Part shown: piece after piece, positions 1-64,000 of the stretch
Position numbering within the stretch: position 1 is the first letter of the stretch
How the letters are laid out: every line of letters begins with the position of its first letter
Assembly (NCBI RefSeq): GCF_907164915.1
Contig: NC_061867.1
Coordinates: 124,001 to 188,000, forward strand
DNA length: 64,000 bases
Direction of reading: 5' to 3'
Source: Impatiens glandulifera
Taxonomy: Eukaryota; Streptophyta; Magnoliopsida; Ericales; Balsaminaceae
Made by a program: the position numbers and the translations under genes
The notes under the pieces: generated by a model
Databases searched by the model: none
The model's input: the letters and a program-made list of their open reading frames with translations, nothing else
Told to the model about the DNA's origin: nothing

Positions 1-2910
1 CCGCCTAAGGACGGTTTTCAAAATCCTTCTAAAATAGACAAAGTCTGTCTTCTATAAATCTAATTATAACATTCTTATCTTTAATTAGTAGTCCAGGGGT
101 CCTAAATGAGGATAAACTTTAAATAATTGTACAAAATTATTTAAAGGAGGTGTGTACCTGTTGCGTTGGGTTTCAGATTTAACAAAACCTGAAAATATCA
201 GAAAAAGATGTTAGAGTGTATAACCAAACAAGACCTAGCAAAAGAAAATTGCTTTGGGAAACATCCCAGAGAATTTTGAGAGTTACTTTATGACCTTGAA
301 AATACCATTTTTTAGAAAATGGGGGTTTGGTTCCAAAATAGTTTTGGATTTTTAAAAATTGGAACCAAACGGGCCTAAGGATTAAACCCTAGGTTCGAGT
401 CCGATCTGGTCAATTTTGGCTTAGTAAGGTTGAAGAGGTTCAATTTTGAGTAAGGGTTCGGACTTAGGCCTAGGGCTATAACGGTCTTAGGTTAAGTGGG
501 GGTTTGATACTAGGCTAGGGCTAGGGTTTGGCCTAGGCTAAGATGAGGCTAGGTTTAGTTGTTAGTCCTAGGTTAGGTGTCAAGGTCAATCCTAGGTCAA
601 GTGGCAAGGTTTGTCCTAGGTTAATTAGGTCTATGCTAGTTTTGTCGGCCCTAAGACAACCTTCTCGGTCGGCGGTCCTGAGCGGTTTCCTCGGTCGCGC
701 GGCTCGGTCCTGGCCTGTTTTTCTCGGCCCGAAGGCAAAATTTCACGGCCTAGTGTTCTTGTTTTGGTCCGAAACTTCAGAAGGCCATAACTTTTGATTG
801 GGATGTCCAAATCACAATCCGTAAGTTGCAGTAGGTTCATATGATCATGAAGAATAAAATCCCTAACATAAATCACGATTTTGAAGATCATAAGAAAATC
901 AATTTTAAAACACCATTTCTAGGTCAAATTTTGGGATCTTTTAAATTAGGCCATTTCAAGGCCTGATTTTTGTTTCATTAGCTTTGAAATGATGAATATA
1001 GTTAATCCATACCAAAACAAGAACATAATTACATCATTAAAATGGTTTTTGAAGATTGAATCAAAATCTAACTTTTTTCAAAAACCAAATTTGATCAAAC
1101 ATGATCAAAAGGGTGAAACAGTTACTTGGAATTCATCCCTACATGTTAGGAATCATGTATAGCTACTAATTGAATCAACAAATCCAACTTAAAAGCAAGA
1201 ACATGAAATTTCAAAAATCCAGATTTTTAACCTTTTTTTCCAAAATTTCAATTTGATCAAACATGATCAAAACATGATTACAGTTACTTATAAATCATCT
1301 AATCATGTATACAAACATGTAATATAACTAATTGAACCAACAAAATAAGATTAAAAGCAAGAACACAAAGTTTTGAAATTCAAAATTTCAAGCTTTTTTC
1401 TCAAATTTCAATTTTGATCAAACATGATCAAAACTTGATTACAGTTGTTTGGAAATGATTCAAACATGTTTATAAACATATATAACAACAATCTGGATCA
1501 ACAAATCCAAATTTAAACCAAGAACACAACATTTCAAAAAAAATCAAATTTTCAAACTGATTTTTGCAAAATTCTGTTCTAGGTTGATTTGATCGGTTTT
1601 TTTTCAACAAAAAGCTTACACATGATATATATAATGATTCTGTACAAAGAAATCATACAATCAAGCATAAGAACACGACCAAAGTGATCAAACAAGAAAT
1701 TTTGAAGAAATTCAAAATTTTCAATTACAAATCAATATTCAAAGCTTCTGGATTCATACCAACAGCTGGAAAACATTCCTGGGAGTTGCTGGAAGTGATC
1801 CAGAAGCCTGGATCGAAGCTTGGCTCGCTGGAGAAAGTTTTGAAAAAAACTGTTCTTCGCCGGATTTTGCAGGTCTTCAATCGGATTGAATTGATGTGTA
1901 ATTCCTGGTTATTGTTTGATGAATTGGTAGTATAGGGGTAGGGGAGTATTTATAGTGCTCGAAGGTCGGCTGTTGAAAGCCAATTTGAGTTTTCTTTGAT
2001 CGTTGGCGTTCTTATCCCTAATTCGTGGCAGCCTTATCCCGGGGAAGATAAGGCTTCTAGATAAGGGGGAAACGTAGGCGCTGACGAGGGGATCACGTGG
2101 GCGAAAAAATCAATGGATTTGATCGCCTGTAGCCGAAGTTAGAGCTTCTGGAAGTTTTGACGCCGGCGATGATCGCGAATCCGGCGACCCTGCATCCCAA
2201 CGAAGAAGATGAACAAAACGACATCGTTTTGAGTAACGGAACGCTGAGTTCCGTCTGGTTCCGTCAGCGGTCAGCCTGGTTGACTAATGGGGTTAGTCTG
2301 TCCCGTTAGTTGATCCGGTGTGGGCGCGCGCGCATGGTTCCGCTACAGCTGTATTTCTGGCGCTCTGGGCTGTCGGATGAGATCTGGGCACTAATCTGAT
2401 GGTCCAGGATCCTGCTGCAAAGTTTAAACATTAAATCAGCCACACAGGATTATGCAATTTTATATTTTATTTAAAAGGTTATTAAAATTCGAATTTAATT
2501 CCTTTTAAATCTATTTTTTCGCCAAAAAATTCACAAAAAATATTTCTAGAATCATAATAACAATTATGATCATATTTTATTTTTTTCAGAATTTTTGGGA
2601 ATTTTGGGGTATTTTATTTAATTGGTTTAAGTCATGAATTAAACATAAATCATGAATAAATCCTAATTAAATATTTTTAATCCCTTCCTTGGTCTAATTT
2701 GGGCAAAATATATACAAATATTTTATCCTCAAATTATTTTTGGAATTTTGGAAAGTTTCCTTAATTAAAGTTTAATTATCACACTAATTAATCCTTAATT
2801 AGGTTTTAATTCCTTCTTTCAAGTTATTTTGAATATAAAAATTATTTTAATATTATTAAACATAATAATATTATTTTGCAAATATGGTAAGTCAAATTTT
2901 CATGCTTACA
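1..2910 (-). repeat. 3' LTR of the Ogre-like element (start cut off)
   Basis: Aligns base for base with 16310-19227, with scattered substitutions and a few small indels. Identity stops at 2910, after CTTACA. The minus-strand LTR therefore begins TGTAAG and, judged from the intact copy, ends GTTACA. A TATA-like CTATAAATAC lies on minus at 1946-1955. Positions 1075-1560 contain three imperfect units of about 165 bp, each with the phrase GATCAAACATGATCAAAA. Confidence 0.92.
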
Positions 2911-2926
2911 GAATGCCCCTCTCGAA
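2911..2926 (-). other. Polypurine tract of the Ogre-like element
   Basis: Immediately inside the 3' LTR the minus strand reads GAGAGGGGCATTC before TGTAAG. The position and the G/A run fit the plus-strand primer site of an LTR retrotransposon. It is a short motif, so this is inferred mainly from position. Confidence 0.55.
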
Positions 2927-3039
2927 CCGAGTTTTGAATAAAACAGTTTTAGTTTTTGGAAAACGTGGGTTCGAGGTTTGATCATAAAAATTTGCACCCT
3001 AACCTAAAGTGAGGTAGAAGGATAAAACCTGGATAGTAG

Positions 3040-4070
3040 TGGCTGCTGGTGGGGAGTCATCACAATGACTCATGGTTGGGGAGAGTATGTGATCTTCCTT
3101 CGCTTGTAGTCTTCTATCGGGGATAGACTATCACAATAGTCTTATCATGCACCGGGAAGATGACAAGGTGTTGTGAGGACGAGTCATGACAATGTCTCAT
3201 TCTCTTATTTACTAAATCTTGTATAGGATAGGCTACGACAATAGTCTTATCCTGTTGGGGAGTAAACGGGACTCCAAATGGGGATGGATTACTATAATAA
3301 TCATGTCATAACAATAACTAATGATGCCTATCAACAAATAGGACTCACCTGAGGATTTAAAAAAACTCTTTGTGGGGAGGAGTCTCCTGTCAGCAAGACT
3401 ACCTATCGGGAGGTATGACTCTCATGACGAATGCTTTCTTGGGAATACAATCCCACGAGGATAGAGGTACAACTCTCGGGGATAATGATAACAATCATAC
3501 CGCGTCCATCAACAAATGGAATCCACTACTAGAGAGTAGTCATTACAATGACTCTCGAGGATGCCTGTAATACGATAGGACATACTATAAGAGATGATAT
3601 CCACAACTAGGACCTTTATGGGGAATGAAGAGAATTCTCCGTTGAGGATGAAGGAAGACCTTCTAGGTGACGTGACAACAATCACGTTGGGTGGTGATAA
3701 CAATCACGCTGTCGTGGGGACTATAGCAACCATCACTTTATGGGTATGATTACTATCGTGTCGAGGATATAAGTTATAACAATAACCTATAGACACGATG
3801 AATGACAACAATCACTCTAGTGGGAGTGGTCATGGAAATGACCGATACAGATACCTATCAAGAGATAGGGCTTACTCTTGTCGGGGATACGCGATCACAT
3901 TCGCTCCGAGGGGAATGGGTTAGAACCATAACCCTGATGGTCTCCAACTTGTTGGGGATGGGTTATAACAATAACCCATATGTGGACACCAATCTATTGG
4001 GGATAGGTTATGACAATAACCTATATAGATTCCTATTGGAATAGGGTTTTAAGAATCACGACAATGATCT
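3040..4070 (-). repeat. Array of small hairpins with compensated stems (Ogre 3' region)
   Basis: A diverged tandem repeat of roughly 50-70 bp units, many opening with GGGGA followed by a short palindrome. Palindromes seen (positions, left stem, loop): 3054-3071 GAGTCAT, CACA; 3126-3141 GACTAT, CACA; 3181-3198 GAGTCAT, GACA (one mismatch); 3287-3302 GATTA, CTATAA; 3327-3342 CCTAT, CAACAA; 3485-3498 ATGAT, AACA; 3505-3520 TCCAT, CAACAA; 3525-3540 ACTACT, AGAG; 3538-3553 AGTCAT, TACA; 3670-3687 ACGTGA, CAACAA; 3694-3707 GTGAT, AACA; 3773-3786 GTTAT, AACA; 3828-3843 GGTCAT, GGAA; 3854-3869 CCTAT, CAAGAG; 3917-3934 GGGTTA, GAACCA; 3958-3979 ATGGGTTAT, AACA; 4003-4024 ATAGGTTAT, GACA; 4032-4045 CCTAT, TGGA. 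Stems differ between units but pairing is kept. In the element's own RNA (minus strand) most four-base loops read UGUN. No open reading frame of note covers it. Confidence 0.85.
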
Positions 4071-4094
4071 TATGTGACTATTAACTAGGGCTTT

Positions 4095-4420
4095 AGATAA
4101 GTCTTGTACGAAGTGACCTTCACATTTAATTGAACCTTTTGCTTCCTCTGGGGATTGCTTACGAGAGGAGTTGTCATAATCGTCAACTTATCTTTCTTGG
4201 GCCTAACAAAGTGTCCTTCTCAACTGGATTAAAACCGTTGATTCTGTGGGGATTTAACACTCGGGGAGCTTCCCATAGAGTTTTTTCATTGGCCTTGCGA
4301 AGGGTCCTTCACAGCTAGGTGAAATTGTCGACCCTTTGGGGAGTTAAGGGAATGGTTTAACATGAACTTTTTTCCTTTGGATTTATAAAGTGTTCTTCAT
4401 AACCTAGTTGACACATTGAC
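4095..4420 (-). repeat. Diverged repeats of about 100 bp in the Ogre 3' region
   Basis: Phrases of the type AAGTGTCCTTC, then a variable CAACTGG-like stretch, then TGGGGA recur near 4110, 4210, 4300 and 4390. The copies are diverged, and the hairpins of the preceding block are not evident here. Non-coding. Confidence 0.5.
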
Positions 4421-4877
4421 CAGTTGTTTTATCACTCTATAAGGTGGAGAGCTTTAATAAAGGTTGTTGGGGGAACAAACTATTCTTAATTATGTCTCGG
4501 ACAAGGTTTGAAAGCAGAAGAAACCCTGGTCTTATCTACGTTATAGGGTGACTTGGATTCGAAACGTGGTCGGGGCTAAGACATGAGCATTCCTGTGTTG
4601 AAAGAGATTGTCTCGTTTCTAAAAGGTCTCGAGCTCCTTATTCTCCTATATTAAGATATGGATGATAAATTCGCTCTCGTGCAGACGATTATCCAAGATA
4701 TTAACTTGCGGGGAAGGTAACCATGAGAATCATGTTCAGTTATATTTTTGTTTGCTTTTGCCGTGGGTCGCAATTCTTCGAAAGTTCGATTATTCCGTGT
4801 ATCATCATAGAGAGAGTTTCAACTTTCTGGTTGGGGAATTTTTCTCTTCTTTTTGTTTTTAACTACCGGGGTGTATC

Positions 4878-5070
4878 TGGTGGAATCGATACGTTTTGCT
4901 CTTGCGATAGACATCGGGACAGCCGCCCGAGTGAGCATAAACGGTGATTTCAACACCTCAACCTACACGGGAGTGTTTTCTATTTTTTTGGTCTTTGTGG
5001 GTATCGACACGTTCTACTCTTGCGATAGTCATCGGGACAGCCGCCCGAGTGAGTATGAACAATGACTTTA
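4878..5070 (-). repeat. Two-copy direct repeat, period about 118 bp
   Basis: The stretch with CTCTTGCGATAG, CATCGGGACAG and CCGCCCGAGTGAG appears at about 4882-4950 and again at 4999-5068 with few differences. It belongs to the non-coding 3' region of the Ogre-like element. The bases on to about 5640 hold a short run of GAGCTTACT repeats near 5490-5540 and nothing else I recognise. Confidence 0.75.
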
Positions 5071-5639
5071 CCCTAATCTGCAGGGGATTTTTTTGTAGAT
5101 ATATATTTTTTGGAGCCTTGAGTCTAGTTCTCTCTGTTCTTTTATACAAAGGGGAATGAGACGTCCTTTCTCAAATTGCGGCTTTGGCTTGGCTTTTGGG
5201 GTTTTATTCCATTTCTTTTTCAAAAGCCTTCCCTTGAGGGTTAGTTTTCTAGATAATCGCATAACACGAAAACAAGCTTATTAAGGATATCCATCGATAG
5301 AAGTTTTCTGGAAACTCGGGGTTTTGATTCGGGAGATCAATCATAGTTTGTTTAAAGGAAATGCCCTTGACTTTCGCCCTTACTTGTTTCCTAAAATCCT
5401 TATCACTAGTTGGTGGAAAGAACCAGGGTTCCCACTGTCCTCAGACCCTGTGGGGATAGAACTAGAAATAGTTCATTTATTTTGAGTTTGAGCATCTTGA
5501 GCTTACTGAGCTTCTAGAGCTTACTGAGCTCATTGAGACCAGACCTGTACAAAGGTTGCCTACGTATCTTCCATTTGTTCTTGATATATTCTTTTATTTT
5601 CTTTGGAAGAATCAGGTCTCACGTAGTTCTCCCACTGTT

Positions 5640-5905
5640 GATGATGACATAGTTGTACAAAACTAGAGGTCGACTAGTTCACTCCAAGTTGAGGACTAGC
5701 TGGGGATTTCCAACGTAGTAATACAATACTAGTGGTTGATTAGTCCACTCTCAGTTGGGGACTAACTGTTGGGGAAATGTCTAACAAGACTAGAGCTTCG
5801 ATTAGTCCTTTAGAGGACAAGACTAGAGGTCAATTAGTCCACTCTTAGCTGGAGACTAACTGATGGTAGTTATGGCATAGACATACACCACTAGAGGTTG
5901 GTTGG
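5640..5905 (-). repeat. Repeats of about 50 bp built on ACTAG...CTAGT palindromes
   Basis: About five imperfect copies of an ACTAGAGGTC-like start, TTAGTCCACTC and GGACTAACTG (near 5662, 5729, 5790, 5820 and 5890). Several can pair as GACTA with TAGTC around a 7-10 base loop. This is a second family of short palindromic repeats in the same 3' region. Confidence 0.65.
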
Positions 5906-5917
5906 TCTAAGAGGACT

Positions 5918-6010
5918 TAATCCTGGTAAGGCTGGATCGAGAGCCGTCGTGATCCTGCTAAGGCTAGATCAGAGCCGTTGTAATCCTGCTAAGGCTAGAT
6001 TAGAGCCGTG
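5918..6010 (-). repeat. Minisatellite, three units of about 32 bp
   Basis: Three consecutive copies of AATCCTGCTAAGGCTAGAT followed by an AGAGCCGT ending. They lie just downstream (minus strand) of the integrase stop codon. Confidence 0.8.
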
Positions 6011-6035
6011 GCGCGAAACGATATTAGACATAATA

Positions 6036-6985
6036 TCATTTTAGGGCATCTAGATTGCTAGGAGCAACAAATTCTTCGCCTTCAACTGTTGAAAGGCGAA
6101 CCGCACCTCCAGAGAGGATTTTCTTGATGAGGAAGGGACCTTCCCATCGTGGTCGGAACTTGCCCCTAGGGTCTAACAGTTCACGGGTTACTTTGAGCAC
6201 TAGGTCACCTTCTTTTAGGCTTCTGGGTTTGACCTTTCTATTAAAGGTATCGGCCATTCGTTTCTGGTAAGCCTGGGTTTTGCATAACGCATCCAACCTA
6301 TGGTCTTCCATCAATGTCAACTGGTCGTATCGAGCTTTTACCCAATCTTCTTCAACAACGTGAGATTCCAATAGGATTCTCAGTGTGGGGATTTCAATCT
6401 CGATGGGTTGTACGGCATCCATGCCGTAAACTAGAGAATAGGGAGTCTCGTCTGTCGATGCTCGAGCAGTCGTACGATATCCCCATAAGGCGAATGGCAG
6501 CTTTTCATGCCAATCCTTATATGTGTTGGTCATCTTCTTGATGATCCTAATCACATTCTTGTTTGTCGCTTCGACCGCGCCATTGGTTTGGGGTCGATAG
6601 GGTGAAGATTTGTGATGTTCGATCTTGAATTCTTTAAGAAGGGATAAAACCTTTCCTTGGAAGTGTCTTCCATTATCCGAGACAATAGCATGAGGTACTC
6701 CGTATCTAGCTATGATATTAACACGGATGAATTTTGCTACCTGAGTAGACTTAAGGATCTTATAAGACGATGCCTCGACCCATTTAGAGAAATAGTCGAT
6801 GGCTACGAGTATGAACTCATGTCCATTGGAAGCATGGGGATAGATTTTTCCAATGACATCAATGCCCCATGTCGAAAAGGGCCATGGTGATGTCATGCAG
6901 TATAGCAAAGATGTTAGAGTATGCTTTAAATTAGCATAGATTTGGCATTGGTGAAAACTTTTCACATAGCTGACATTCTTGCTCA
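6036..6985 (-). CDS. Ogre-like integrase (frameshifted 3' part of pol)
   Basis: Encodes the integrase core and C-terminal domain that insert element cDNA into the chromosome. In the open frame ending at 6036 the catalytic triad is intact: Asp in GIDVIGK, Asp in VSDNGRHF, and Glu in NGAVEATNK, 35 residues after the second Asp (DD35E). The GPY/F-type segment KFRPRWEGPFLI follows near the C-terminus. The frame is offset by one base from the upstream RT frame. The break falls near 6970 inside the HHCC zinc finger: the upstream frame keeps the first Cys (EQECQ) and the downstream frame keeps HQCQIYAN, so one lost base is the simplest explanation. The Cys normally found before HQC has become Phe. 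Open reading in this frame extends to 7040, but the first residues there are an out-of-frame artefact. This copy probably makes no functional integrase. Confidence 0.9.
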
Positions 6986-9501
6986 ATGTTTTGCCAATAG
7001 TATCCGAGATGGAGTATTTTCTTAGCAAGGGCGAGTCCATTCATGTGTGAACCACACACACCTGCATGTACTTCTTCTATGATCCTTCGTGCCTCGGGAC
7101 CATTGACGCAAAGCATGTTTTGACCATCAAAAGATCGTATGTATAGCTTATTAGCTATCCAAGCATAGTTGGTGGAATACTGGCGCAGGGCTCTTCGTTC
7201 CTTAGCTCGGAAGTGGGACGGATATTCTCCATACACAATGTAGTTTTGAAGGATATCGAACCATGGTTTAGTGGGCACTTGAACGGAGGCTACCACTCCA
7301 ACTTCGAAATCGGATTTTCGTTTCTGACGGATCTTTAGAGGTTTGACCTTAATTCCAACAGGAATTTGGGTCATAGATGCTAGCGTGGCCAAAGCATCGG
7401 CAAAGCGATTTTGGCTTCTTGGGGTGTGTACAAAAGACACATGATCGAACTTGTCGATAAAATGGAGTAGGCAAGTGTGATAAGGTTTGAGATTTTCTCC
7501 TCGTACTTTCCATGTTCCATTAACTTGGGATATAACCAGATTAGAGTCGCCGATTACGTCTAATTTAGTTGCTCCTCTTTCGTATGCGATTTTGAGACCT
7601 GAGAGACATGCTTCGTACTCAGCCTCATTGTTGGTTACAGAATACTCTAACTTAATAGAGACGGGATTGTAGGTTCCCTTGGGATCTATTAAGAGAATTC
7701 CAATTCCGTAACCATGTTTGGAGGAGGCTCCATCAAACATTAACTTCCATGTGTCTGAAGTTATAGACATTATGGAGTCATCAGGAAAGTCGAGTTCGAA
7801 AGAAGGCTCGACTATGATAGGTTGATCTGCTAGGAAGTCCGCAATAGCACTTCCCTTAACAGATTTTTGAGCCGTATACGTGATGTCGTATTCGGAGATC
7901 ATCATCATCCATTTAGAGAATCTAGGCGACAACAACGTACGTTGAAATAGATAATGGATTGGGTCAAGCCTAGACACTAACTTGATGGGGTGGGTTTGCA
8001 TATAATGTCTTAGTCTTTTGGTGACCCATGCGAGTTCCCAACACACTTTCTCGGGTGTTGAATAGTTCAATTCGTACCATGTCATTCTCTTGCTTAAGTA
8101 GTAGACGACAATCTCGACCTTATCCTCGTTTTCTTGAGCCAACAAGCTACCCATAGCCGAGTTTGTCACTGTGAGATGGAGAATTAAAGGGATACCGGGC
8201 CTTGGAGGCATAAGGACCGGTGGTGACTTTAGATAGTCTTTGATTTTTTCAAAAGCTTGTTGACAAGTGTCATCCCATTGGAATTTCTGATCTTTTTTCA
8301 GTAGCTTAAAAAGAGGATCACAAGTAAGAGTTAGTTTGCTGATGAAACGACTGATGAACTGGATTTTTCCGAGGAAGCCTCGGACTTCTCGCTCATTCCG
8401 AGGTACAGGCATAGCCGTAATGGCCTCGATTTTGGAGGGATCGATTTCTATTCCACGTTGGGTGATGAGAAATCCTAGCATCTTACCGGCAGTGACTCCG
8501 AAAGCACACTTCTTCGGGTTCAGTCGAAGCCGATACTTTCGAATTCTTTGCAAGAATTTGTCTAAGTTGGGAATATGACCCCGTCGATCCTTAGACTTTA
8601 CGATCATGTCGTCTATGTAGACTTCTACCTCTTTATGGATCATGTCGTGTAAGATCATCGTTACTGCTCGTTGATAGGTAGCTCCAGCGTTTTTGAGACC
8701 GAAAGGCATGACCCTGAAACAGAACGTGCCTACCTCCGTGATAAAGGTAATCTTTTCTTTGTCTTCTTCCGCAATCTGAATTTGGTTATATCCTGAGAAT
8801 CCATCCATGAAAGACAAGAGTTGATTGCCGGCAGCATGATCGACCAGAATGTCAATGTGGGGCAAATGAAAGCTATCCTTAGGACTAGCCTTGTTCAAAT
8901 CGCGGTAGTCTACACACACGCGCATCCTTCCGTCCTTCTTCAAGACGGGAACCACATTGGCTATCCATACGGGGTAGTCTACAGTTTCGAGGAATTTTGC
9001 TTCCAACTGTTTCTGGACCTCTTCTTTAACCTTGGCGACAACCTCAGTTTTCATTCGTCTTAACCTTTGTTTAACGGGTTTTGCCTCTGGATAAAGGGGA
9101 ATTTGATGTCGAACGATTGCAGGATCCACTCCAGGCATATCCTTGTAAGACCAAGCAAACACGTCTTTGTTGGTCTTTAGTAATTCGATCATCTCATGAC
9201 GCTCGTCATCACTCAGGCTCTGTCCAATCAACACAATTTGAGGATCGTCTTGAGTATTGAGGTTTACTTCGATTGTTGTCTCGGCTGCGGAAACGATCTC
9301 GTCCTCGTGTTCTAAGAAGTTTTTCATTTCGAAATTAAATTCAGAGTTGAATGAAACATCATCATTATCTGACATATATTCGAAACTGTACTCTGGCGTT
9401 TTATTGGATGCTTTATTACAAATAGAAGATGACAACTCATCAGGATTGTCATTACAAACTTCTTTATTTATTACAACATCAGACACTATTTCATAATCCA
9501 A
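6931..9501 (-). CDS. Ogre-like reverse transcriptase, double RNase H and integrase N-terminus
   Basis: An 856-codon open frame. RT motifs in order: FMDGFSGYNQI (about residues 231-241), MPFGLKNAGATYQR (265-278) and YIDDM (295-299). The first RNase H (about 440-560) appears inactive because its first catalytic Asp position reads TVTNS. A second, archaeal-type RNase H follows with its four acidic residues intact: Asp590 (LMFDGAS), Glu628 (NNEAEYEA), Asp652 (GDSNLV) and Asp702 (ADALA). This two-RNase-H layout is known in the Tat lineage. The integrase HHCC finger begins near residue 812 and then meets a frameshift near 6970. The first codon of the frame is TTG. The frame is open further upstream to about 9640, so the protein start depends on splicing or readthrough from the protease gene. 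RT and the second RNase H look potentially active in this copy. Confidence 0.95.
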   Translation of the reverse strand: MDYEIVSDVVINKEVCNDNPDELSSSICNKASNKTPEYSFEYMSDNDDVSFNSEFNFEMKNFLEHEDEIVSAAETTIEVNLNTQDDPQIVLIGQSLSDDERHEMIELLKTNKDVFAWSYKDMPGVDPAIVRHQIPLYPEAKPVKQRLRRMKTEVVAKVKEEVQKQLEAKFLETVDYPVWIANVVPVLKKDGRMRVCVDYRDLNKASPKDSFHLPHIDILVDHAAGNQLLSFMDGFSGYNQIQIAEEDKEKITFITEVGTFCFRVMPFGLKNAGATYQRAVTMILHDMIHKEVEVYIDDMIVKSKDRRGHIPNLDKFLQRIRKYRLRLNPKKCAFGVTAGKMLGFLITQRGIEIDPSKIEAITAMPVPRNEREVRGFLGKIQFISRFISKLTLTCDPLFKLLKKDQKFQWDDTCQQAFEKIKDYLKSPPVLMPPRPGIPLILHLTVTNSAMGSLLAQENEDKVEIVVYYLSKRMTWYELNYSTPEKVCWELAWVTKRLRHYMQTHPIKLVSRLDPIHYLFQRTLLSPRFSKWMMMISEYDITYTAQKSVKGSAIADFLADQPIIVEPSFELDFPDDSIMSITSDTWKLMFDGASSKHGYGIGILLIDPKGTYNPVSIKLEYSVTNNEAEYEACLSGLKIAYERGATKLDVIGDSNLVISQVNGTWKVRGENLKPYHTCLLHFIDKFDHVSFVHTPRSQNRFADALATLASMTQIPVGIKVKPLKIRQKRKSDFEVGVVASVQVPTKPWFDILQNYIVYGEYPSHFRAKERRALRQYSTNYAWIANKLYIRSFDGQNMLCVNGPEARRIIEEVHAGVCGSHMNGLALAKKILHLGYYWQNIEQECQLCEKFSPMPNLC

Positions 9502-9820
9502 AAGGGGTGTGATGTTGCTATCAACACTCAGGTTGATTACAGGAGCTTTATCAACTGGCAGAAGGTTTGTGGAGTTTATCTTACAAGAGTCTTCATCAAC
9601 AACCGCGTCCTCGTCCGTTAGAGAAAGATCTCTAACAAGCTTTTCCAGGTTTCATGCCAATAAGCAGTCCTTTTCCTAATCATATTAAGAGTTGAATTAG
9701 GATTAAAAGAACAATCTAGAAAGGTTTCGAAACCTAGAGAGAGCGAGTTTGTAAAACTTGGTTGAAGAAAGGTTCGGGGAACTCGAAACACAATGTGGTT
9801 TTTCCTTCTCGCACAAACTG
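9502..9820 (-). other. Protease-to-RT junction, possible intron
   Basis: Between the protease stop (9821) and the RT frame no single frame stays open. Ogre elements are known to carry an intron here. A GT donor candidate AAAG|GTAAAA lies near 9870 at the end of the protease frame. A pyrimidine-rich acceptor candidate CTCTCTAG lies near 9735. Joined directly, these reach the frame ending at 9618 and not the RT frame, so either another acceptor is used or this copy carries a frameshift. The splice sites are inference. Confidence 0.4.
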
Positions 9821-10975
9821 TCAATTTAGGGTTGGAGGAATAAGTATAAATTGTTTAGAGATTTTACCTTTCCTGGATTCCTCGCCCTCTGTCGGAGTAT
9901 AACCGATGCCAAAGTTGTCTGAGTCGTAGTAAGACCAGGGGAAGGAAGTCATGCCGGTAGCATTCGGCCCTAGACCCATTCCTGGGAAATATCCCATTTT
10001 CTGCATGAGACGCATGGAGATTGCGCTGTAGGGAGTGAAGTCAGGAGTGGAAGATGAGTCTTGACCTTGCCTAAATATAGGACAGATGTCGAATCCACTT
10101 AACTCAATCTCTGGGTTAGTGGAATGAGTTGAACCGATGATGGCTGTGACGTATTTCTCACCTTCTATGGTGACGAGTTTTCCGTTAGCCATGAAACGAA
10201 TTTTCTGATGCAGGGTGGAGGCAAGAGCCTTAGCCTGATGCAACCAGGGTCGTCCCAAGATTAGGTTGTACGATGGTCGCATGTTGATTACGCAGAATTC
10301 TACCTCAAAATGTACATTAGCTACGTAGATCGTTGTTAGGTAGCTGCCCATAATCTCTCGACGAGAATTGTCAAAGCCACTGACGCACAGGTCTGAGGGG
10401 AGGACTTTATCAGCAGAAATGTCGAGCTCTTGGAGAGTCTTCCAGGGACATATGTTCAATGCTGAACCATTGTCGATTAGAGTCATATGAATGACTTTAT
10501 CAACCATTTTTACAGAAATATAAAGAGCTTTAACATGGGGTTCATCGGGAGCAGGTAGGTCTTTGTCCTCGAACCCTATCATGTTGATCCGAGGAGTTGA
10601 TGAGATGATACCAACCAACTCTTCTGGAGTCGTGTTGGCTGGTATACTGGCCTGGCTTAGCTCATTTAGAACAGCTTGCCTGTGTTCGATAGAATACATA
10701 AGGATTTCCCAGATGGAAATGTTGGCATTAGTCTTCTTGAGCTGAGCAAGAAGACTATCACCAGGATTTAAAGCTCTAGGCTCGTTTTCCCTTCTTGGAT
10801 CGTTAGATGGGCCGGGAAGATTGACTGCAGGGGTTGTTTTCATGAAACTAGGCTGGAAGTCGGTTCCGCTCCAGGTTGGTAAAACTTCTCGTTGTACTAT
10901 TTTGGGAGCGTTATCCACCAATTTCGAGGTATTACCGGCGAATGTGGAGCTTCTCGGTCCTCCTTTTTGGGCCAT
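9821..10975 (-). CDS. Ogre-like aspartic protease with G-patch
   Basis: A 384-codon open frame starting at ATG (MAQKGG). The protease active-site motif is LIDNGSALN, with catalytic Asp at about residue 168. The DNGS form, in place of DTG or DSG, is usual in this lineage. The flap-like LILGRPWLH lies near 239-247. A G-patch follows at about 324-342 (MQKMGYFPGMGLG), a glycine-rich RNA-binding motif known from Ogre-type protease regions. The frame differs from gag by one base. After the gag stop at 11086 the gag frame continues with coding-like residues (NPLPDHQVN) to just before this ATG, so a frameshift or shifted start joins the two. Confidence 0.9.
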   Translation of the reverse strand: MAQKGGPRSSTFAGNTSKLVDNAPKIVQREVLPTWSGTDFQPSFMKTTPAVNLPGPSNDPRRENEPRALNPGDSLLAQLKKTNANISIWEILMYSIEHRQAVLNELSQASIPANTTPEELVGIISSTPRINMIGFEDKDLPAPDEPHVKALYISVKMVDKVIHMTLIDNGSALNICPWKTLQELDISADKVLPSDLCVSGFDNSRREIMGSYLTTIYVANVHFEVEFCVINMRPSYNLILGRPWLHQAKALASTLHQKIRFMANGKLVTIEGEKYVTAIIGSTHSTNPEIELSGFDICPIFRQGQDSSSTPDFTPYSAISMRLMQKMGYFPGMGLGPNATGMTSFPWSYYDSDNFGIGYTPTEGEESRKGKISKQFILIPPTLN

Positions 10976-11085
10976 GGGTTGATCATATTAACCTCTAGAG
11001 GGTTAACTGGTTCGTTTGTAGAAATTAGGTTGACCTGATGATCAGGCAACGGATTGCTCGCGATTTCGGGTTTAGGAATGATTTT

Positions 11086-12471
11086 CTAATCAATCCGGTC
11101 TTGACACTGATGTTTAAGGGCACTACAATTATCAGTAGAGTGCCCCTTCATTTGATGATATGCGCACCATGCCTCTTCAAACTTACCAAGGGACTCTACC
11201 CCTTCTCGAGGAGCTAAAGGCTTGATGAGGTTCCTCTGATGAAGGAAGGTAAAAGCTTGACTCAAGGTCATGCCTAGATCATCAAAAGTTCTGGGAGGTC
11301 TTGGGACCCTCAGAATTGGCGGCTTAGGCGTCGTCGGGACATTTGTTTTGGCCAATACCGGTTTGCTTGGACTAGGCTTAGGAGGAGTAGGGGCCTGCCA
11401 GGCAGTTGTGACCTGGTGAACTTCGGTTTTGTCCTTCCTCTGAGGTCGTGGAGGGGCAGCATAGGCCTTTATGGTTTTACCCTCTTTCCTTTCCTTATCA
11501 AAGGCTTCGTCGAGGTTACTACCTGTTTTGAGGAGCTTTTTCATGTTTTGGAAAGTCTTTACGGCGAATCCAACAGAATATCGACCGTTAACATTATCCA
11601 GAATCATGTCGATTTGTCTTTGTTCGCTAGGCAGGGATTCAATCTCTTCAGCAACCGCTTTCCACTATTCGATAAAGACCGCGAATTTTTCGTTTTCGCC
11701 TTGCTTGACATTCTTGAGCTTCTTCTCTGGCCGTTCTAAGCTGAGATGCATGCTGAAACGTTCTATGAAGGCAGACGCGAGTTCATCGATAGTCTGAAGA
11801 TAAACTATCTTCTTTTGGTGATACCAACGTAGGGTCGCATCATCTAAATACTGGGGAAATAGATGGAGGACTGTCGGTTCTCCCAAATATAAAGGTGTCA
11901 TGGCCATGATGTATATCTGGAAGAAAGCAGCAGGGTCAGTCTTGCCTACATACTTTGATAGAGAAGGTAGCTTTATCCCAAAAGGGATTATTGCTCGTTC
12001 GGAAGTTTTCATGGCATTTTTCCAATCATGGTGTTCATCCAAACTGCCTTTGGTCAATTGATTGAGTTGCTCTTGGAACTTGGCCTGGTTAGCATTCAAT
12101 TGAGCCATTTGGATCTCGTATTCCATAGGAGGGATGATCGAAGGGTTTGCCCCTTCTTGGGCATTAGGGTTGTCAGCAACTTCTGGCTGAGTCCTTGCTG
12201 ACCTGTTATCATCTTCAGGAGGCTCTTCATAGAGAGAGGCTTCTTCCACGCGACGATTCTGAGGATTGATCCTGATCGGAGTGGCAATAGGCGTAGCCAG
12301 TGGCGGCTGTCGTGACGAGGATGGCTGCTCCGGGGCTGGGATGGCAGGCTTAGTCATCAAGCTCGTTAATATTGCCAACTGTTCAGTGACTTGCTGAAGA
12401 GTAGCTTTCATCTCAGCAAACTCAGTTGGGGATACTGTGTCCTTAACGCTTTTTGGAGTTCCTTCGGCCAT
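11086..12471 (-). pseudogene. Ogre-like gag with one internal stop
   Basis: The frame runs from ATG (MAEGTPKS) at 12471 to TAG at 11086 and is broken once, by TAG at 11665-11667. The first part (268 codons) holds a proline-rich N-terminal region and the conserved capsid segment IIPFGIKLPSLSKYVG, FFQIYIMAMTPLY and LRWYHQKK. The second part (from about 11664) ends with a zinc knuckle CAYHQMKGHSTDNC, spaced CX2HX4HX4C, the form common in Tat/Athila gag. Both parts are in one frame, so a single substitution explains the break. The 300 bases upstream (12472-12770) separate it from the second ORF1 copy and show nothing else. Confidence 0.9.
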
Positions 12472-12770
12472 GACTTGGCGTACAAAACGTCCGGTTCTTG
12501 GATCTCTTTTTCGTGGGGCCGTACTTGCACGAAAGTGACTGGTGCAATGTTAAGAAGATAGAGATAGATGAAGCTTTGTAGATGTAGTACAATACAAATG
12601 AAAAATGCGAGACATGAATTTAGGAAAGCAAGGATTTCATTCATGATCAAATAGACAAACAAAGAGCTGTATATAAACATACTGGCAGTGTTTGTTACAG
12701 AGAGACTCTCTTATTTATATTTTACAAAAGAGTCTAAATGGGAAAAAGTCCCAGATGAAAGCGAAACTTC

Positions 12771-13871
12771 TTAAGTCCAGACATAGTCTGGTTCGATATG
12801 AGCATTCTCCTCTGCTTTAGCTTGGTGAGCTCTCTCATACTGGTTGGTGATAAGATCCTGGTATTTTCTTCGTCTTGTCATGACATTGAGCTGGAAGGCA
12901 TCGTGCCACTGACCGAGGTACTCTGCGTGGAGTCTTCGGGTTATAGGTCTGTCTGTTGCAATAGCAGGTTCGACATGGCTCTATCCAAACTGTTTGAATA
13001 GTTCATGGGTGTAGTAGTAGGTGATCCATTCTAAGCCCAGGAGGAGGACAAGCGCCTTGTCGTTCATCATGAAGGTCATCTTCTTGATGGGGTACCAGGG
13101 AAGGATGTCCCATGTTTCATTATCATCCAGTATCGGGATTTCATGGAGAGCTTCCCTCATTCTTTGGTATTGAACAAAGGGAGATAGAGTATTTCCGGAT
13201 AGGACTAACGGTAGACGCTTGAGCTTGTCAAGCAGCCATTTTTATAGGATCAAGGGAGAGCCCCTCTTACTCATGGTGGGAGATCTATATGAGCTATTCA
13301 GACCCATGAGTGTTTCTGCCAGTATAATGCCAGAAGGATCTTTGTTGCCTTTCCGCAATTGATGTGCCACCTCGATGATCCTTGAGGAAGGATCGTCGTG
13401 CGCTGGCCTGATGAAGTAGTGAGCAAGTAGGATAGACATCGTGATTATGGATGATCCTACTTTTATCGGGACTTCTCCGTCCTTGATCTCTAGTTCAGCC
13501 CAAGCCCGGAAGTTGATGCTCATGCTAGAGATGATGGCATCAGAGGTTTCTTCAGAGTAGTCGTACTCTTTTTGTAGAAGTCTTCCGATAGATATCGAGT
13601 CTAGGAATGGCTTTAGGTGTATGACATTCTTGTTATCTATCATGAGAATAGCCCAGAATTCTTCTATGGTGGAGCACATGATCTTGCTACCGAGTACGTA
13701 GGTTCTTTGATCAGGATTCCACCTTTGTTGCATTTCCATCATGAAGTTGGGGTTGACTTCGTACTTTAGAAACTTCAGGATAGGATTGAGACCGTAGTCT
13801 TAGAAGTACCACCGATTTTCACGAAAGTGTTTCGCCCAAGGGAGCAACTCGGCATCCGTCAACATGGACAT
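12771..13871 (-). pseudogene. Second, decayed copy of Ogre ORF1
   Basis: A 367-codon frame from ATG at 13871 to TAA at 12771, similar along its whole length to the open copy at 14107-15234. Matching blocks include MMEMQQRWNP versus MMDMQRRWDP, STIEEFWAIL versus PTIEEFKAIM, NKDPSGIILAETLMGLN versus NKDPSGIILAETLMSLN, and YYYTHELFKQFG versus SYYTSELFKQFG. Three in-frame stops interrupt it (near 13799, at 13242-13244 and near 12990), yet no frameshift is needed. The longest open part is 13242-13742. The copies are clearly diverged, so the duplication is much older than this insertion. The function of the protein family is unknown. Confidence 0.85.
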
Positions 13872-14106
13872 CGTGGTTGACTGTGACAGTAGGAGAGAGA
13901 AGGTATTGCAAATATAACAACAAAAACAAATTTGTATGCAAACAACATGACATATAGATAAACATCCCGTAAGGTTTTATACATATTTGCTTTCAAAAGA
14001 AAGAACTTCCGATGTTACATTTCAAAATTTCGGAGTTCTTTGGGGTTTGTCTAGTTGACTATACTATGCCGCTTTGTGCAAAAAGGGTGAAACTTGGGGC
14101 TCCTCT

Positions 14107-15234
14107 TCAAGGGGAACGAGTTCGACTACAGCGAGTGGAGGTAACAAAACCTTCACTTTCTGCTTCTGTTTGTTGGAGGTGGAATTCGTCCATGATCTGG
14201 TCGATGTAGTCCTTGCGATCTTTAGGGATTCCTATTTTGACGCAATCATTCCAAAGATCCAGATAGTCGGCAAAGTCATTGTGCTGGATTGGCCTATCTA
14301 TGGCTACCACGCAGTCAAGGCAAGGGGGCATGTAGTCGCGCCCGAACTGTTTAAACAGTTCACTGGTGTAGTATGAAGTAATACACTCAAGGCCCATGAG
14401 TATGATGATGGGTTGGTCGCTCATCAGATGGACCATCTTTTTAATACCATACAATGGAAGAAGCTCTCGAATGGGATCATCATCGTGGACAGGGAGCTCT
14501 GGTTTGATGTGCCTGAAGCGTCGATTCTGGAGGGCAGTACCCATCACGTTGCCAGGAAGTGGAGGAGGAATACGCTCCATCTTCTCTAGGAGCCAGATGT
14601 AGAGGATGATAGGAGCTCCCCTTTGATTGAGAGAGTATGAGTAGTATGACTCGTTGAGACTCATTAGTGTCTCTGCTAGAATGATCCCAGAGGGATCTTT
14701 ATTTCCACCTCTAAGATTATAGACCACTTCTAGGATCCTTGCGGATGGAGGGCGATTTCTCGAAGGAGCAAGGAGGAAGTGAGCTACCATAATGGACATG
14801 GTGAGTAAAGAAGCGTCGAAGCTTAGTGGAGGGATTTCTCCATTTTGGGTTGCCACTTTGACCCAGCGAGGAAAGTCCAAGTGATTTCTAGCGAGGATTT
14901 TGTTTGCCACGGTTTTCGTGTAGCCCAGCTCATCTTGGAGGAGTTGTCTGAGAGACATGGCTTCGGCCGAGGGTTTGAGCCTTAGAATGTTCTTGCTTCT
15001 GATCATCATGATGGCCTTGAATTCCTCAATTGTTGGGCAAATCTGGCGATCCCCTAGTATAAAGGCGCGGTGTACCGGATCCCATCTGCGTTGCATATCC
15101 ATCATGAAGCCATGGTGGAGGCGGTGATTAGTATAGTTGAGAGCGATGTTGATCCCAAAGGAGTCATAGTACCACAGATACTCATTGAAGTGGTGAGTCC
15201 ATATGGAGAGGTCCTCATTGTCTAATAGGGCCAT
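14107..15234 (-). CDS. Ogre-type ORF1 protein of unknown function, open copy
   Basis: An open frame of 376 codons upstream of gag. The ATG at 15234 (AGAATGGCC, a good plant start context) aligns with the ATG of the decayed second copy. The frame is open to 15288 and an earlier ATG lies at 15264. There is no recognisable enzyme motif. The pattern of an F-x-L-G-D element followed by CPTIEEFKAIM resembles the plant mobile domain / DUF7745 type proteins found as ORF1 in Ogre elements. That family assignment is from memory of the pattern and is moderate. The role in the element's life cycle is not established. Confidence 0.75.
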   Translation of the reverse strand: MALLDNEDLSIWTHHFNEYLWYYDSFGINIALNYTNHRLHHGFMMDMQRRWDPVHRAFILGDRQICPTIEEFKAIMMIRSKNILRLKPSAEAMSLRQLLQDELGYTKTVANKILARNHLDFPRWVKVATQNGEIPPLSFDASLLTMSIMVAHFLLAPSRNRPPSARILEVVYNLRGGNKDPSGIILAETLMSLNESYYSYSLNQRGAPIILYIWLLEKMERIPPPLPGNVMGTALQNRRFRHIKPELPVHDDDPIRELLPLYGIKKMVHLMSDQPIIILMGLECITSYYTSELFKQFGRDYMPPCLDCVVAIDRPIQHNDFADYLDLWNDCVKIGIPKDRKDYIDQIMDEFHLQQTEAESEGFVTSTRCSRTRSP

Positions 15235-15816
15235 TCTGCGAACACAATCAACTTTGACAAACATGTCGAGTGATTTTGATGAAAGCAAACATGCTTAGAG
15301 ATGTTTTAGTATATCTATTATAAACGTATGCATGTATAATAAATAAGCACGTACTGAGTTGACTTGTCGAGGCCTTGCTGTTTGGGCACGTCCAAACAAC
15401 GGTTGGATAGAGTAACCAGGTTTTGTGTGCTAAGGTTTTCTGTCGAGGTTTGGGTGGGAATTTCTCCCCACCATCGCTAAGATCGCATCCCGGAGAATGT
15501 ATCAAAGCCGACAGAAGGGATCCACTCCGGGTTCCTAGTCTTTTCTCACGCAACATCTCTTGGTCACAGACCGGTATGATCGGTCTTCACGTAATTATAG
15601 GAGTACAAAATTCCGACCTAGTACTCCTTCACGTAAGTCTGGGTGATGTACCCATCCGAGGCAAGTATTAGGGTAAACTTAAGTATAGGATAAAACCTAA
15701 GTACCTGTTGGAGTGATGGACCCCATGAGGTGGACTATTGTGAGAGTGGAATGTTATAAATATCAATTTATAAATAACCAGAACTTTGTCTATTTTATTC
15801 ATTTTAAAATAACAAA
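15235..15816 (-). other. Untranslated leader of the Ogre-like element
   Basis: Lies between the PBS and ORF1. A frame at 15248-15556 matches nothing I recognise and lacks similarity to ORF1. I see no other feature in it. Confidence 0.5.
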
Positions 15817-15837
15817 GGTCCCCAGAAGAGTCGCCAA
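15817..15837 (-). other. Primer binding site, tRNA-Arg type
   Basis: On minus, a few bases after the LTR end, the sequence reads TTGGCGACTCTTCTGGGGAC. The TGGCGACTC...TGGGGA pattern is the primer site typical of Ogre/Tat elements, usually assigned to a tRNA-Arg. It fixes the 5' LTR on the right side and the element on the minus strand. Confidence 0.85.
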
Positions 15838-15843
15838 GAAAGC

Positions 15844-18800
15844 TGTAACACCGTTTTATTTCCCCCCCCCCGGTCTATGTCCCGTTCCATAGCTTATCAC
15901 GTGTTTGTGAGACACGTGGCAATATGGAAGGACTACCGCGAGGCAGCTCGAGGTTCAATGATTTCAACCTTGGTTTGCGTACCATGCATCTTTTAAAATG
16001 AAACATTTAATTTTTAAAAGATTTTGAGAATACCTGGAGCAGTAATAAATTAATTATGTAAAATAATTAATCTTTTGTTCAAACATTAATAATCTAGGAG
16101 GCTGAATAACAATTTAACCTGACCCGATTTAAATCAATTAAACATAATCAATTTAAAGATTATTCATTTGAAAATCAGAGTCGCCAAGAGATTTTATGAA
16201 AATCAATAAAATGATACGTGTACAAACGTATTTATACCATAGTTTCTAAAAAAGTGGTTCGTTGTCTGTTTACGCTCGGGAAAGGGTTTTCGCGCTATGT
16301 CATTTGCGCCCGCCTAAGGACGGTTTTCAAAATCCTTCTAAAATAGACAAAGTCTGGCTTCTATAAATCTAATTATAACATTCCTTATCTTTAATTAGTA
16401 GTCTAGGGGTCCTAAATGAGGATAAACTTTAAATAATTGTACAAAATTATTTAAAGGAGGTGTGTACCTGTTGCGTTGGGTTTCAGATTTAACAAAACCT
16501 AAAAATATCAGAAAAAGATGTTAGAGGGTATAACCAAACAAGACCTAGCAAAAGAAAATTGCTTTGGAAAACATCCCAGAGAATTTTGAGAGTTACTTTA
16601 TGACCTTGAAAATACCATTTTTTAGAAAATGGGGGCTTGGTTCCAAAATAGTTTTGGATTTGTAAAAATTGGAACCAAACGGGCCTAAGGATTAAACCCT
16701 AGATTCGAGTCCGATCTGGTCAATTTTGGCTTAGTAAGGTTGAAGAGGTTCAATTTTGAGTAAGGGTTCGGACTTAGGCCTAGGGCTATAACGGTCTTAT
16801 GTTAAGTGGGGGTTTGATACTAGGCTAGGGCTAGGGTTTGGCCTAGGCTAAGATGAGGCTAGGTTTAGTTGTTAGTCCTAGGTTAGGTGTCAAGGTCAAT
16901 CCTAGGTCAAGTGGCAAGGTTTGTCCTAGGTTAATTAGGTCTAGGCTAGTTTTGTCGGCCCTAAGACAACCTTCTCGGTCGGGTGGCACGGTCCTGAGCG
17001 GTTTCCTCGGTCGCTCGGCTCGGTCCTGGCCTGTTTTTCTCGGCCCGAAGGCAAAATTTCACGGCCTGGTGTTCTTGTTTTGGTCCGAAACTTCAGAAGG
17101 CCATAACTTTTGATTGGGATGTCCAAATCACAATCCGTAAGTTGCAGTAGGTTCATATGATCATGAAGAACAAAAGCCCTAACATAAATGACGATTTTGA
17201 AGATCATAAGAAAATCAATTTTAAAACATCATTTCTAGGTCAAATTTTGGGATCTTTTAAATTAGGCCATTTCAAGGCCTGATTTTTGTTTCATTAGCTT
17301 TGAAATGATGAATATAGTTAATCCATACCAAAACAAGAACATCATTACATCATTAAAATGGTTTTTGAAGATTGAATCAAAATCTAACTTTTTTCAAAAA
17401 CCAAATTTAATCAAACATGATCAAAAGGGTGAAACAGTTACTTGGAATTCATCCCTACATGTTAGGAATCATGTATAGCTACTAATTGAATCAACAAATC
17501 CAACTTAGAAGCAAGAACATGAAATTTCAAAAATCCAGATTTTTAACATTTTTTCCAAAATTTCAATTTGATCAAACATGATCAAAACATGATTACAGTT
17601 ACTTATAAACCATCTAATCATGTATACAAACATGTAATACAACTAATTGAACCAACAAAATAAGATTAAAAGCAAGAACACAAAGTTTTGAAATTCAAAT
17701 TTTCAAACTTTTTTCTCAAATTTCAATTTTGATCAAACATGATCAAAACTTGATTACAGTTGTTTGGAAATGATTCAAACATGTTTATAAACATATATAA
17801 CAACAATCTGGATCAACAAATCTAAATTTAAACCAAGAACACAACATTTCAAAAAAAAAAATCAAATTTTCAAACTGATTTTTGCAAAATTCTGTTCTAG
17901 GTTGATTTGATCGTTTTTTTTCAACAAAAAGTTTACACATGATATATATAATGATTCTGTACAAAGAAATCATACAATCAAGAATAAGAACACGACCAAA
18001 GTGATCAAACAAGAAATTTTGAAGAAATTCAAAATTTTCAATTACAAATCAATATTCAAAGCTTCTGGATTCATACCAACAGCTGGAAAACATTCCTGGG
18101 AGTTGCTGGAAGTGATCCAGAAGCCTGGATCGAAGCTTGGCTCGCTGGAGAAAGTTTTGAAAAAAACTGTTCTTCGCCAGATTTTGCAGGTCTTCAATCG
18201 GATTGAATTGATGTGTAATTCCTGGTTATTGTTTGATGAATTGGTAGTAGAGGGGTAGGGGAGTATTTATAGTGCTCGAAGGTCGGCTGTAGAAAGCCAA
18301 TTTGAGTTTTCTTTGATCGTTGGCGTTCTTATCCCTAATTCATGGCAGCCTTATCCCGGGGAAGATAAGGCTTCTAGATAAGGGGGAAACGTAGGCGCTG
18401 ACGAGGGGATCACGTGGGCGAAAAAATCAATGGATTTGATCGCCTGTAACCGAAGTTAGAGCTTCTGGAAGTTTTGACGTCAGCGATGATCGCGAATCCG
18501 GCGACCCTGCATCCCAACGAAGAAGATGAACAAAACAACGTCGTTTTGAGTAACGGAACGCTGAGTTCTATCTGGTTCCGTCAACGGTCAGCCTGGTTGA
18601 CTAACGGGGTTAGTCTGTCCCGTTAGTTGATTCGGTGCGGGCGCGCGCGCATGGTTCCGATACAGCTGGATTTCTGGCGCTCTGGGCTGTCGGATGAGAT
18701 CTTGGCACTCATCTGATGGTCCATGATCCTGCTGCAAAGTTTAAACATAAAATCAGCCACACAGGATTATGCAATTTTATATTTTATTTAAAAGGTTATT

Positions 18801-19227
18801 AAAATTCGAATTTAATTCCTTTTAAATCCATTTTTTCGCCAAAAAATTCACAAAAAATATTTCTAGAATCATAATAACAATTATGATCATATTTTATTTT
18901 TTTCAGAATTTTTGAGAATTTTGGGGTATTTTATTTAATTGGTTTAAGTCATGAATTAAACATAAATCATGAATAAATCCTAATTAAATATTTTTAATCC
19001 CTTCCTTGGTCTAATTTGGGCAAAATATATACAAATATTTTATCCTCAAATTATTTTTGGAATTTTGGAAAGTTTCCTTAATTAAAGTTTAATTATCACA
19101 CTAATTAATCCTTAATTAGGTTTTAATTCCTTCTTTCAAGTTATTTTGAATATAAAAATTATTTTAATATTATTAAACATAATAATATTATTTTGCAAAT
19201 AGGGTAAGTCAAATTTTCATGCTTACA
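15844..19227 (-). repeat. 5' LTR of the Ogre-like element (complete, 3384 bp)
   Basis: On minus it starts TGTAAGCATG and ends GGTGTTACA, the TG...CA ends of an LTR with a short inverted repeat TGTAA/TTACA. It matches 1-2910 over the shared part. It contains a 10-base C run at 15862-15871 and the same three-unit 165 bp repeat (about 17390-17865) as the other LTR. Frames of 80-90 codons appear at matching positions in both LTRs and are not genes. Confidence 0.93.
18263..18272 (-). promoter_or_regulatory. TATA box of the LTR promoter
   Basis: CTATAAATAC on minus, about 960 bases into the LTR, with C/T-rich sequence just downstream. The identical motif is at 1946-1955 in the other LTR. The position suits the U3 promoter driving the element's RNA leftwards. 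Inferred from motif and position only. Confidence 0.5.
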
Positions 19228-19257
19228 GTCCTCAACACCCATACCTAGGATTTTTAG

Positions 19258-20100
19258 GCCCCGACCCATAAAAACCGACCCAGGGCTTTGGACTCCGGTC
19301 CTAAGACTTGTTTGGTTCCACTTTTCAAAACCCAAAATTATTTTTGTAATTTTAGAATCCCAAACAATTTTCTAAATATCCTAAAAAATTAGAAAATATT
19401 TTCACAAATTGGTTTTTGACTAAGGCATGTTTAATGTTTATTTTTAAACCCTAACACCCTTAAAATGACTGAAATTCTTTAAGTATAATTCTTCATAGTT
19501 ATCATCAACAATATGTACCAGCATTTAAATATTGTTGCTTCAATATTTTAAATAGCGCTAAAACTTAGAAGATTGACTAGGATCGGAAGAATAATTGGTT
19601 AAAACTCAAACGTCATACAATCAATTTTTAAAAGTCAACTTTATAAAAAAAATCATTTTTTAAACGGGTACGGAGGATGAAACGCAAAAAACTTTTCCCG
19701 AGTATCACCAAACTACGAACTAAAAGAAACTCTAGCCAACAAGTTTGTACACATATGATAACTTTTATTGATTTTCAAAATTCAATTGGCGAATCTGTTA
19801 TAAAATAAATAATCTTTTAAATTAATTATTTTTAATTAATTTAAACTAAAGTATTTCTAAAAAAATTGTAATTTGACTATCATAAATCCCCGGATTATTT
19901 AAATTTGAATCCCGAAATTAATTATTTTTAATTAATTATAAAAATTGTCAGAGATCACTTAAAAATATTTTAAATAATGTTTTATTTTAAAAGAAAATTT
20001 GTGACACGCAAACCGATGTTGAAATTCTCAAATCTCGAGCTTTTCATGGAAACTAATACAAAAGGGTTTTTTCGAGAGTTATAAAAACGAACAACAATTG
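19258..20100. repeat. LTR-like relic, copy 1
   Basis: Shares its order of phrases with 20545-21290: TTTGGTTCCA, AACCATTTTCTAAA-like, TTTTTAAACCCTAA, ACATGTACCA, GAAGAATAATT, GATGAAACGC, CGAGTATCAC and AACTACGAAC. Offset is about 1280-1300 bp, with clear divergence and no coding content. A GCGAATCT-like phrase near 19790 and the overall style resemble leader parts of Tat-type elements, so these are probably remains of another LTR family. Boundaries are approximate. Confidence 0.6.
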
Positions 20101-20339
20101 TTCATGTTTTGATTATAATCAATCATATGAAATATAAGGAATCTATTGACAAATTCCTTACACTTCATTAAAGCCAAAAACTAAAACCCCAATTTTTACA
20201 TCAAAATTGTTTTGGTTGAATGGATCATCATCCCGATCGAATGACACCTCGAGATGATGTTTATAATGATCTTAGGAGATGTGTGAACCTACTCAGGCCC
20301 CTGGATCAAAGATTCCAAGCCTCAATCAACACTGCAAAA

Positions 20340-20580
20340 CTTGCAGTTTTGATGTTCTTGAAGACCGAGAGGTCCGATTGAGAAATTTCGACCAAGACCA
20401 AGAGATCCGACCGATGATTCTAACATGGGACCGAGGAATCTCATACCCGACCGAGAATTCTTAAACCTATTATCGATGAAGTTATCCCCATGCTGACCTA
20501 GGACAGATGATTTCCACACCCTGACCGAGAATCTCCGAACCTAACCGATAAAAAGCGCACCTAGAACCGAGGACACTAGT
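20340..20580. repeat. Short block rich in GACCGAG repeats
   Basis: GACCGAG or CGACCGA phrases recur about every 20-30 bases (for example 20363, 20396, 20431, 20450, 20523 and 20567). A similar CTCGGTC-rich patch lies in the Ogre-like LTRs at 655-730, so this may be a related LTR fragment. Not coding. Confidence 0.45.
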
Positions 20581-21290
20581 ATTTGATCTGTTTGGTTGCA
20601 CTTTTAATTTCCAAAATTATTTTGGTATTTTTGGAACTCCAAACCATTTTCTAAAAATTCTTAAAAAATATAAAATGATTTCAAAATATTTTTGGAATAT
20701 TTTCTACAAAATATTTTGATAATGGCTCATTTGAAATTTATTTTTAAACCCTAATAACTTTAAAACTGATATTCTTCAAGTACATTCCTCCCTAGTAATC
20801 ATCATTAGTAACATGTACCAACATTTAAATATTATTCTTAAAATTTTAAATATACAAAAACTTGTGCATGTCTAGGACTAGAAGAATAATTAGTTAAAAT
20901 AAAACGTTATACAACCAATTTTTCAAAAATCATGATATTATAAACTAGAGATCATTTTTAAAATGGGTACAAATGATGAAACGCGAAAGTTATTTTCCGA
21001 GTATCACAAAACTACGAACCAAAACGAAACTCTAATTAAAAATACGTATACTTGTTCTTGATGATTTTAAACTGAAATCAACTAGCGACTCTTTATCAAA
21101 TAAATTAATTATTTTTAATGAATTAAATAAAATATTATTTCAAATTAAATTAAAAAATTAATTGTTATTCATTTCAAATTAATTTGTTTTAATATTTTAA
21201 AATAATGTTTTGTTTTTAAAAAAATTTGACATAGAAATCAATGTTAAAATTTCTCGAACGTTGTAATTTTTCGGGGTTACAAAATGAATT
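20545..21290. repeat. LTR-like relic, copy 2
   Basis: Diverged direct copy of 19258-20100. It keeps GATGAAACGCG, CGAGTATCAC, AACTACGAACC and AGCGACTCT. Together the two copies may be a decayed LTR pair or two solo LTRs. No interior proteins are visible between them. The stretch 21291-21490 holds nothing recognisable. Confidence 0.6.
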
Positions 21291-21490
21291 CATGTTATAA
21301 TTACAATTTTAATTGATGTACTCTATAATTTAGAGCACAAAAGATGAAATAGTAAATTAGGTTTATAAGGATATGCTTCACTTTTGCAAAAAAACTAGAT
21401 GGGTAGGAGTATATACATTTTTTAAAAGTTCAAAATGTGACATAAATATTTTTAACAAACAACTCATCCTTACATGTTAAAATATATAGG

Positions 21491-22311
21491 CAAATTATCT
21501 AGGCGGGCATCTAATTACTCTGATTGTTCAATTTTAATTCTCAAATTAATTTTTGAAACAAATCGCCTTTTAACTTTTAGAAAGGTCACGAATAACCCTT
21601 TCGTCAACTATTTGGTTAACGGTTAAGCTTAAAATATTGTTTTTTTTATATATTATTTTTAAGTTTATTTTTTATATTTTAATTATTAAATCGCTTATAT
21701 ATAATATTATATATATTATTAATTTTTATATTTATATAATTATTAAATCTTTTATATACTATATAGATAATATATATATATTATTTATTTTTATCTATAT
21801 TTATATAAAATAAAGTTTAAAATCATTTATAAAATTTATATATAATATATATTTTAAAAAATAATTAAGTAGTTGGAAGATTACTATTATTTTTAACCCT
21901 CAAATTATTTTTTTAAATATATATTATATAAATTTATATATATATATATATATATATATAATAATGATTAAAGATAATATATAAATTATTTTTAAACTTT
22001 ATTTTATAGATATAGAAATATATATATATATATAAATAAATAATATATATATAAGAGATTTAATAATTATATAAATATAAAATTAATGATAAAAGATATA
22101 TATATATATATATATATAATATATATAAGCGATTTAATAATTATATATATAAATATAAAAAATAAGATTAAAGATAATATATATAAAAAATATTTTAAGT
22201 TTGAGTAGTTATGTTAAACAAAACGTTGATAAAAAGGTAATTAGTGAGTTTTTTAAAAGTTGAAGGAACGATTTATTTCAAAATTTAATTTGAGGGCTAC
22301 TTCAGGTAATT

Positions 22312-22313
<2 letters not shown>
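21491..22313. mobile_element. AT-rich foldback / MITE-like element
   Basis: Long inverted repeat. The left end CAAATTATCTAGGCGG, then AAACAAATCG and CTTAAAATATTG, is mirrored on the right (reverse complement CAAATTACCTGAAG, AAATAAATCG, CTTAAAATATTT). The middle is almost pure A/T and also palindromic, for example AAGCGATTTAATAA on the right against TTATTAAATCGCTT on the left. No coding capacity. The family is not recognised and the target duplication is obscured by flanking TA repeats. Confidence 0.65.

Positions 22314-22376
<63 letters not shown>
22314..22376. repeat. (AT)n microsatellite
   Basis: About 63 bases of pure alternating A and T next to the foldback element. Such a tract is prone to length change and can also be misassembled. 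Confidence 0.95.
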
Positions 22377-22379
<3 letters not shown>

Positions 22380-22760
22380 GAATTTAATGAAATGACTCTC
22401 AAAAGGGGTCTTATATAAAAAAACAACTTAGCCCTTACTATTTTTTTTATTTCTCTTTCTTTTCTCTTTTCCCCCTCATTTTATCTCTTCTCCTCTAGGT
22501 GACATTTGCTCTCCCTTCCCCGCTTCCTTCCCCTCGCTTCCCTGGTTCCTTCTCCGACTTCCCGACGATCGTCAAGCAACGCCGGAGGACGCTTCCCCCA
22601 CGAGCCCCGAATCCAGCAGCATTGCCGGAACACGAGACCACTATAGCACGGTGACTCCATCAAAATGTGTATGTTCTTTAGTTGAAAACACAAATCTTAG
22701 CTGAAATATAATCATGTGTTTGGTATAGCTTCTATGCTAGGTAGGTTTACTTTATTTGTG

Positions 22761-22845
22761 TCCCACGAAAAGTGTAGTTTATTTGCGTCCCACGCAAAGT
22801 GTAGTTTGAGTCCCACGCAAAGTGTAGTTTGAGTCCCACGAGCAG
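22761..22845. repeat. Short tandem repeat, about four units
   Basis: Units of the type GTCCCACGCAAAGTGTAGTTTGA, 22-26 bases long. The last unit merges into the FAD-oxidoreductase fragment that follows. Confidence 0.8.
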
Positions 22846-23005
22846 GTCCGCCTTGAAGAAAACATTCAGTCAAGAGCAGGTTGTGTTCGATAGCCCTATT
22901 TCTGATGAACCTGTTATTGGCATCATCGCTAAAGGGATGTCCGGCCTTGTATGTGCTCTGTATTTGGAGAAAAGCGGAATCCGGTCGATATTTTTTGACA
23001 CAGTA
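22829..23005 (+). pseudogene. Fragment of a plant FAD/NAD(P)-binding oxidoreductase
   Basis: The open segment reads TSRSALKKTFSQEQVVFDSP, ISDEPVIGII and GMSGLVCALYLEKSGIRSIF. It resembles the N-terminal FAD-binding part of plant amine-oxidase-like oxidoreductases. The dinucleotide-binding glycines are damaged: IIAKGMSGL in place of IIGGGMxGL. Homology stops after FFDT, where the family continues with a glycine-rich segment. A piece HGLRGRLG in another frame near 23070 may be that continuation. No start codon or downstream domain is present. Confidence 0.6.
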
Positions 23006-23298
23006 TTGTAATTTTGAAACTTCTTTAGTAAATACATGTATTGACAGGATTATATTTTTGTAGAGAAATCATGGATTGAGAGGAAGATTAGGGTTGGGGC
23101 AAAGATAACTGACTTTGAATTATTAAAGCTTGTGGAGAGAAGGAATGATGGTGATGATGATGATTTGATTGTACCGGTTGGTTGGGACTGCAGGATATCT
23201 TCCTCTAGAGTAATTAGCTGTTATAACTCGATTTATATGTAATTAATTTTAAAAAATGATGAATGACATTGGTGTGTAGGTCTATTAAGGAGCTGTAG

Positions 23299-23418
23299 GT
23301 GACGAGTAAAACAAATGTTTTTGCGTTTGGGATGTTCTTGACAGAACTTGTAACAGGTAGTAGAGCACTTGTTCGTGACACTGAAGAACTGGAGAAACTA
23401 AAATCTCTTATCACTATT
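23299..23418 (+). pseudogene. Fragment of a receptor-like kinase domain
   Basis: TSKTNVFAFGMFLTELVTGS matches subdomain IX of plant receptor-like kinases (usually SDVFxFGxxLLELVTG), with Asp replaced by Asn in TNVF. It ends at an intact-looking donor (ATT|GTAAGC) and is preceded by a stop. Catalytic loops are absent. It is one of three unrelated gene pieces lying side by side. Confidence 0.55.
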
Positions 23419-23474
23419 GTAAGCTTATCCATAAAAGAACAAGATTTGGTCATAAAATTTGGTCTGGTTTTCAG

Positions 23475-23940
23475 ATATATGCTAGCACATCAAGGGATAG
23501 CTTGCTTGCTGCAGTTCGGGATGTATTACAATCAGAAGTAGGTATATGTGATTTCTCTTGGATATATGTCACAAGGATTATTGGTTTATTTACCTTACAA
23601 GCTCTTGTATGATGGCTAGGTAATTATAGTGTTTGGGTTTAAAATCATGATTTGATTTATGCAGGGTGAGTGCCCAATATATGTACTACCAAGGATAACA
23701 CTATTTGTTCATAGAACTGATCCACCATGTGACATAGTCCATTATCCTGCTGTTGTTGGGAGGAAAATGGGTTTGCTTAGAAATGGTTCTGTGGGAGTTG
23801 TTGCTGAAGCTAGAGGGCTTTTGTAGTATTTATTGGTGGTGGACTTGGAAATATGAATCTAGTAACTGAATAAAGGAGAATGACATGCTACAGTTATGCA
23901 GACTAAATTTGTTGTTGTCCTTACAAACAGACTGAAGGAT
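23475..23940 (+). pseudogene. Fragment of GRV2 / RME-8 (DNAJC13-type endosomal protein)
   Basis: The first exon piece (ASTSRDSLLAAVRDVLQSE, ending about 23538), an intron of about 126 bp ending in TTATGCAG, and a second piece from 23665 (GECPIYVLPRITL, RTDPPC, then HYPAVVGRKMGLLRNGS) follow the order of the plant GRV2 protein. The join after DPPC skips a stretch present in the family. Further on, IGGGLGNMN and HATVMQTK in shifted frames continue the match to about 23940. GRV2 acts in endosome and vacuole sorting. Here the retained intron shows copying at DNA level, and stops and frameshifts make it non-functional. Confidence 0.65.
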
Positions 23941-24065
23941 AATGTTCAAATTCTTTTAATATTATAAATTGTCTTTTCTTTGTAAGTAAATGGTCATTAG
24001 ATATGTATGTAAGAAGCGATAAATGGTCATTATACTATAAACACTTTCAAGATCATTAGGGAATA

Positions 24066-24865
24066 AATTAGGTATGGCATTTTAGCCCTGACGGTTCGGG
24101 TACCCGAAGGAACCGAACTGTTTGGTTCGAGTAATTTTCTTGTTTTTCAGTTCCGGGTAATTTCAGATCCGAACCGTTTCGGTTCCCGGTACCGAATGAA
24201 ATTTCGATAATTAAAAAAATATTTTTTTTTTTTGGTTCTCCCTCTTCCCTCTCTCATGTTCGCATTGGCGTCATTCTCTATTTCTCTGACATACACCAGA
24301 TTCTCTTCTCTTTTGCATTTTGCTGCCTCCGTTTCCAAAATTTCATTCAGCATGTAAGAACTATATTTAACTTGAGGATGAATACAAGCATACGACTAAG
24401 TTATGGCAGAAAAAAATTGAAAATAAGAGAGTAAGAGATGAGGAAGAAGATGGATGTTAGATTAAAGAAAATGAAGATTTTTTTAATATTATTTATTTGC
24501 AGACTGTTTATTTTATTTAATATAATATTTATAATTATTTTTATTAAATATTTTTTTAAAGTTAAAACACATTAATTATTTTTGTAAATGTATTATTTAA
24601 TATTTTAAAATATTAAAATTTTATTCTATTTCATCCAAATTATGTTTAAACACGATAAAAACTAAAAATATATTAATTTGTTAAAATTAATTAAATAAGT
24701 AAAAAAACAAATTGTTTTAAAAAACTGGGTCTAGTTGGGGTTTGAGTACCCATCGGTTTCGAATCGATATTTCGGGTAAATTAAATATCCATTTTTTCGG
24801 GGGAAATTGGGTCCAATTCGGTTCGGGTCCAATTTAGGTCCCCGAAACTCGGAAAATTGCAATAA
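24066..24865. mobile_element. hAT-like MITE (probable)
   Basis: The left end TAGGTATGGCATTTTAG followed by GGTTCGGGTACCCG, and a right end (reverse complement ATTGCAATTTTCCGAG, TTTCGGGGACC) facing it, resemble plant hAT MITEs with TRGGGxTGGCAA ends and GGGTACCCG-rich flanks. The interior is A/T-rich and non-coding. Ends are approximate and no target duplication was confirmed. The stretch 24866-25494 shows nothing recognisable. Confidence 0.45.
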
Positions 24866-25499
24866 ATAATCATCATGATTTTCTTAAAAAAGATTTCTCA
24901 AATAAAAAAAAATATAATCTTTTAGTGAATGAATGATATTCTAAAACAAACATGGTTGAATTACTTTGAATCCAACAAATACAAAGCATAACATAATAAT
25001 ATATACTCAAAATAAACTTTCCAATACAACCACTAAATCTACAACAAGATCTTGAACCATCTTCATTTTGCCACATAACTCGCCATACAACAATGAGAAA
25101 TACAAATTATTAGAATACAACAATTAAGATGATAGTTGAAATAATTGTAAATATCTAAAACAACTTCAAATGATATAGTCCTATGATAATTAGATATTGT
25201 TTTGAGAAAATTGAATCAATAATCAGGTTCTTCATTGCCAAAGTCATCTATAATCTGGAGCATCCTATGTTCCACGTCCAAAGCTGTGAAAGAGACAAGT
25301 TTTTCATATATTCAGTGAATGCTGAAACTGTAACCACAAATAAATTACAGAATAAGTTTATAAAAATACAAACTCAAGTTATGCAAATCCTAAATTTGTA
25401 TAATATTTAGTTCCATGTAAATGAGTTGCTCAAACTCATAACTTTCTGTATGAGCAGACGACTTAAGATATTGCACGAACTTGGTCTCTACTAACAATG

Positions 25500-25982
25500 T
25501 GTTACGATCCACGAATAAGAAACAACACTTTCCACGATCCTATGAAAAACTTGTGCTAGAGATTATGAAAGGAATTATGTTTTTGTAGCATAACAATATT
25601 TTTAATTATGTTTTCTGTTTCCCATAAAACTGATTGTTGATAAGTCCCTAAAAGTTATTGTAACAAAATTATAACCAACTATCCTTGGGTAATTCAGCCG
25701 CTATATATGTTGATTCTCACCTCCCTTATGTGCATGAATAAAAAGCTTTGTGAAAGTTCTTAGTCTCAATTATATTTTCTGTCTTGATCCCTTATCTTGG
25801 ACGGTTAGGTATATTCTAGCAATATTTTCTTCTCACATTTGTTTCTTCTTTTCCTTTAACCTTGAATTCTATTCTCCTAATACTTCCGCTACAGTTTGAA
25901 TATAGATTCCCCACTCGATCCCAACAATGAAGAACTCGATTCTTGAAATCAAGACATCTCGAATGACAAAAACCCGATAACA
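25500..25982 (+). repeat. Left outer LTR of the chromovirus
   Basis: Starts TGTTACGATCCACG and follows the right LTR closely to about 25950. The last 30 bases differ, so the end at GATAACA is approximate. No clear tRNA primer site follows. Confidence 0.8.
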
Positions 25983-26040
25983 AACAAAGATGAATGCTCT
26001 TAAGACCATACTCGAAGGTCTGTCCCAATAATATGCCTTT

Positions 26041-27555
26041 ATGCAAGCTTCCCTACAACAACACATGACCGAATCGGCTGTTGTGCACAATGTCTTTCAG
26101 CAAAATATGGACAGAAGGTTCAATGCCGCTGAAGAAAGTTTGACAGCCATTGAAAGTGGTGCGTCTAATAATGGCCAAGATCCCGCACCCGACCCTATGT
26201 TAATGCTTCTTGCTACGGTCCTCCTACGAACATGCCCTTCCAATATGGCCAACACTATATTCCTCCAACCCGGTTCACAAAGGTTGATTTTCCTGAATTT
26301 AATGGGACTAATTTGGAGGGCTGACTCAAATATGTCGAGCAATTCTTTAGGGTGGACAAAACGAATGATGCCACGAAACTGGAAATTTCCCCCATTCACT
26401 TTTCAAAATAAACAAGAATGTGGTATGGGTCATATTTGTAAAACTGCAACCTTAGAGAAGCCTTGTCATGGGATGTATTCAAGAGAGATCTCTTGTTGCG
26501 ATTCGGTCCTTCCATACACGACACCCATATGAGACAAAGGATGAACTTAAAGCAGATCAGTATTGTCCAAGTCCAAGAAACAATATATGGGTCCCTAATG
26601 AGCAGTAATCCCTTGTACATCACTGAACCGTCGCTGTTGTTCAAGCCATGCAATGTTAAAATGACCTAGCCGAGCGCAAATCGGAAAACCGACCCCAAGA
26701 AAGGCCTATGTTATACTTGCAATGAAAAATGGGAGCCCAACCATTGGTGCAAATCCAAATTATTTATGGACTTGGCTAATCATCAAGAAGTCCAAGAACC
26801 CACTCAAGAACCTATTCAAGAACTATGTTTTGATGATCCACCTTTACTACTTGAGGCAGGGGATCAACCCACCATTATTTGCATTCATTGATAGTCTTGT
26901 AGGGTATGCCTCGGGAACATGTCAACATGATACAAGGTGACCAATGGGAGAAGCTCTTGGAAAATTATAGTGTTGCTACCATGGGACAAATAACGAACAA
27001 GCATGAAGGCCGAATTGTTTCACTCGCGACAATGACATTGGAAGACAATCATGAAGATCTCCAGCACACAATCGAAGTCTTCAATGCCCTATTCCAGCAA
27101 CCCAAAGATCAACCACCAGCCAAGAGAGTAATTAGAAGCCATGGCTGTTTGGCTACCCTTGTGGTGATGGTCCACAAAAAGGACTAGGCTTGGATATTTG
27201 ATGACACTCTAGAGTATAATCGTAAGAAGAATTGTTGTTTGGCTGATTCATGGGTGTTGGGCCAAAGGAAGGACCGGTTCTAGATTTTTGATAACACCAT
27301 AGTGTATAAGCGGAGCTAAAAGACGTTTTATTTTTATATATGCACTAGGTCCCGACCAGCTCCACTATTGAAAGGATGTTACCAAAGATTTTTAAATGAT
27401 TGCGGTCCTAGACCCCGACACTCTCTAGACCTGCTGAAAATCCGACCGAACAGCAAGAGAAAAAAATTCTCTTTGAAGTTAGCAGGATGCGAATTAAAGG
27501 CTGATAAGGCCACGGTCTTTTCGTCGAGGGCGATGAATTTTGAAGGGGGAGATAA
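26041..27555 (+). pseudogene. Internally deleted gag-pol remnant of a chromovirus
   Basis: Reads in pieces. A gag N-terminus lies at 26041-26500. SWDVFKRDLLLRFGPS and MRQRMNLKQ lie near 26465-26560, followed by an abrupt jump. A gag knuckle GLCYTCNEKWEPNHWCKSK lies near 26700. A protease-RT linker segment (NMIQGDQWEKLLENY) lies at 26906-27130. Another jump leads to the 3' untranslated part, ending in AAGGGGGAGATAA (polypurine tract) just before the inner LTR. The same knuckle and linker appear again at about 28465 and 29050, so this is a second copy with large deletions. Confidence 0.75.
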
Positions 27556-28048
27556 TGCTACAGTACAAAAATAAAGGCTACAGTCCCAATATAATTTCAG
27601 CACCCTCCACGGTCCTATGCACTTGGGCCAAATTTCTGTTTTTTGTTTTAATATTCGGTTTTGCTTTCCCTATCTATTTTTCAAACTAAATTATGTTATT
27701 TTCTAGTAGTTGTTGTAACTGAATATTCTAGGGTAAGACAACACCTATATAAGGTTGATCCATCTTCCCCAATGACCCATCTATAGAATAATGAATATAT
27801 GAAATTACTTGTGAAAATTCTTCACCCCATTGTATTTTATGTGTTGATTATTTATTTTGGACTATTTGGAGAGACCAACAGTATTTTCTTCTAATCCTTG
27901 ATTTTTCTTTCCCCTCATCCCAAATTCTCCATTAAAAAACTCTTTTGCTACACTTTGATTATATATTTCACACCCGGTCCTAGAGATCAAGAACTCAATT
28001 CTTGAAATCAAGAACCCAAAACACTAAGTTACAAATCAAGTTGTAACA
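27556..28048 (+). repeat. Inner LTR, related but distinct family
   Basis: Starts TGCTACAGTAC and ends GTTGTAACA, 493 bp, preceded by a polypurine tract. It matches the solo LTR at 61730-62223 (on minus) better than it matches the outer LTRs of this element, sharing CAGCACCCTCCACGGTCC and ATGCACTTGGGC. It therefore came from a second, related insertion or recombination. Confidence 0.85.
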
Positions 28049-28052
28049 ATTA

Positions 28053-28660
28053 ATGAATCTGAAACAGGTTGGTTTTGTTCACGAATACAATCTACAATAC
28101 ATGTCGATCTCTCAAAAACTCTACAGCATGCCAAAGGAATACGTAATAGATTGCTACTTGTCCGGCTTGAGGGAGGAGAATGCAAACTGCACCAGGTTGC
28201 GATTTCTTGAATCTCTAAATGAAGCCATGTCCATGGCCAAGGTCTAAGAAACAACATATAGATCCCTGATGAGCAATGAACACTTATACAGCGTTGAACC
28301 GCCGCTACTGCCTAATCCAATCAACGTTAAACCAAGCTGGCAAAGCACGAACAGAACACCATACATCAAGCCGAGCTCATCCTATGGATCATCTTCAAGT
28401 GCTAAATAGGGCCAAATTAAGCAATTAGACCTAGTCTCAATGGATGAAAAGAGAAAGAAGGGTTTATGCTACACTTGCGATGAAAAATGGCAACCCAACC
28501 ACAAGTGTAAATCAAAGTTATTCATGGGCCAATGATCAAGAAAACATCCCAAGTTTCCAAGAACCTGCTCTAGAGATGGTTTTTGATATTTCCCCTTTAC
28601 AGCTTGAAGTAGGGGAAGAGCATGTCATTTTGCTACATGCATTAAACGGTTCAAAAAGCT
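28053..28660 (+). pseudogene. Chromovirus gag, C-terminal part
   Basis: Opens in mid-gag with MNLKQVGFVHEYNLQYMSIS and continues through LYSMPKEYVIDCYLSGL to a knuckle GLCYTCDEKWQPNHKCKSK (CX2C...HX1C type). It is broken by stops near 28246 and 28407 and by frame changes after 28530. It begins immediately after the inner LTR, so its N-terminal part is missing here. Confidence 0.8.
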
Positions 28661-28689
28661 TCCAAACACTCTAGATTCTTGGCAAGATC

Positions 28690-29090
28690 GGGAACCTGCC
28701 AGTTGTGATTCTAATTGATACAGACAACACTCATAACTTCATTAATAGTAGGATAATGAAGAACATTAGCCATGGCATCCTTCCCACCCAGGTGCTATCG
28801 GTCCAAGTGGCAGACGACTCTAACATTCTATGCTTTAGCTTTTGGCAAGATCTGAAATGGTTTATGAAAGGTAAATTTTATCAAACAAACATAAAGGTGC
28901 TAACCATGACATGGTACGATATTGTGTTGGGCATCGAGTGGCTGATTACTCTAGGTCCTTCCAAATGGGACTTCGAAAAACTAACAATTTCTTATGAAAA
29001 GGAAGGGATAACCACGGTCTTGCAAGGCATACCCCATACACAGATCAACCTAATACAAGGTGACCACATAAAAAAAAGTTATTAAAGAAA
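28690..29090 (+). pseudogene. Chromovirus aspartic protease, damaged
   Basis: The frame 28705-29085 contains the active-site region as LIDTDNTHNFI, where the family has LIDxGSTHNFI. The essential Gly after Asp is replaced. Downstream, WYDIVLGIEWLITLGP matches the family's second conserved block. Not expected to be active. Confidence 0.8.
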
Positions 29091-29259
29091 TGCAATGTTG
29101 CTGCCATGGTACAAATAAGAAGTGAAAACGAATGCCAATTTTCTCGCTCACTACAATGGCGCTAGAAGGGATCCTAGAAGACCTTCAGCAAATACTAGAT
29201 GACTTCAGCCCAATATTCTAGCAACCTGAAGACTTATCACCAGCTAGGGAACATGATCA

Positions 29260-30620
29260 CCGCATCCCACTAAAGGAAGGTACGAAAGATGTATGTATGC
29301 ATTCTTATAGTTATCCTGCCCTACAGAAAACAGAAATTGAACATTTGGTCAACGATATGCTCGATAGGGGAGTTATAAGAAGAAGCCACAACTCTTTTTC
29401 CGCCCCTGTGATATTGGTTCGGAAGAAAGACTTATCTTGGAGACTGTGTATTGATTATAGGAGGCTAAACTCAGCAACCATCAAAGATAAGTTTCCTATA
29501 CCTGATTATTGAAGAATTAATAGAAGAATTGCATGGGTCTAGGTTCTTTTTCAAGATGGATTTGCATTCAGGGTTCCACCAGATAAGGATGCACCCAGGC
29601 GACTGCCACAAAACAGTATTCCGGACACACGAAGGCCTGTATGAGTTTCTAGTGATGCCCTTCGGCCTAACTAATGCTCCATCCTCCTTCCAAAGCTTAA
29701 TGAACGCAACACTGAAACCATTCCTAAGAAAGTTCGTGCTAGTATTTTTTTGATGACATCCTAGTATATAGCTCGAGCTGGAAGAAACATATCCACCACT
29801 TATATAAGGTACTTTCAATATTACAACATAACAAGTTATTCCTTAACCGGGGAAAATGCAATTTTGGGAGCAAGAAAATTGTCTACCTAGGCCATATTCT
29901 TAATTAGAATGGAGTAGCCACTAATCCAGCTAAACTAGACAATGAGCACATGACCAGTTCCAGAATTTACTAAGAAATTGAAAGGGTTCCTTGGTATGAC
30001 CGGATACTATAGAAGATTTATAAAAGGTTATGGCTCTATAGCACGACTCTGCACTGCCCTGTTGAAAAAAGGTCAGTTTGCATGGAATAAAGAAGCTGAA
30101 TAGGTATTTCTGTTGTTGAAGCAACATATGCTTTCCCCTCTGGTCCTAGCACTCCCCAACTTCAATATTCCCTTTGTAGTAGAGACTGATGCAAGTGGAG
30201 CTGGTATAGGGGCAGTATTAATGCAAGAAGGACGAACCATCTCATTCATAAGCAAGGCAATTGAACCAGAGAAGTTACCATCGTCTACGTATGAAAAGGA
30301 GTTGATGGCATAAACTTTTGTCGTGGAGAAGTGGAGATCCTACCTTCGGTACAAGCAATTCATTGTGAAGACCGATCATGAAGCTCTCAAATACTTGCTG
30401 GAGTAGAGAGTTCAAACTCCGACACAAGAAAAATGACTCTACAAATTGGTGGGATACGATTTTGTTGTTCAATATAAAAGGGGCAAAGAAAACCTGGTGG
30501 TAGATGTTCTGTCCAGGCGGGTAGTAGGGGTCCAATGTGCAGAGATTTATGTCTATCACACTGCTATCCAAAAACAAATTCAGGAAAACTCTAAAGAAAA
30601 TCCCAACTTAGCCAAAGTCA
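29260..30620 (+). pseudogene. Chromovirus reverse transcriptase and RNase H, broken
   Basis: RT pieces run in order: [20 protein letters not shown] and [20 protein letters not shown] (to 29512), [19 protein letters not shown] and [17 protein letters not shown] (29529-29753), then DDILVYSS after a frameshift near 29750 that splits the active-site box. RNase H pieces follow: PFVVETDASGAGIGAVLMQE (near 30170-30225) and YDFVVQYKRGKENLVVDVLS (near 30450-30510). At least five stops or frameshifts interrupt the region. Confidence 0.85.
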
Positions 30621-30639
30621 TTTGTGAAATCTGTGTTAA

Positions 30640-31990
30640 TGCTGATTCTCAACCTGAATGCTCATATGACCAAGGGATGCTAAGAAAAATGGACCGACTA
30701 GTGGTGGGAAAGAACAACAATCTCAGAAATACCCTAATTGCAGCCATGCATTTAGGAGCAGAAGGAGGGACATTCAGGGACGCTGGTCACCCAAAAGAAA
30801 ATGTAGTTAGTTTACTCCTAGTCAGGGATGCTGAAAGATATTAGAGAATTTGTTCGAACCTGTGAAGTTTGCCAAAAGAATAAATCTGATAACTTAGCAT
30901 ATAAGGGTCTACTTCATCCCTTAGCAATTTCCAATCGATTTTGGGAATCGGTCTCCATGAATTTCATTGAAAGCTTACCTAAGTCAAAAGGTAAAAGTGT
31001 TATATTTGTGGTCGTTGACATATTATCAAAAATGGTCCACTTTATGAGTCTGCAACATCCTTTTACTGCCCGGACCGTAGCTGGATTATTTGTGGACAAC
31101 GTTTCTAAGCTCCACAGAATGCCAACAACCATCATCAGTGATCGGGAAAAAGTGTTCTTAAGCACCTTCTGGCAGAAATTCTTAAGGATACAAGGAGTAA
31201 AGTAAGCTTTGTCCACAGCCTATCACCCCAGGCGGATGACCAGACCGAGATTGTCAACAAATGCTTGGTCACTTATCTACGTTGCATGGCCGACCAAACT
31301 CTGAAAGATTGGGTGCATTAATTTCCCTTGGCTGAATGGTGGTATAACACTAATTTCCATACAACAATACAAACAACACCTTTCGAAGCAATATATGGAT
31401 ACTCCCCCCGTCCACACACCGTATGTAGTAGGAGACTCTAAAGAAGAAGATGTGGATGTGTCATTAATAGCCAGGGAAGTCACGCTCCAACTCATAAAAT
31501 TCCATTTGAAAAGAGTCCAGAATCATATGAAGCAGCTTCAGGACAAAAAGAGAAAAAAAATCACTTTGGAAATAGGAAGCTAGGCATTGGTGAAACTACA
31601 ACCATATAAACAATGCTCGGTCCAGAAGTTATTCCACAAGCTTTCGTCAAAGTATTTTGGGCCCTTTCAAGTGCTGGAAAGAATTGGGGAAGTTGCTTAC
31701 AAGTTGGAACTCGGAACCGACATCAAAATACATAATGTCTTCCATATTTCGCAATTAAAATCATTCCAATGGATTCATGCTGCTATTGAAAATATTCCCT
31801 AATTTAGTGCACAACCTAATAGGATCGACAAAATTGTGGGTGAACAAGACATCATGGTGCATGAAAAAATGAAAAGACAGTTACTGATCATTGGGATGGG
31901 GCCCAAATAGAATATCAAACTTGGGAAGATGCTTAAGTGATAAGTATTCAATGCCCGGAGATGCTGGAAACAATGAGGCAAACAAGACAT
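30640..31990 (+). pseudogene. Chromovirus integrase with chromodomain remnant, broken
   Basis: EFVRTCEVCQKNK (zinc finger Cys pair) is followed by SVSMNFIESLPKSKGKSVIF, where the first catalytic Asp is Asn, and TTIISDREKVFLSTFWQKF, with the second Asp kept. The third block, with Glu, lies beyond a frameshift near 31205. The GPY/F part LSSKYFGPFQVLERIGEVAY and KIHNVFHISQLK is at 31587-31800. A chromodomain tail (IEYQTWEDA) remains near 31905-31935 in a shifted frame. Confidence 0.82.
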
Positions 31991-32021
31991 AAGTCTCTTC
32001 GTCGAGGTCGACAAACTTCTG

Positions 32022-32034
32022 ATGGGGGAGATAA
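32022..32034 (+). other. Polypurine tract of the chromovirus
   Basis: GATGGGGGAGATAA stands immediately before the right LTR start TGTTAC. The same motif (AAGGGGGAGATAA) precedes the inner LTR at 27556. Confidence 0.75.
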
Positions 32035-32524
32035 TGTTACGATCCACGAATAAGAAACAACATCTTCCACGGTCCTATGAAACACTTGGGCTAGAGATTC
32101 TGGAGGGAATTCTGTTTTTGTAGCATAACAATAATTTTAATTTTGTTTACTGTTTCCCACAAAACTTATTGTTAATAAGTCCCTAAAAGTTGTTGTAACA
32201 AAATTATAATCAACTACTCTTGGGTAATCCAGCTGCTATATATGCTAATTCCCACCTCCCTTATTGGCATGAATGAAAAACTTTGTGAAAGTTCTTAGTC
32301 TCAATTATATTTTCTGCCTTGATCCCCTATCTTGGACTGTTAGGTATATTTTAGCTGTATTTTCTTCTCACATTTGTTTCTTCTTTTCCTTTAACCTTAA
32401 ATTTTCTTCTCCTAATACTTCCGTTGTACTTTGAATATAGATTCTTCACTCGGTCCCCGCAATCAAGAACTCGATTATTGAAATCAAGAACTCAAAATGC
32501 TAAGTTATAAATTAAATCGTAACA
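32035..32524 (+). repeat. Right outer LTR of the chromovirus (490 bp)
   Basis: TGTTACGATCC...ATCGTAACA, with inverted ends TGTTACGAT/ATCGTAACA. It is followed by the target duplication CAATG at 32525-32529. Confidence 0.92.
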
Positions 32525-32667
32525 CAATGTTCTTACAGTTTTCTGTATGACCTTCTCAATGCAATAACATCAAATATGTGAATTACAAAATCATATGCCA
32601 TTGTTGCTAAGAGACCTCAATTAATAATTAAAAACATTGTTTGCATATCAGGAAAAATATATTACAT

Positions 32668-32825
32668 TTAGGGATGGTAACGGGTACCTTACCCACCGGG
32701 TAGTGAAGTACACATCTCTAAACTCGAATTTCAAATTACTACCCGACATGTATCTCTATTTATATACTCATTCTCGATTCGTCGGGTACTCGATCCCCGA
32801 CAGGTACCCCATTACCCGATATTAA
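32668..32825. mobile_element. End of a hAT-like MITE
   Basis: TAGGGATGGTAACGGGTACC followed by several GGGTAC/GTACCC phrases is typical of one end of plant hAT MITEs. I could not find the matching second end. From here to 34270 the sequence is A/T-rich with no gene that I can support. Confidence 0.45.
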
Positions 32826-34271
32826 ATATTAAAAAATTATATTTAATTAACTAAAATTATATAAATTAAATATAATATGTTACTACAAAATATAATTAAC
32901 CTAAAACTATTAATAAATATTATATCCTGAAACAATAGACAGAAAATCATCCACACATAATATAAATTCATCAGAAAAAAACTTAAAAGTGATAGAACAT
33001 AATTCTTAATTAAACAAAAAAACTTCAGAAATCATCAAATTAGTTTTTCCTCAAAAACATCCTTCTTGAATACATTTCTTCAACACATGTAAATTACAAC
33101 CTACAAAATTAAAAAAAAAAAAACAATCAACATTAACAAATACAAAAAATAGAATTAAGATTAAAGTATTTAACTAATAACATACCTCAAATCTTCGACA
33201 AACAATTAATTACTTATAATTTCTTTTTGAAAATCATTCCAAACATTTGAAAATAACTTTCTTTTCTTCCCAACAATGGTATCATCAACATTTGTTGTAA
33301 TTACGCTAGGAATTGAATTTGATGGAACATTTTCAATACTGGAGATACTTGAACATTAATGATACCAGTTGAAACTTGAGCAATTTATAGTGACGTTAAA
33401 CTCATTCTTTTTGTAAAGCTAAAAAAATCAAATAAAAAAAAATAAGGATTAATATGATTCTTTAACTTGGTCTTATATATTAATATTTTTTCCAAAAATA
33501 TTTATATAAATAATAAATATTAATATATTGAACTATTATTTCCTAAATATAGTTCAACATAATATTTAAAAAACTCTTTTATTTTTTAACTAATATATTG
33601 AACTAAATATAAGGAACTTTTAATATTCTTTAAAAAAAACTCTTGACTCTTTATTTTTTCCTTTATAAAAAATAATTTTATTTATTGTATTACTTTATTA
33701 AATTATATATTATTTCATAAAAAAAAATTTAATATTATTAATATTTTTACCACCTTAGTTTGTGAGTTGTGAAAATCCATCTAAGTTAGATGATTTGAAT
33801 AAATTTTTATAATGTTTGATGTGGTTTATTTAATCTGAGTTAAATATTTATAGGCATATTATATATATATATATATAATGAAAGTATGTCTAAATCTATT
33901 GCAGATCAGTTATTCCACATATTAAACACATATGTATAATCGGAAAATATCTAGAAATCAAGAGATTCCACGTATTAAACAAAAAAAATCTATAAATAAT
34001 GAAAGTATTACTTACATATGTGTGTTGTGTTGTAGACTTGTAATTGTGTAGAACTTATAGAAAAAAATCAACTTTGTTGATGTTAAAACGGAAGAAGAAG
34101 GTACAAGATAGAGATTGAAGATTAAGTTAATAAATAAATAAATATAAGGTTGTAAAAATTGAAAAACAAACATAACTTTATTAAATAAAACCATTACTTA
34201 TTTACATAGTTATTGTTATTGGAGATTTTGAACAAAAACTAGAAGATGGTTGAAGAAGATAGAAGTTGAAT

Positions 34272-35277
34272 GATGGTTTCCCAAAGTAACCATGTTTGAC
34301 GTTCACTTTCCCAAACTAACATAGCTTGTTCATTCATTCCCAAACTAACCTAGTTTATTATTCAAACTCAGTTTTTTATTTATTTATTTTTTTTACATTT
34401 AAAATTCATTATATATAAAATAAATTATTTATATTTTGATATATATTTTAAATTATTATTTATATAAATTAAATTATTTATATTTTGATATATATTTTAA
34501 ATTATTATTTTTATAAATTTGATTATTTATATTTTGATATATAATTTAAATTATTATTTATATAAATTAAATTATTTATATTTTGATATATATTTTTAAA
34601 TTATTATTTTTATAAATTTAATTATTTATATTTTAATATATAATTTAAATTTAATTATTTATATTTTAATATATATATATTTACATTTCAATTATTATTT
34701 ATATAGTGTAATAAATATTTCCTTACCATTTTAGTAAATAATTGATAAATACTAATAAATTTAAAATATTTTAACTATAACAATATAATAATTAAATATT
34801 CATAAAATATTTTTAATTATCCATTATTTATTAAATATAATAACAAGATTACCATATTTTAACCATAGAAATATGATTATGGTTAAAATATTTTAAATTT
34901 ATTAGTATTTATCAATTATTTATTAAAATTATTTAATATTTATTACACTATATAAATAGTAATTGAAATATATATATATATAAATATATTAAAATATAAA
35001 TAATCAAACTTATAAAAAATAATTAAATTTAAATTATATATCAAAATATAAATAATCAAATTTATAAAAATAATAATTTAAAATATATATCAACATATAA
35101 ATAATTTAGTTTATATAAATAATAATTTAATTTATATATAATGAATTTTAATGGTAAAAAAAAAGAAATAAAAAATAACTGAGTATGAATAGTAAACTAG
35201 GTTAGTTTGTGAATGAATGAACAAACTAGGTTAGTTTGGGAAAATGAACGTTAAACCAGGTTATATGGGAAATCATC
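34272..35277. mobile_element. 1 kb foldback element (long terminal inverted repeats)
   Basis: The left start GATGGTTTCCCAAAG, then GACGTTCACTTTCCCAAACT and ACCTAGTTTATTATTCA, is mirrored at the right end (reverse complement GATGATTTCCCATAT, AACGTTCATTTTCCCAAACT, ACCTAGTTTACTATTCA). The symmetry runs to a centre near 34868. The left arm is longer by about 190 bp because it holds extra copies of a 72 bp A/T-rich unit (34400-34680). No coding capacity, and no known family recognised. Confidence 0.8.
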
Positions 35278-35419
35278 CATAGACTTGAACTCTTGAAGTA
35301 AGGTTAAGGTTGAATGACCATCCTATGAGAGAGAAACACTTATTACAATTTACAAATGAATGAAATGATGTTAACTTGTTAAGCGTGATGTTAAGAGTAA
35401 TGATAAAATAATTAATATA

Positions 35420-37047
35420 TCTATATATATATAATGATGCTTAATTTTTAAAGTGTCCGGATTGCCGGGTCGAGAGCTGTGGTTAATTTGGATACTTGGG
35501 TCAGATTGTGGGTTTACCCGTTTTTAAATTTAAAACGGTTAAAAATAAAATTAAAAATGCTAGAGGTATGTTTCGAACTTGCAACCTAACAAAACAAGTA
35601 CAACTATTTAACCAACTAGGCTACAAAGACTTTATATTTTAAATTCAACACCAAATTTGATAAACGCGGGACGTTTTAACATTAATATAAGTTCAACTTT
35701 TTAACTAACTAATCTATATATATATAATGATGCTTAATTTTTAAAGTGTCCGGATTGCCGGGTCGAGAGCTGTGGTTAATTTGGATACTTGGGTCGGATT
35801 GTGGGTTGACCCGTTTTTAAATTTAAAACGGTTAAAAATAAAATTAAAAATTCTAGAGGTATGTTTTGAACTTGCAACCTAACAAAACAAGTACAACTCT
35901 TTAACCAACTAGGCTACAAAGACTTTATATTTTAAATTCAACACCAAATTTGATAAACGCGGGACGTTTTAACATTAATATAAGTTCAACTTTTTAACTA
36001 ACTAATCTATATATATATGATGATGCTTAATTTTTAAAGTGTCCGGATTGCCGGGTCGAGAGCTGTGGTTAATTTGGATACTTGGGTCGGATTGTAGGTT
36101 GACCCGTTTTTAAATTTAAAACCGTTAAAAATAAAATTAAAAATGCTAGAGGTATGTTTTGAACTTGCAACCTAACAAAACAAATACAACTCTTTAACCA
36201 ACTAGGCTACAAAGACTTTATATTTTAAATTCAACACCAAATTTGATAAACGCGGGACGTTTTAACATTAATATAAGTTCAACTTTTTAACTAACTAATC
36301 TATATATATATATATAATGATGCTTAATTTTTAAAGTGTCCGGATTGCCGGGTCGAGAGCTGTGGTTAATTTGGATACTTGGGTCGGATTGTGGGTTGAC
36401 CCGTTTTTAAATTTAAAACGGTTAAAAATAAAATTAAAAATGCTAGAAGTATGTTTTGAACTTACAACCTAACAAAACAAGTACAACTCTTTAACCAACT
36501 AGGCTACAAAGACTTTATATTTTAAATTCAACACCAAATTTGATAAACGCGGGACGTTTTAACATTAATATAAGTTCAACTTTTTAACTAACTAATCTAT
36601 ATATATATAATGATGCTTAATTTTTAAAGTGTCCGGATTGCCGGGTCGAGAGCTGTGGTTAATTTGGATACTTGGGTCGGATTGTGGGTTGACCCGTTTT
36701 TAAATTTAAAACGGTTAAAAATAAAATTAAAAATGTTAGAGGTATGTTTCGAACTTACAACCTAACAAAACAAGTACAACTCTTTAACCAACTAGGGTAC
36801 AAAGACTTTATATATTAAATTCAAACACCAAATTTGATAAATGCGGGACGTTTTAATATTAATATAAATTCAACTTTTTAACTAACTAATATATAATGAT
36901 GTTGAGTAAATGGATACTTGGGTCGGATTATGTGTTGACCCACCCATAAATTTAAAACGGTTAAAAATAAAATTAAAAATGTTATCCGTAATTTTTTTCA
37001 CGATTTTTTATATTATTACTCGTGCAAATGCACGGGCTAAATGCTAG
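35420..37047 (+). mobile_element. Helitron with five tandem 5' ends
   Basis: The 5' end TCTATATATATATAATGATG follows an A. The 3' end has a hairpin CGTGC-AAAT-GCACG (37021-37034), then 9 bases, then CTAG (37044-37047) followed by T. TC...CTAG ends, a hairpin about 10 bases before the 3' end and an A/T insertion point are Helitron hallmarks. The 5' terminal section of 293-297 bp is repeated in tandem with TC starts at 35420, 35713, 36006, 36299 and 36596, plus a degenerate sixth unit from about 36889. No Rep/helicase is encoded, so it is non-autonomous. Confidence 0.8.
35570..35623 (-). promoter_or_regulatory. tRNA-like Pol III promoter pattern in each Helitron unit
   Basis: On minus, TAGCCTAGTTGG (35612-35623) fits the tRNA A box consensus TRGCNNAGYNGG exactly, and AAGTTCGAAAC (35570-35580) fits most of a B box, 31 bases apart as in tRNA genes. 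The pattern recurs in all five units. Units 2-4 have lost the B box CpG (TTTGAA in place of TTCGAA). No acceptor stem is seen, so this is a SINE-like or tRNA-derived segment and not a tRNA gene. Confidence 0.5.
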
Positions 37048-37638
37048 TATATATATAACATTGTTGTTGAATGCAAACAAAATTCTGACACTAAGACCAA
37101 GATTGTTGATTAGTTATAATTGAAGTAAAATCAAGGGACAAAAATTAATTTAAAATATTAATTGTAATATATTATTATTATTATTTATATATAATTAAAT
37201 ATTTTATATATTAATAATTTAAAAAATAAATACTTAAAATATAAAATTAATTAAAATAATGATAAGAAAATAAAATTTATAAAATAATTTTATATATTTA
37301 TTTATTTTGATAAATAATAACCTTTTTTAATATAAAATTATTTATAAATTCATACAAATCTTATTATCCTAAACTTAAAATTGTAAAAATAACTATAGAT
37401 AAGAACATGTACCTAAATTAGCCAGAAAAACTACATCAACAATTTAAGGGGAACAAATTAATTCTCACAAAGCCACATTATTAGAACCTCAATATGAAAT
37501 TATTTTCAAAATGTGTATCATCAAATTCAGATACAGTTCATAATGCAAATACAGATTCAATGCTTATAAAAATTGTCCAACCAAGAGTAGTCTATCATTC
37601 TCACAATAGATAGATAGATAAATGAAGAACAACAATAA

Positions 37639-38620
37639 TTAAGAACTGAGCATGGAACCAGAAGAAGAGTCCCTCCTGCATTCTGCCAACATGTCCATGT
37701 AGAACTGGCATCTACTGATTTCACTTCCAGAGGTGTTTATGCACTGCAACCACAATTTATAATAATCATCATAATAATATCAATACAAGTTGATGTATTA
37801 ACTAACTATACAACATAACTCAATCATGAACCTAATCTAATCGTGATTATAATAATTGTATGTTTCTATTTGCAAGGATTATGCAACTTTCTATCATCTA
37901 AATCCTTTGTGGATCAATATTCTAAAACCTCATTTATCTCGCTACTTAAAAGGGGGTAGAGGGAACACAATTCAAAAACAGTTTCTGTCATTAGGCCTTA
38001 CTTTTTTTGCACTTACAAAGGAAGTCAATTTCCAAATATCACAAGTGTTACATGCCCCGCGACTGATAACAGCATGAATAAGGATTCAAACCAGTGTTTA
38101 TTTGAGTGGTGGACATTGAAGAAAAAGATCCCTCTTTCTTTCAATTGAACCGCAACAAGTTTGTTAACTCCATCCAACTATCAATATTAAGGCTTGGTTT
38201 GATCTAGGCTATATAATGTTTTAGATAGGTTATTTAGGTAAAAAGGACATTAGGGGTATAAATATATAATGAAAAAATATATGGTATTTTGATATTTTGG
38301 TTGATGAATAGATTGTGGATAGTGTGTTTTATAAACAAGGCCTAAATGTTACATGGTCACAAATCAGAAATCCTATTTCTAAGGTAAGTCTACTTCCCTA
38401 ACATTTCCAAAACAAAAGTAACTGGAATTAAACATATATGTAGTTCAAATGATGTTAATGTTTAGGTACTTACATCCTGGAAGGCCTTGGAATGAACACC
38501 GCAAGCATCAGATCCGAAACTGCTAGCTGAAGCTCCAGGAGCAGCAGTTGCTTCAGAGGCAACAGTTTCATGTTGAATGGTACGAGGACCCATGATAGAA
38601 TCCACAGCTCTGTGTGCTAC
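37639..38620 (-). pseudogene. 5'-truncated twin-CX9C (CHCH) mitochondrial protein gene
   Basis: Two exon parts on minus: 38620-38474 (VAHRAVDSIMGPRTIQHE to CGVHSKAFQD) and 37743-37639 (CINTSGSEIS to GSMLSS and stop), joined by a 730 bp GT-AG intron between Asp and Cys. The two motifs CGVHSKAFQDC and CQFYMDMLAEC are perfect CX9C pairs. The match is to the plant CHCHD2/Mix17-like family imported into the mitochondrial intermembrane space. The family also has a basic, Ala/Pro-rich N-terminal region of about 70 residues. Here homology ends at 38620, right beside a MITE fragment, and no such exon fits in the 350 bp before RPN1. There are no stops in what remains, so the loss may be recent. Confidence 0.75.
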
Positions 38621-38745
38621 GCGACATGAATAATTTCGTAAAAAAATATAAAGGTGTCACCCGCGCATTTAATTTTATGCTTTGATTAAAAATCAAATAA
38701 TTTAATCAAATAAGTCATCTTTAATGCCATTTCTTCAAATTCTCC
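38621..38745. mobile_element. Half of a MITE at the broken end of the CHCH gene
   Basis: GGTGTCACCCGCGCATTTAA and the end CATTTCTTCAAATTCTCC match the right half of the MITE at 50112-50449 (GGTCACCAGCGC..., CATTTCCTCAAATTTTCC). The left half is missing. It sits exactly between the truncated CHCH exon and the RPN1 upstream region. Confidence 0.65.
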
Positions 38746-38979
38746 TGTAATTATTGATTTTTTTTTTTTTTTTTAGATAAAAGCAAATGATGACGGGATA
38801 AAATAAGAAAGAAATAAACAACATACATAACTTGCAGGAAGGGAAACCTCGACTCTTCAGTCTCGAACTTGAGCTTAGCCTTCGCTGTTATATAGATTCT
38901 TCAAGAGAAAGATACTTTCGACGATCTAGGGTTTCTTCCATTGCTTGCTTGCTTTCTTGAACCATTTACCTTCTCAACT

Positions 38980-41900
38980 ATGGAGCAACATCCAAACAAT
39001 ACCAGTGGAAGTGGGCCCGCCAAGGAAGAGTCCACCGTGAAGGTCCCGGTTAAGGATCCGAAGAAGAAGAAGGATGAGAAGAAGGACGAAGATCTTGTAA
39101 GTTGTAATACTGTCTTTCTTCATTGATATCACGATTTAGAGAGAAATAGAAATGTTCATTGTGCCAATTTTATGATTTTCAAAACTCCCCCGATTGATGA
39201 ATATAGCCGGAGGAGGATTTGGCGTTAAAGCAGCAATTGGAACTGTATGTAGAGAGAGTGCAGGACTCCGACCCAGCAATTCAGAAGGTTGCCCTCGAGA
39301 GCATGAGGTAGATTAGACTTCTGTATCATTTAGTAAGTTAGAAGGATTTTCTTCTAGGGGATGCTATAGTTTTGATAGTTTAGTTTTTCAATCTAATCAT
39401 TTTCAATTGCCATGGTTTACTTTTCCAATGAACATCATCTGTAATTATTATTATTTTTTAATCACCTTAAATTATGGCAATACTTATTCCTTGGGCAGTT
39501 CAGTGAATGAGCTTGTTCACTATTTGTCTTAGGTTTCCCTTTTGTTTGTTTGTTGATATGTTGTAAAAGTACCTTGCATGCCAGTCTATTGCTTATGACT
39601 GTTATAAATCAGTGTCTATCAATGACATTCATGGTTCTGTTTCATACAGTCCATTCCATAGGACATTGCAATTTGTAAGTGCGGTGGAGATCATTTTTTT
39701 TATAGTGAATAATTATTAAAAACTTCTTTTGCATGGAATGATTTTTTTTCTTAGCAGATAATGTTTGGATACACTCATGCGATTGTTTCTTGTAGGCAGG
39801 AGATAAGAACTTCAACTAGCTCTATGACCTCAGTTCCAAAGCCCTTGAAGTTCTTACGTCCACATTATGTTACTCTTAAGTCTTATTACGAAACAATGGT
39901 TGAATCAGATTTGAAGGTGTGAAATGATTTTTCTGTGGTGTCATTATTAGTTTCAGTCACTGCAAGGTCATTGATTTAGATTTTCCCCTTTCAACTGCAG
40001 AAATTCCTGGCAGATATACTTTCTGTTCTGGCAATGACCATGTCTGTAGAGGGAGAACGGGTATGCTCCTTTACTTGTGAGATGATTCTTTTGTCATGCA
40101 CATTCTTAATTCATGATACTTACAGTTTCTTAGGTTCCAAATTATTTGTTGTTGAAGACTTATCTTGAAGTCTCATTCACTATATGTAATCCGTGGGTTT
40201 TGGGGGCTAATGGGATTTCCTTTGTCATAAAAAATGGAGAAAAAAAGAGAGAAGACTTATCTTGAATAGCATCCTAATGATAAAATAAGTTTTTGAATGT
40301 TTGGATTTATTTGATGGAAGAGCACTGTCCATACTGTATTTTTTTTGTGTGAATGTGATCTTTGACAATTGATTTAGTTATATATTCAGGTTCTAGATAT
40401 TGAATCATTAAATAATATCTGTGATTAGATATTTGGTAAGACCTTTTTATCGTGCTCTTTTAAATGCACTGCTACTAATATGATTTGAATGCTCGTGTCC
40501 TTCAGGAAAGCTTAAAATATAGATTGTTGGGTTCTGAAGGTGATATTGGGTCATGGGGTCATGAATATGTGAGGTGAGCACTGCCTCATAGTATAGATTG
40601 GTCTCAGTTATTGTTGTTGCCGTACCTCCTCTTTCTCTCTCTTTTAGCTTTACTCTCATTTTTCTATCTGGGATAGGAGCTTGCACCCGAGTCAATTTGT
40701 TTATACAGGAAGCATGACCAATTGAACTACTAGTGCTTGTATAACCATATGCATTTAAGGCATGCTAGTATGCATTCATTTGTTTGTTAGTTTTGAGATC
40801 CCGTTCTTTCTAATTTTGATTTTGTCCCTAAACCTAAATACTGTTGGTTCTCCTGGACAGGAACTTGGCTGGAGAAATTTCACAAGAGTATGCTAAAAGA
40901 CAGGTTTGATATTTTATATTCTGTATGACGTTGTTTGTTTTGGTGATAAGTGGAGTTTGAGTTAATCACAATTGCATTTGATTGGCAAATATATATAAAA
41001 GTTCAACTAAAATTGATAAATAACTAGTGCTTTTGACTTCTAGTTTCTTCATAAATCAAATTGGGGGTTAAATTTAGTGATATTTGGGAAAGGTCTATTA
41101 TGGTGAGAATCCACATTTCTCAAAACAGAGCCTACATGCTTTTGATAATTTTCTAACCAAAGTTTATGTCAAGAGTTTTACAACATGCAGTTCATCAACT
41201 ATCATCTTCCATTTATAATTTTGTTGAAGCTCTCCTCTCAATTAACATTGTGTAATTTCACTGCTCCCATTCTCTTTTTGCCTGGTAGCAATAGAGATGA
41301 ATTATCTTACATATGCATGCGGATGACAGTAGAGATACTTATTCGTGTAAATTAGTACACAGTTGCAAAAGTTTATTTAATTCTCCGTGCTTGAAATCTT
41401 TCAGAGTGAGGAGGTTCCGTTTGATGACCTTATGGAACTTGTCCAACAAATTGTTGCTTTTCACATGAAGGTATGTCTAAATCATGGTTGTTGTCCTGTG
41501 AAATGATGATATGTTGGATTTTTTTTTCTTAATGTCATTTGTCTGCAGCACAATGCTGAATATGAGGCTGTAGATCTCTTAATGGAGGTATAGTTTGGCT
41601 TAACTAATCTTTATTTTCACCCGTATGTACTTTTTTTTTGAGAAAATAACATATTGTCATTTCATTAAATAAAGAAACCAGTGCTCAAGAGAAAACAAGG
41701 ACAGACCCTTGTTTTCACAATTCAAGAAACAGAAAATGAAAACATTCAACATTACATGCAAAGTCATTTTACAAAAAAACAGATCTGTGTGAACTTTTGG
41801 ATGTCACATTTATTGCATGCCTTGGATCATTCAGGTTGAAGATCTTGATTTGCTAGTCGAGCATGTTGACAGTACAAATTATAAGAGAACCTGCTTATAT

Positions 41901-44900
41901 CTCAACAGTTCAGCAAGGTTAATTCTAGTAATCTTGAACAAGTTCTTTCTTTTATATACTCTGTTTGGTTGTTTACACAATGGAAAATATACCTTAATAT
42001 TTTCCTTCTTTTTTTTTTTTTCCATTTTCCTATCTTGCTTCCCTTTACACATTTTTTTCCTTACAATAAATGCATTTTTCACCGCTCATCATCCGTTCTT
42101 TATGCTGCAGATATCTTGCAGGACCAGATGACATGCTAGTTTTAGATATTGCCTACACGATCTATATGAAGTTTGAAGAGTATCCTCTTGCACTTCAGAT
42201 TGCATTATTCCTGGACAACATGCAGGTTCATATTTCATTCAGGATATGAAACTACATGTCTATAGGATGAATCAATATGAACAGAGGAAGAGTTCATTAT
42301 GAGAAATGATTATTATAAAGAATATTCTGTTTGTTTATTTTATTTAGTCTTTATTTTGGTTCTGATGGTATTTTCATATTTATCATGACAGTATGTGAAG
42401 CAGGTTTTCACGTCTTGCACTGATTCGTTAAGGAAAAAACAGTTATGCTACCTGCTTGCGCGACATGTAAGTCCGTATCATTATAACTTCAGAGTTATGT
42501 TGGTGCTTTAACCCAGTGTTATATTTCAAGTACTTGATCTAGGACTTTTGAGTGGTTATGGAGAATATATTTATATAACTTCTCTTTGATAAGTTTTTCC
42601 TTTTTTCTCTCATGGATTATGTCATTTCTTTTTGCTTTTGTGCTGTAATGTATTCAGGGAGTAACCTTTGAGCTTGATGAAGAGGTGATTCCAGATGATG
42701 AAGAAAGGGAGGCATTGCAAGAAATCATCAACAACACCAAGCTAAGTGAAGGATATCTTACCCTTGCTCGTGATATAGAAGTGATGGAGCCGAAGTCTCC
42801 TGAGGATATTTACAAGGTGGTAGAGCAGTCTCAATCTTGCCCTTGGTTTTTCTTTTTCAAGCTATAGCTACTGATTACTTGCCTATACCCTTCAAAATTT
42901 TCCATGTTCATTAGTATTGTTACTTTGCATATGATATTTCATGAACATTTTGGTGCTCTCTTAAACATTTTTCATCAAACTTCAATGACTTTGCTATAAT
43001 GAAAGAGGAATTGTTCCTTATCCCTTGATGTGAAAGTATCTTATCCTATTTGTTTTTTTTTTGTACTTTTTTACAGTACATGAACCATATTAAAAAATAT
43101 TTATCACTTTGTTGCTTTTTATCATCCAAGACTTCTTTTGTTTCATATACACTTTCTTGTATGCATCAGTAGTTGAACCATAACAAATTTTTATGTTCAT
43201 AAACTTTTAGGCGCATTTGCTTGATGGCCGATCTAGTGCTGGTGCAAGCATTGATTCTGCTAGACAGAACTTAGCAGCAACATTTGTCAATGCATTTGTG
43301 AATGCTGGTTTTGGTCAGGTAAAAGATGTACCATGTTTTAGCTCCTAAAATGAATGCCCTTTGAGTGAAGATATAATATCCTTGTTGTTTGTTTTGGCAG
43401 GACAAGCTAATGACAGCTCCATCAGAAGCTTCCAGCGCTACTCCCTCTGGGAACTCTGGGAACTGGCTTTTCAAGAACAAGGAACATGGAAAAGCTAGTG
43501 CAGCGGCTAGTCTTGTATGAACTCTGAGGATTAGTCTAGCTGCTATTTTAATTCCTTTCTACTTGAAGACTCACAATGCTTTCAAATATTGTAGGGTATG
43601 ATTTTGCTCTGGGATGTGGATTCTGGACTTTCTCAAATTGACAAATACTTTCACAGTAATGACAACCATGTTATAGCTGGTGCTCTGTTAGGAGTTGGTA
43701 TTGTGAACTGTGGGATCAAGAATGATTGTGATCCTGTAAGCTCTTACCTACAGATTTATGAAAACTGAGATCCATCTTCATGTCATAATTATTGTTATCC
43801 TTTTGTCAGGCATTGGCTCTTCTATCTGATTATGTTGACAAGGAAGATTCTTCTGTCAGAATTGGTGCTATTATGGGTCTGGGCCTTGCATATGCCGGTG
43901 CGCAGAATGAGCAGGTAATCTTTTTTCTTGCTCATCAGAATTTCATATTTACTGTTTTCACTGGATAGATATCTTAAAGTTTCTCCATGTGATCAAAGAT
44001 ATAAATGATTGGGTACATATACTTGTTGAGCTTCTGATTTTTTTTTGTGATGCATTTCCTTCCGCTTATCTGACTCATCTTCATTGTTTGCCAGATTCGT
44101 AGTAAGTTGACTCCTATACTTGGAGATGCTAAAGCTTCTCTTGATGTTATTGCATTTACTGCAATATCACTAGGCTTGGTATATGTTGGATCATGCAATG
44201 AAGAGATTGCCCAGGCTATAATATTTGCTCTGATGGACAGAAGTGAATCAGAATTAGGAGAGCCACTCACTCGTCTTTTGCCACTAGGACTTGGTCTTTT
44301 GTATCTTGGGAAACAGGTAAAAATAGTTATTTTAGTATATGTAAATCTCTATTTTGTCCAGAGTCACAATATGGATTTTCTCTCGATGCTTGTTAAGTTT
44401 TGGTTTATAAAGAAGTTGTATGAATTTAACAGAAAATAGTCTGAACGTGTAATGTTGCTTTTGCCATCTATTCGGCTGATTTTTCAGGAAAGTGTTGAGG
44501 CGACTGCTGAGGTTTCAAAGACCTTCAACGAAAAAATCCGAAAATATTGTGATTTGACTCTGCTTTCCTGTGCCTATGCTGGGACTGGAAACGTGCTCAA
44601 GGTGATAATCAAATACTAATCACCTTTCAGTTGGTTGTCACAAGCATAATATATATATATAATTTTTTTTTTTTTAAAAGGTCAATGTTTTATTAAAAAA
44701 TATACAAAATGCGTTCAAACGTTACAAAAAGGGAGGGAAAAAAATAAAGCAAGAAATAAAAAATAAGTATAATATATTATTAGGAATTGTTTTCAATTAA
44801 AAGTAATGTAGTCTTATTCACCAAAGTTTTCTGAATACGTTCTAGTAATTGGTAAGCTTTTTCACTTGTATTGGGCAGATGGTCTGATTTCTTAATGTTT

Positions 44901-46496
44901 TCATACAGGTGCAACATCTCCTTGGGCAATGTGCACAACATCTTGAGAAAGGAGAAACACACCAGGGACCAGCTGTACTTGGGATTGCTATGGTTGCAAT
45001 GGCCGAAGAGCTGGGTCTTGAAATGGCTATCCGTTCATTAGAGCATCTTCTGCAGTATGGGGAGCAAAATATTAGAAAAGCTGTTCCTTTGGCTCTTGGT
45101 CTCCTTTGTATCTCGAACCCTAAGGTAATTTATCAGAACGGCGTTAGATCTGATCTTGGTTGGTTTGAAGTAGATAAGTGCTTATTTTATTGACCTCCTG
45201 ATAAATGTGGCGTGTTTGACTAGGTCAATGTTATGGATACATTAAGCAGACTGAGTCATGATACGGATTCCGAAGTAGCAATGGTATTTGAAATTAGTAT
45301 GCTTACTTTTTAAGATATTGACCATTTATTTTTTCCACGTAAGCTTGATGTACTTGTATCTACTGCACAGGCTGCAATTATCTCATTGGGGTTGATTGGT
45401 GCTGGAACAAACAATGCTAGAATAGCTGGCATGCTTCGTAACCTGTCTAGTTATTACTACAAAGAAGCTACCCTTCTCTTCTGCGTAAGCATATTTCATT
45501 GTAGTATTGAAAATGAATCTAGTGTTGATTTCCATATGCTTATAGCATTTGTTTGATTTCCTTTTAGTTGATTTGCATTGCTATATACTCTTTGCAGGTG
45601 CGCATTGCCCAAGGTCTTGTCCATTTGGGGAAGGGATTATTAACTCTGTCCCCTTATCACTCTGAACGCTCTTTGCTTTCCCCGTATGTATTATTTTATG
45701 CATTTCGTGTGTTTTAAGTTGCAAAATAGCATGCAATAATTTTTAAGCTCAATAAATTAATTATCTCAGGAGGGAGTGGTTTCATCTTTAAGCCTATATA
45801 AGAAATAAGAATCGTATTGATGAATTATAAATCTGACTGGTGTTTAATTGTTGTTATCACAACCTATTTTTTCCTGCCTAATTGAGTTTTATAATTAATT
45901 GGTTTGTTTCATTGGGTTGATCATCAGGACTGCACTAGGTGGGATAATAACGCTGTTACATGCATGCCTTGATTTGAAAGGCATAATCTTGGGGAAATAC
46001 CATTATGTTCTTTATTTCATTGTTTTGGCAATCCAGGTTAGTCTTCTGCGGCCCCACTCCAGAAACGAACAAACAATATATATTTAATTCAGTGAGCACT
46101 TGATGTGACGAGAATGAATTAATAAGTAATTGTTGTGTTGTTTCTGGTGATGAATGAATGCACAGCCAAGAATGCTGATGACGGTAGATGAGAAGCTGAA
46201 ACCTCTTCCTGTGCCAGTTAGGGTAGGGCAAGCTGTGGATGTAGTTGGACAGGCAGGTCGACCCAAGACCATCACAGGGTTCCAGACCCATTCAACTCCG
46301 GTTCTTCTGGCTGCTGGCGACAGAGCAGAGCTTGCCACAGACAAGTAAGTAGAATATTTGTTGGACAATATATTATTATTAGTGTTTAAATTCAGATGCT
46401 TATACTTGTTTGTTTTGCAGGTATATAGCTCTATCTCCCATCCTTGAAGGCTTTGTCATCTTGAAAGAAAATCCAGACTACAGACCAGAGCAGTAA
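38980..46496 (+). CDS. RPN1: 26S proteasome regulatory subunit RPN1 (PSMD2)
   Basis: Non-ATPase scaffold of the proteasome base that binds ubiquitin receptors and shuttle factors. Complete, 25 coding exons, 896 residues (plant RPN1 is about 890): 38980-39096, 39207-39307, 39796-39916, 40001-40060, 40506-40573, 40861-40903, 41405-41470, 41549-41587, 41835-41917, 42111-42225, 42392-42466, 42658-42816, 43211-43318, 43401-43514, 43595-43735, 43810-43914, 44095-44316, 44488-44601, 44909-45124, 45224-45283, 45371-45484, 45598-45683, 45928-46036, 46166-46344, 46421-46496. All introns are GT-AG and all phases join. It starts [12 protein letters not shown], followed by a Lys/Asp/Glu-rich N-terminus. 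Alpha-helical PC repeats include [15 protein letters not shown] and [20 protein letters not shown]. It ends [10 protein letters not shown]. The ATG follows a C/T-rich leader with CTAGGGTTT at 38927. A likely functional gene. Confidence 0.97.
41630..41800 (-). mobile_element. Possible LINE 3' tail in RPN1 intron 8
   Basis: On minus it ends TTTAATGAAATGACAATATG, then TTTTCTC and an A run. Similar A-run ends with TTAATAAAA and TTGAC phrases lie at 44652-44740, 57290-57360 and 58830-58850. This fits 3' ends of L1-type elements, but no LINE protein is visible here. Confidence 0.35.
44652..44770 (-). mobile_element. LINE-like 3' tail in RPN1 intron 18
   Basis: On minus: TTTTGTAACGTTTGAACGC, TTTTTTAATAAAACATTGACC, then an A run. 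This is the same arrangement as the tails near 57300 and 58840 in the flippase gene. Short and without coding sequence. Confidence 0.45.
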
Positions 46497-47052
46497 TATA
46501 GCTTGTTTCTTCCATAGTGTTTGGAATTTTTCATTCCTGGCCTTTTTCCAGGGTGATTGTTTTTATAGAGAGAGTCTGTCTGTCTGTCTGATGCTTTGGC
46601 AGCAAGAAGAAGACACTTTGGGTTTCTAGGGAGAAACACTCCTATTTTATTATGTTTAGGGGAGTGACTGAACTGCTGCTAAACATTGTGGCATGATAGT
46701 TTTTCAGTGGTGTGTGTGTGTGTACAAGTAAAAGTAGTTTTGCATAAACATTCTTAACTAATATACTAGGCAACTACTTTCAACCCAACAGAAAGTCAAT
46801 ATCTCTCTCTTAAAATCTTTTATTTTTAATTCATGTCCTTGTCCTGCTGGCCCAGCAATAATAAAGTGTAGTAACTCGTGATCCATTCTAGGAGGAGGAG
46901 GAGGATGATTTGATAACATCACATAATTCATGACATTTAAAATGGACAAACAACTAATATATTATATAGTCTTCTTACCTCCATAATCAAAATTACATTT
47001 ATTATTTTATTGCAAAAAGGAACTTACTAGTTCCCCTCTCTTGTTAAGAAAT

Positions 47053-48418
47053 TCAATTAGACTGGGACTGGACTGGACGGATCTCAATCCCCTCAACAAT
47101 GAGGCCGCTCTTCCAGTTGCCTCCTTTCACCTCCATGAAACTCATCTCCAGATCGCCATCATCATCATCATCTCCTTCTTCTTGCCTCCTGCTGCTGAAA
47201 TACTCTCCCATCTTTATCTCTGACCAACCATCTCTTCTCACCTTAGGCTGAGGAGGAGGAGGCTGTTGCTGATTCCCCTCCATTCTATTATCCTCTTCCT
47301 CCTCTCCTCCTCCTCCACCAGAGGAGCCAGCGAAGGAGAATTGTCGTCTCACCAAGCTGGTAAAGTTGCGGTGAAGTATCCCAAACCTCCTCCCCGCCGG
47401 ATACCGGGTTGCCAGCCTATCGTTGTTGTTGTTGTTGTTGGTTCTCATTCTTGTATGGTCAAGAAAAACAGTTTGAGTTTTGCATGCACCCCCGCTAATC
47501 CTGCAAGATACCTCCACGGGTTGATGATCCATGCCATATGCTTCAGATGTCCACTTGAATACCAGGTAAGCTCCATACAAAGTGTTTTCAGACAGCATCT
47601 TCCTACTTAGCTTTCCATGAATCTCCAGCCAGCAAACGCTGATCAACTCTGCCACCTCCGGGAATCTGTATGTAATACAAACAAACAAACAAACAAACAT
47701 AATTATAGATAGATAGATAGATAGAGTTGGCTATTAATTAAATAATTAAATTAAATTAAACCTGGATTCGGGTAGAGATGTAAATCTCCAGTACATTGGG
47801 GAGTCACTCCATACAATGGTCAGGTCTCTAGCAGCCAACATATAACACTTGAGCCCACTCCGTTTTTCCAATGAAAAGCTCTATTATTATTATTATTATA
47901 AGTGAGTGAACAAGTGAGAATTAATTAACTTTGGATAATTAACTTTGGAGGAAAGAAAGAAAGAAAGAAAACACCATATCTATCTATCACAGGCAGACGA
48001 TGATGATGATTGAGAATGAAATGATAACTTCCGGCAAGGTCAGGCCAGGTTAGGTTATAAATAAATAAATAAATAAATAAACCCTTAGGATGTAGTAGGT
48101 AGGGGTTACAGCTAAAGCTACCTTAGTTCCGCTGTCGATGATGAGAGGGTTATCGGCAAGGTGGAAAAACAAGTCCTTGGTGGTTAGAGGAGGAGGAGGC
48201 GAAACCCCCCTCGCGATTATCTCCTTGTAATCAGAGGGTAGAAATGCCTCCCAGACAGCGTCGGAATCTGCCGCCGATCTGAAGGCGGAGGCCACAAGGG
48301 ACAGCCTGCAGGCATCTTGGGGGGTCGTAAGAGAGAGGACGTGAGCTATGCAACCCTCGGGCAGTTTGTTGAAGAAATCCATTGCTGTTTCAGTACTACC
48401 GTTATCATTCACCACCAT
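47053..48418 (-). CDS. F-box protein of the PP2-B (phloem protein 2-like) family
   Basis: Three exons on minus, 48418-48122, 47880-47762 and 47665-47053, giving 342 residues with matching phases. An N-terminal F-box (NKLPEGCIAHVLSLTTPQDA, residues about 16-60) would bind SKP1 in an SCF ubiquitin ligase. The PP2 lectin-like domain follows: SGLKCYMLAARDLTIVWSD, MYWRFTSLPESRFPEVAEL, VCWLEIHGKL, GAYLVFKWTSEAYGM and a C-terminal GLIVEGIEIRP. PP2-B proteins are usually about 270-320 residues. This one is longer because of low-complexity insertions in exon 3: Asn x6, Gly/Glu runs, Pro/Gln runs, and an Asp run near the end. The stop is 557 bp from the end of RPN1, with the two genes convergent. It looks intact, and the target glycan or substrate is unknown. 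Confidence 0.9.
47678..48080. repeat. Cluster of microsatellites in the introns of the F-box gene
   Basis: (CAAA)n near 47678-47699, (TAGA)n near 47705-47725, (TAT)n near 47882-47898, (GAAA)n near 47952-47969 and (AAAT)n near 48057-48079. A CCTT run directly precedes the start codon (48419-48434). Both introns therefore carry tetranucleotide or trinucleotide repeats. Confidence 0.85.
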
Positions 48419-48659
48419 CCTTCCTTCCTTCCTTGTCTATTATATACTGTTGACAGTTGTTGTTTCAAACGCACCACACACGCACATACATAAGATGTTA
48501 CTGGAAGAGGATGAGGAAGAAAGAGTCTCTCTCTATATTATATATATATAGGATTTCAATTGAAGAAGAAGAAATCTTCGGCATTAAGGATGATTTACGT
48601 TTTTATGCGTGTGCGCCCGCGTGTAAAGATAAACCAAAAATAATAATATAAGAAAAACT

Positions 48660-49845
48660 TTCTATTTTTTAAATAAATAGAAAGTTCATTAAAGAGATTT
48701 TATATATTTTTTCATTTGCTTAGCTACCAATCTGTGAATATATATATATATAAATAATGCTGCTTCAAATTATTTATATATGCAAATGTGAAGGAAAGCG
48801 GTCAATAAGCTCTTGTTTGATCAATTAGTTATTTGAATAAATTATCAATTTTTTTTCCATAAAATTAATAAAAAACTAGGTTTATTTAATTTTATTCTAT
48901 TATACCCTCATCTATCTCATCTCTCTATATATATTTTATAATTAATAATATTTTTTAAATAAAATAATTTAATTTATATTAAATAAAATATTAAAAAATA
49001 AAATAAATATTAAAAAAACTATAAATATATTAATATTAACTTTTATTAATATAGTAAATAAAAATTTATACATCACTACTATTATAATTTAAATATTACA
49101 TAAAATAATATAGTATATTATAATTTTATTTATATTGTGTATTTATTTTTATTTAATATAATTAATATAAAATTTTATAAAAAATAAATATTATAAGATA
49201 ATAACCAAAATTCAAACAAGTTTATTAGAATATTTATTTAGAATAATTGTTTAAAGTTAGTTTCTACCCAAAAAAAATTAAATAAATTTTTTTATAAATA
49301 TTAAATTTAAATGATATATATTTATAAATTAATTAATATTTTTATTTAGTTAATTTAAATAAAATATATTTATAAATTAATTAATATTTTTATTTAGATA
49401 TATTTCACTTTATTTTTTAATATAATTATTAATTTAAACTGTTTAAAATTTAAATGGTATATTATATAATATAGTATGTTATAATTTTATTTATATTTTA
49501 AACTTATTTATATTTAATATAATTTTTTTAAATGAAATAATTTATTAATTTAATTTATATGAAAATAAATTTTATAATGTAATAAAATAAATATAAGATA
49601 TATATATATATATTATTTTTTATTAATATAAAATAAAATATTTAAGTAAGGCTAATTTAAATATTTTAATTATTAAAATGATTGATTTTATTTATAATGA
49701 GATTGTTGGGACCTGAGTTTTATAAAAAAAAAAAATCAAACAAGCCTTAAGTCATCCCTCTAGCTTTATTTTATTTTTGTTTAACCGTTCTTCAGATTTA
49801 TTATAATAATTTATTTTTTATTTTCTCTGTCTTTTATTTATTGGG
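48660..49845. other. A/T-rich intergenic stretch, no gene seen
   Basis: Mostly short AT runs and A/T homopolymers. A repeated phrase ATATATTTATAAATTAATTAATATTT (split copies near 49314 and 49366) suggests simple duplication. I find no coding region, RNA gene or clear transposon ends. Confidence 0.6.
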
Positions 49846-49850
49846 AAATT

Positions 49851-50054
49851 TGACTAAATCTGATGTGATTTTTTTTTTAAATAAAAAAAGTTAATCTCGC
49901 AATTGTCGGTTGCGTCTCGCTTATGCCGGTTGCGGGGTATTTTCGTCTAAAAAAAGAAAAATGTCACCGACGCATTTAATTTTATACTCATTTAATTTTT
50001 TACTCTGACATTTATAGCAAATAAGGTGATTTTTAGTCATTTCATCAAATTTCT
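49851..50054. mobile_element. MITE, diverged relative of the 50112-50449 copy
   Basis: Ends GGGAAATTTGACTAAAT and (reverse complement) GAGAAATTTGATGAAATGAC. The interior has GTCGGTTGCGTCTCGC and ATGTCACCGACGCATTTAA. A clean target duplication is not visible. Confidence 0.6.
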
Positions 50055-50111
50055 CTTTACTCTTTTAACATTTTTTTCTCTTTTTATTATTTAATATCTT
50101 CCTTTTTACTT

Positions 50112-50449
50112 GGGAAATTTGAGGAGATGACCCTCAACAAGGGTTGAAATGCGGAAAGTGCAGAGATTAAAAAATAAGCGTTGGTGACCCCTTTTACTGT
50201 TTTTGGACGAAAATGTCCCAATTGCGTCATGCAACCTGAAGTTGCGTGACGCAATTTTTTATTTTTCAAAAAAATTTAATTATGAATTTTTTTGGACGAA
50301 AACGCTCAAGTTGCGTCACGCAACCGCGAGAAGAAAAAAAATCCGGGGTATAATTGTCATTAAAAAAAGAGGGTCACCAGCGCTATTTAATTTATGCCCA
50401 CACTATTCGCTATTAAGCTTATAAGTGGGGTCATTTCCTCAAATTTTCC
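50112..50449. mobile_element. MITE with 8 bp target duplication
   Basis: Inverted ends GGGAAATTTGAGGAGATGAC and (reverse complement) GGAAAATTTGAGGAAATGAC, 338 bp, flanked by TTTTACTT on both sides (50104-50111 and 50450-50457). The 8 bp duplication suggests mobilisation by a hAT-type transposase. The centre holds an inner hairpin built from TTGCGTCATGCAAC and GTTGCGTGACGCAA. Relatives are at 49851-50054 and 38621-38745, and a similar left end is at 22378. Confidence 0.85.
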
Positions 50450-51389
50450 TTTTACTTACAATTTTTTATTTATTTTAAATTTATGTCATTTGTCTATTTT
50501 TTTTATTATAATGAAAGTTTTATAACAATATTTATAAATCATAATATTATTTTAAGTTAGTTACAAAAAAAAAAAAAAAATCTATTTTATTTGATCACAC
50601 CAAATATATTATTAAGTCCATAAAAAAGGAATCCTAGCAGGATTATTATTTATTAGTTTGTTCATATGGTACTGTTGAGGAGTTTCACATTTATCTTCAT
50701 ATAAATTATAAATAGGTAAATCCTATATGAGATTCCTTGTTTATTTATCTTTAAAGTTAAATGTTATTTTTAAATATGTTTAACTTTATAGGTTATGCCT
50801 TTTACATTTATATTATCTGTCTCTTTTGAGGTTAGTGTGAGATTTTAGAAATAATATTTTAAGTTTTATTATTTTTTCATTTTCTTAAAAGTATGCATGA
50901 TCTTATTTGTATTTTTTCTACGAATACTAGCTAGTAGCCTGCCACTACTAGGGATGATCAATCAATAATGAAACTATATCCAAAGTGATGATATACTATA
51001 ACTGTGAAATTATTGATCATAATAATATAATCTATTCGGTTAAGGGGGGTTAAGGGTGAGAAATCTGGAAATATTATATAGTAACCCATCAAGTATTATA
51101 TTATGGACAAGATAAGATGGAAATATACACATGTTTGAAAATGTTCAAATGACACACGATCCTAGTCCTAGATAATGTAATAAGATTTAAAGTATTAACA
51201 TATCACCGTAAAATAAGTTGTAAAAAATAATTGAAACAAAATATTAGGACAACTGTGTTATATAATAATAGTACAATTATACGATCAAATTAAAATAAAA
51301 GACAATAATAACATTCAATTATTATAATTAATTAACGAACAAATAACATATTTAAATTAGCCCAAATAGATAGAAGAAACCGGGTTAAG

Positions 51390-52253
51390 TGTTAATTTGG
51401 AAGATCCGAACCGAATAGTTGCCGGAGGAGAGACCAGTACAATAAACTTGACCAACACACTAGCATGCCGTAGAGTCACGGGTGCACGCACGTCACGTAT
51501 TCATTCCCCCAAACCAACAGTTAGGGAAGAGAGAGAGGCGAAGGAAGGAAGGAAGGAAGGAAGGAAGGAAGGAGGCAGTGAGTGAGGTAGGCCTCTCCAG
51601 TTGTTCCAAGCTTTTTTCTATGTATGTTTATATTTTCCGTTTTCGATCACATCTTAGAAGAATTTGAATTATTCCTCCTCGCTAACAATTGCCTGCATCG
51701 GATTTGCTCTCTTTCAACTCCTTGTGCCATTTTCTTATTCGGCTCGATTGATCCAACAGCCTACGTTGTATCAAAAGCTTCAATTAATCTTAATCTGATT
51801 TCAAATGTTTAAATCAATCAATCACCTAACGTTGTCATCGATGAGCTAGGCTAGGTACCGTTTATTGTTGAGCTTAATTCCTGCTTGGAAACTTATAATA
51901 TGCCTATTTGAACGTGCTACTGCTGCTGCTGCTGCTGCTGCTGATAGAAATAGAGCTCTTAACAGTCTAAGATCAATTGAGAATCAAAGGTGAGAAGATA
52001 GATGAGAAAGAGAGAATCCGGAGGAGAGAAATTATAAAATAATTCCTCTAATTTATTAGCCATCTCTCTTTGTCACAATCATGCCTTACATATACTATCC
52101 GCTTAATAACAACCAAATTAACTGAACCCCTCTAGTACCACTAAGACAAATGGTGTTATGATACAAACTCTTTTCCCTACATTTGCAGGGCTTGCAGTGG
52201 ATTATAATTGTTTATGAGCATGCTTGAGACCCCTGTTTGCTTTAGAGCTCAGA
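51390..52253 (+). other. Upstream and 5' untranslated region of the flippase gene
   Basis: Contains a (GGAA)n run near 51544-51575 and (CTG)8 near 51922-51945. TTTGCAG|GGCTTGCAG just before 52190 looks like a 3' splice site, so the 5' UTR probably contains an intron whose donor I could not place with confidence. A short upstream ATG (52214, TTTATGAGCATGC) precedes the main start. Confidence 0.45.
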
Positions 52254-55200
52254 ATGAAGCGTTATGTCTACATTAATGATGATGAACTGTCACACAACCT
52301 TTATTGTGACAATCGGATATCAAATAGGAAATACACCATACTCAATTTCCTCCCAAAGAACTTATGGGAGCAGTTCAGGTAATCCTCTAATTGATTATAT
52401 GTCTGTCTGGACAATTGATTGGGTGCTTTTGTAAGCTCTGTTTATGTACTTTTGGTGCTATGTACATGCTTTTGATTACCTCTTGTACTGTCAGACTTTG
52501 CTCGACCTGTCCATCTTGATGATCAATTGTTTTAACTTAAGTATGAATCACGCTCTTCAAATTATTTCTGCTCTTTCTTAACAAGAAATTTTATGTCTGC
52601 TAGAACAACAACTACAACTTTTACTGATTGGAAGAGTTGAGCTGCTATGTTTATTTTTACTTGTTTTCTTTTTGGTCTCATTTGATTGTTAATTGTCTTA
52701 ATCTATGGATAATGGTTTGACCTAATCCTTTCATTGGACTCATATTTGATTAAATTCTTATGATAATCGCATTTCCCTTCTCCCAATATTCTGCTATCAT
52801 TGAAGATTTATTTCTCTTATTTCCAGCCGCTTCATGAATCAATATTTTCTATTGATTGCTTGCCTCCAACTATGGCCGCTTATTACTCCAGTAAATCCTG
52901 CCAGCACATGGGGTCCCCTCATATTGATATTTGCCGTGTCTGCTACAAAAGAGGCATGGGATGACTATAACAGATATCTATCAGACAAGAAGGCAAATGA
53001 GAAAGAAGTTTGGGTTGTCAAGGATGGGATTAAAAAACATGTAAGGGATATACTAACTGTTTTATGCATTTGATGACTAAGTTCTTTCTTTATGTGTGTG
53101 GTTGAATACTATCTGTGTAATGCTTAATCATCTCATTTTGATTGTTCATATTCTTAATTTTTCCTGCCGTCAACTCTGATACTTCTTTAATAGGAAAACC
53201 TTTTGTTGGGACATCAGCCAGTTTTTTCATTTTCTCATTTGTAATTTCCCTTGAAAGTAATGCTATTGTTTTTGCCTCTTTACTAGCAATCCTATTATTT
53301 CGTAATCATTCTGAATTAGTGAATTTAATTTTTCTTCATTTGAACTCATGTAGATTCAAGCCCAAGATGTTCACGTGGGAAATATTGTATGGCTTCGTGA
53401 GAATGATGAAGTTCCATGTGACCTGGTTCTGCTCGGTACTTCAGATCCACAAGGTCTTTGCTATATAGAGGTATATTAGTTAATGGCTTTGAGTGCTAAT
53501 TTTAACATTTTCTAAGTTCAACAGTTGCAAACTTACGAATTATATACCTTTCATACTCTTGATGAATAATAAAACTGTGTAGAAGAATCTTCACTATCTA
53601 GGTTTATGTTCTAATGATAAATCATATAAAATTCTCGAGTATGACAGGCTTTTCTGCAATTCTGTAAACAATGGATTCAGTTGACTTTTTCTAAATTCCT
53701 TGTATCGGGCAACAAAAAGTCCCAATTAACAAAAGATGTCCAATTTGTTTGGTCACTAGTTCAGGTTTTTGAGATGAACTATCCTAGATAAAAATGTGTG
53801 CATAGATGTACTCTCAATTTGTCTTATGTTATGCAATACCTTGTGCTGTCCATCAACAAATACTCATATTGTCTATGGCTGATAGGATGCAATTTTTAAA
53901 CATTTGCTTCAGTAAAAAAAGACAGATGAAACTTTGACTGGTGACATAATCAAACTGTAGTTGCGTGCGTATATCTGTGATTTTAGATGTTTTCCTCCGC
54001 CATAGTACTCTTTCTTGTGGGCTTGCACTTCTTTCTGAGCTCTTTTTGGGGATCTTTTTCATTACTTGTTTCTTCAAGGGATTACCACTTCTCATATGTT
54101 CATTAATTTTTCTTTATTCTTCTACATACATTAGGAAATCTTATACTAGCACATTTTGCAGACGTCTGCCTTGGATGGTGAAACTGATCTTAAGACAAGA
54201 GTGATACCTTCTGCTTGCATGGGGATGGACTTTGAACTACTACACAAAATGAAGGCAAGATCTTTTGTTCTTTGTATTGTTAAATGAAGAGATTTAATGA
54301 AGTGGAAGATTTTGTTGTATTTTTTTTTTATGTTTATTAATTAATGAAAAAGTGTCTTTAATAGGCACATAAAGTATTAATTAAAAAGTCTAATTAAGAA
54401 AACACAAAAGCCTAACTAGGAAAGACTAATGATGAAATAATAAAATCTTACTATGGTAATTGGCATATTTTCCACTCATTAAAATCCAAGTTAATATGTT
54501 CTGCATCTAACTTGGATTTGCAGTATAGTTTTAGGCCTTAGCAATAGTAACACCTCCATTTTGCGCTCTCTAGGATTCCTATCTCACTCTTAAGTCGTTT
54601 CTGGTTTTTAAGGCTTCATTTTTGGTTGTATGTTCTCTTTCAAAGGCTTCGCCTCAAACCTGCCTCGTTTCTTGTGGCATCTCTATCAATCTCTCACTCG
54701 TTTGTAGCAAATTCGTCTTAGCTCGTTGTACTTCCTACCTTTTGACATGAAAATTAGATTTTGGAATCTCGATGCTAATATGGTGAAGATTTATATTTTA
54801 AATACTCCCCCTCAAGCTAAGCTAGGGGTGATGGCCAAGTTTCTGGCAGGGTGGCGTCAATGAGTGTTTGTCAAAGAGGTGACGCTCCAATGACTGAATC
54901 AACACTGAACTGCTGAAGTTTCTGAAAGCGAGGTGACACTGGAGTGTCTACGGAGGTGCACCGCTTTAGTTATGATGAGATGATGCCTTCGGTTGATGAT
55001 AATTCAACCTCTTAATAAATTTAGAGTTGATTTTCCTCAATTAGGATAAATTGGAATCCCTAAAATATCTCTACTCACTTGTTCTTATAGATGTAAAAAT
55101 AAAGTAGAGAATAAAATAAAAACAAAAATAAATATAAGTCTAGTTTGACTATTTCCACACTCCCCTAAATTAGGCTGCAATTCTTCATACCAGTGAGATC

Positions 55201-58200
55201 CGTGAATGTTTTTCTTTGTGAGACCAGGGTTATTTCCTGTAGGAGGACAACACAATATCCCACAGTCATATGACCCTCTACTTCGGTCAAGTTGCTTTGA
55301 GTGAGAATCGAACTTGAGACCTCACATCCCAACTTTAATACTCTCTCCACTTTGAGCTAACACGGAATGGACTAGGGTTCTGAAGGGACGATCACACGTT
55401 GACACTTGGCTGACTAATTAATAGTCTTATTAATAAAAGTTGACCTTTTTAAAAAAAAAAGGATTGTATTTATCTTAACTATTTAATTGGATAGTAGTTA
55501 TATTTTTATTTTAGAATTAGGCTAATATAAAAACATATCTAAGTTACAACTATGAATATTGAATGAAATTATGAAAGATTCTATACTCCTCACCTTGATT
55601 TTCTCTTGGATTCTCATTTCCCCTTCTTGGATTGTTTAAACCATAGAGTTTGAACTCTATCACTACCCTAGGTGGATACTCGTGAATGACTCGATCCAAC
55701 CCAAATGAGGAAGCCCATAAAGTACTTGATTCAACTGAAAATTACTGGTTTTGAGGCCATTCGTCAAACAAAGGGTCAATATTAAAACTCTCACAGCATG
55801 TCGTCGTGGAATGTATGCAGAATAGGGTTGATGCCGAGACTCTCAGCGTTGTCGTCAAGTGTACGAGGGTTGCAGAACACTTGCTGACTAGACCAGAAAA
55901 AACTTTTACTGAAAACCAGACAAGACCTTCTCACCAGACTAGCCCTTTCACTCACCTAGCAAGCATGGAGAACCTGCTGGCTTGCTTACTCCCTTGGATC
56001 CAAGAATATAAAAAAACGGGACAACGGATTAAGTTTGTAACCCGCAAACAAACTTAACCATTTAACCAGGCGCAGAACTTGCCGCCTGACTGGATCGAAC
56101 CCAGGAACTTAGGGTTAGTATCCACCTCTTATTGCCGCCAGGCTAGAAGAGGGGATGGATCCAAGAATATATAACTAAACATAAAAATGTTTTTAGGCTA
56201 CTCCGGCGATGTGGAGGCAGCGGAATACAGGTCGTTGGACTTCTCAAGACTCAAAATGCTGCTGTGATACCATGAAGAGATTTAGTGCAGAGGAAGTTTT
56301 TGTTTTATTTTTGGATGTTTATTACATAATGAAACTATGCCTTGAAGAGGCACATAAAGTAATAATTAGGGAAGTCTAATTAAGAGAACACAAAACACTA
56401 AATAAGGTAAATACTACTAGGAAAGACTAATTATGAAATAATATAATCAACTAGGTAATTGACATATTTTCCACATTAAAGAATAGTATAGACACTGCTC
56501 TTCTATAATTTTCTTATATCAGTTTCTGGTCAAAGTTGAGTCTGTGATGTCTAACAGAAAATTTTAGATGTATTATATGATTTAATTGGATGAAGAAGAA
56601 AACTTAATCCTCTACATTAATATTTTTTTTTACATTTATTGTACGTGCAAAATAGAAGTGTAGATAATATATTCATCTAGCACATCAAGTTTTTGATATA
56701 CATAGAGAAAGTCCTTGTTCTTGGTTAACTGATAACGTATAAGGGGGGGGGGGGGGGGGGGAATCCTATTTAGTGTAGATCTTATTGAATAACAGATATT
56801 GTCTAAAACATTGAAGAATATGAGATACTCCTCAAAGTTTAGTTAAGAAAATTTGTTAAAGGAACAATTCCTCATCTTTGATTATTGCTCATCAATTTAA
56901 CTATTTTTACAGGGAGTAATTGAGTGTCCATGTCCAGACAGGGACATTCGAAGATTTGATGCTAACTTGAGGTTGTTTCCTCCCTTTATCGACAATGATC
57001 TGTGCCCTTTAACAATCAATAACACAACTCTTCAGTCATGCTATTTGAGAAATACGGAATGGGCTTGTGGAGTTTCTGTATATACAGGTACTTTATGTGA
57101 TTTACACTCGTGTAAATTGGTAGTAGTCAATTTGGTACTTTGTTCTGATCTTGTCAAGCAGTCGAGGGTAGACTATTGAAATTGTTAAGAGGCAAGAAAA
57201 AAGAGGAATGGTACTTACTTTGGAATTGAAAATGCTTTCTGTCTATGGAAATAGAACTAGAATTCAGAAGTAGAGCAAGACTGCTTATTTTTTAAGAGTG
57301 TCAACTTTTCATTAAAAAGGAAAGCGAGTAGTGTTCAAATACAAAAGCAGGTTACAAAAGTGATGTTTAAGCAAATAGCATGTAATAATTGTAAAAGAAA
57401 AGAACATTAGAGTCTGATGAGCATCAAGAAGAAGAACTTATTGCACTGAGTAACTGAGTTCATAGAAATATAGAAATTTGAATCAGTTTTGTTTATTGGG
57501 TAGTGCCACTCTACTATGAGGGCGCCGAGAACCCTTTTCGGTTCAAATATAAATTATGTCTTTAGGTAACCTTTTATGAGATACAATTAGATATTACAAT
57601 CTGAATTCCATCACCAAGCTATGTAAACTCTCTAGCTTGACAACTTTTAGACTTGTCTGTGGCTCCTGCATATCTCTTTCATGTCTGAATCTATATGTAT
57701 AAATTGCCATGCAGAAGATTGTTTTCTGTAAAGATATGGAGGATATAAAACCTTTTATACCCCTACTCCTAGTGTATTTAAGCATGGGCAAATATGAATA
57801 CATGCTTGATGTTGAATCAAAATTTAGGAAAATAAATCGTTGTAGTGTGTTATGAGGGGAAAGGATTAGGGCTAATGCCCTATGGACGGAGTAACGGTTT
57901 GTGGCAGTTACAAATAAAATATAATAAATTGATTAGTAGTGGTTATGTTGTAGTTAAGAAATGAATTAGTTGAATACTCTTGTTAGAGTTTCTATCTCTC
58001 TCATCCCAATTATATCCTCCCAAGCATCTAGGGTTCTATCTTTCCCCATTAATTTTTTTTCTTCTCATCTCAATACAATTCTCTTTGATTCATTGTAGCG
58101 TTTCATCAATTATACTCTTTGATTCTAGATATTAAACATAATTCTAGTTCAAGGTATATCATAATGTAAATACATATTCATTGTGCGTAGCTCATACTAT

Positions 58201-61200
58201 GGTCGACGCGATCTTGTGTTTACAAGGAAGTTTTTCCTTTTAAGGAAACTCATACTTCCCATACTGCCTATCTCCAGTATTGTCCATTGTCAGTTGCTAG
58301 TCAAAATGTATCCTTTCACACCTTGTTTATGTTGGCTAAGGACTTCTGCTATTGGGGTAAACTCCAGGGGAGTATATTGGTAATTTGCTTATACATGTTA
58401 TGTACTGGTTCTTCCCTTTGGTGAGTGGCTTCTGGGTTGCGGTATAAAATAAATTAAATCATTTTGCTTAGTTTACTCTTATTATACTTCCTATTACTTA
58501 TTCATTTGTGTCACTTCTGAATTCAACTTCAGGGAATGAGACCAAACTGGGTATGAGCAGGGGTGTACCTGAACCAAAGCTTACAGCTGTTGATGCAATG
58601 ATTGACAAGTTAACTGGAGCTATATTCGTTTTCCAGATAGTGGTTGTTGTTGTTCTGGGAATTGCTGGGAATGTCTGGAAGGATATGGAGTCGAGAAAGG
58701 TCCGTCCACTATTGCGTGATTTCTAGTTTTATTTATCTCTGTTATTCTGTAATTTTGGCATGTCCTTTTTTCCGTTCCTACGTGTTAGCCAATCTGTTGG
58801 CGCTTTTAGTTAGTTATTAATTTTTTTTGAAAAAAAGGTCAACTTTTTTTTTCTTATTTAATTTAAATTGCATCATCAAGATTTCCAATTCCTTCACATT
58901 GTGAACAATAATTTTCTTGAACTCATTTGGAAGGTAGTGACGAGTTTTCTTGTCTGAATCATAACCTATGTTGGGCATGAGAGTGCATCCCTTGAACTTT
59001 CTCCTTACCCGTGAATCAATACCTTTCGGACTTCTCCAGTTAGTCTTCACACAGATTCTGCGATCATACTGGGGCCTTTTGAATTGCTTAACATGCCTTT
59101 TCACTATCTTCTTAGTTAGTAGAGGAACTGCCATTTTACTTGTTAAGTCGCTCTGGTTTGAGCTGCTGACGGGCGAAAAAATGTCAATTTTTTTTATTGA
59201 AATCGAGAGTGGAACGCAAGAAACGTTCCTAAACAGTTTGCAGAAAAAAAGAGGGTGAAGAAAGAAAATCCAAAAATACAATAAAGTTAGATTTCGATAA
59301 GCTCGAGATAGTCCCATCCGATGCACATCTCCTTCTTGATTGATGCGAAAGTTTGGAGAAGAAAACCTTTAATCCTACCGGCTCCAAAACTATTTCCTTG
59401 AAAATTTCTCCTATTTCGTTCTTTCCATAATATCCACCACATAATAAGTGGGATATTAATAATAATATTGCATTCTGTTTTAGGGAATAACAAGAATCTT
59501 GCATAACTTCCACTTGTTTATGTTTTTACCTATGTATCTGTGGTAATCATGCCATATATTATGTCTCTTTATGTAGCAATGGTATGTTCAGTATCCAATT
59601 GAAGGTCCATGGTATGAACTGTTGGTCATCCCCTTGAGATTTGAGCTTCTTTGCTCCATTATGATACCTATATCTATAAAGGTATGTACATAGATGTTGC
59701 TTCACGGATTTCGTTTGTATGTTGTTTTGGCTATATTCTTTTGATGTGAAGCCTACCAATTATTTGTTTCAAAACATGCAACAGGACACTGTTTTTTACT
59801 GTTAATAGCATAAGTTTCACAAAAGATAGGTTACATCAAAGTTTGCTAGGTAGGGGAAAGAAAATAAAACATTTTAAAGAAGATTGTTCAGCATCAACAT
59901 TCTGGTGAAAAGAGCTACTTGTACGGCATGACCCTATGGGTGACTCAAGCAGCTTGCTATATCCTGCTATTTGCCTTTTTTGTTTAACTGATACTGAAAA
60001 ATTTAACCTTCAGTTTAAGAATCCCAGGGTCTTGAATTGATGCTAAAGATTTGGTATATGTCTAATTGCCACTGTATAACTTGTAAACTCTTTTCCTCTA
60101 ATCAAAGTATGGTACATATGCATGTTCTATCTACTTGTTTGAGATTTGAGTAGTTTCGTTATACTGGTTGTCAATTTAAGTAATTCTTGCAATTGCTTGG
60201 CCAACTTCAATATTGGTTGCTATACTGAAATACTTGTATTTAGATCATAACAATTATTGATACTCCATTCTGCTTTTTTGAATCACTGTCAATGAAAAAT
60301 TAGTGTCATTTTACCATCTACCCTTTAATATATTAAAAAATCTTCCCTATCTCAACTACGTTGATTACACCTTTACTATTACACAAGGATTACTTGTTTT
60401 ATTTACATTTAGGGGCTATATAATTCAAGAAAATGAACACATATCTGCCTTGGAACTCCCCCCACAATAAATTTAATCAAATAAAACAGAATGAAGAGTG
60501 TATGCTTTAATTTTACTCCAAATCTACTCTTGTCTATCCTTTCTTCACACCTTGAATTTTTTTAGAGATGTTGAATGAAAATATGTTGGGATCCTACATG
60601 TGCCTATTCAAACTTCCAGTCTAGTCTAACTTCCTCAATTTACTGCAAATGGTTAGGTATCTCTGGATCTGGTGAAGAGCTTGTATGCAAAATTTATTGA
60701 TTGGGATGAAGAGATGGTTGACCTAGAAACTGGCACTCCAGCACGTGCAGCAAAGTATTTTTAGATTGTTGTTTTCAGCATAAGGAAACATATAGACAAA
60801 TATATACTTCATTATCTAAGGTGTGATTATTTTTTATGACAGTACAGCAATTAGTGAGGACTTGGGGCAAGTTGAGTACATATTAACAGATAAAACAGGG
60901 ACGCTTACAGAGAACAAAATGATCTTCAAAAGATGTTGTATTGGTGGTATTTTCTATGGGAATGAGAATGGGGATGCCCTGAAAGGTTCGTAGTTCCCTT
61001 TCTTCCTTGTTTGACTACTTATTGCCTTGTGAGTTTTTCTGTTGGTCTGTTATTCTCATTCATGTTTTGTCATAATATTTTGCTCATAGTATTTCCTGGT
61101 TTTGGATAATTGCAACTGATTAGACAGGTTGTGATATAGAATAGACTGTAGATTTGAGATGAGATAAGAATGACCCTTGAATTGATAGCTTGGAATAACA

Positions 61201-64000
61201 GGACACTCTGTGAGAGGGGGGGCGGAAGATTGAATCACCATTCTATTTTATGAATGGATTTCCCCTGCTAGCTAAAGGTAGTATGGTAATAAGTAGTAGT
61301 ATAGGGTTAGTATGGTAATTAGTAGTGTAGTTAGTGGCTTAGTAGCTTATATATAGTAGAGTATGTATTTTTTGAATTAACTACTAATATATCATACTAC
61401 AACCATTTACAGTTGGATAGTTATTATTGATTTAATCAGCCTTAAGCTTTGCTTCAATGAAAATTACCCAGATTTGATATTCATCTTTGGTTGGACTGGG
61501 GAACAATCAATGTAAAGTTAGCTACATTTTCATTTCTATCTTCATTTACGGCGCTTATGTTCTTCCATAGCCTTGTCAGCTGTGCGGAACATCATTTACA
61601 AAATAGTATCTGAAAGTTAGGGAAACGGGATGAATATAGGATGACTGATGTATATCAACAAAACTTGCCAATTTATTTAAGATCCTTAGTACTATGGTCA
61701 TACTCTTTAATTATAACTGGTCAGCATTGTGTTACGACTTGAATTGTAACTAGTGTTTATGGGTTCTTGATTTCAAGAATCGAGTTCTTGATCTCTAGGA
61801 CCGGGTGGGAAATATATAATCAAAGTGCAGCGGAAGGGTTTTGTAATGAAGAATTGGGATGAGGGAAAAGAAGAATCAAGGATGAGAAGAGAATACTGCT
61901 GGTCTATACCAAACAGTCCAAAATAAATAATCAAAACAAAAAATACAATGGGGTGAAGAACTTTCACAAGTAACTTCATATATTCATTATTCTATAGATG
62001 GGTCCTTGGGGAAGAGGGATCAGCCTTATATAGGTGCTGATTTGCCCCAGAATATTCAGGATTTATTGTTACAACTACTAACAGAATTCAGTTGGTTAAA
62101 AACAGAAAAGTAAGACAAAACAAAATATAAAACTAAAAAACAGAAATCCAGCCCAAGTGCATAGGACCGTGGAGGGTGCTGGAATTATTCTGGGACCGCA
62201 GCATTTATTTCTGTACCTTAGCACATTGTTAACTTGAATATTGAAACTGGTCTTGCTTTTTGGAAGAATATAGATAAAACTGGTCTTGCCACTAACACAA
62301 GTTAAAACATATGACCAGAAGTTCATCATCACTTGTTTATTAGAATTCCAAGGAGTTTCTATTACACTTTCATGACATATCTCTTTTGTTTTTCTACTGA
62401 ATTGATGTATAAGGTGAATCTACCCCCGATTTAGTGGATAATGCACAAATGGGTTATAATAAATTTCCCATGCATGACCCAACAAGAAAAAAACAAGCCT
62501 AACTGGGGAGGCGTCTATGTATAAATAATTATTTAAACTAGGCTTGCTTAGTTTCTGTTTCACATTCAATGCTTTGACTTCTGAGTATAGTTGATTTATT
62601 TTATGTTGGTCTCATTTATTCCTTGTATGCTTGTATGCAGACTCAGAACTGCTCAACTCTGTTACCTGTGGATCACCTGATGTTATGCGCTTCCTCACTG
62701 TCATGGCAGTGTGCAATACTATCACACCAATTAAAAGGTGAATCTTATTTTCTCGAATACATCATATAATTGGAGCTAATTTATGTTCATATGCATTATT
62801 TTCGATTTAGTTCTTTTGGTTTCTGTGAAGAGAACTGTGACATTAAGTGTACATTACAAAAGGATTCCAACGGGGGCAAAAGGAAAAAAGAAAAGAAAAA
62901 TTAGAGCAAGAAAAATATAGTTTTTTTTTGTAATTCTTATATCTGGGTCTTGAGTGATCTTACTGACTATGTTTCTGTAGTAAAAATGGTTCAATATCAT
63001 ACAAGGGACAGTCTCAGGATGAGGAAGCTCTAGTACGTGCAGCAGCACAGATGCATGTATCCTTTATTAATAAGAGCACAAATATCCTTGGTAAACTTTC
63101 TCATGTTTGGATCTTAGGATTATAAGTTTCTTAGGATTAAAAGTTTATTTGTTGTTTACATCTTTCAGAAATCAATTTTAATGGTATCATGGTACAATAT
63201 GAAGTTCTGGACATTCTGGAGTTCACTTCTGATAGGAAAAGAATGTCAATAGTGTTGAAAGATTGCAAGGATGGTAAAATTCTCCTGTTGTCTAAGGGGG
63301 CAGATGAATCAATTCTTCCTCTTGCATTGACTGGTAACTCTTATCTACTTGACACCATTTTTTTTTGTGGGATTTTGATATAGCCTATAGCATCATGAAA
63401 CACATTAATTTGGATGTTATCCATGTTCTTGTGCATCCTACACCGGAACAAATGACAGGGCAACAAACACGAAGTTTTGCTGAAGCTGTTGAACATTATG
63501 CACAACAAGGACTAAGAACGTTATGCCTGGCTTGGCGTGAACTAGAAGAAGATGAATACATCGAATGGTCTTTGATTTTTAAAGAAGCAAATAGTTCATT
63601 GGTAGATAGGGAAGTAAGTATACTCACTACAGCTTTCATTTATTTCTCCCTTCTTCTGTTTCATATTTTTTTATCAAATGTAAACATATATCTTCATATG
63701 TCATTATGTCTACATGAATTGTATGTTTCTTGCTGATAATTTATTTTGCTGCTTCGTGCAGTGGAAAGTGGCTGAAGTCTGCCAAAGATTAGAGAAGAAC
63801 TTTGAAATCCTTGGGGTTGCTGCAATAGAAGATCGTCTACAAGTATCTGAAATTACACATTTGACATCTAGCATCATTTATCTTAGCATTTATGTATTCC
63901 TTGTTTGCCTAATGTGATCTAGACATAACTGGATATATCTTCATTCATATTTATCTGCCTTTTCAGGATGGCGTACCAGAGACAATTGAGACACTCAGGA
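52254..64000 (+). CDS. ALA2: P4-type ATPase, phospholipid flippase, ALA2-like (3' end outside window)
   Basis: Moves phospholipids from the outer to the inner leaflet of membranes at the cost of ATP. Fifteen coding exons visible: 52254-52378, 52827-53040, 53354-53470, 54162-54254, 56913-57087, 58533-58699, 59577-59681, 60657-60754, 60843-60985, 62641-62737, 62981-63090, 63169-63333, 63459-63613, 63762-63842, 63967-64000+. Phases join throughout, giving about 626 of an expected 1,100 residues. It starts [20 protein letters not shown], matching the ALA2 branch. The A-domain motif DGET is at residues 157-160. PIS in transmembrane segment 4 (IMIPISIK, about 326-332) is the P4-specific form. The phosphorylation motif DKTGTLT starts at Asp381, and KGAD follows in exon 12. 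Exon 4 ends in a GC donor (AAG|GCAAGA). Several introns carry transposons. No stops, so probably functional. Confidence 0.95.
55150..55372 (-). mobile_element. SINE-like segment inside the small LTR element
   Basis: On minus, TAGCTCAAAGTGG (55347-55359) resembles an A box and GTTCGATTC (55305-55313) a B box, 33 bases apart. A body of about 150 bp follows, running into A/T-rich sequence. Pattern only. Confidence 0.45.
56085..56150 (-). mobile_element. Second tRNA-like segment inside the small LTR element
   Basis: On minus, TAGCCTGGCGG (56135-56145) is followed after 33 bases by GGTTCGATCC (56092-56101), again the A box / B box layout. It could be the head of another SINE family. Confidence 0.4.
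56743..56761. repeat. G homopolymer, 19 bases
   Basis: An uninterrupted G run in flippase intron 4, about 150 bp upstream of exon 5. Its length may be uncertain because such runs are error-prone in sequencing. Confidence 0.95.
58820..59134 (-). pseudogene. Partial retrocopy of ribosomal protein L32 (eL32)
   Basis: From ATG at 59134, [20 protein letters not shown], then [20 protein letters not shown] and [20 protein letters not shown] match the first 88 codons of plant eL32 without frameshift or intron. Homology stops after ELEILMM (58871), about two thirds into the protein, and runs into an A-rich tail with AAAGTTGACC. Some normally conserved residues differ (for example SPK for RPK, KGC for KGV). 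The 5' leader before the ATG also looks like mRNA leader. It sits antisense in flippase intron 6. Confidence 0.85.
59170..59510 (-). pseudogene. LINE (L1-type) ORF2 C-terminal fragment upstream of the L32 copy
   Basis: The frame 59287-59493 reads [20 protein letters not shown], typical of the end of plant LINE ORF2 (WxxWxERNxRIF). It is followed by a stop, a short 3' UTR and an AATAAAAAAAATTGAC end at about 59185, directly before the L32 leader. The L32 copy thus stands between two LINE-type 3' ends. Confidence 0.65.
61730..62223 (-). mobile_element. Solo LTR of the chromovirus family in flippase intron 9
   Basis: 494 bp, TGTTACGACTT...TACCTTAGCA on plus, so on minus it starts TGCTAAGGTAC and ends AAGTCGTAACA. 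Perfect 5 bp target duplication CATTG (61725-61729 and 62224-62228). It matches the inner LTR at 27556-28048 closely, for example CAGCACCCTCCACGGTCC and GCACTTGGGC. No interior remains, the result expected from recombination between the two LTRs of a former full element. Confidence 0.93.

Follow-up and report, generated by a model that had tools for sequence, protein, structure and literature searches.

A hairpin array with covarying stems between pol and the 3' LTR of an Ogre-type retrotransposon of Impatiens glandulifera

Ogre-type elements account for a large share of some plant genomes, 45% in the case of Lathyrus sativus, and the repeats in their 3' untranslated regions (3' UTRs) have been discussed as strand-transfer products and as seeds of satellite DNA (PMC7004042). 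These hypervariable tandem repeats, described for Ogre/Tat elements by Macas et al. (2009; quoted in PMC7004042) and as GmOgre minisatellites in PMC3305785, belong to the same lineage as the array described here and, like it, are situated between pol and the 3' LTR. Their units, a few tens of nucleotides long, are also of the same size as ours (PMC7004042, PMC3305785). All positions given below refer to the window, the stretch of 64,000 nucleotides of I. glandulifera DNA that was analyzed. Unlike the Ogre/Tat repeats, the present array contains no head-to-tail, near-identical monomers except for a 45-bp repeat of 2.6 copies at 3911-4025, the only tandem repeat called inside 3040-4070. Its units differ in sequence yet keep a hairpin, and they are recognizable in five divergent loci. 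The main text of PMC3305785 contains none of the terms "hairpin", "secondary structure" and "palindrom", and the main texts of PMC7004042 and PMC11963269 contain neither "hairpin" nor "secondary structure". Among the titles and abstract openings listed in searches of the open-access literature we found no description of a hairpin array in the 3' region of an Ogre/Tat element, an absence that is not proof.

Structured RNA elements are known from several other systems. The stem-loops of STNV share a loop motif, the 3' stem-loop of LINEs serves target-primed reverse transcription, and the CTE is a single complex fold positioned between pol and the 3' LTR. Like the dispersed packaging stem-loops of STNV-1 (PMC6475782), the present array consists of many short stem-loops with a common loop motif and variable stems; STNV-1, however, is a satellite virus with a coat protein, whereas we describe a single 3' array of a retroelement. 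The RTE and MTE export elements (PMC12786077) and the CTE are also cis-acting RNA structures in retroelements. In contrast to our array, for which Rfam 15 gave no family match at E ≤ 1 (2800-4400), they are large folds with known export partners. In LINEs, a conserved stem-loop in the 3' UTR is recognized by an element protein (PMC5135761, PMC4176376), but these are non-LTR elements and carry one stem-loop.

The array resides in a Ty3/gypsy retrotransposon of Ogre type, which is oriented along the minus strand (Table 1). Positions 1-2911 (3' LTR) and 16310-19228 (5' LTR) are 97.8% identical over 2.9 kb, and AGGAC on both outer flanks represents a 5-bp target duplication; the left LTR end and its flank were taken from the adjoining sequence L041. 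In RNA sense, the ORFs are ordered DUF7745-like, gag-like, G-patch, RT-RNase H-second RNase H and integrase. RVT_1 (residues 237-394), RT_RNaseH_2 (459-557) and RVT_3 (639-757) lie in a single ORF, with rve in the next ORF, and the second RNase H (aRH) is located between RH and INT, an arrangement that marks Ogre and Retand (PMC6317226). The antisense ORFs that Retand elements carry between pol and the 3' LTR (PMC11963269) are without counterpart in our element, in which 2911-6035 holds no plus-strand ORF of at least 150 aa. The extra ORF at 14107-15294 has the orientation of the element and lies upstream of the gag-like ORF. An extra forward ORF 5' of gag is a feature we take to be typical of Ogre, so its position and orientation point to Ogre. 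The earlier note had called the element Ogre-like and had placed the hairpins in its 3' region; the aRH, the extra 5' ORF and the location of the array between pol and the 3' LTR agree with both statements.

When all minus-strand frames of 6001-15844 were scanned for the CCHC zinc knuckle (C..C.{3,5}H.{3,5}C), none was found, and a protease motif resembling D[ST]G[AS] was likewise missing from about 9600-11200. The missing knuckle may reflect a gag that does without one, or a decayed copy. One scan of the RT protein against viral_contigs returned no match. The product of the G-patch ORF is a possible nucleic-acid-binding partner. Further repeats are found in the 3' UTR upstream of the array (a 61-bp direct repeat at 4882-4942 and 5000-5060, 88.5% identical), at 5918-6009 (31 bp, 2.9 copies) and within both LTRs (1088-1540 and 17404-17855; a 161-bp tandem repeat of 2.8 copies with about 75% matches). 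Elsewhere in the window, five near-identical 293-bp tandem copies at 35419-36895 (97% matches) are satellite-like, and a long AT-rich inverted self-match at 21540-22294 (74%) adjoins a perfect (AT)32 run at 22314-22377.

Table 1 Features of the element and units of the hairpin array; hairpins are written in RNA sense as stem-loop-stem.
Feature	Position	Strand	Remark
3' LTR	1..2910, continues left to about C6:123540	-	full LTR about 3.38 kb, TGTAA...TTACA
Unit-like hairpin AUCAUAAU-UGUU-AUUAUGAU in 3' LTR	2547..2569	-	unit covariance model
Polypurine tract region, CGAGAGGGGCATTC	2911..2924	-	RNA sense; directly precedes 3' LTR
Hairpin array, about 20 units	3049..4070	-	3' UTR, between pol and 3' LTR
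GAGUCAU-UGUG-AUGACUC	3054..3071	-	pair 3: G-C here, G-U in L077, A-U in L079 and L081
AGACUAU-UGUG-AUAGUCU	3125..3142	-	identical units in L077 and L079
Hairpin with one mismatch	3179..3200	-	pair 5 G-C to A-U in L079
AGACUAU-UGUC-GUAGCCU, one mismatch	3230..3247	-	fully paired AUAGUCU version in 9/40 copies
AGUUAU-UGUU-AUGACA, outermost A-A unpaired	3304..3319	-	relatives have GUCAU/AUGAC or AUCAU/AUGAU
CCUAUU-UGUU-GAUAGG	3327..3342	-	L040 and L072: CCUAUC/GGUAGG
AUGAU-UGUU-AUCAU	3485..3498	-	outer A-U is G-C in L077, L078, L079 and L080, A-C in L081
UCCAUU-UGUU-GAUGGA	3505..3520	-	
AGUCAU-UGUA-AUGACU	3538..3553	-	
ACGUGAU-UGUU-GUCACGU	3670..3687	-	U-G closing pair
GUGAU-UGUU-AUCAC	3694..3707	-	
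10-bp hairpin UAUAGGUUAU-UGUU-AUAACUUAUA	3768..3791	-	one G-U
GAGUGAU-UGUU-GUCAUUC	3800..3817	-	
GGUCAU-UUCC-AUGACC	3828..3843	-	commonest version has loop UGCC, 13/40 copies
Altered-loop hairpin	3917..3934	-	commonest version perfect GGGUUAU-UGUU-AUAACCC, 11/40 copies
9-bp hairpin AUGGGUUAU-UGUU-AUAACCCAU	3958..3979	-	
9-bp hairpin AUAGGUUAU-UGUC-AUAACCUAU	4003..4024	-	
GAUCAU-UGUC-GUGAUU	4054..4069	-	aligned in all five divergent loci
Remaining 3' UTR	4071..6035	-	rich in C-tracts
Integrase (rve PF00665)	6036..7040	-	ORF next to RT/RNase H ORF
RT, RNase H, second RNase H (RVT_1, RT_RNaseH_2, RVT_3)	6931..9651	-	
ORF with G-patch domain (PF01585, 4.3e-08)	9821..10987	-	just before RT
gag-like ORF	11665..12549	-	Retrotrans_gag E 0.0042, 17.7 bits, under cut-off 24.1
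Extra 5' ORF, DUF7745-like	14107..15294	-	22 bits, under cut-off 26
Probable primer binding site TGGCGACTCTTCTGGGGACC	15817..15836	-	starts 7 nt downstream of 5' LTR
5' LTR	15844..19227	-	
Hairpin AUCAUAAU-UGUU-AUUAUGAU in 5' LTR	18864..18886	-	unit covariance model

In RNA sense, each unit of the array has the form stem-UGUN-stem with mostly A-U pairs flanking the loop, and neighboring loops lie 21-133 nt apart. The earlier note had counted about 18 hairpins at 3040-4070, and they are located as it said. Both perfect 9-bp stems that it had singled out are exact, and a third hairpin reaches 10 bp with one G-U pair. It had described loops of four or six bases; the six-base ones become four-base loops closed by U-G once G-U pairs are admitted in RNA sense, as at 3670-3687. 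A coding reading of the array was rejected, as no ORF of at least 150 aa overlaps it.

The number of hairpins is far above that in shuffled sequence, the comparison that the earlier note had named as one able to refute it. When the stem has at least 5, 6, 7 and 8 bp, 3040-4070 contains 19, 9, 4 and 2 perfect hairpins, respectively, with a loop of 4-6 nt and no overlap, whereas 200 dinucleotide shuffles gave means of 3.3, 0.8, 0.29 and 0.03 and maxima of 9, 3, 3 and 1. The loop proved to be conserved, as claimed: UGUN is flanked by five standard pairs at 14 of 27 occurrences in the array, compared to 1 of 28 in 4071-6000, 2 of 58 in 6036-9651 and 1 of 62 in 9651-15300. All nine UGUU in the array form the loop of a 5-bp stem; outside it, five flanking pairs are found at 0 of 9, 2 of 18 and 1 of 21 in the same three regions. 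The mean folding z-score of ten 150-nt segments of the array is about -2.1 in RNA sense and about -2.35 on the plus strand, against -0.9 and -0.8 for segments starting at 4112-9612. A GGGGA lead-in, the other conserved feature proposed for the units, did not prove specific to them. Its RNA version, UCCCC, is present in 13 copies each in the array (1.03 kb) and in 4071-6000 (1.93 kb), and neither contains GGGG. UCCCC is denser in the array, yet it is a trait of the whole 3' UTR, and it was rejected as a unit component.

Because a pairing count is circular for hairpins that were picked for their pairing, we selected anchors by AT-TNTN-RT only, left pairs 3-6 free, and compared the units' own arms with arms dealt among the units. 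In the window, 53 of 60 cells at 15 anchors are paired, above the permuted mean of 38.5 and the maximum of 48 reached in 2000 permutations. The same test was applied to the five divergent loci (L077-L081) over the whole fetched stretch, LTR parts included. Three of them beat all permutations, namely L077 (44/60; permuted mean 32.6, maximum 42), L079 (59/84; mean 42.1, maximum 55) and L081 (57/88; mean 40.7, with none of 5000 permutations reaching 57). L080 (42/76; mean 32.6, maximum 43) stays below its permuted maximum and L078 (30/44; mean 22.9, maximum 30) equals it. L082, which holds only part of an array and was excluded from the alignments, has 14 of 16 cells paired at four anchors, a value reached by 448 of 5000 permutations. 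A weak background excess of pairing exists in the rest of the window: on both strands of 22001-64000, 186 anchors have 316 of 744 cells paired against 310.4, and pairs 3-5 are all formed at 24 of them (mean 15, maximum 27). For 16 window units, chosen with their pairing known, the covariation score is 0.765, compared to 0.273 ± 0.044 after shuffling (0 of 500 reach 0.765) and 0.11-0.20 with slid partners. Chance and composition are rejected by the dinucleotide shuffles together with the arm permutation, and the hairpin array with covarying stems is confirmed.

The five divergent loci come from the same genome. A search with the pattern ATAACAAT-ATNACAAT-ATNACAAT was not enriched over its reversed control (137 versus 144 matches), and L077-L081 were chosen by eye among the pattern matches listed; as the pattern contains the loop motif, loop conservation in these loci is partly due to the choice. 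In their longest matching pieces, the five loci share 66-77% identity with the window and 66-81% among themselves, and with L079 and L081 at 81% they may stand for four families. The pol protein of L081 is 59-61% identical to that of the window on the RT side and 72% identical in the integrase, and that of L079 is 74% identical over an integrase piece; the array is present even at these pol identities of 59-74%.

We aligned the five loci with eight copies of the window's own family, trimming the L080 row before unrelated AT-rich sequence. In these 13 rows, 90.6% of 1323 cells are paired. Eleven base pairs show changes on both sides, ten of them involving divergent loci, which adds to the anchor test in bearing out the covariation of the stems. 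The number of such pairs is 2-7 with slid partners and averages 5.75 in 1000 shuffles, 6 of which reach 11. Cells changed on both sides number 16, a value reached by none of 1000 shuffles; further pair types show no excess in this alignment (207 of 1000 shuffles). Examples are the hairpin at 3498, where A-U has become G-C in four loci, and that at 3071, where G-C has become A-U in two loci and G-U in a third. In nine of the ten hairpins concerned there is a single both-sided pair, not a block. One of the eleven pairs (4024, pair 9) rests on the same-family copy L075, and for the two at 3142 the L079 sequence compared may be that of a neighboring unit.

A covariance model of 16 window units (R1) was searched against nine sources totaling 81.5 kb. 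At E ≤ 1 it has 17 matches in the window, all on the minus strand; 15 of these fall in the array and include 14 training units, and the others are one hairpin per LTR (2547 and 18864). The remaining 3' UTR at 4071-6035 is without a match at E ≤ 10. In the other eight loci, R1 finds 47 units at E ≤ 1, all 47 in RNA sense, with 12 in L072 of the same family, none in L084 and a few in LTRs. A pairless model (R2) finds 27 in the same loci, a comparison in which the E-values are rough and the two models were calibrated separately. A further match of the unit model (23.5 bits) lies at 1140-1162 on the minus strand of L083, on the pol side of the L079 array and about 2.1 kb away from it; the array of that element may be longer or split. 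L079 and L081 carry TTAATTAT-TGTG-ATAATTAA in their apparent LTR; the hairpin motif may extend into the LTR.

An ordinary tandem repeat in decay, or a set of chance palindromes, might be expected in this place, given that Tat 3' UTRs are known for tandem repeats (PMC7004042; PMC11963269 for Retand). The shuffles, the arm permutation, the cross-locus alignment, the covariation score and the covariance-model search all contradict this explanation, and we give it hardly any weight. Hairpins, covariation, the location between pol and the 3' LTR and the presence in related elements were computed directly from the DNA, and the folding of the hairpins looks preserved across these elements.

Within the family, a DNA search of the 654-Mb assembly yielded 42 matches distributed over 40 loci, with identities of 84-100% in the aligned stretch. 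None of these loci was discarded, and 5 further copies found with a second query brought the set to 45. The array is largely collinear across the 45 copies, and in 718 of 788 hairpins no more than one position is unpaired, compared to 0-64 of 576-693 in all slid controls except slide -6 (229/576). Changes reconstructed on a tree were divided into shared (branches to at least three copies) and private (single-copy branches), on the assumption that shared changes arose mostly during element mobility and private changes mostly after insertion. Among stem changes, the shared ones keep pairing in 22 cases, restore it in 5 and break it in 20, compared to 88, 11 and 160 for the private ones. Keeping or restoring against breaking is thus 27:20 for shared and 99:160 for private changes (Fisher p 0.016). 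Per ancestral base, stems have fewer shared changes than spacers do (A 0.15/0.21, C 0.29/0.43, G 0.34/0.62, T 0.13/0.24). For the loop, the values are reduced at G (0.47) and T (0.09), barely so at C (0.40), and raised at the sole A site (1.0). Private changes are likewise somewhat rarer in stems than in spacers. Both-sided changes are nearly absent inside the family: in the 45-copy tree, the 77 stem changes placed on branches with two or more descendant copies include none, and the 40-copy tree shows one pair. The earlier note had named uncompensated stem changes in other copies as a second possible refutation, and here the outcome is divided: single copies do carry such changes, as expected of dead copies, but the shared changes keep pairing more often.

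If the array folds as RNA, G-U in RNA sense is expected to be better tolerated than A-C. At the closing pair, static wobbles number 13 G-U versus 1 A-C. The totals are 35:21 (p 0.08), or 39:23 for the divergent loci plus the window. Changes from Watson-Crick pairs to G-U versus A-C along the tree show no strand preference (24:19 on internal and 75:62 on terminal branches), and for the nine transition-type both-sided pairs a divergent locus has the G-U state at 2 and the A-C state at 3. An early G-U count of 10:1 was biased, because the hairpins had been chosen with G-U scored as paired. Several counts were tried, and wobble strand bias is not convincing as proof of RNA. The strand tests are mixed; the single-strand loop common to the units and the closing pair speak for RNA, but substitution bias does not.

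The strand symmetry could also indicate a role in DNA or cDNA, in which hairpins of the minus-strand cDNA or of the RNA template pause reverse transcriptase near the PPT and so aid plus-strand priming, or provide sites for a DNA-binding protein. The array would be well placed for this, since it lies about 140 nt from the 3' LTR in RNA sense and near the first template copied after LTR and PPT. Pausing, however, needs no conserved UGUN loop, and the wobble at the closing pair favors the RNA sense, so that we regard a DNA role as improbable.

The strongest rival explanation is upkeep by mutation without selection, in which template switching during reverse transcription or replication copies arm onto arm and units convert one another, which would keep the arms complementary during drift of the array. 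The strand-symmetric substitution pattern agrees with such arm copying, as do the A-C states, which are at least as frequent as G-U at both-sided pairs (3 versus 2), and the folding z-scores, which are equally low on both strands. Duplication of units is visible in the 45-bp repeat at 3911-4025 and in the duplicated AGACUAU units of L079. Some of the both-sided changes could be exchanges of whole units, as the GUGAU/AUCAC that stands at 3498 in other loci is the unit at 3707, and abnormal strand transfer has been proposed as the origin of Ogre 3' UTR repeats (quoted in PMC7004042). Yet arm copying leaves the shared loop unexplained, and the nine hairpins with one both-sided pair instead of a block do not fit it well. 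Private changes, moreover, rarely repair pairs (11 restored versus 160 broken, figures that stand without a computed expectation). Overall, we consider this explanation unlikely.

We tentatively prefer, at a little less than an even chance, to see the array as a cis-acting RNA platform under selection within Ogre genomic RNA, which would offer an RNA-binding protein a multivalent site. About twenty small hairpins would then present stems that differ and a U(G/A)UN tetraloop that is much alike, and a loop conserved on variable paired stems would be the trace left by a protein that reads loop and helix. With twenty units per kilobase, binding could proceed through many weak contacts, and the position beside the polypurine tract would make the array common to spliced and unspliced RNA. 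We infer that RNA is the folding molecule and that the array may serve to mark the RNA of the element.

Packaging by an element protein would be the likeliest use, accounting for about half of the platform reading, with export of unspliced RNA next. Against packaging, no protein partner was found, the minus-strand frames of 6001-15844 contain no CCHC knuckle, and the degenerate packaging signals of STNV-1, for which a similar case had been made, showed no discernible in vivo role (PMC6475782). Dimerization, also suggested in the earlier note, is unlikely to occur by kissing loops, as UGUN is not self-complementary; the interpretation given there is partly supported.

An element governing the fate of unspliced, intron-bearing Ogre RNA or its export from the nucleus, like the CTE, RTE and MTE of retroviruses and mouse LTR elements, would be another use of such a platform and overlaps with the platform reading. 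The array sits between pol and the 3' LTR, Ogre is among the few intron-bearing plant elements, and RTE and MTE act via NXF1 (PMC12786077). As a site in the 3' UTR is retained in both spliced and unspliced RNA, it suits export better than it would a signal selecting unspliced RNA. CTE, RTE and MTE are, however, single complex folds, unlike twenty small hairpins, and the absence of an Rfam family match also speaks against export, which appears distinctly unlikely. For plant LTR elements, RNA export has as yet seen no direct study according to PMC12786077.

The finding of a covarying array with a shared loop means that at least one repeat region of an Ogre 3' UTR is under constraint, and the UGUN hairpin provides a concrete motif for studying how plant LTR elements select, export and package their RNA. 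A broader reading, which we consider doubtful, is that the array represents a previously undescribed modular RNA structure, in which interchangeable hairpins are selected for pairing and for U(G/A)UN and act as a multivalent tag of genomic RNA for a dedicated element or host protein. If true, plant LTR elements would possess a packaging or export code, and the degeneracy of the units would account for a turnover of repeats in Tat 3' UTRs with their function kept.
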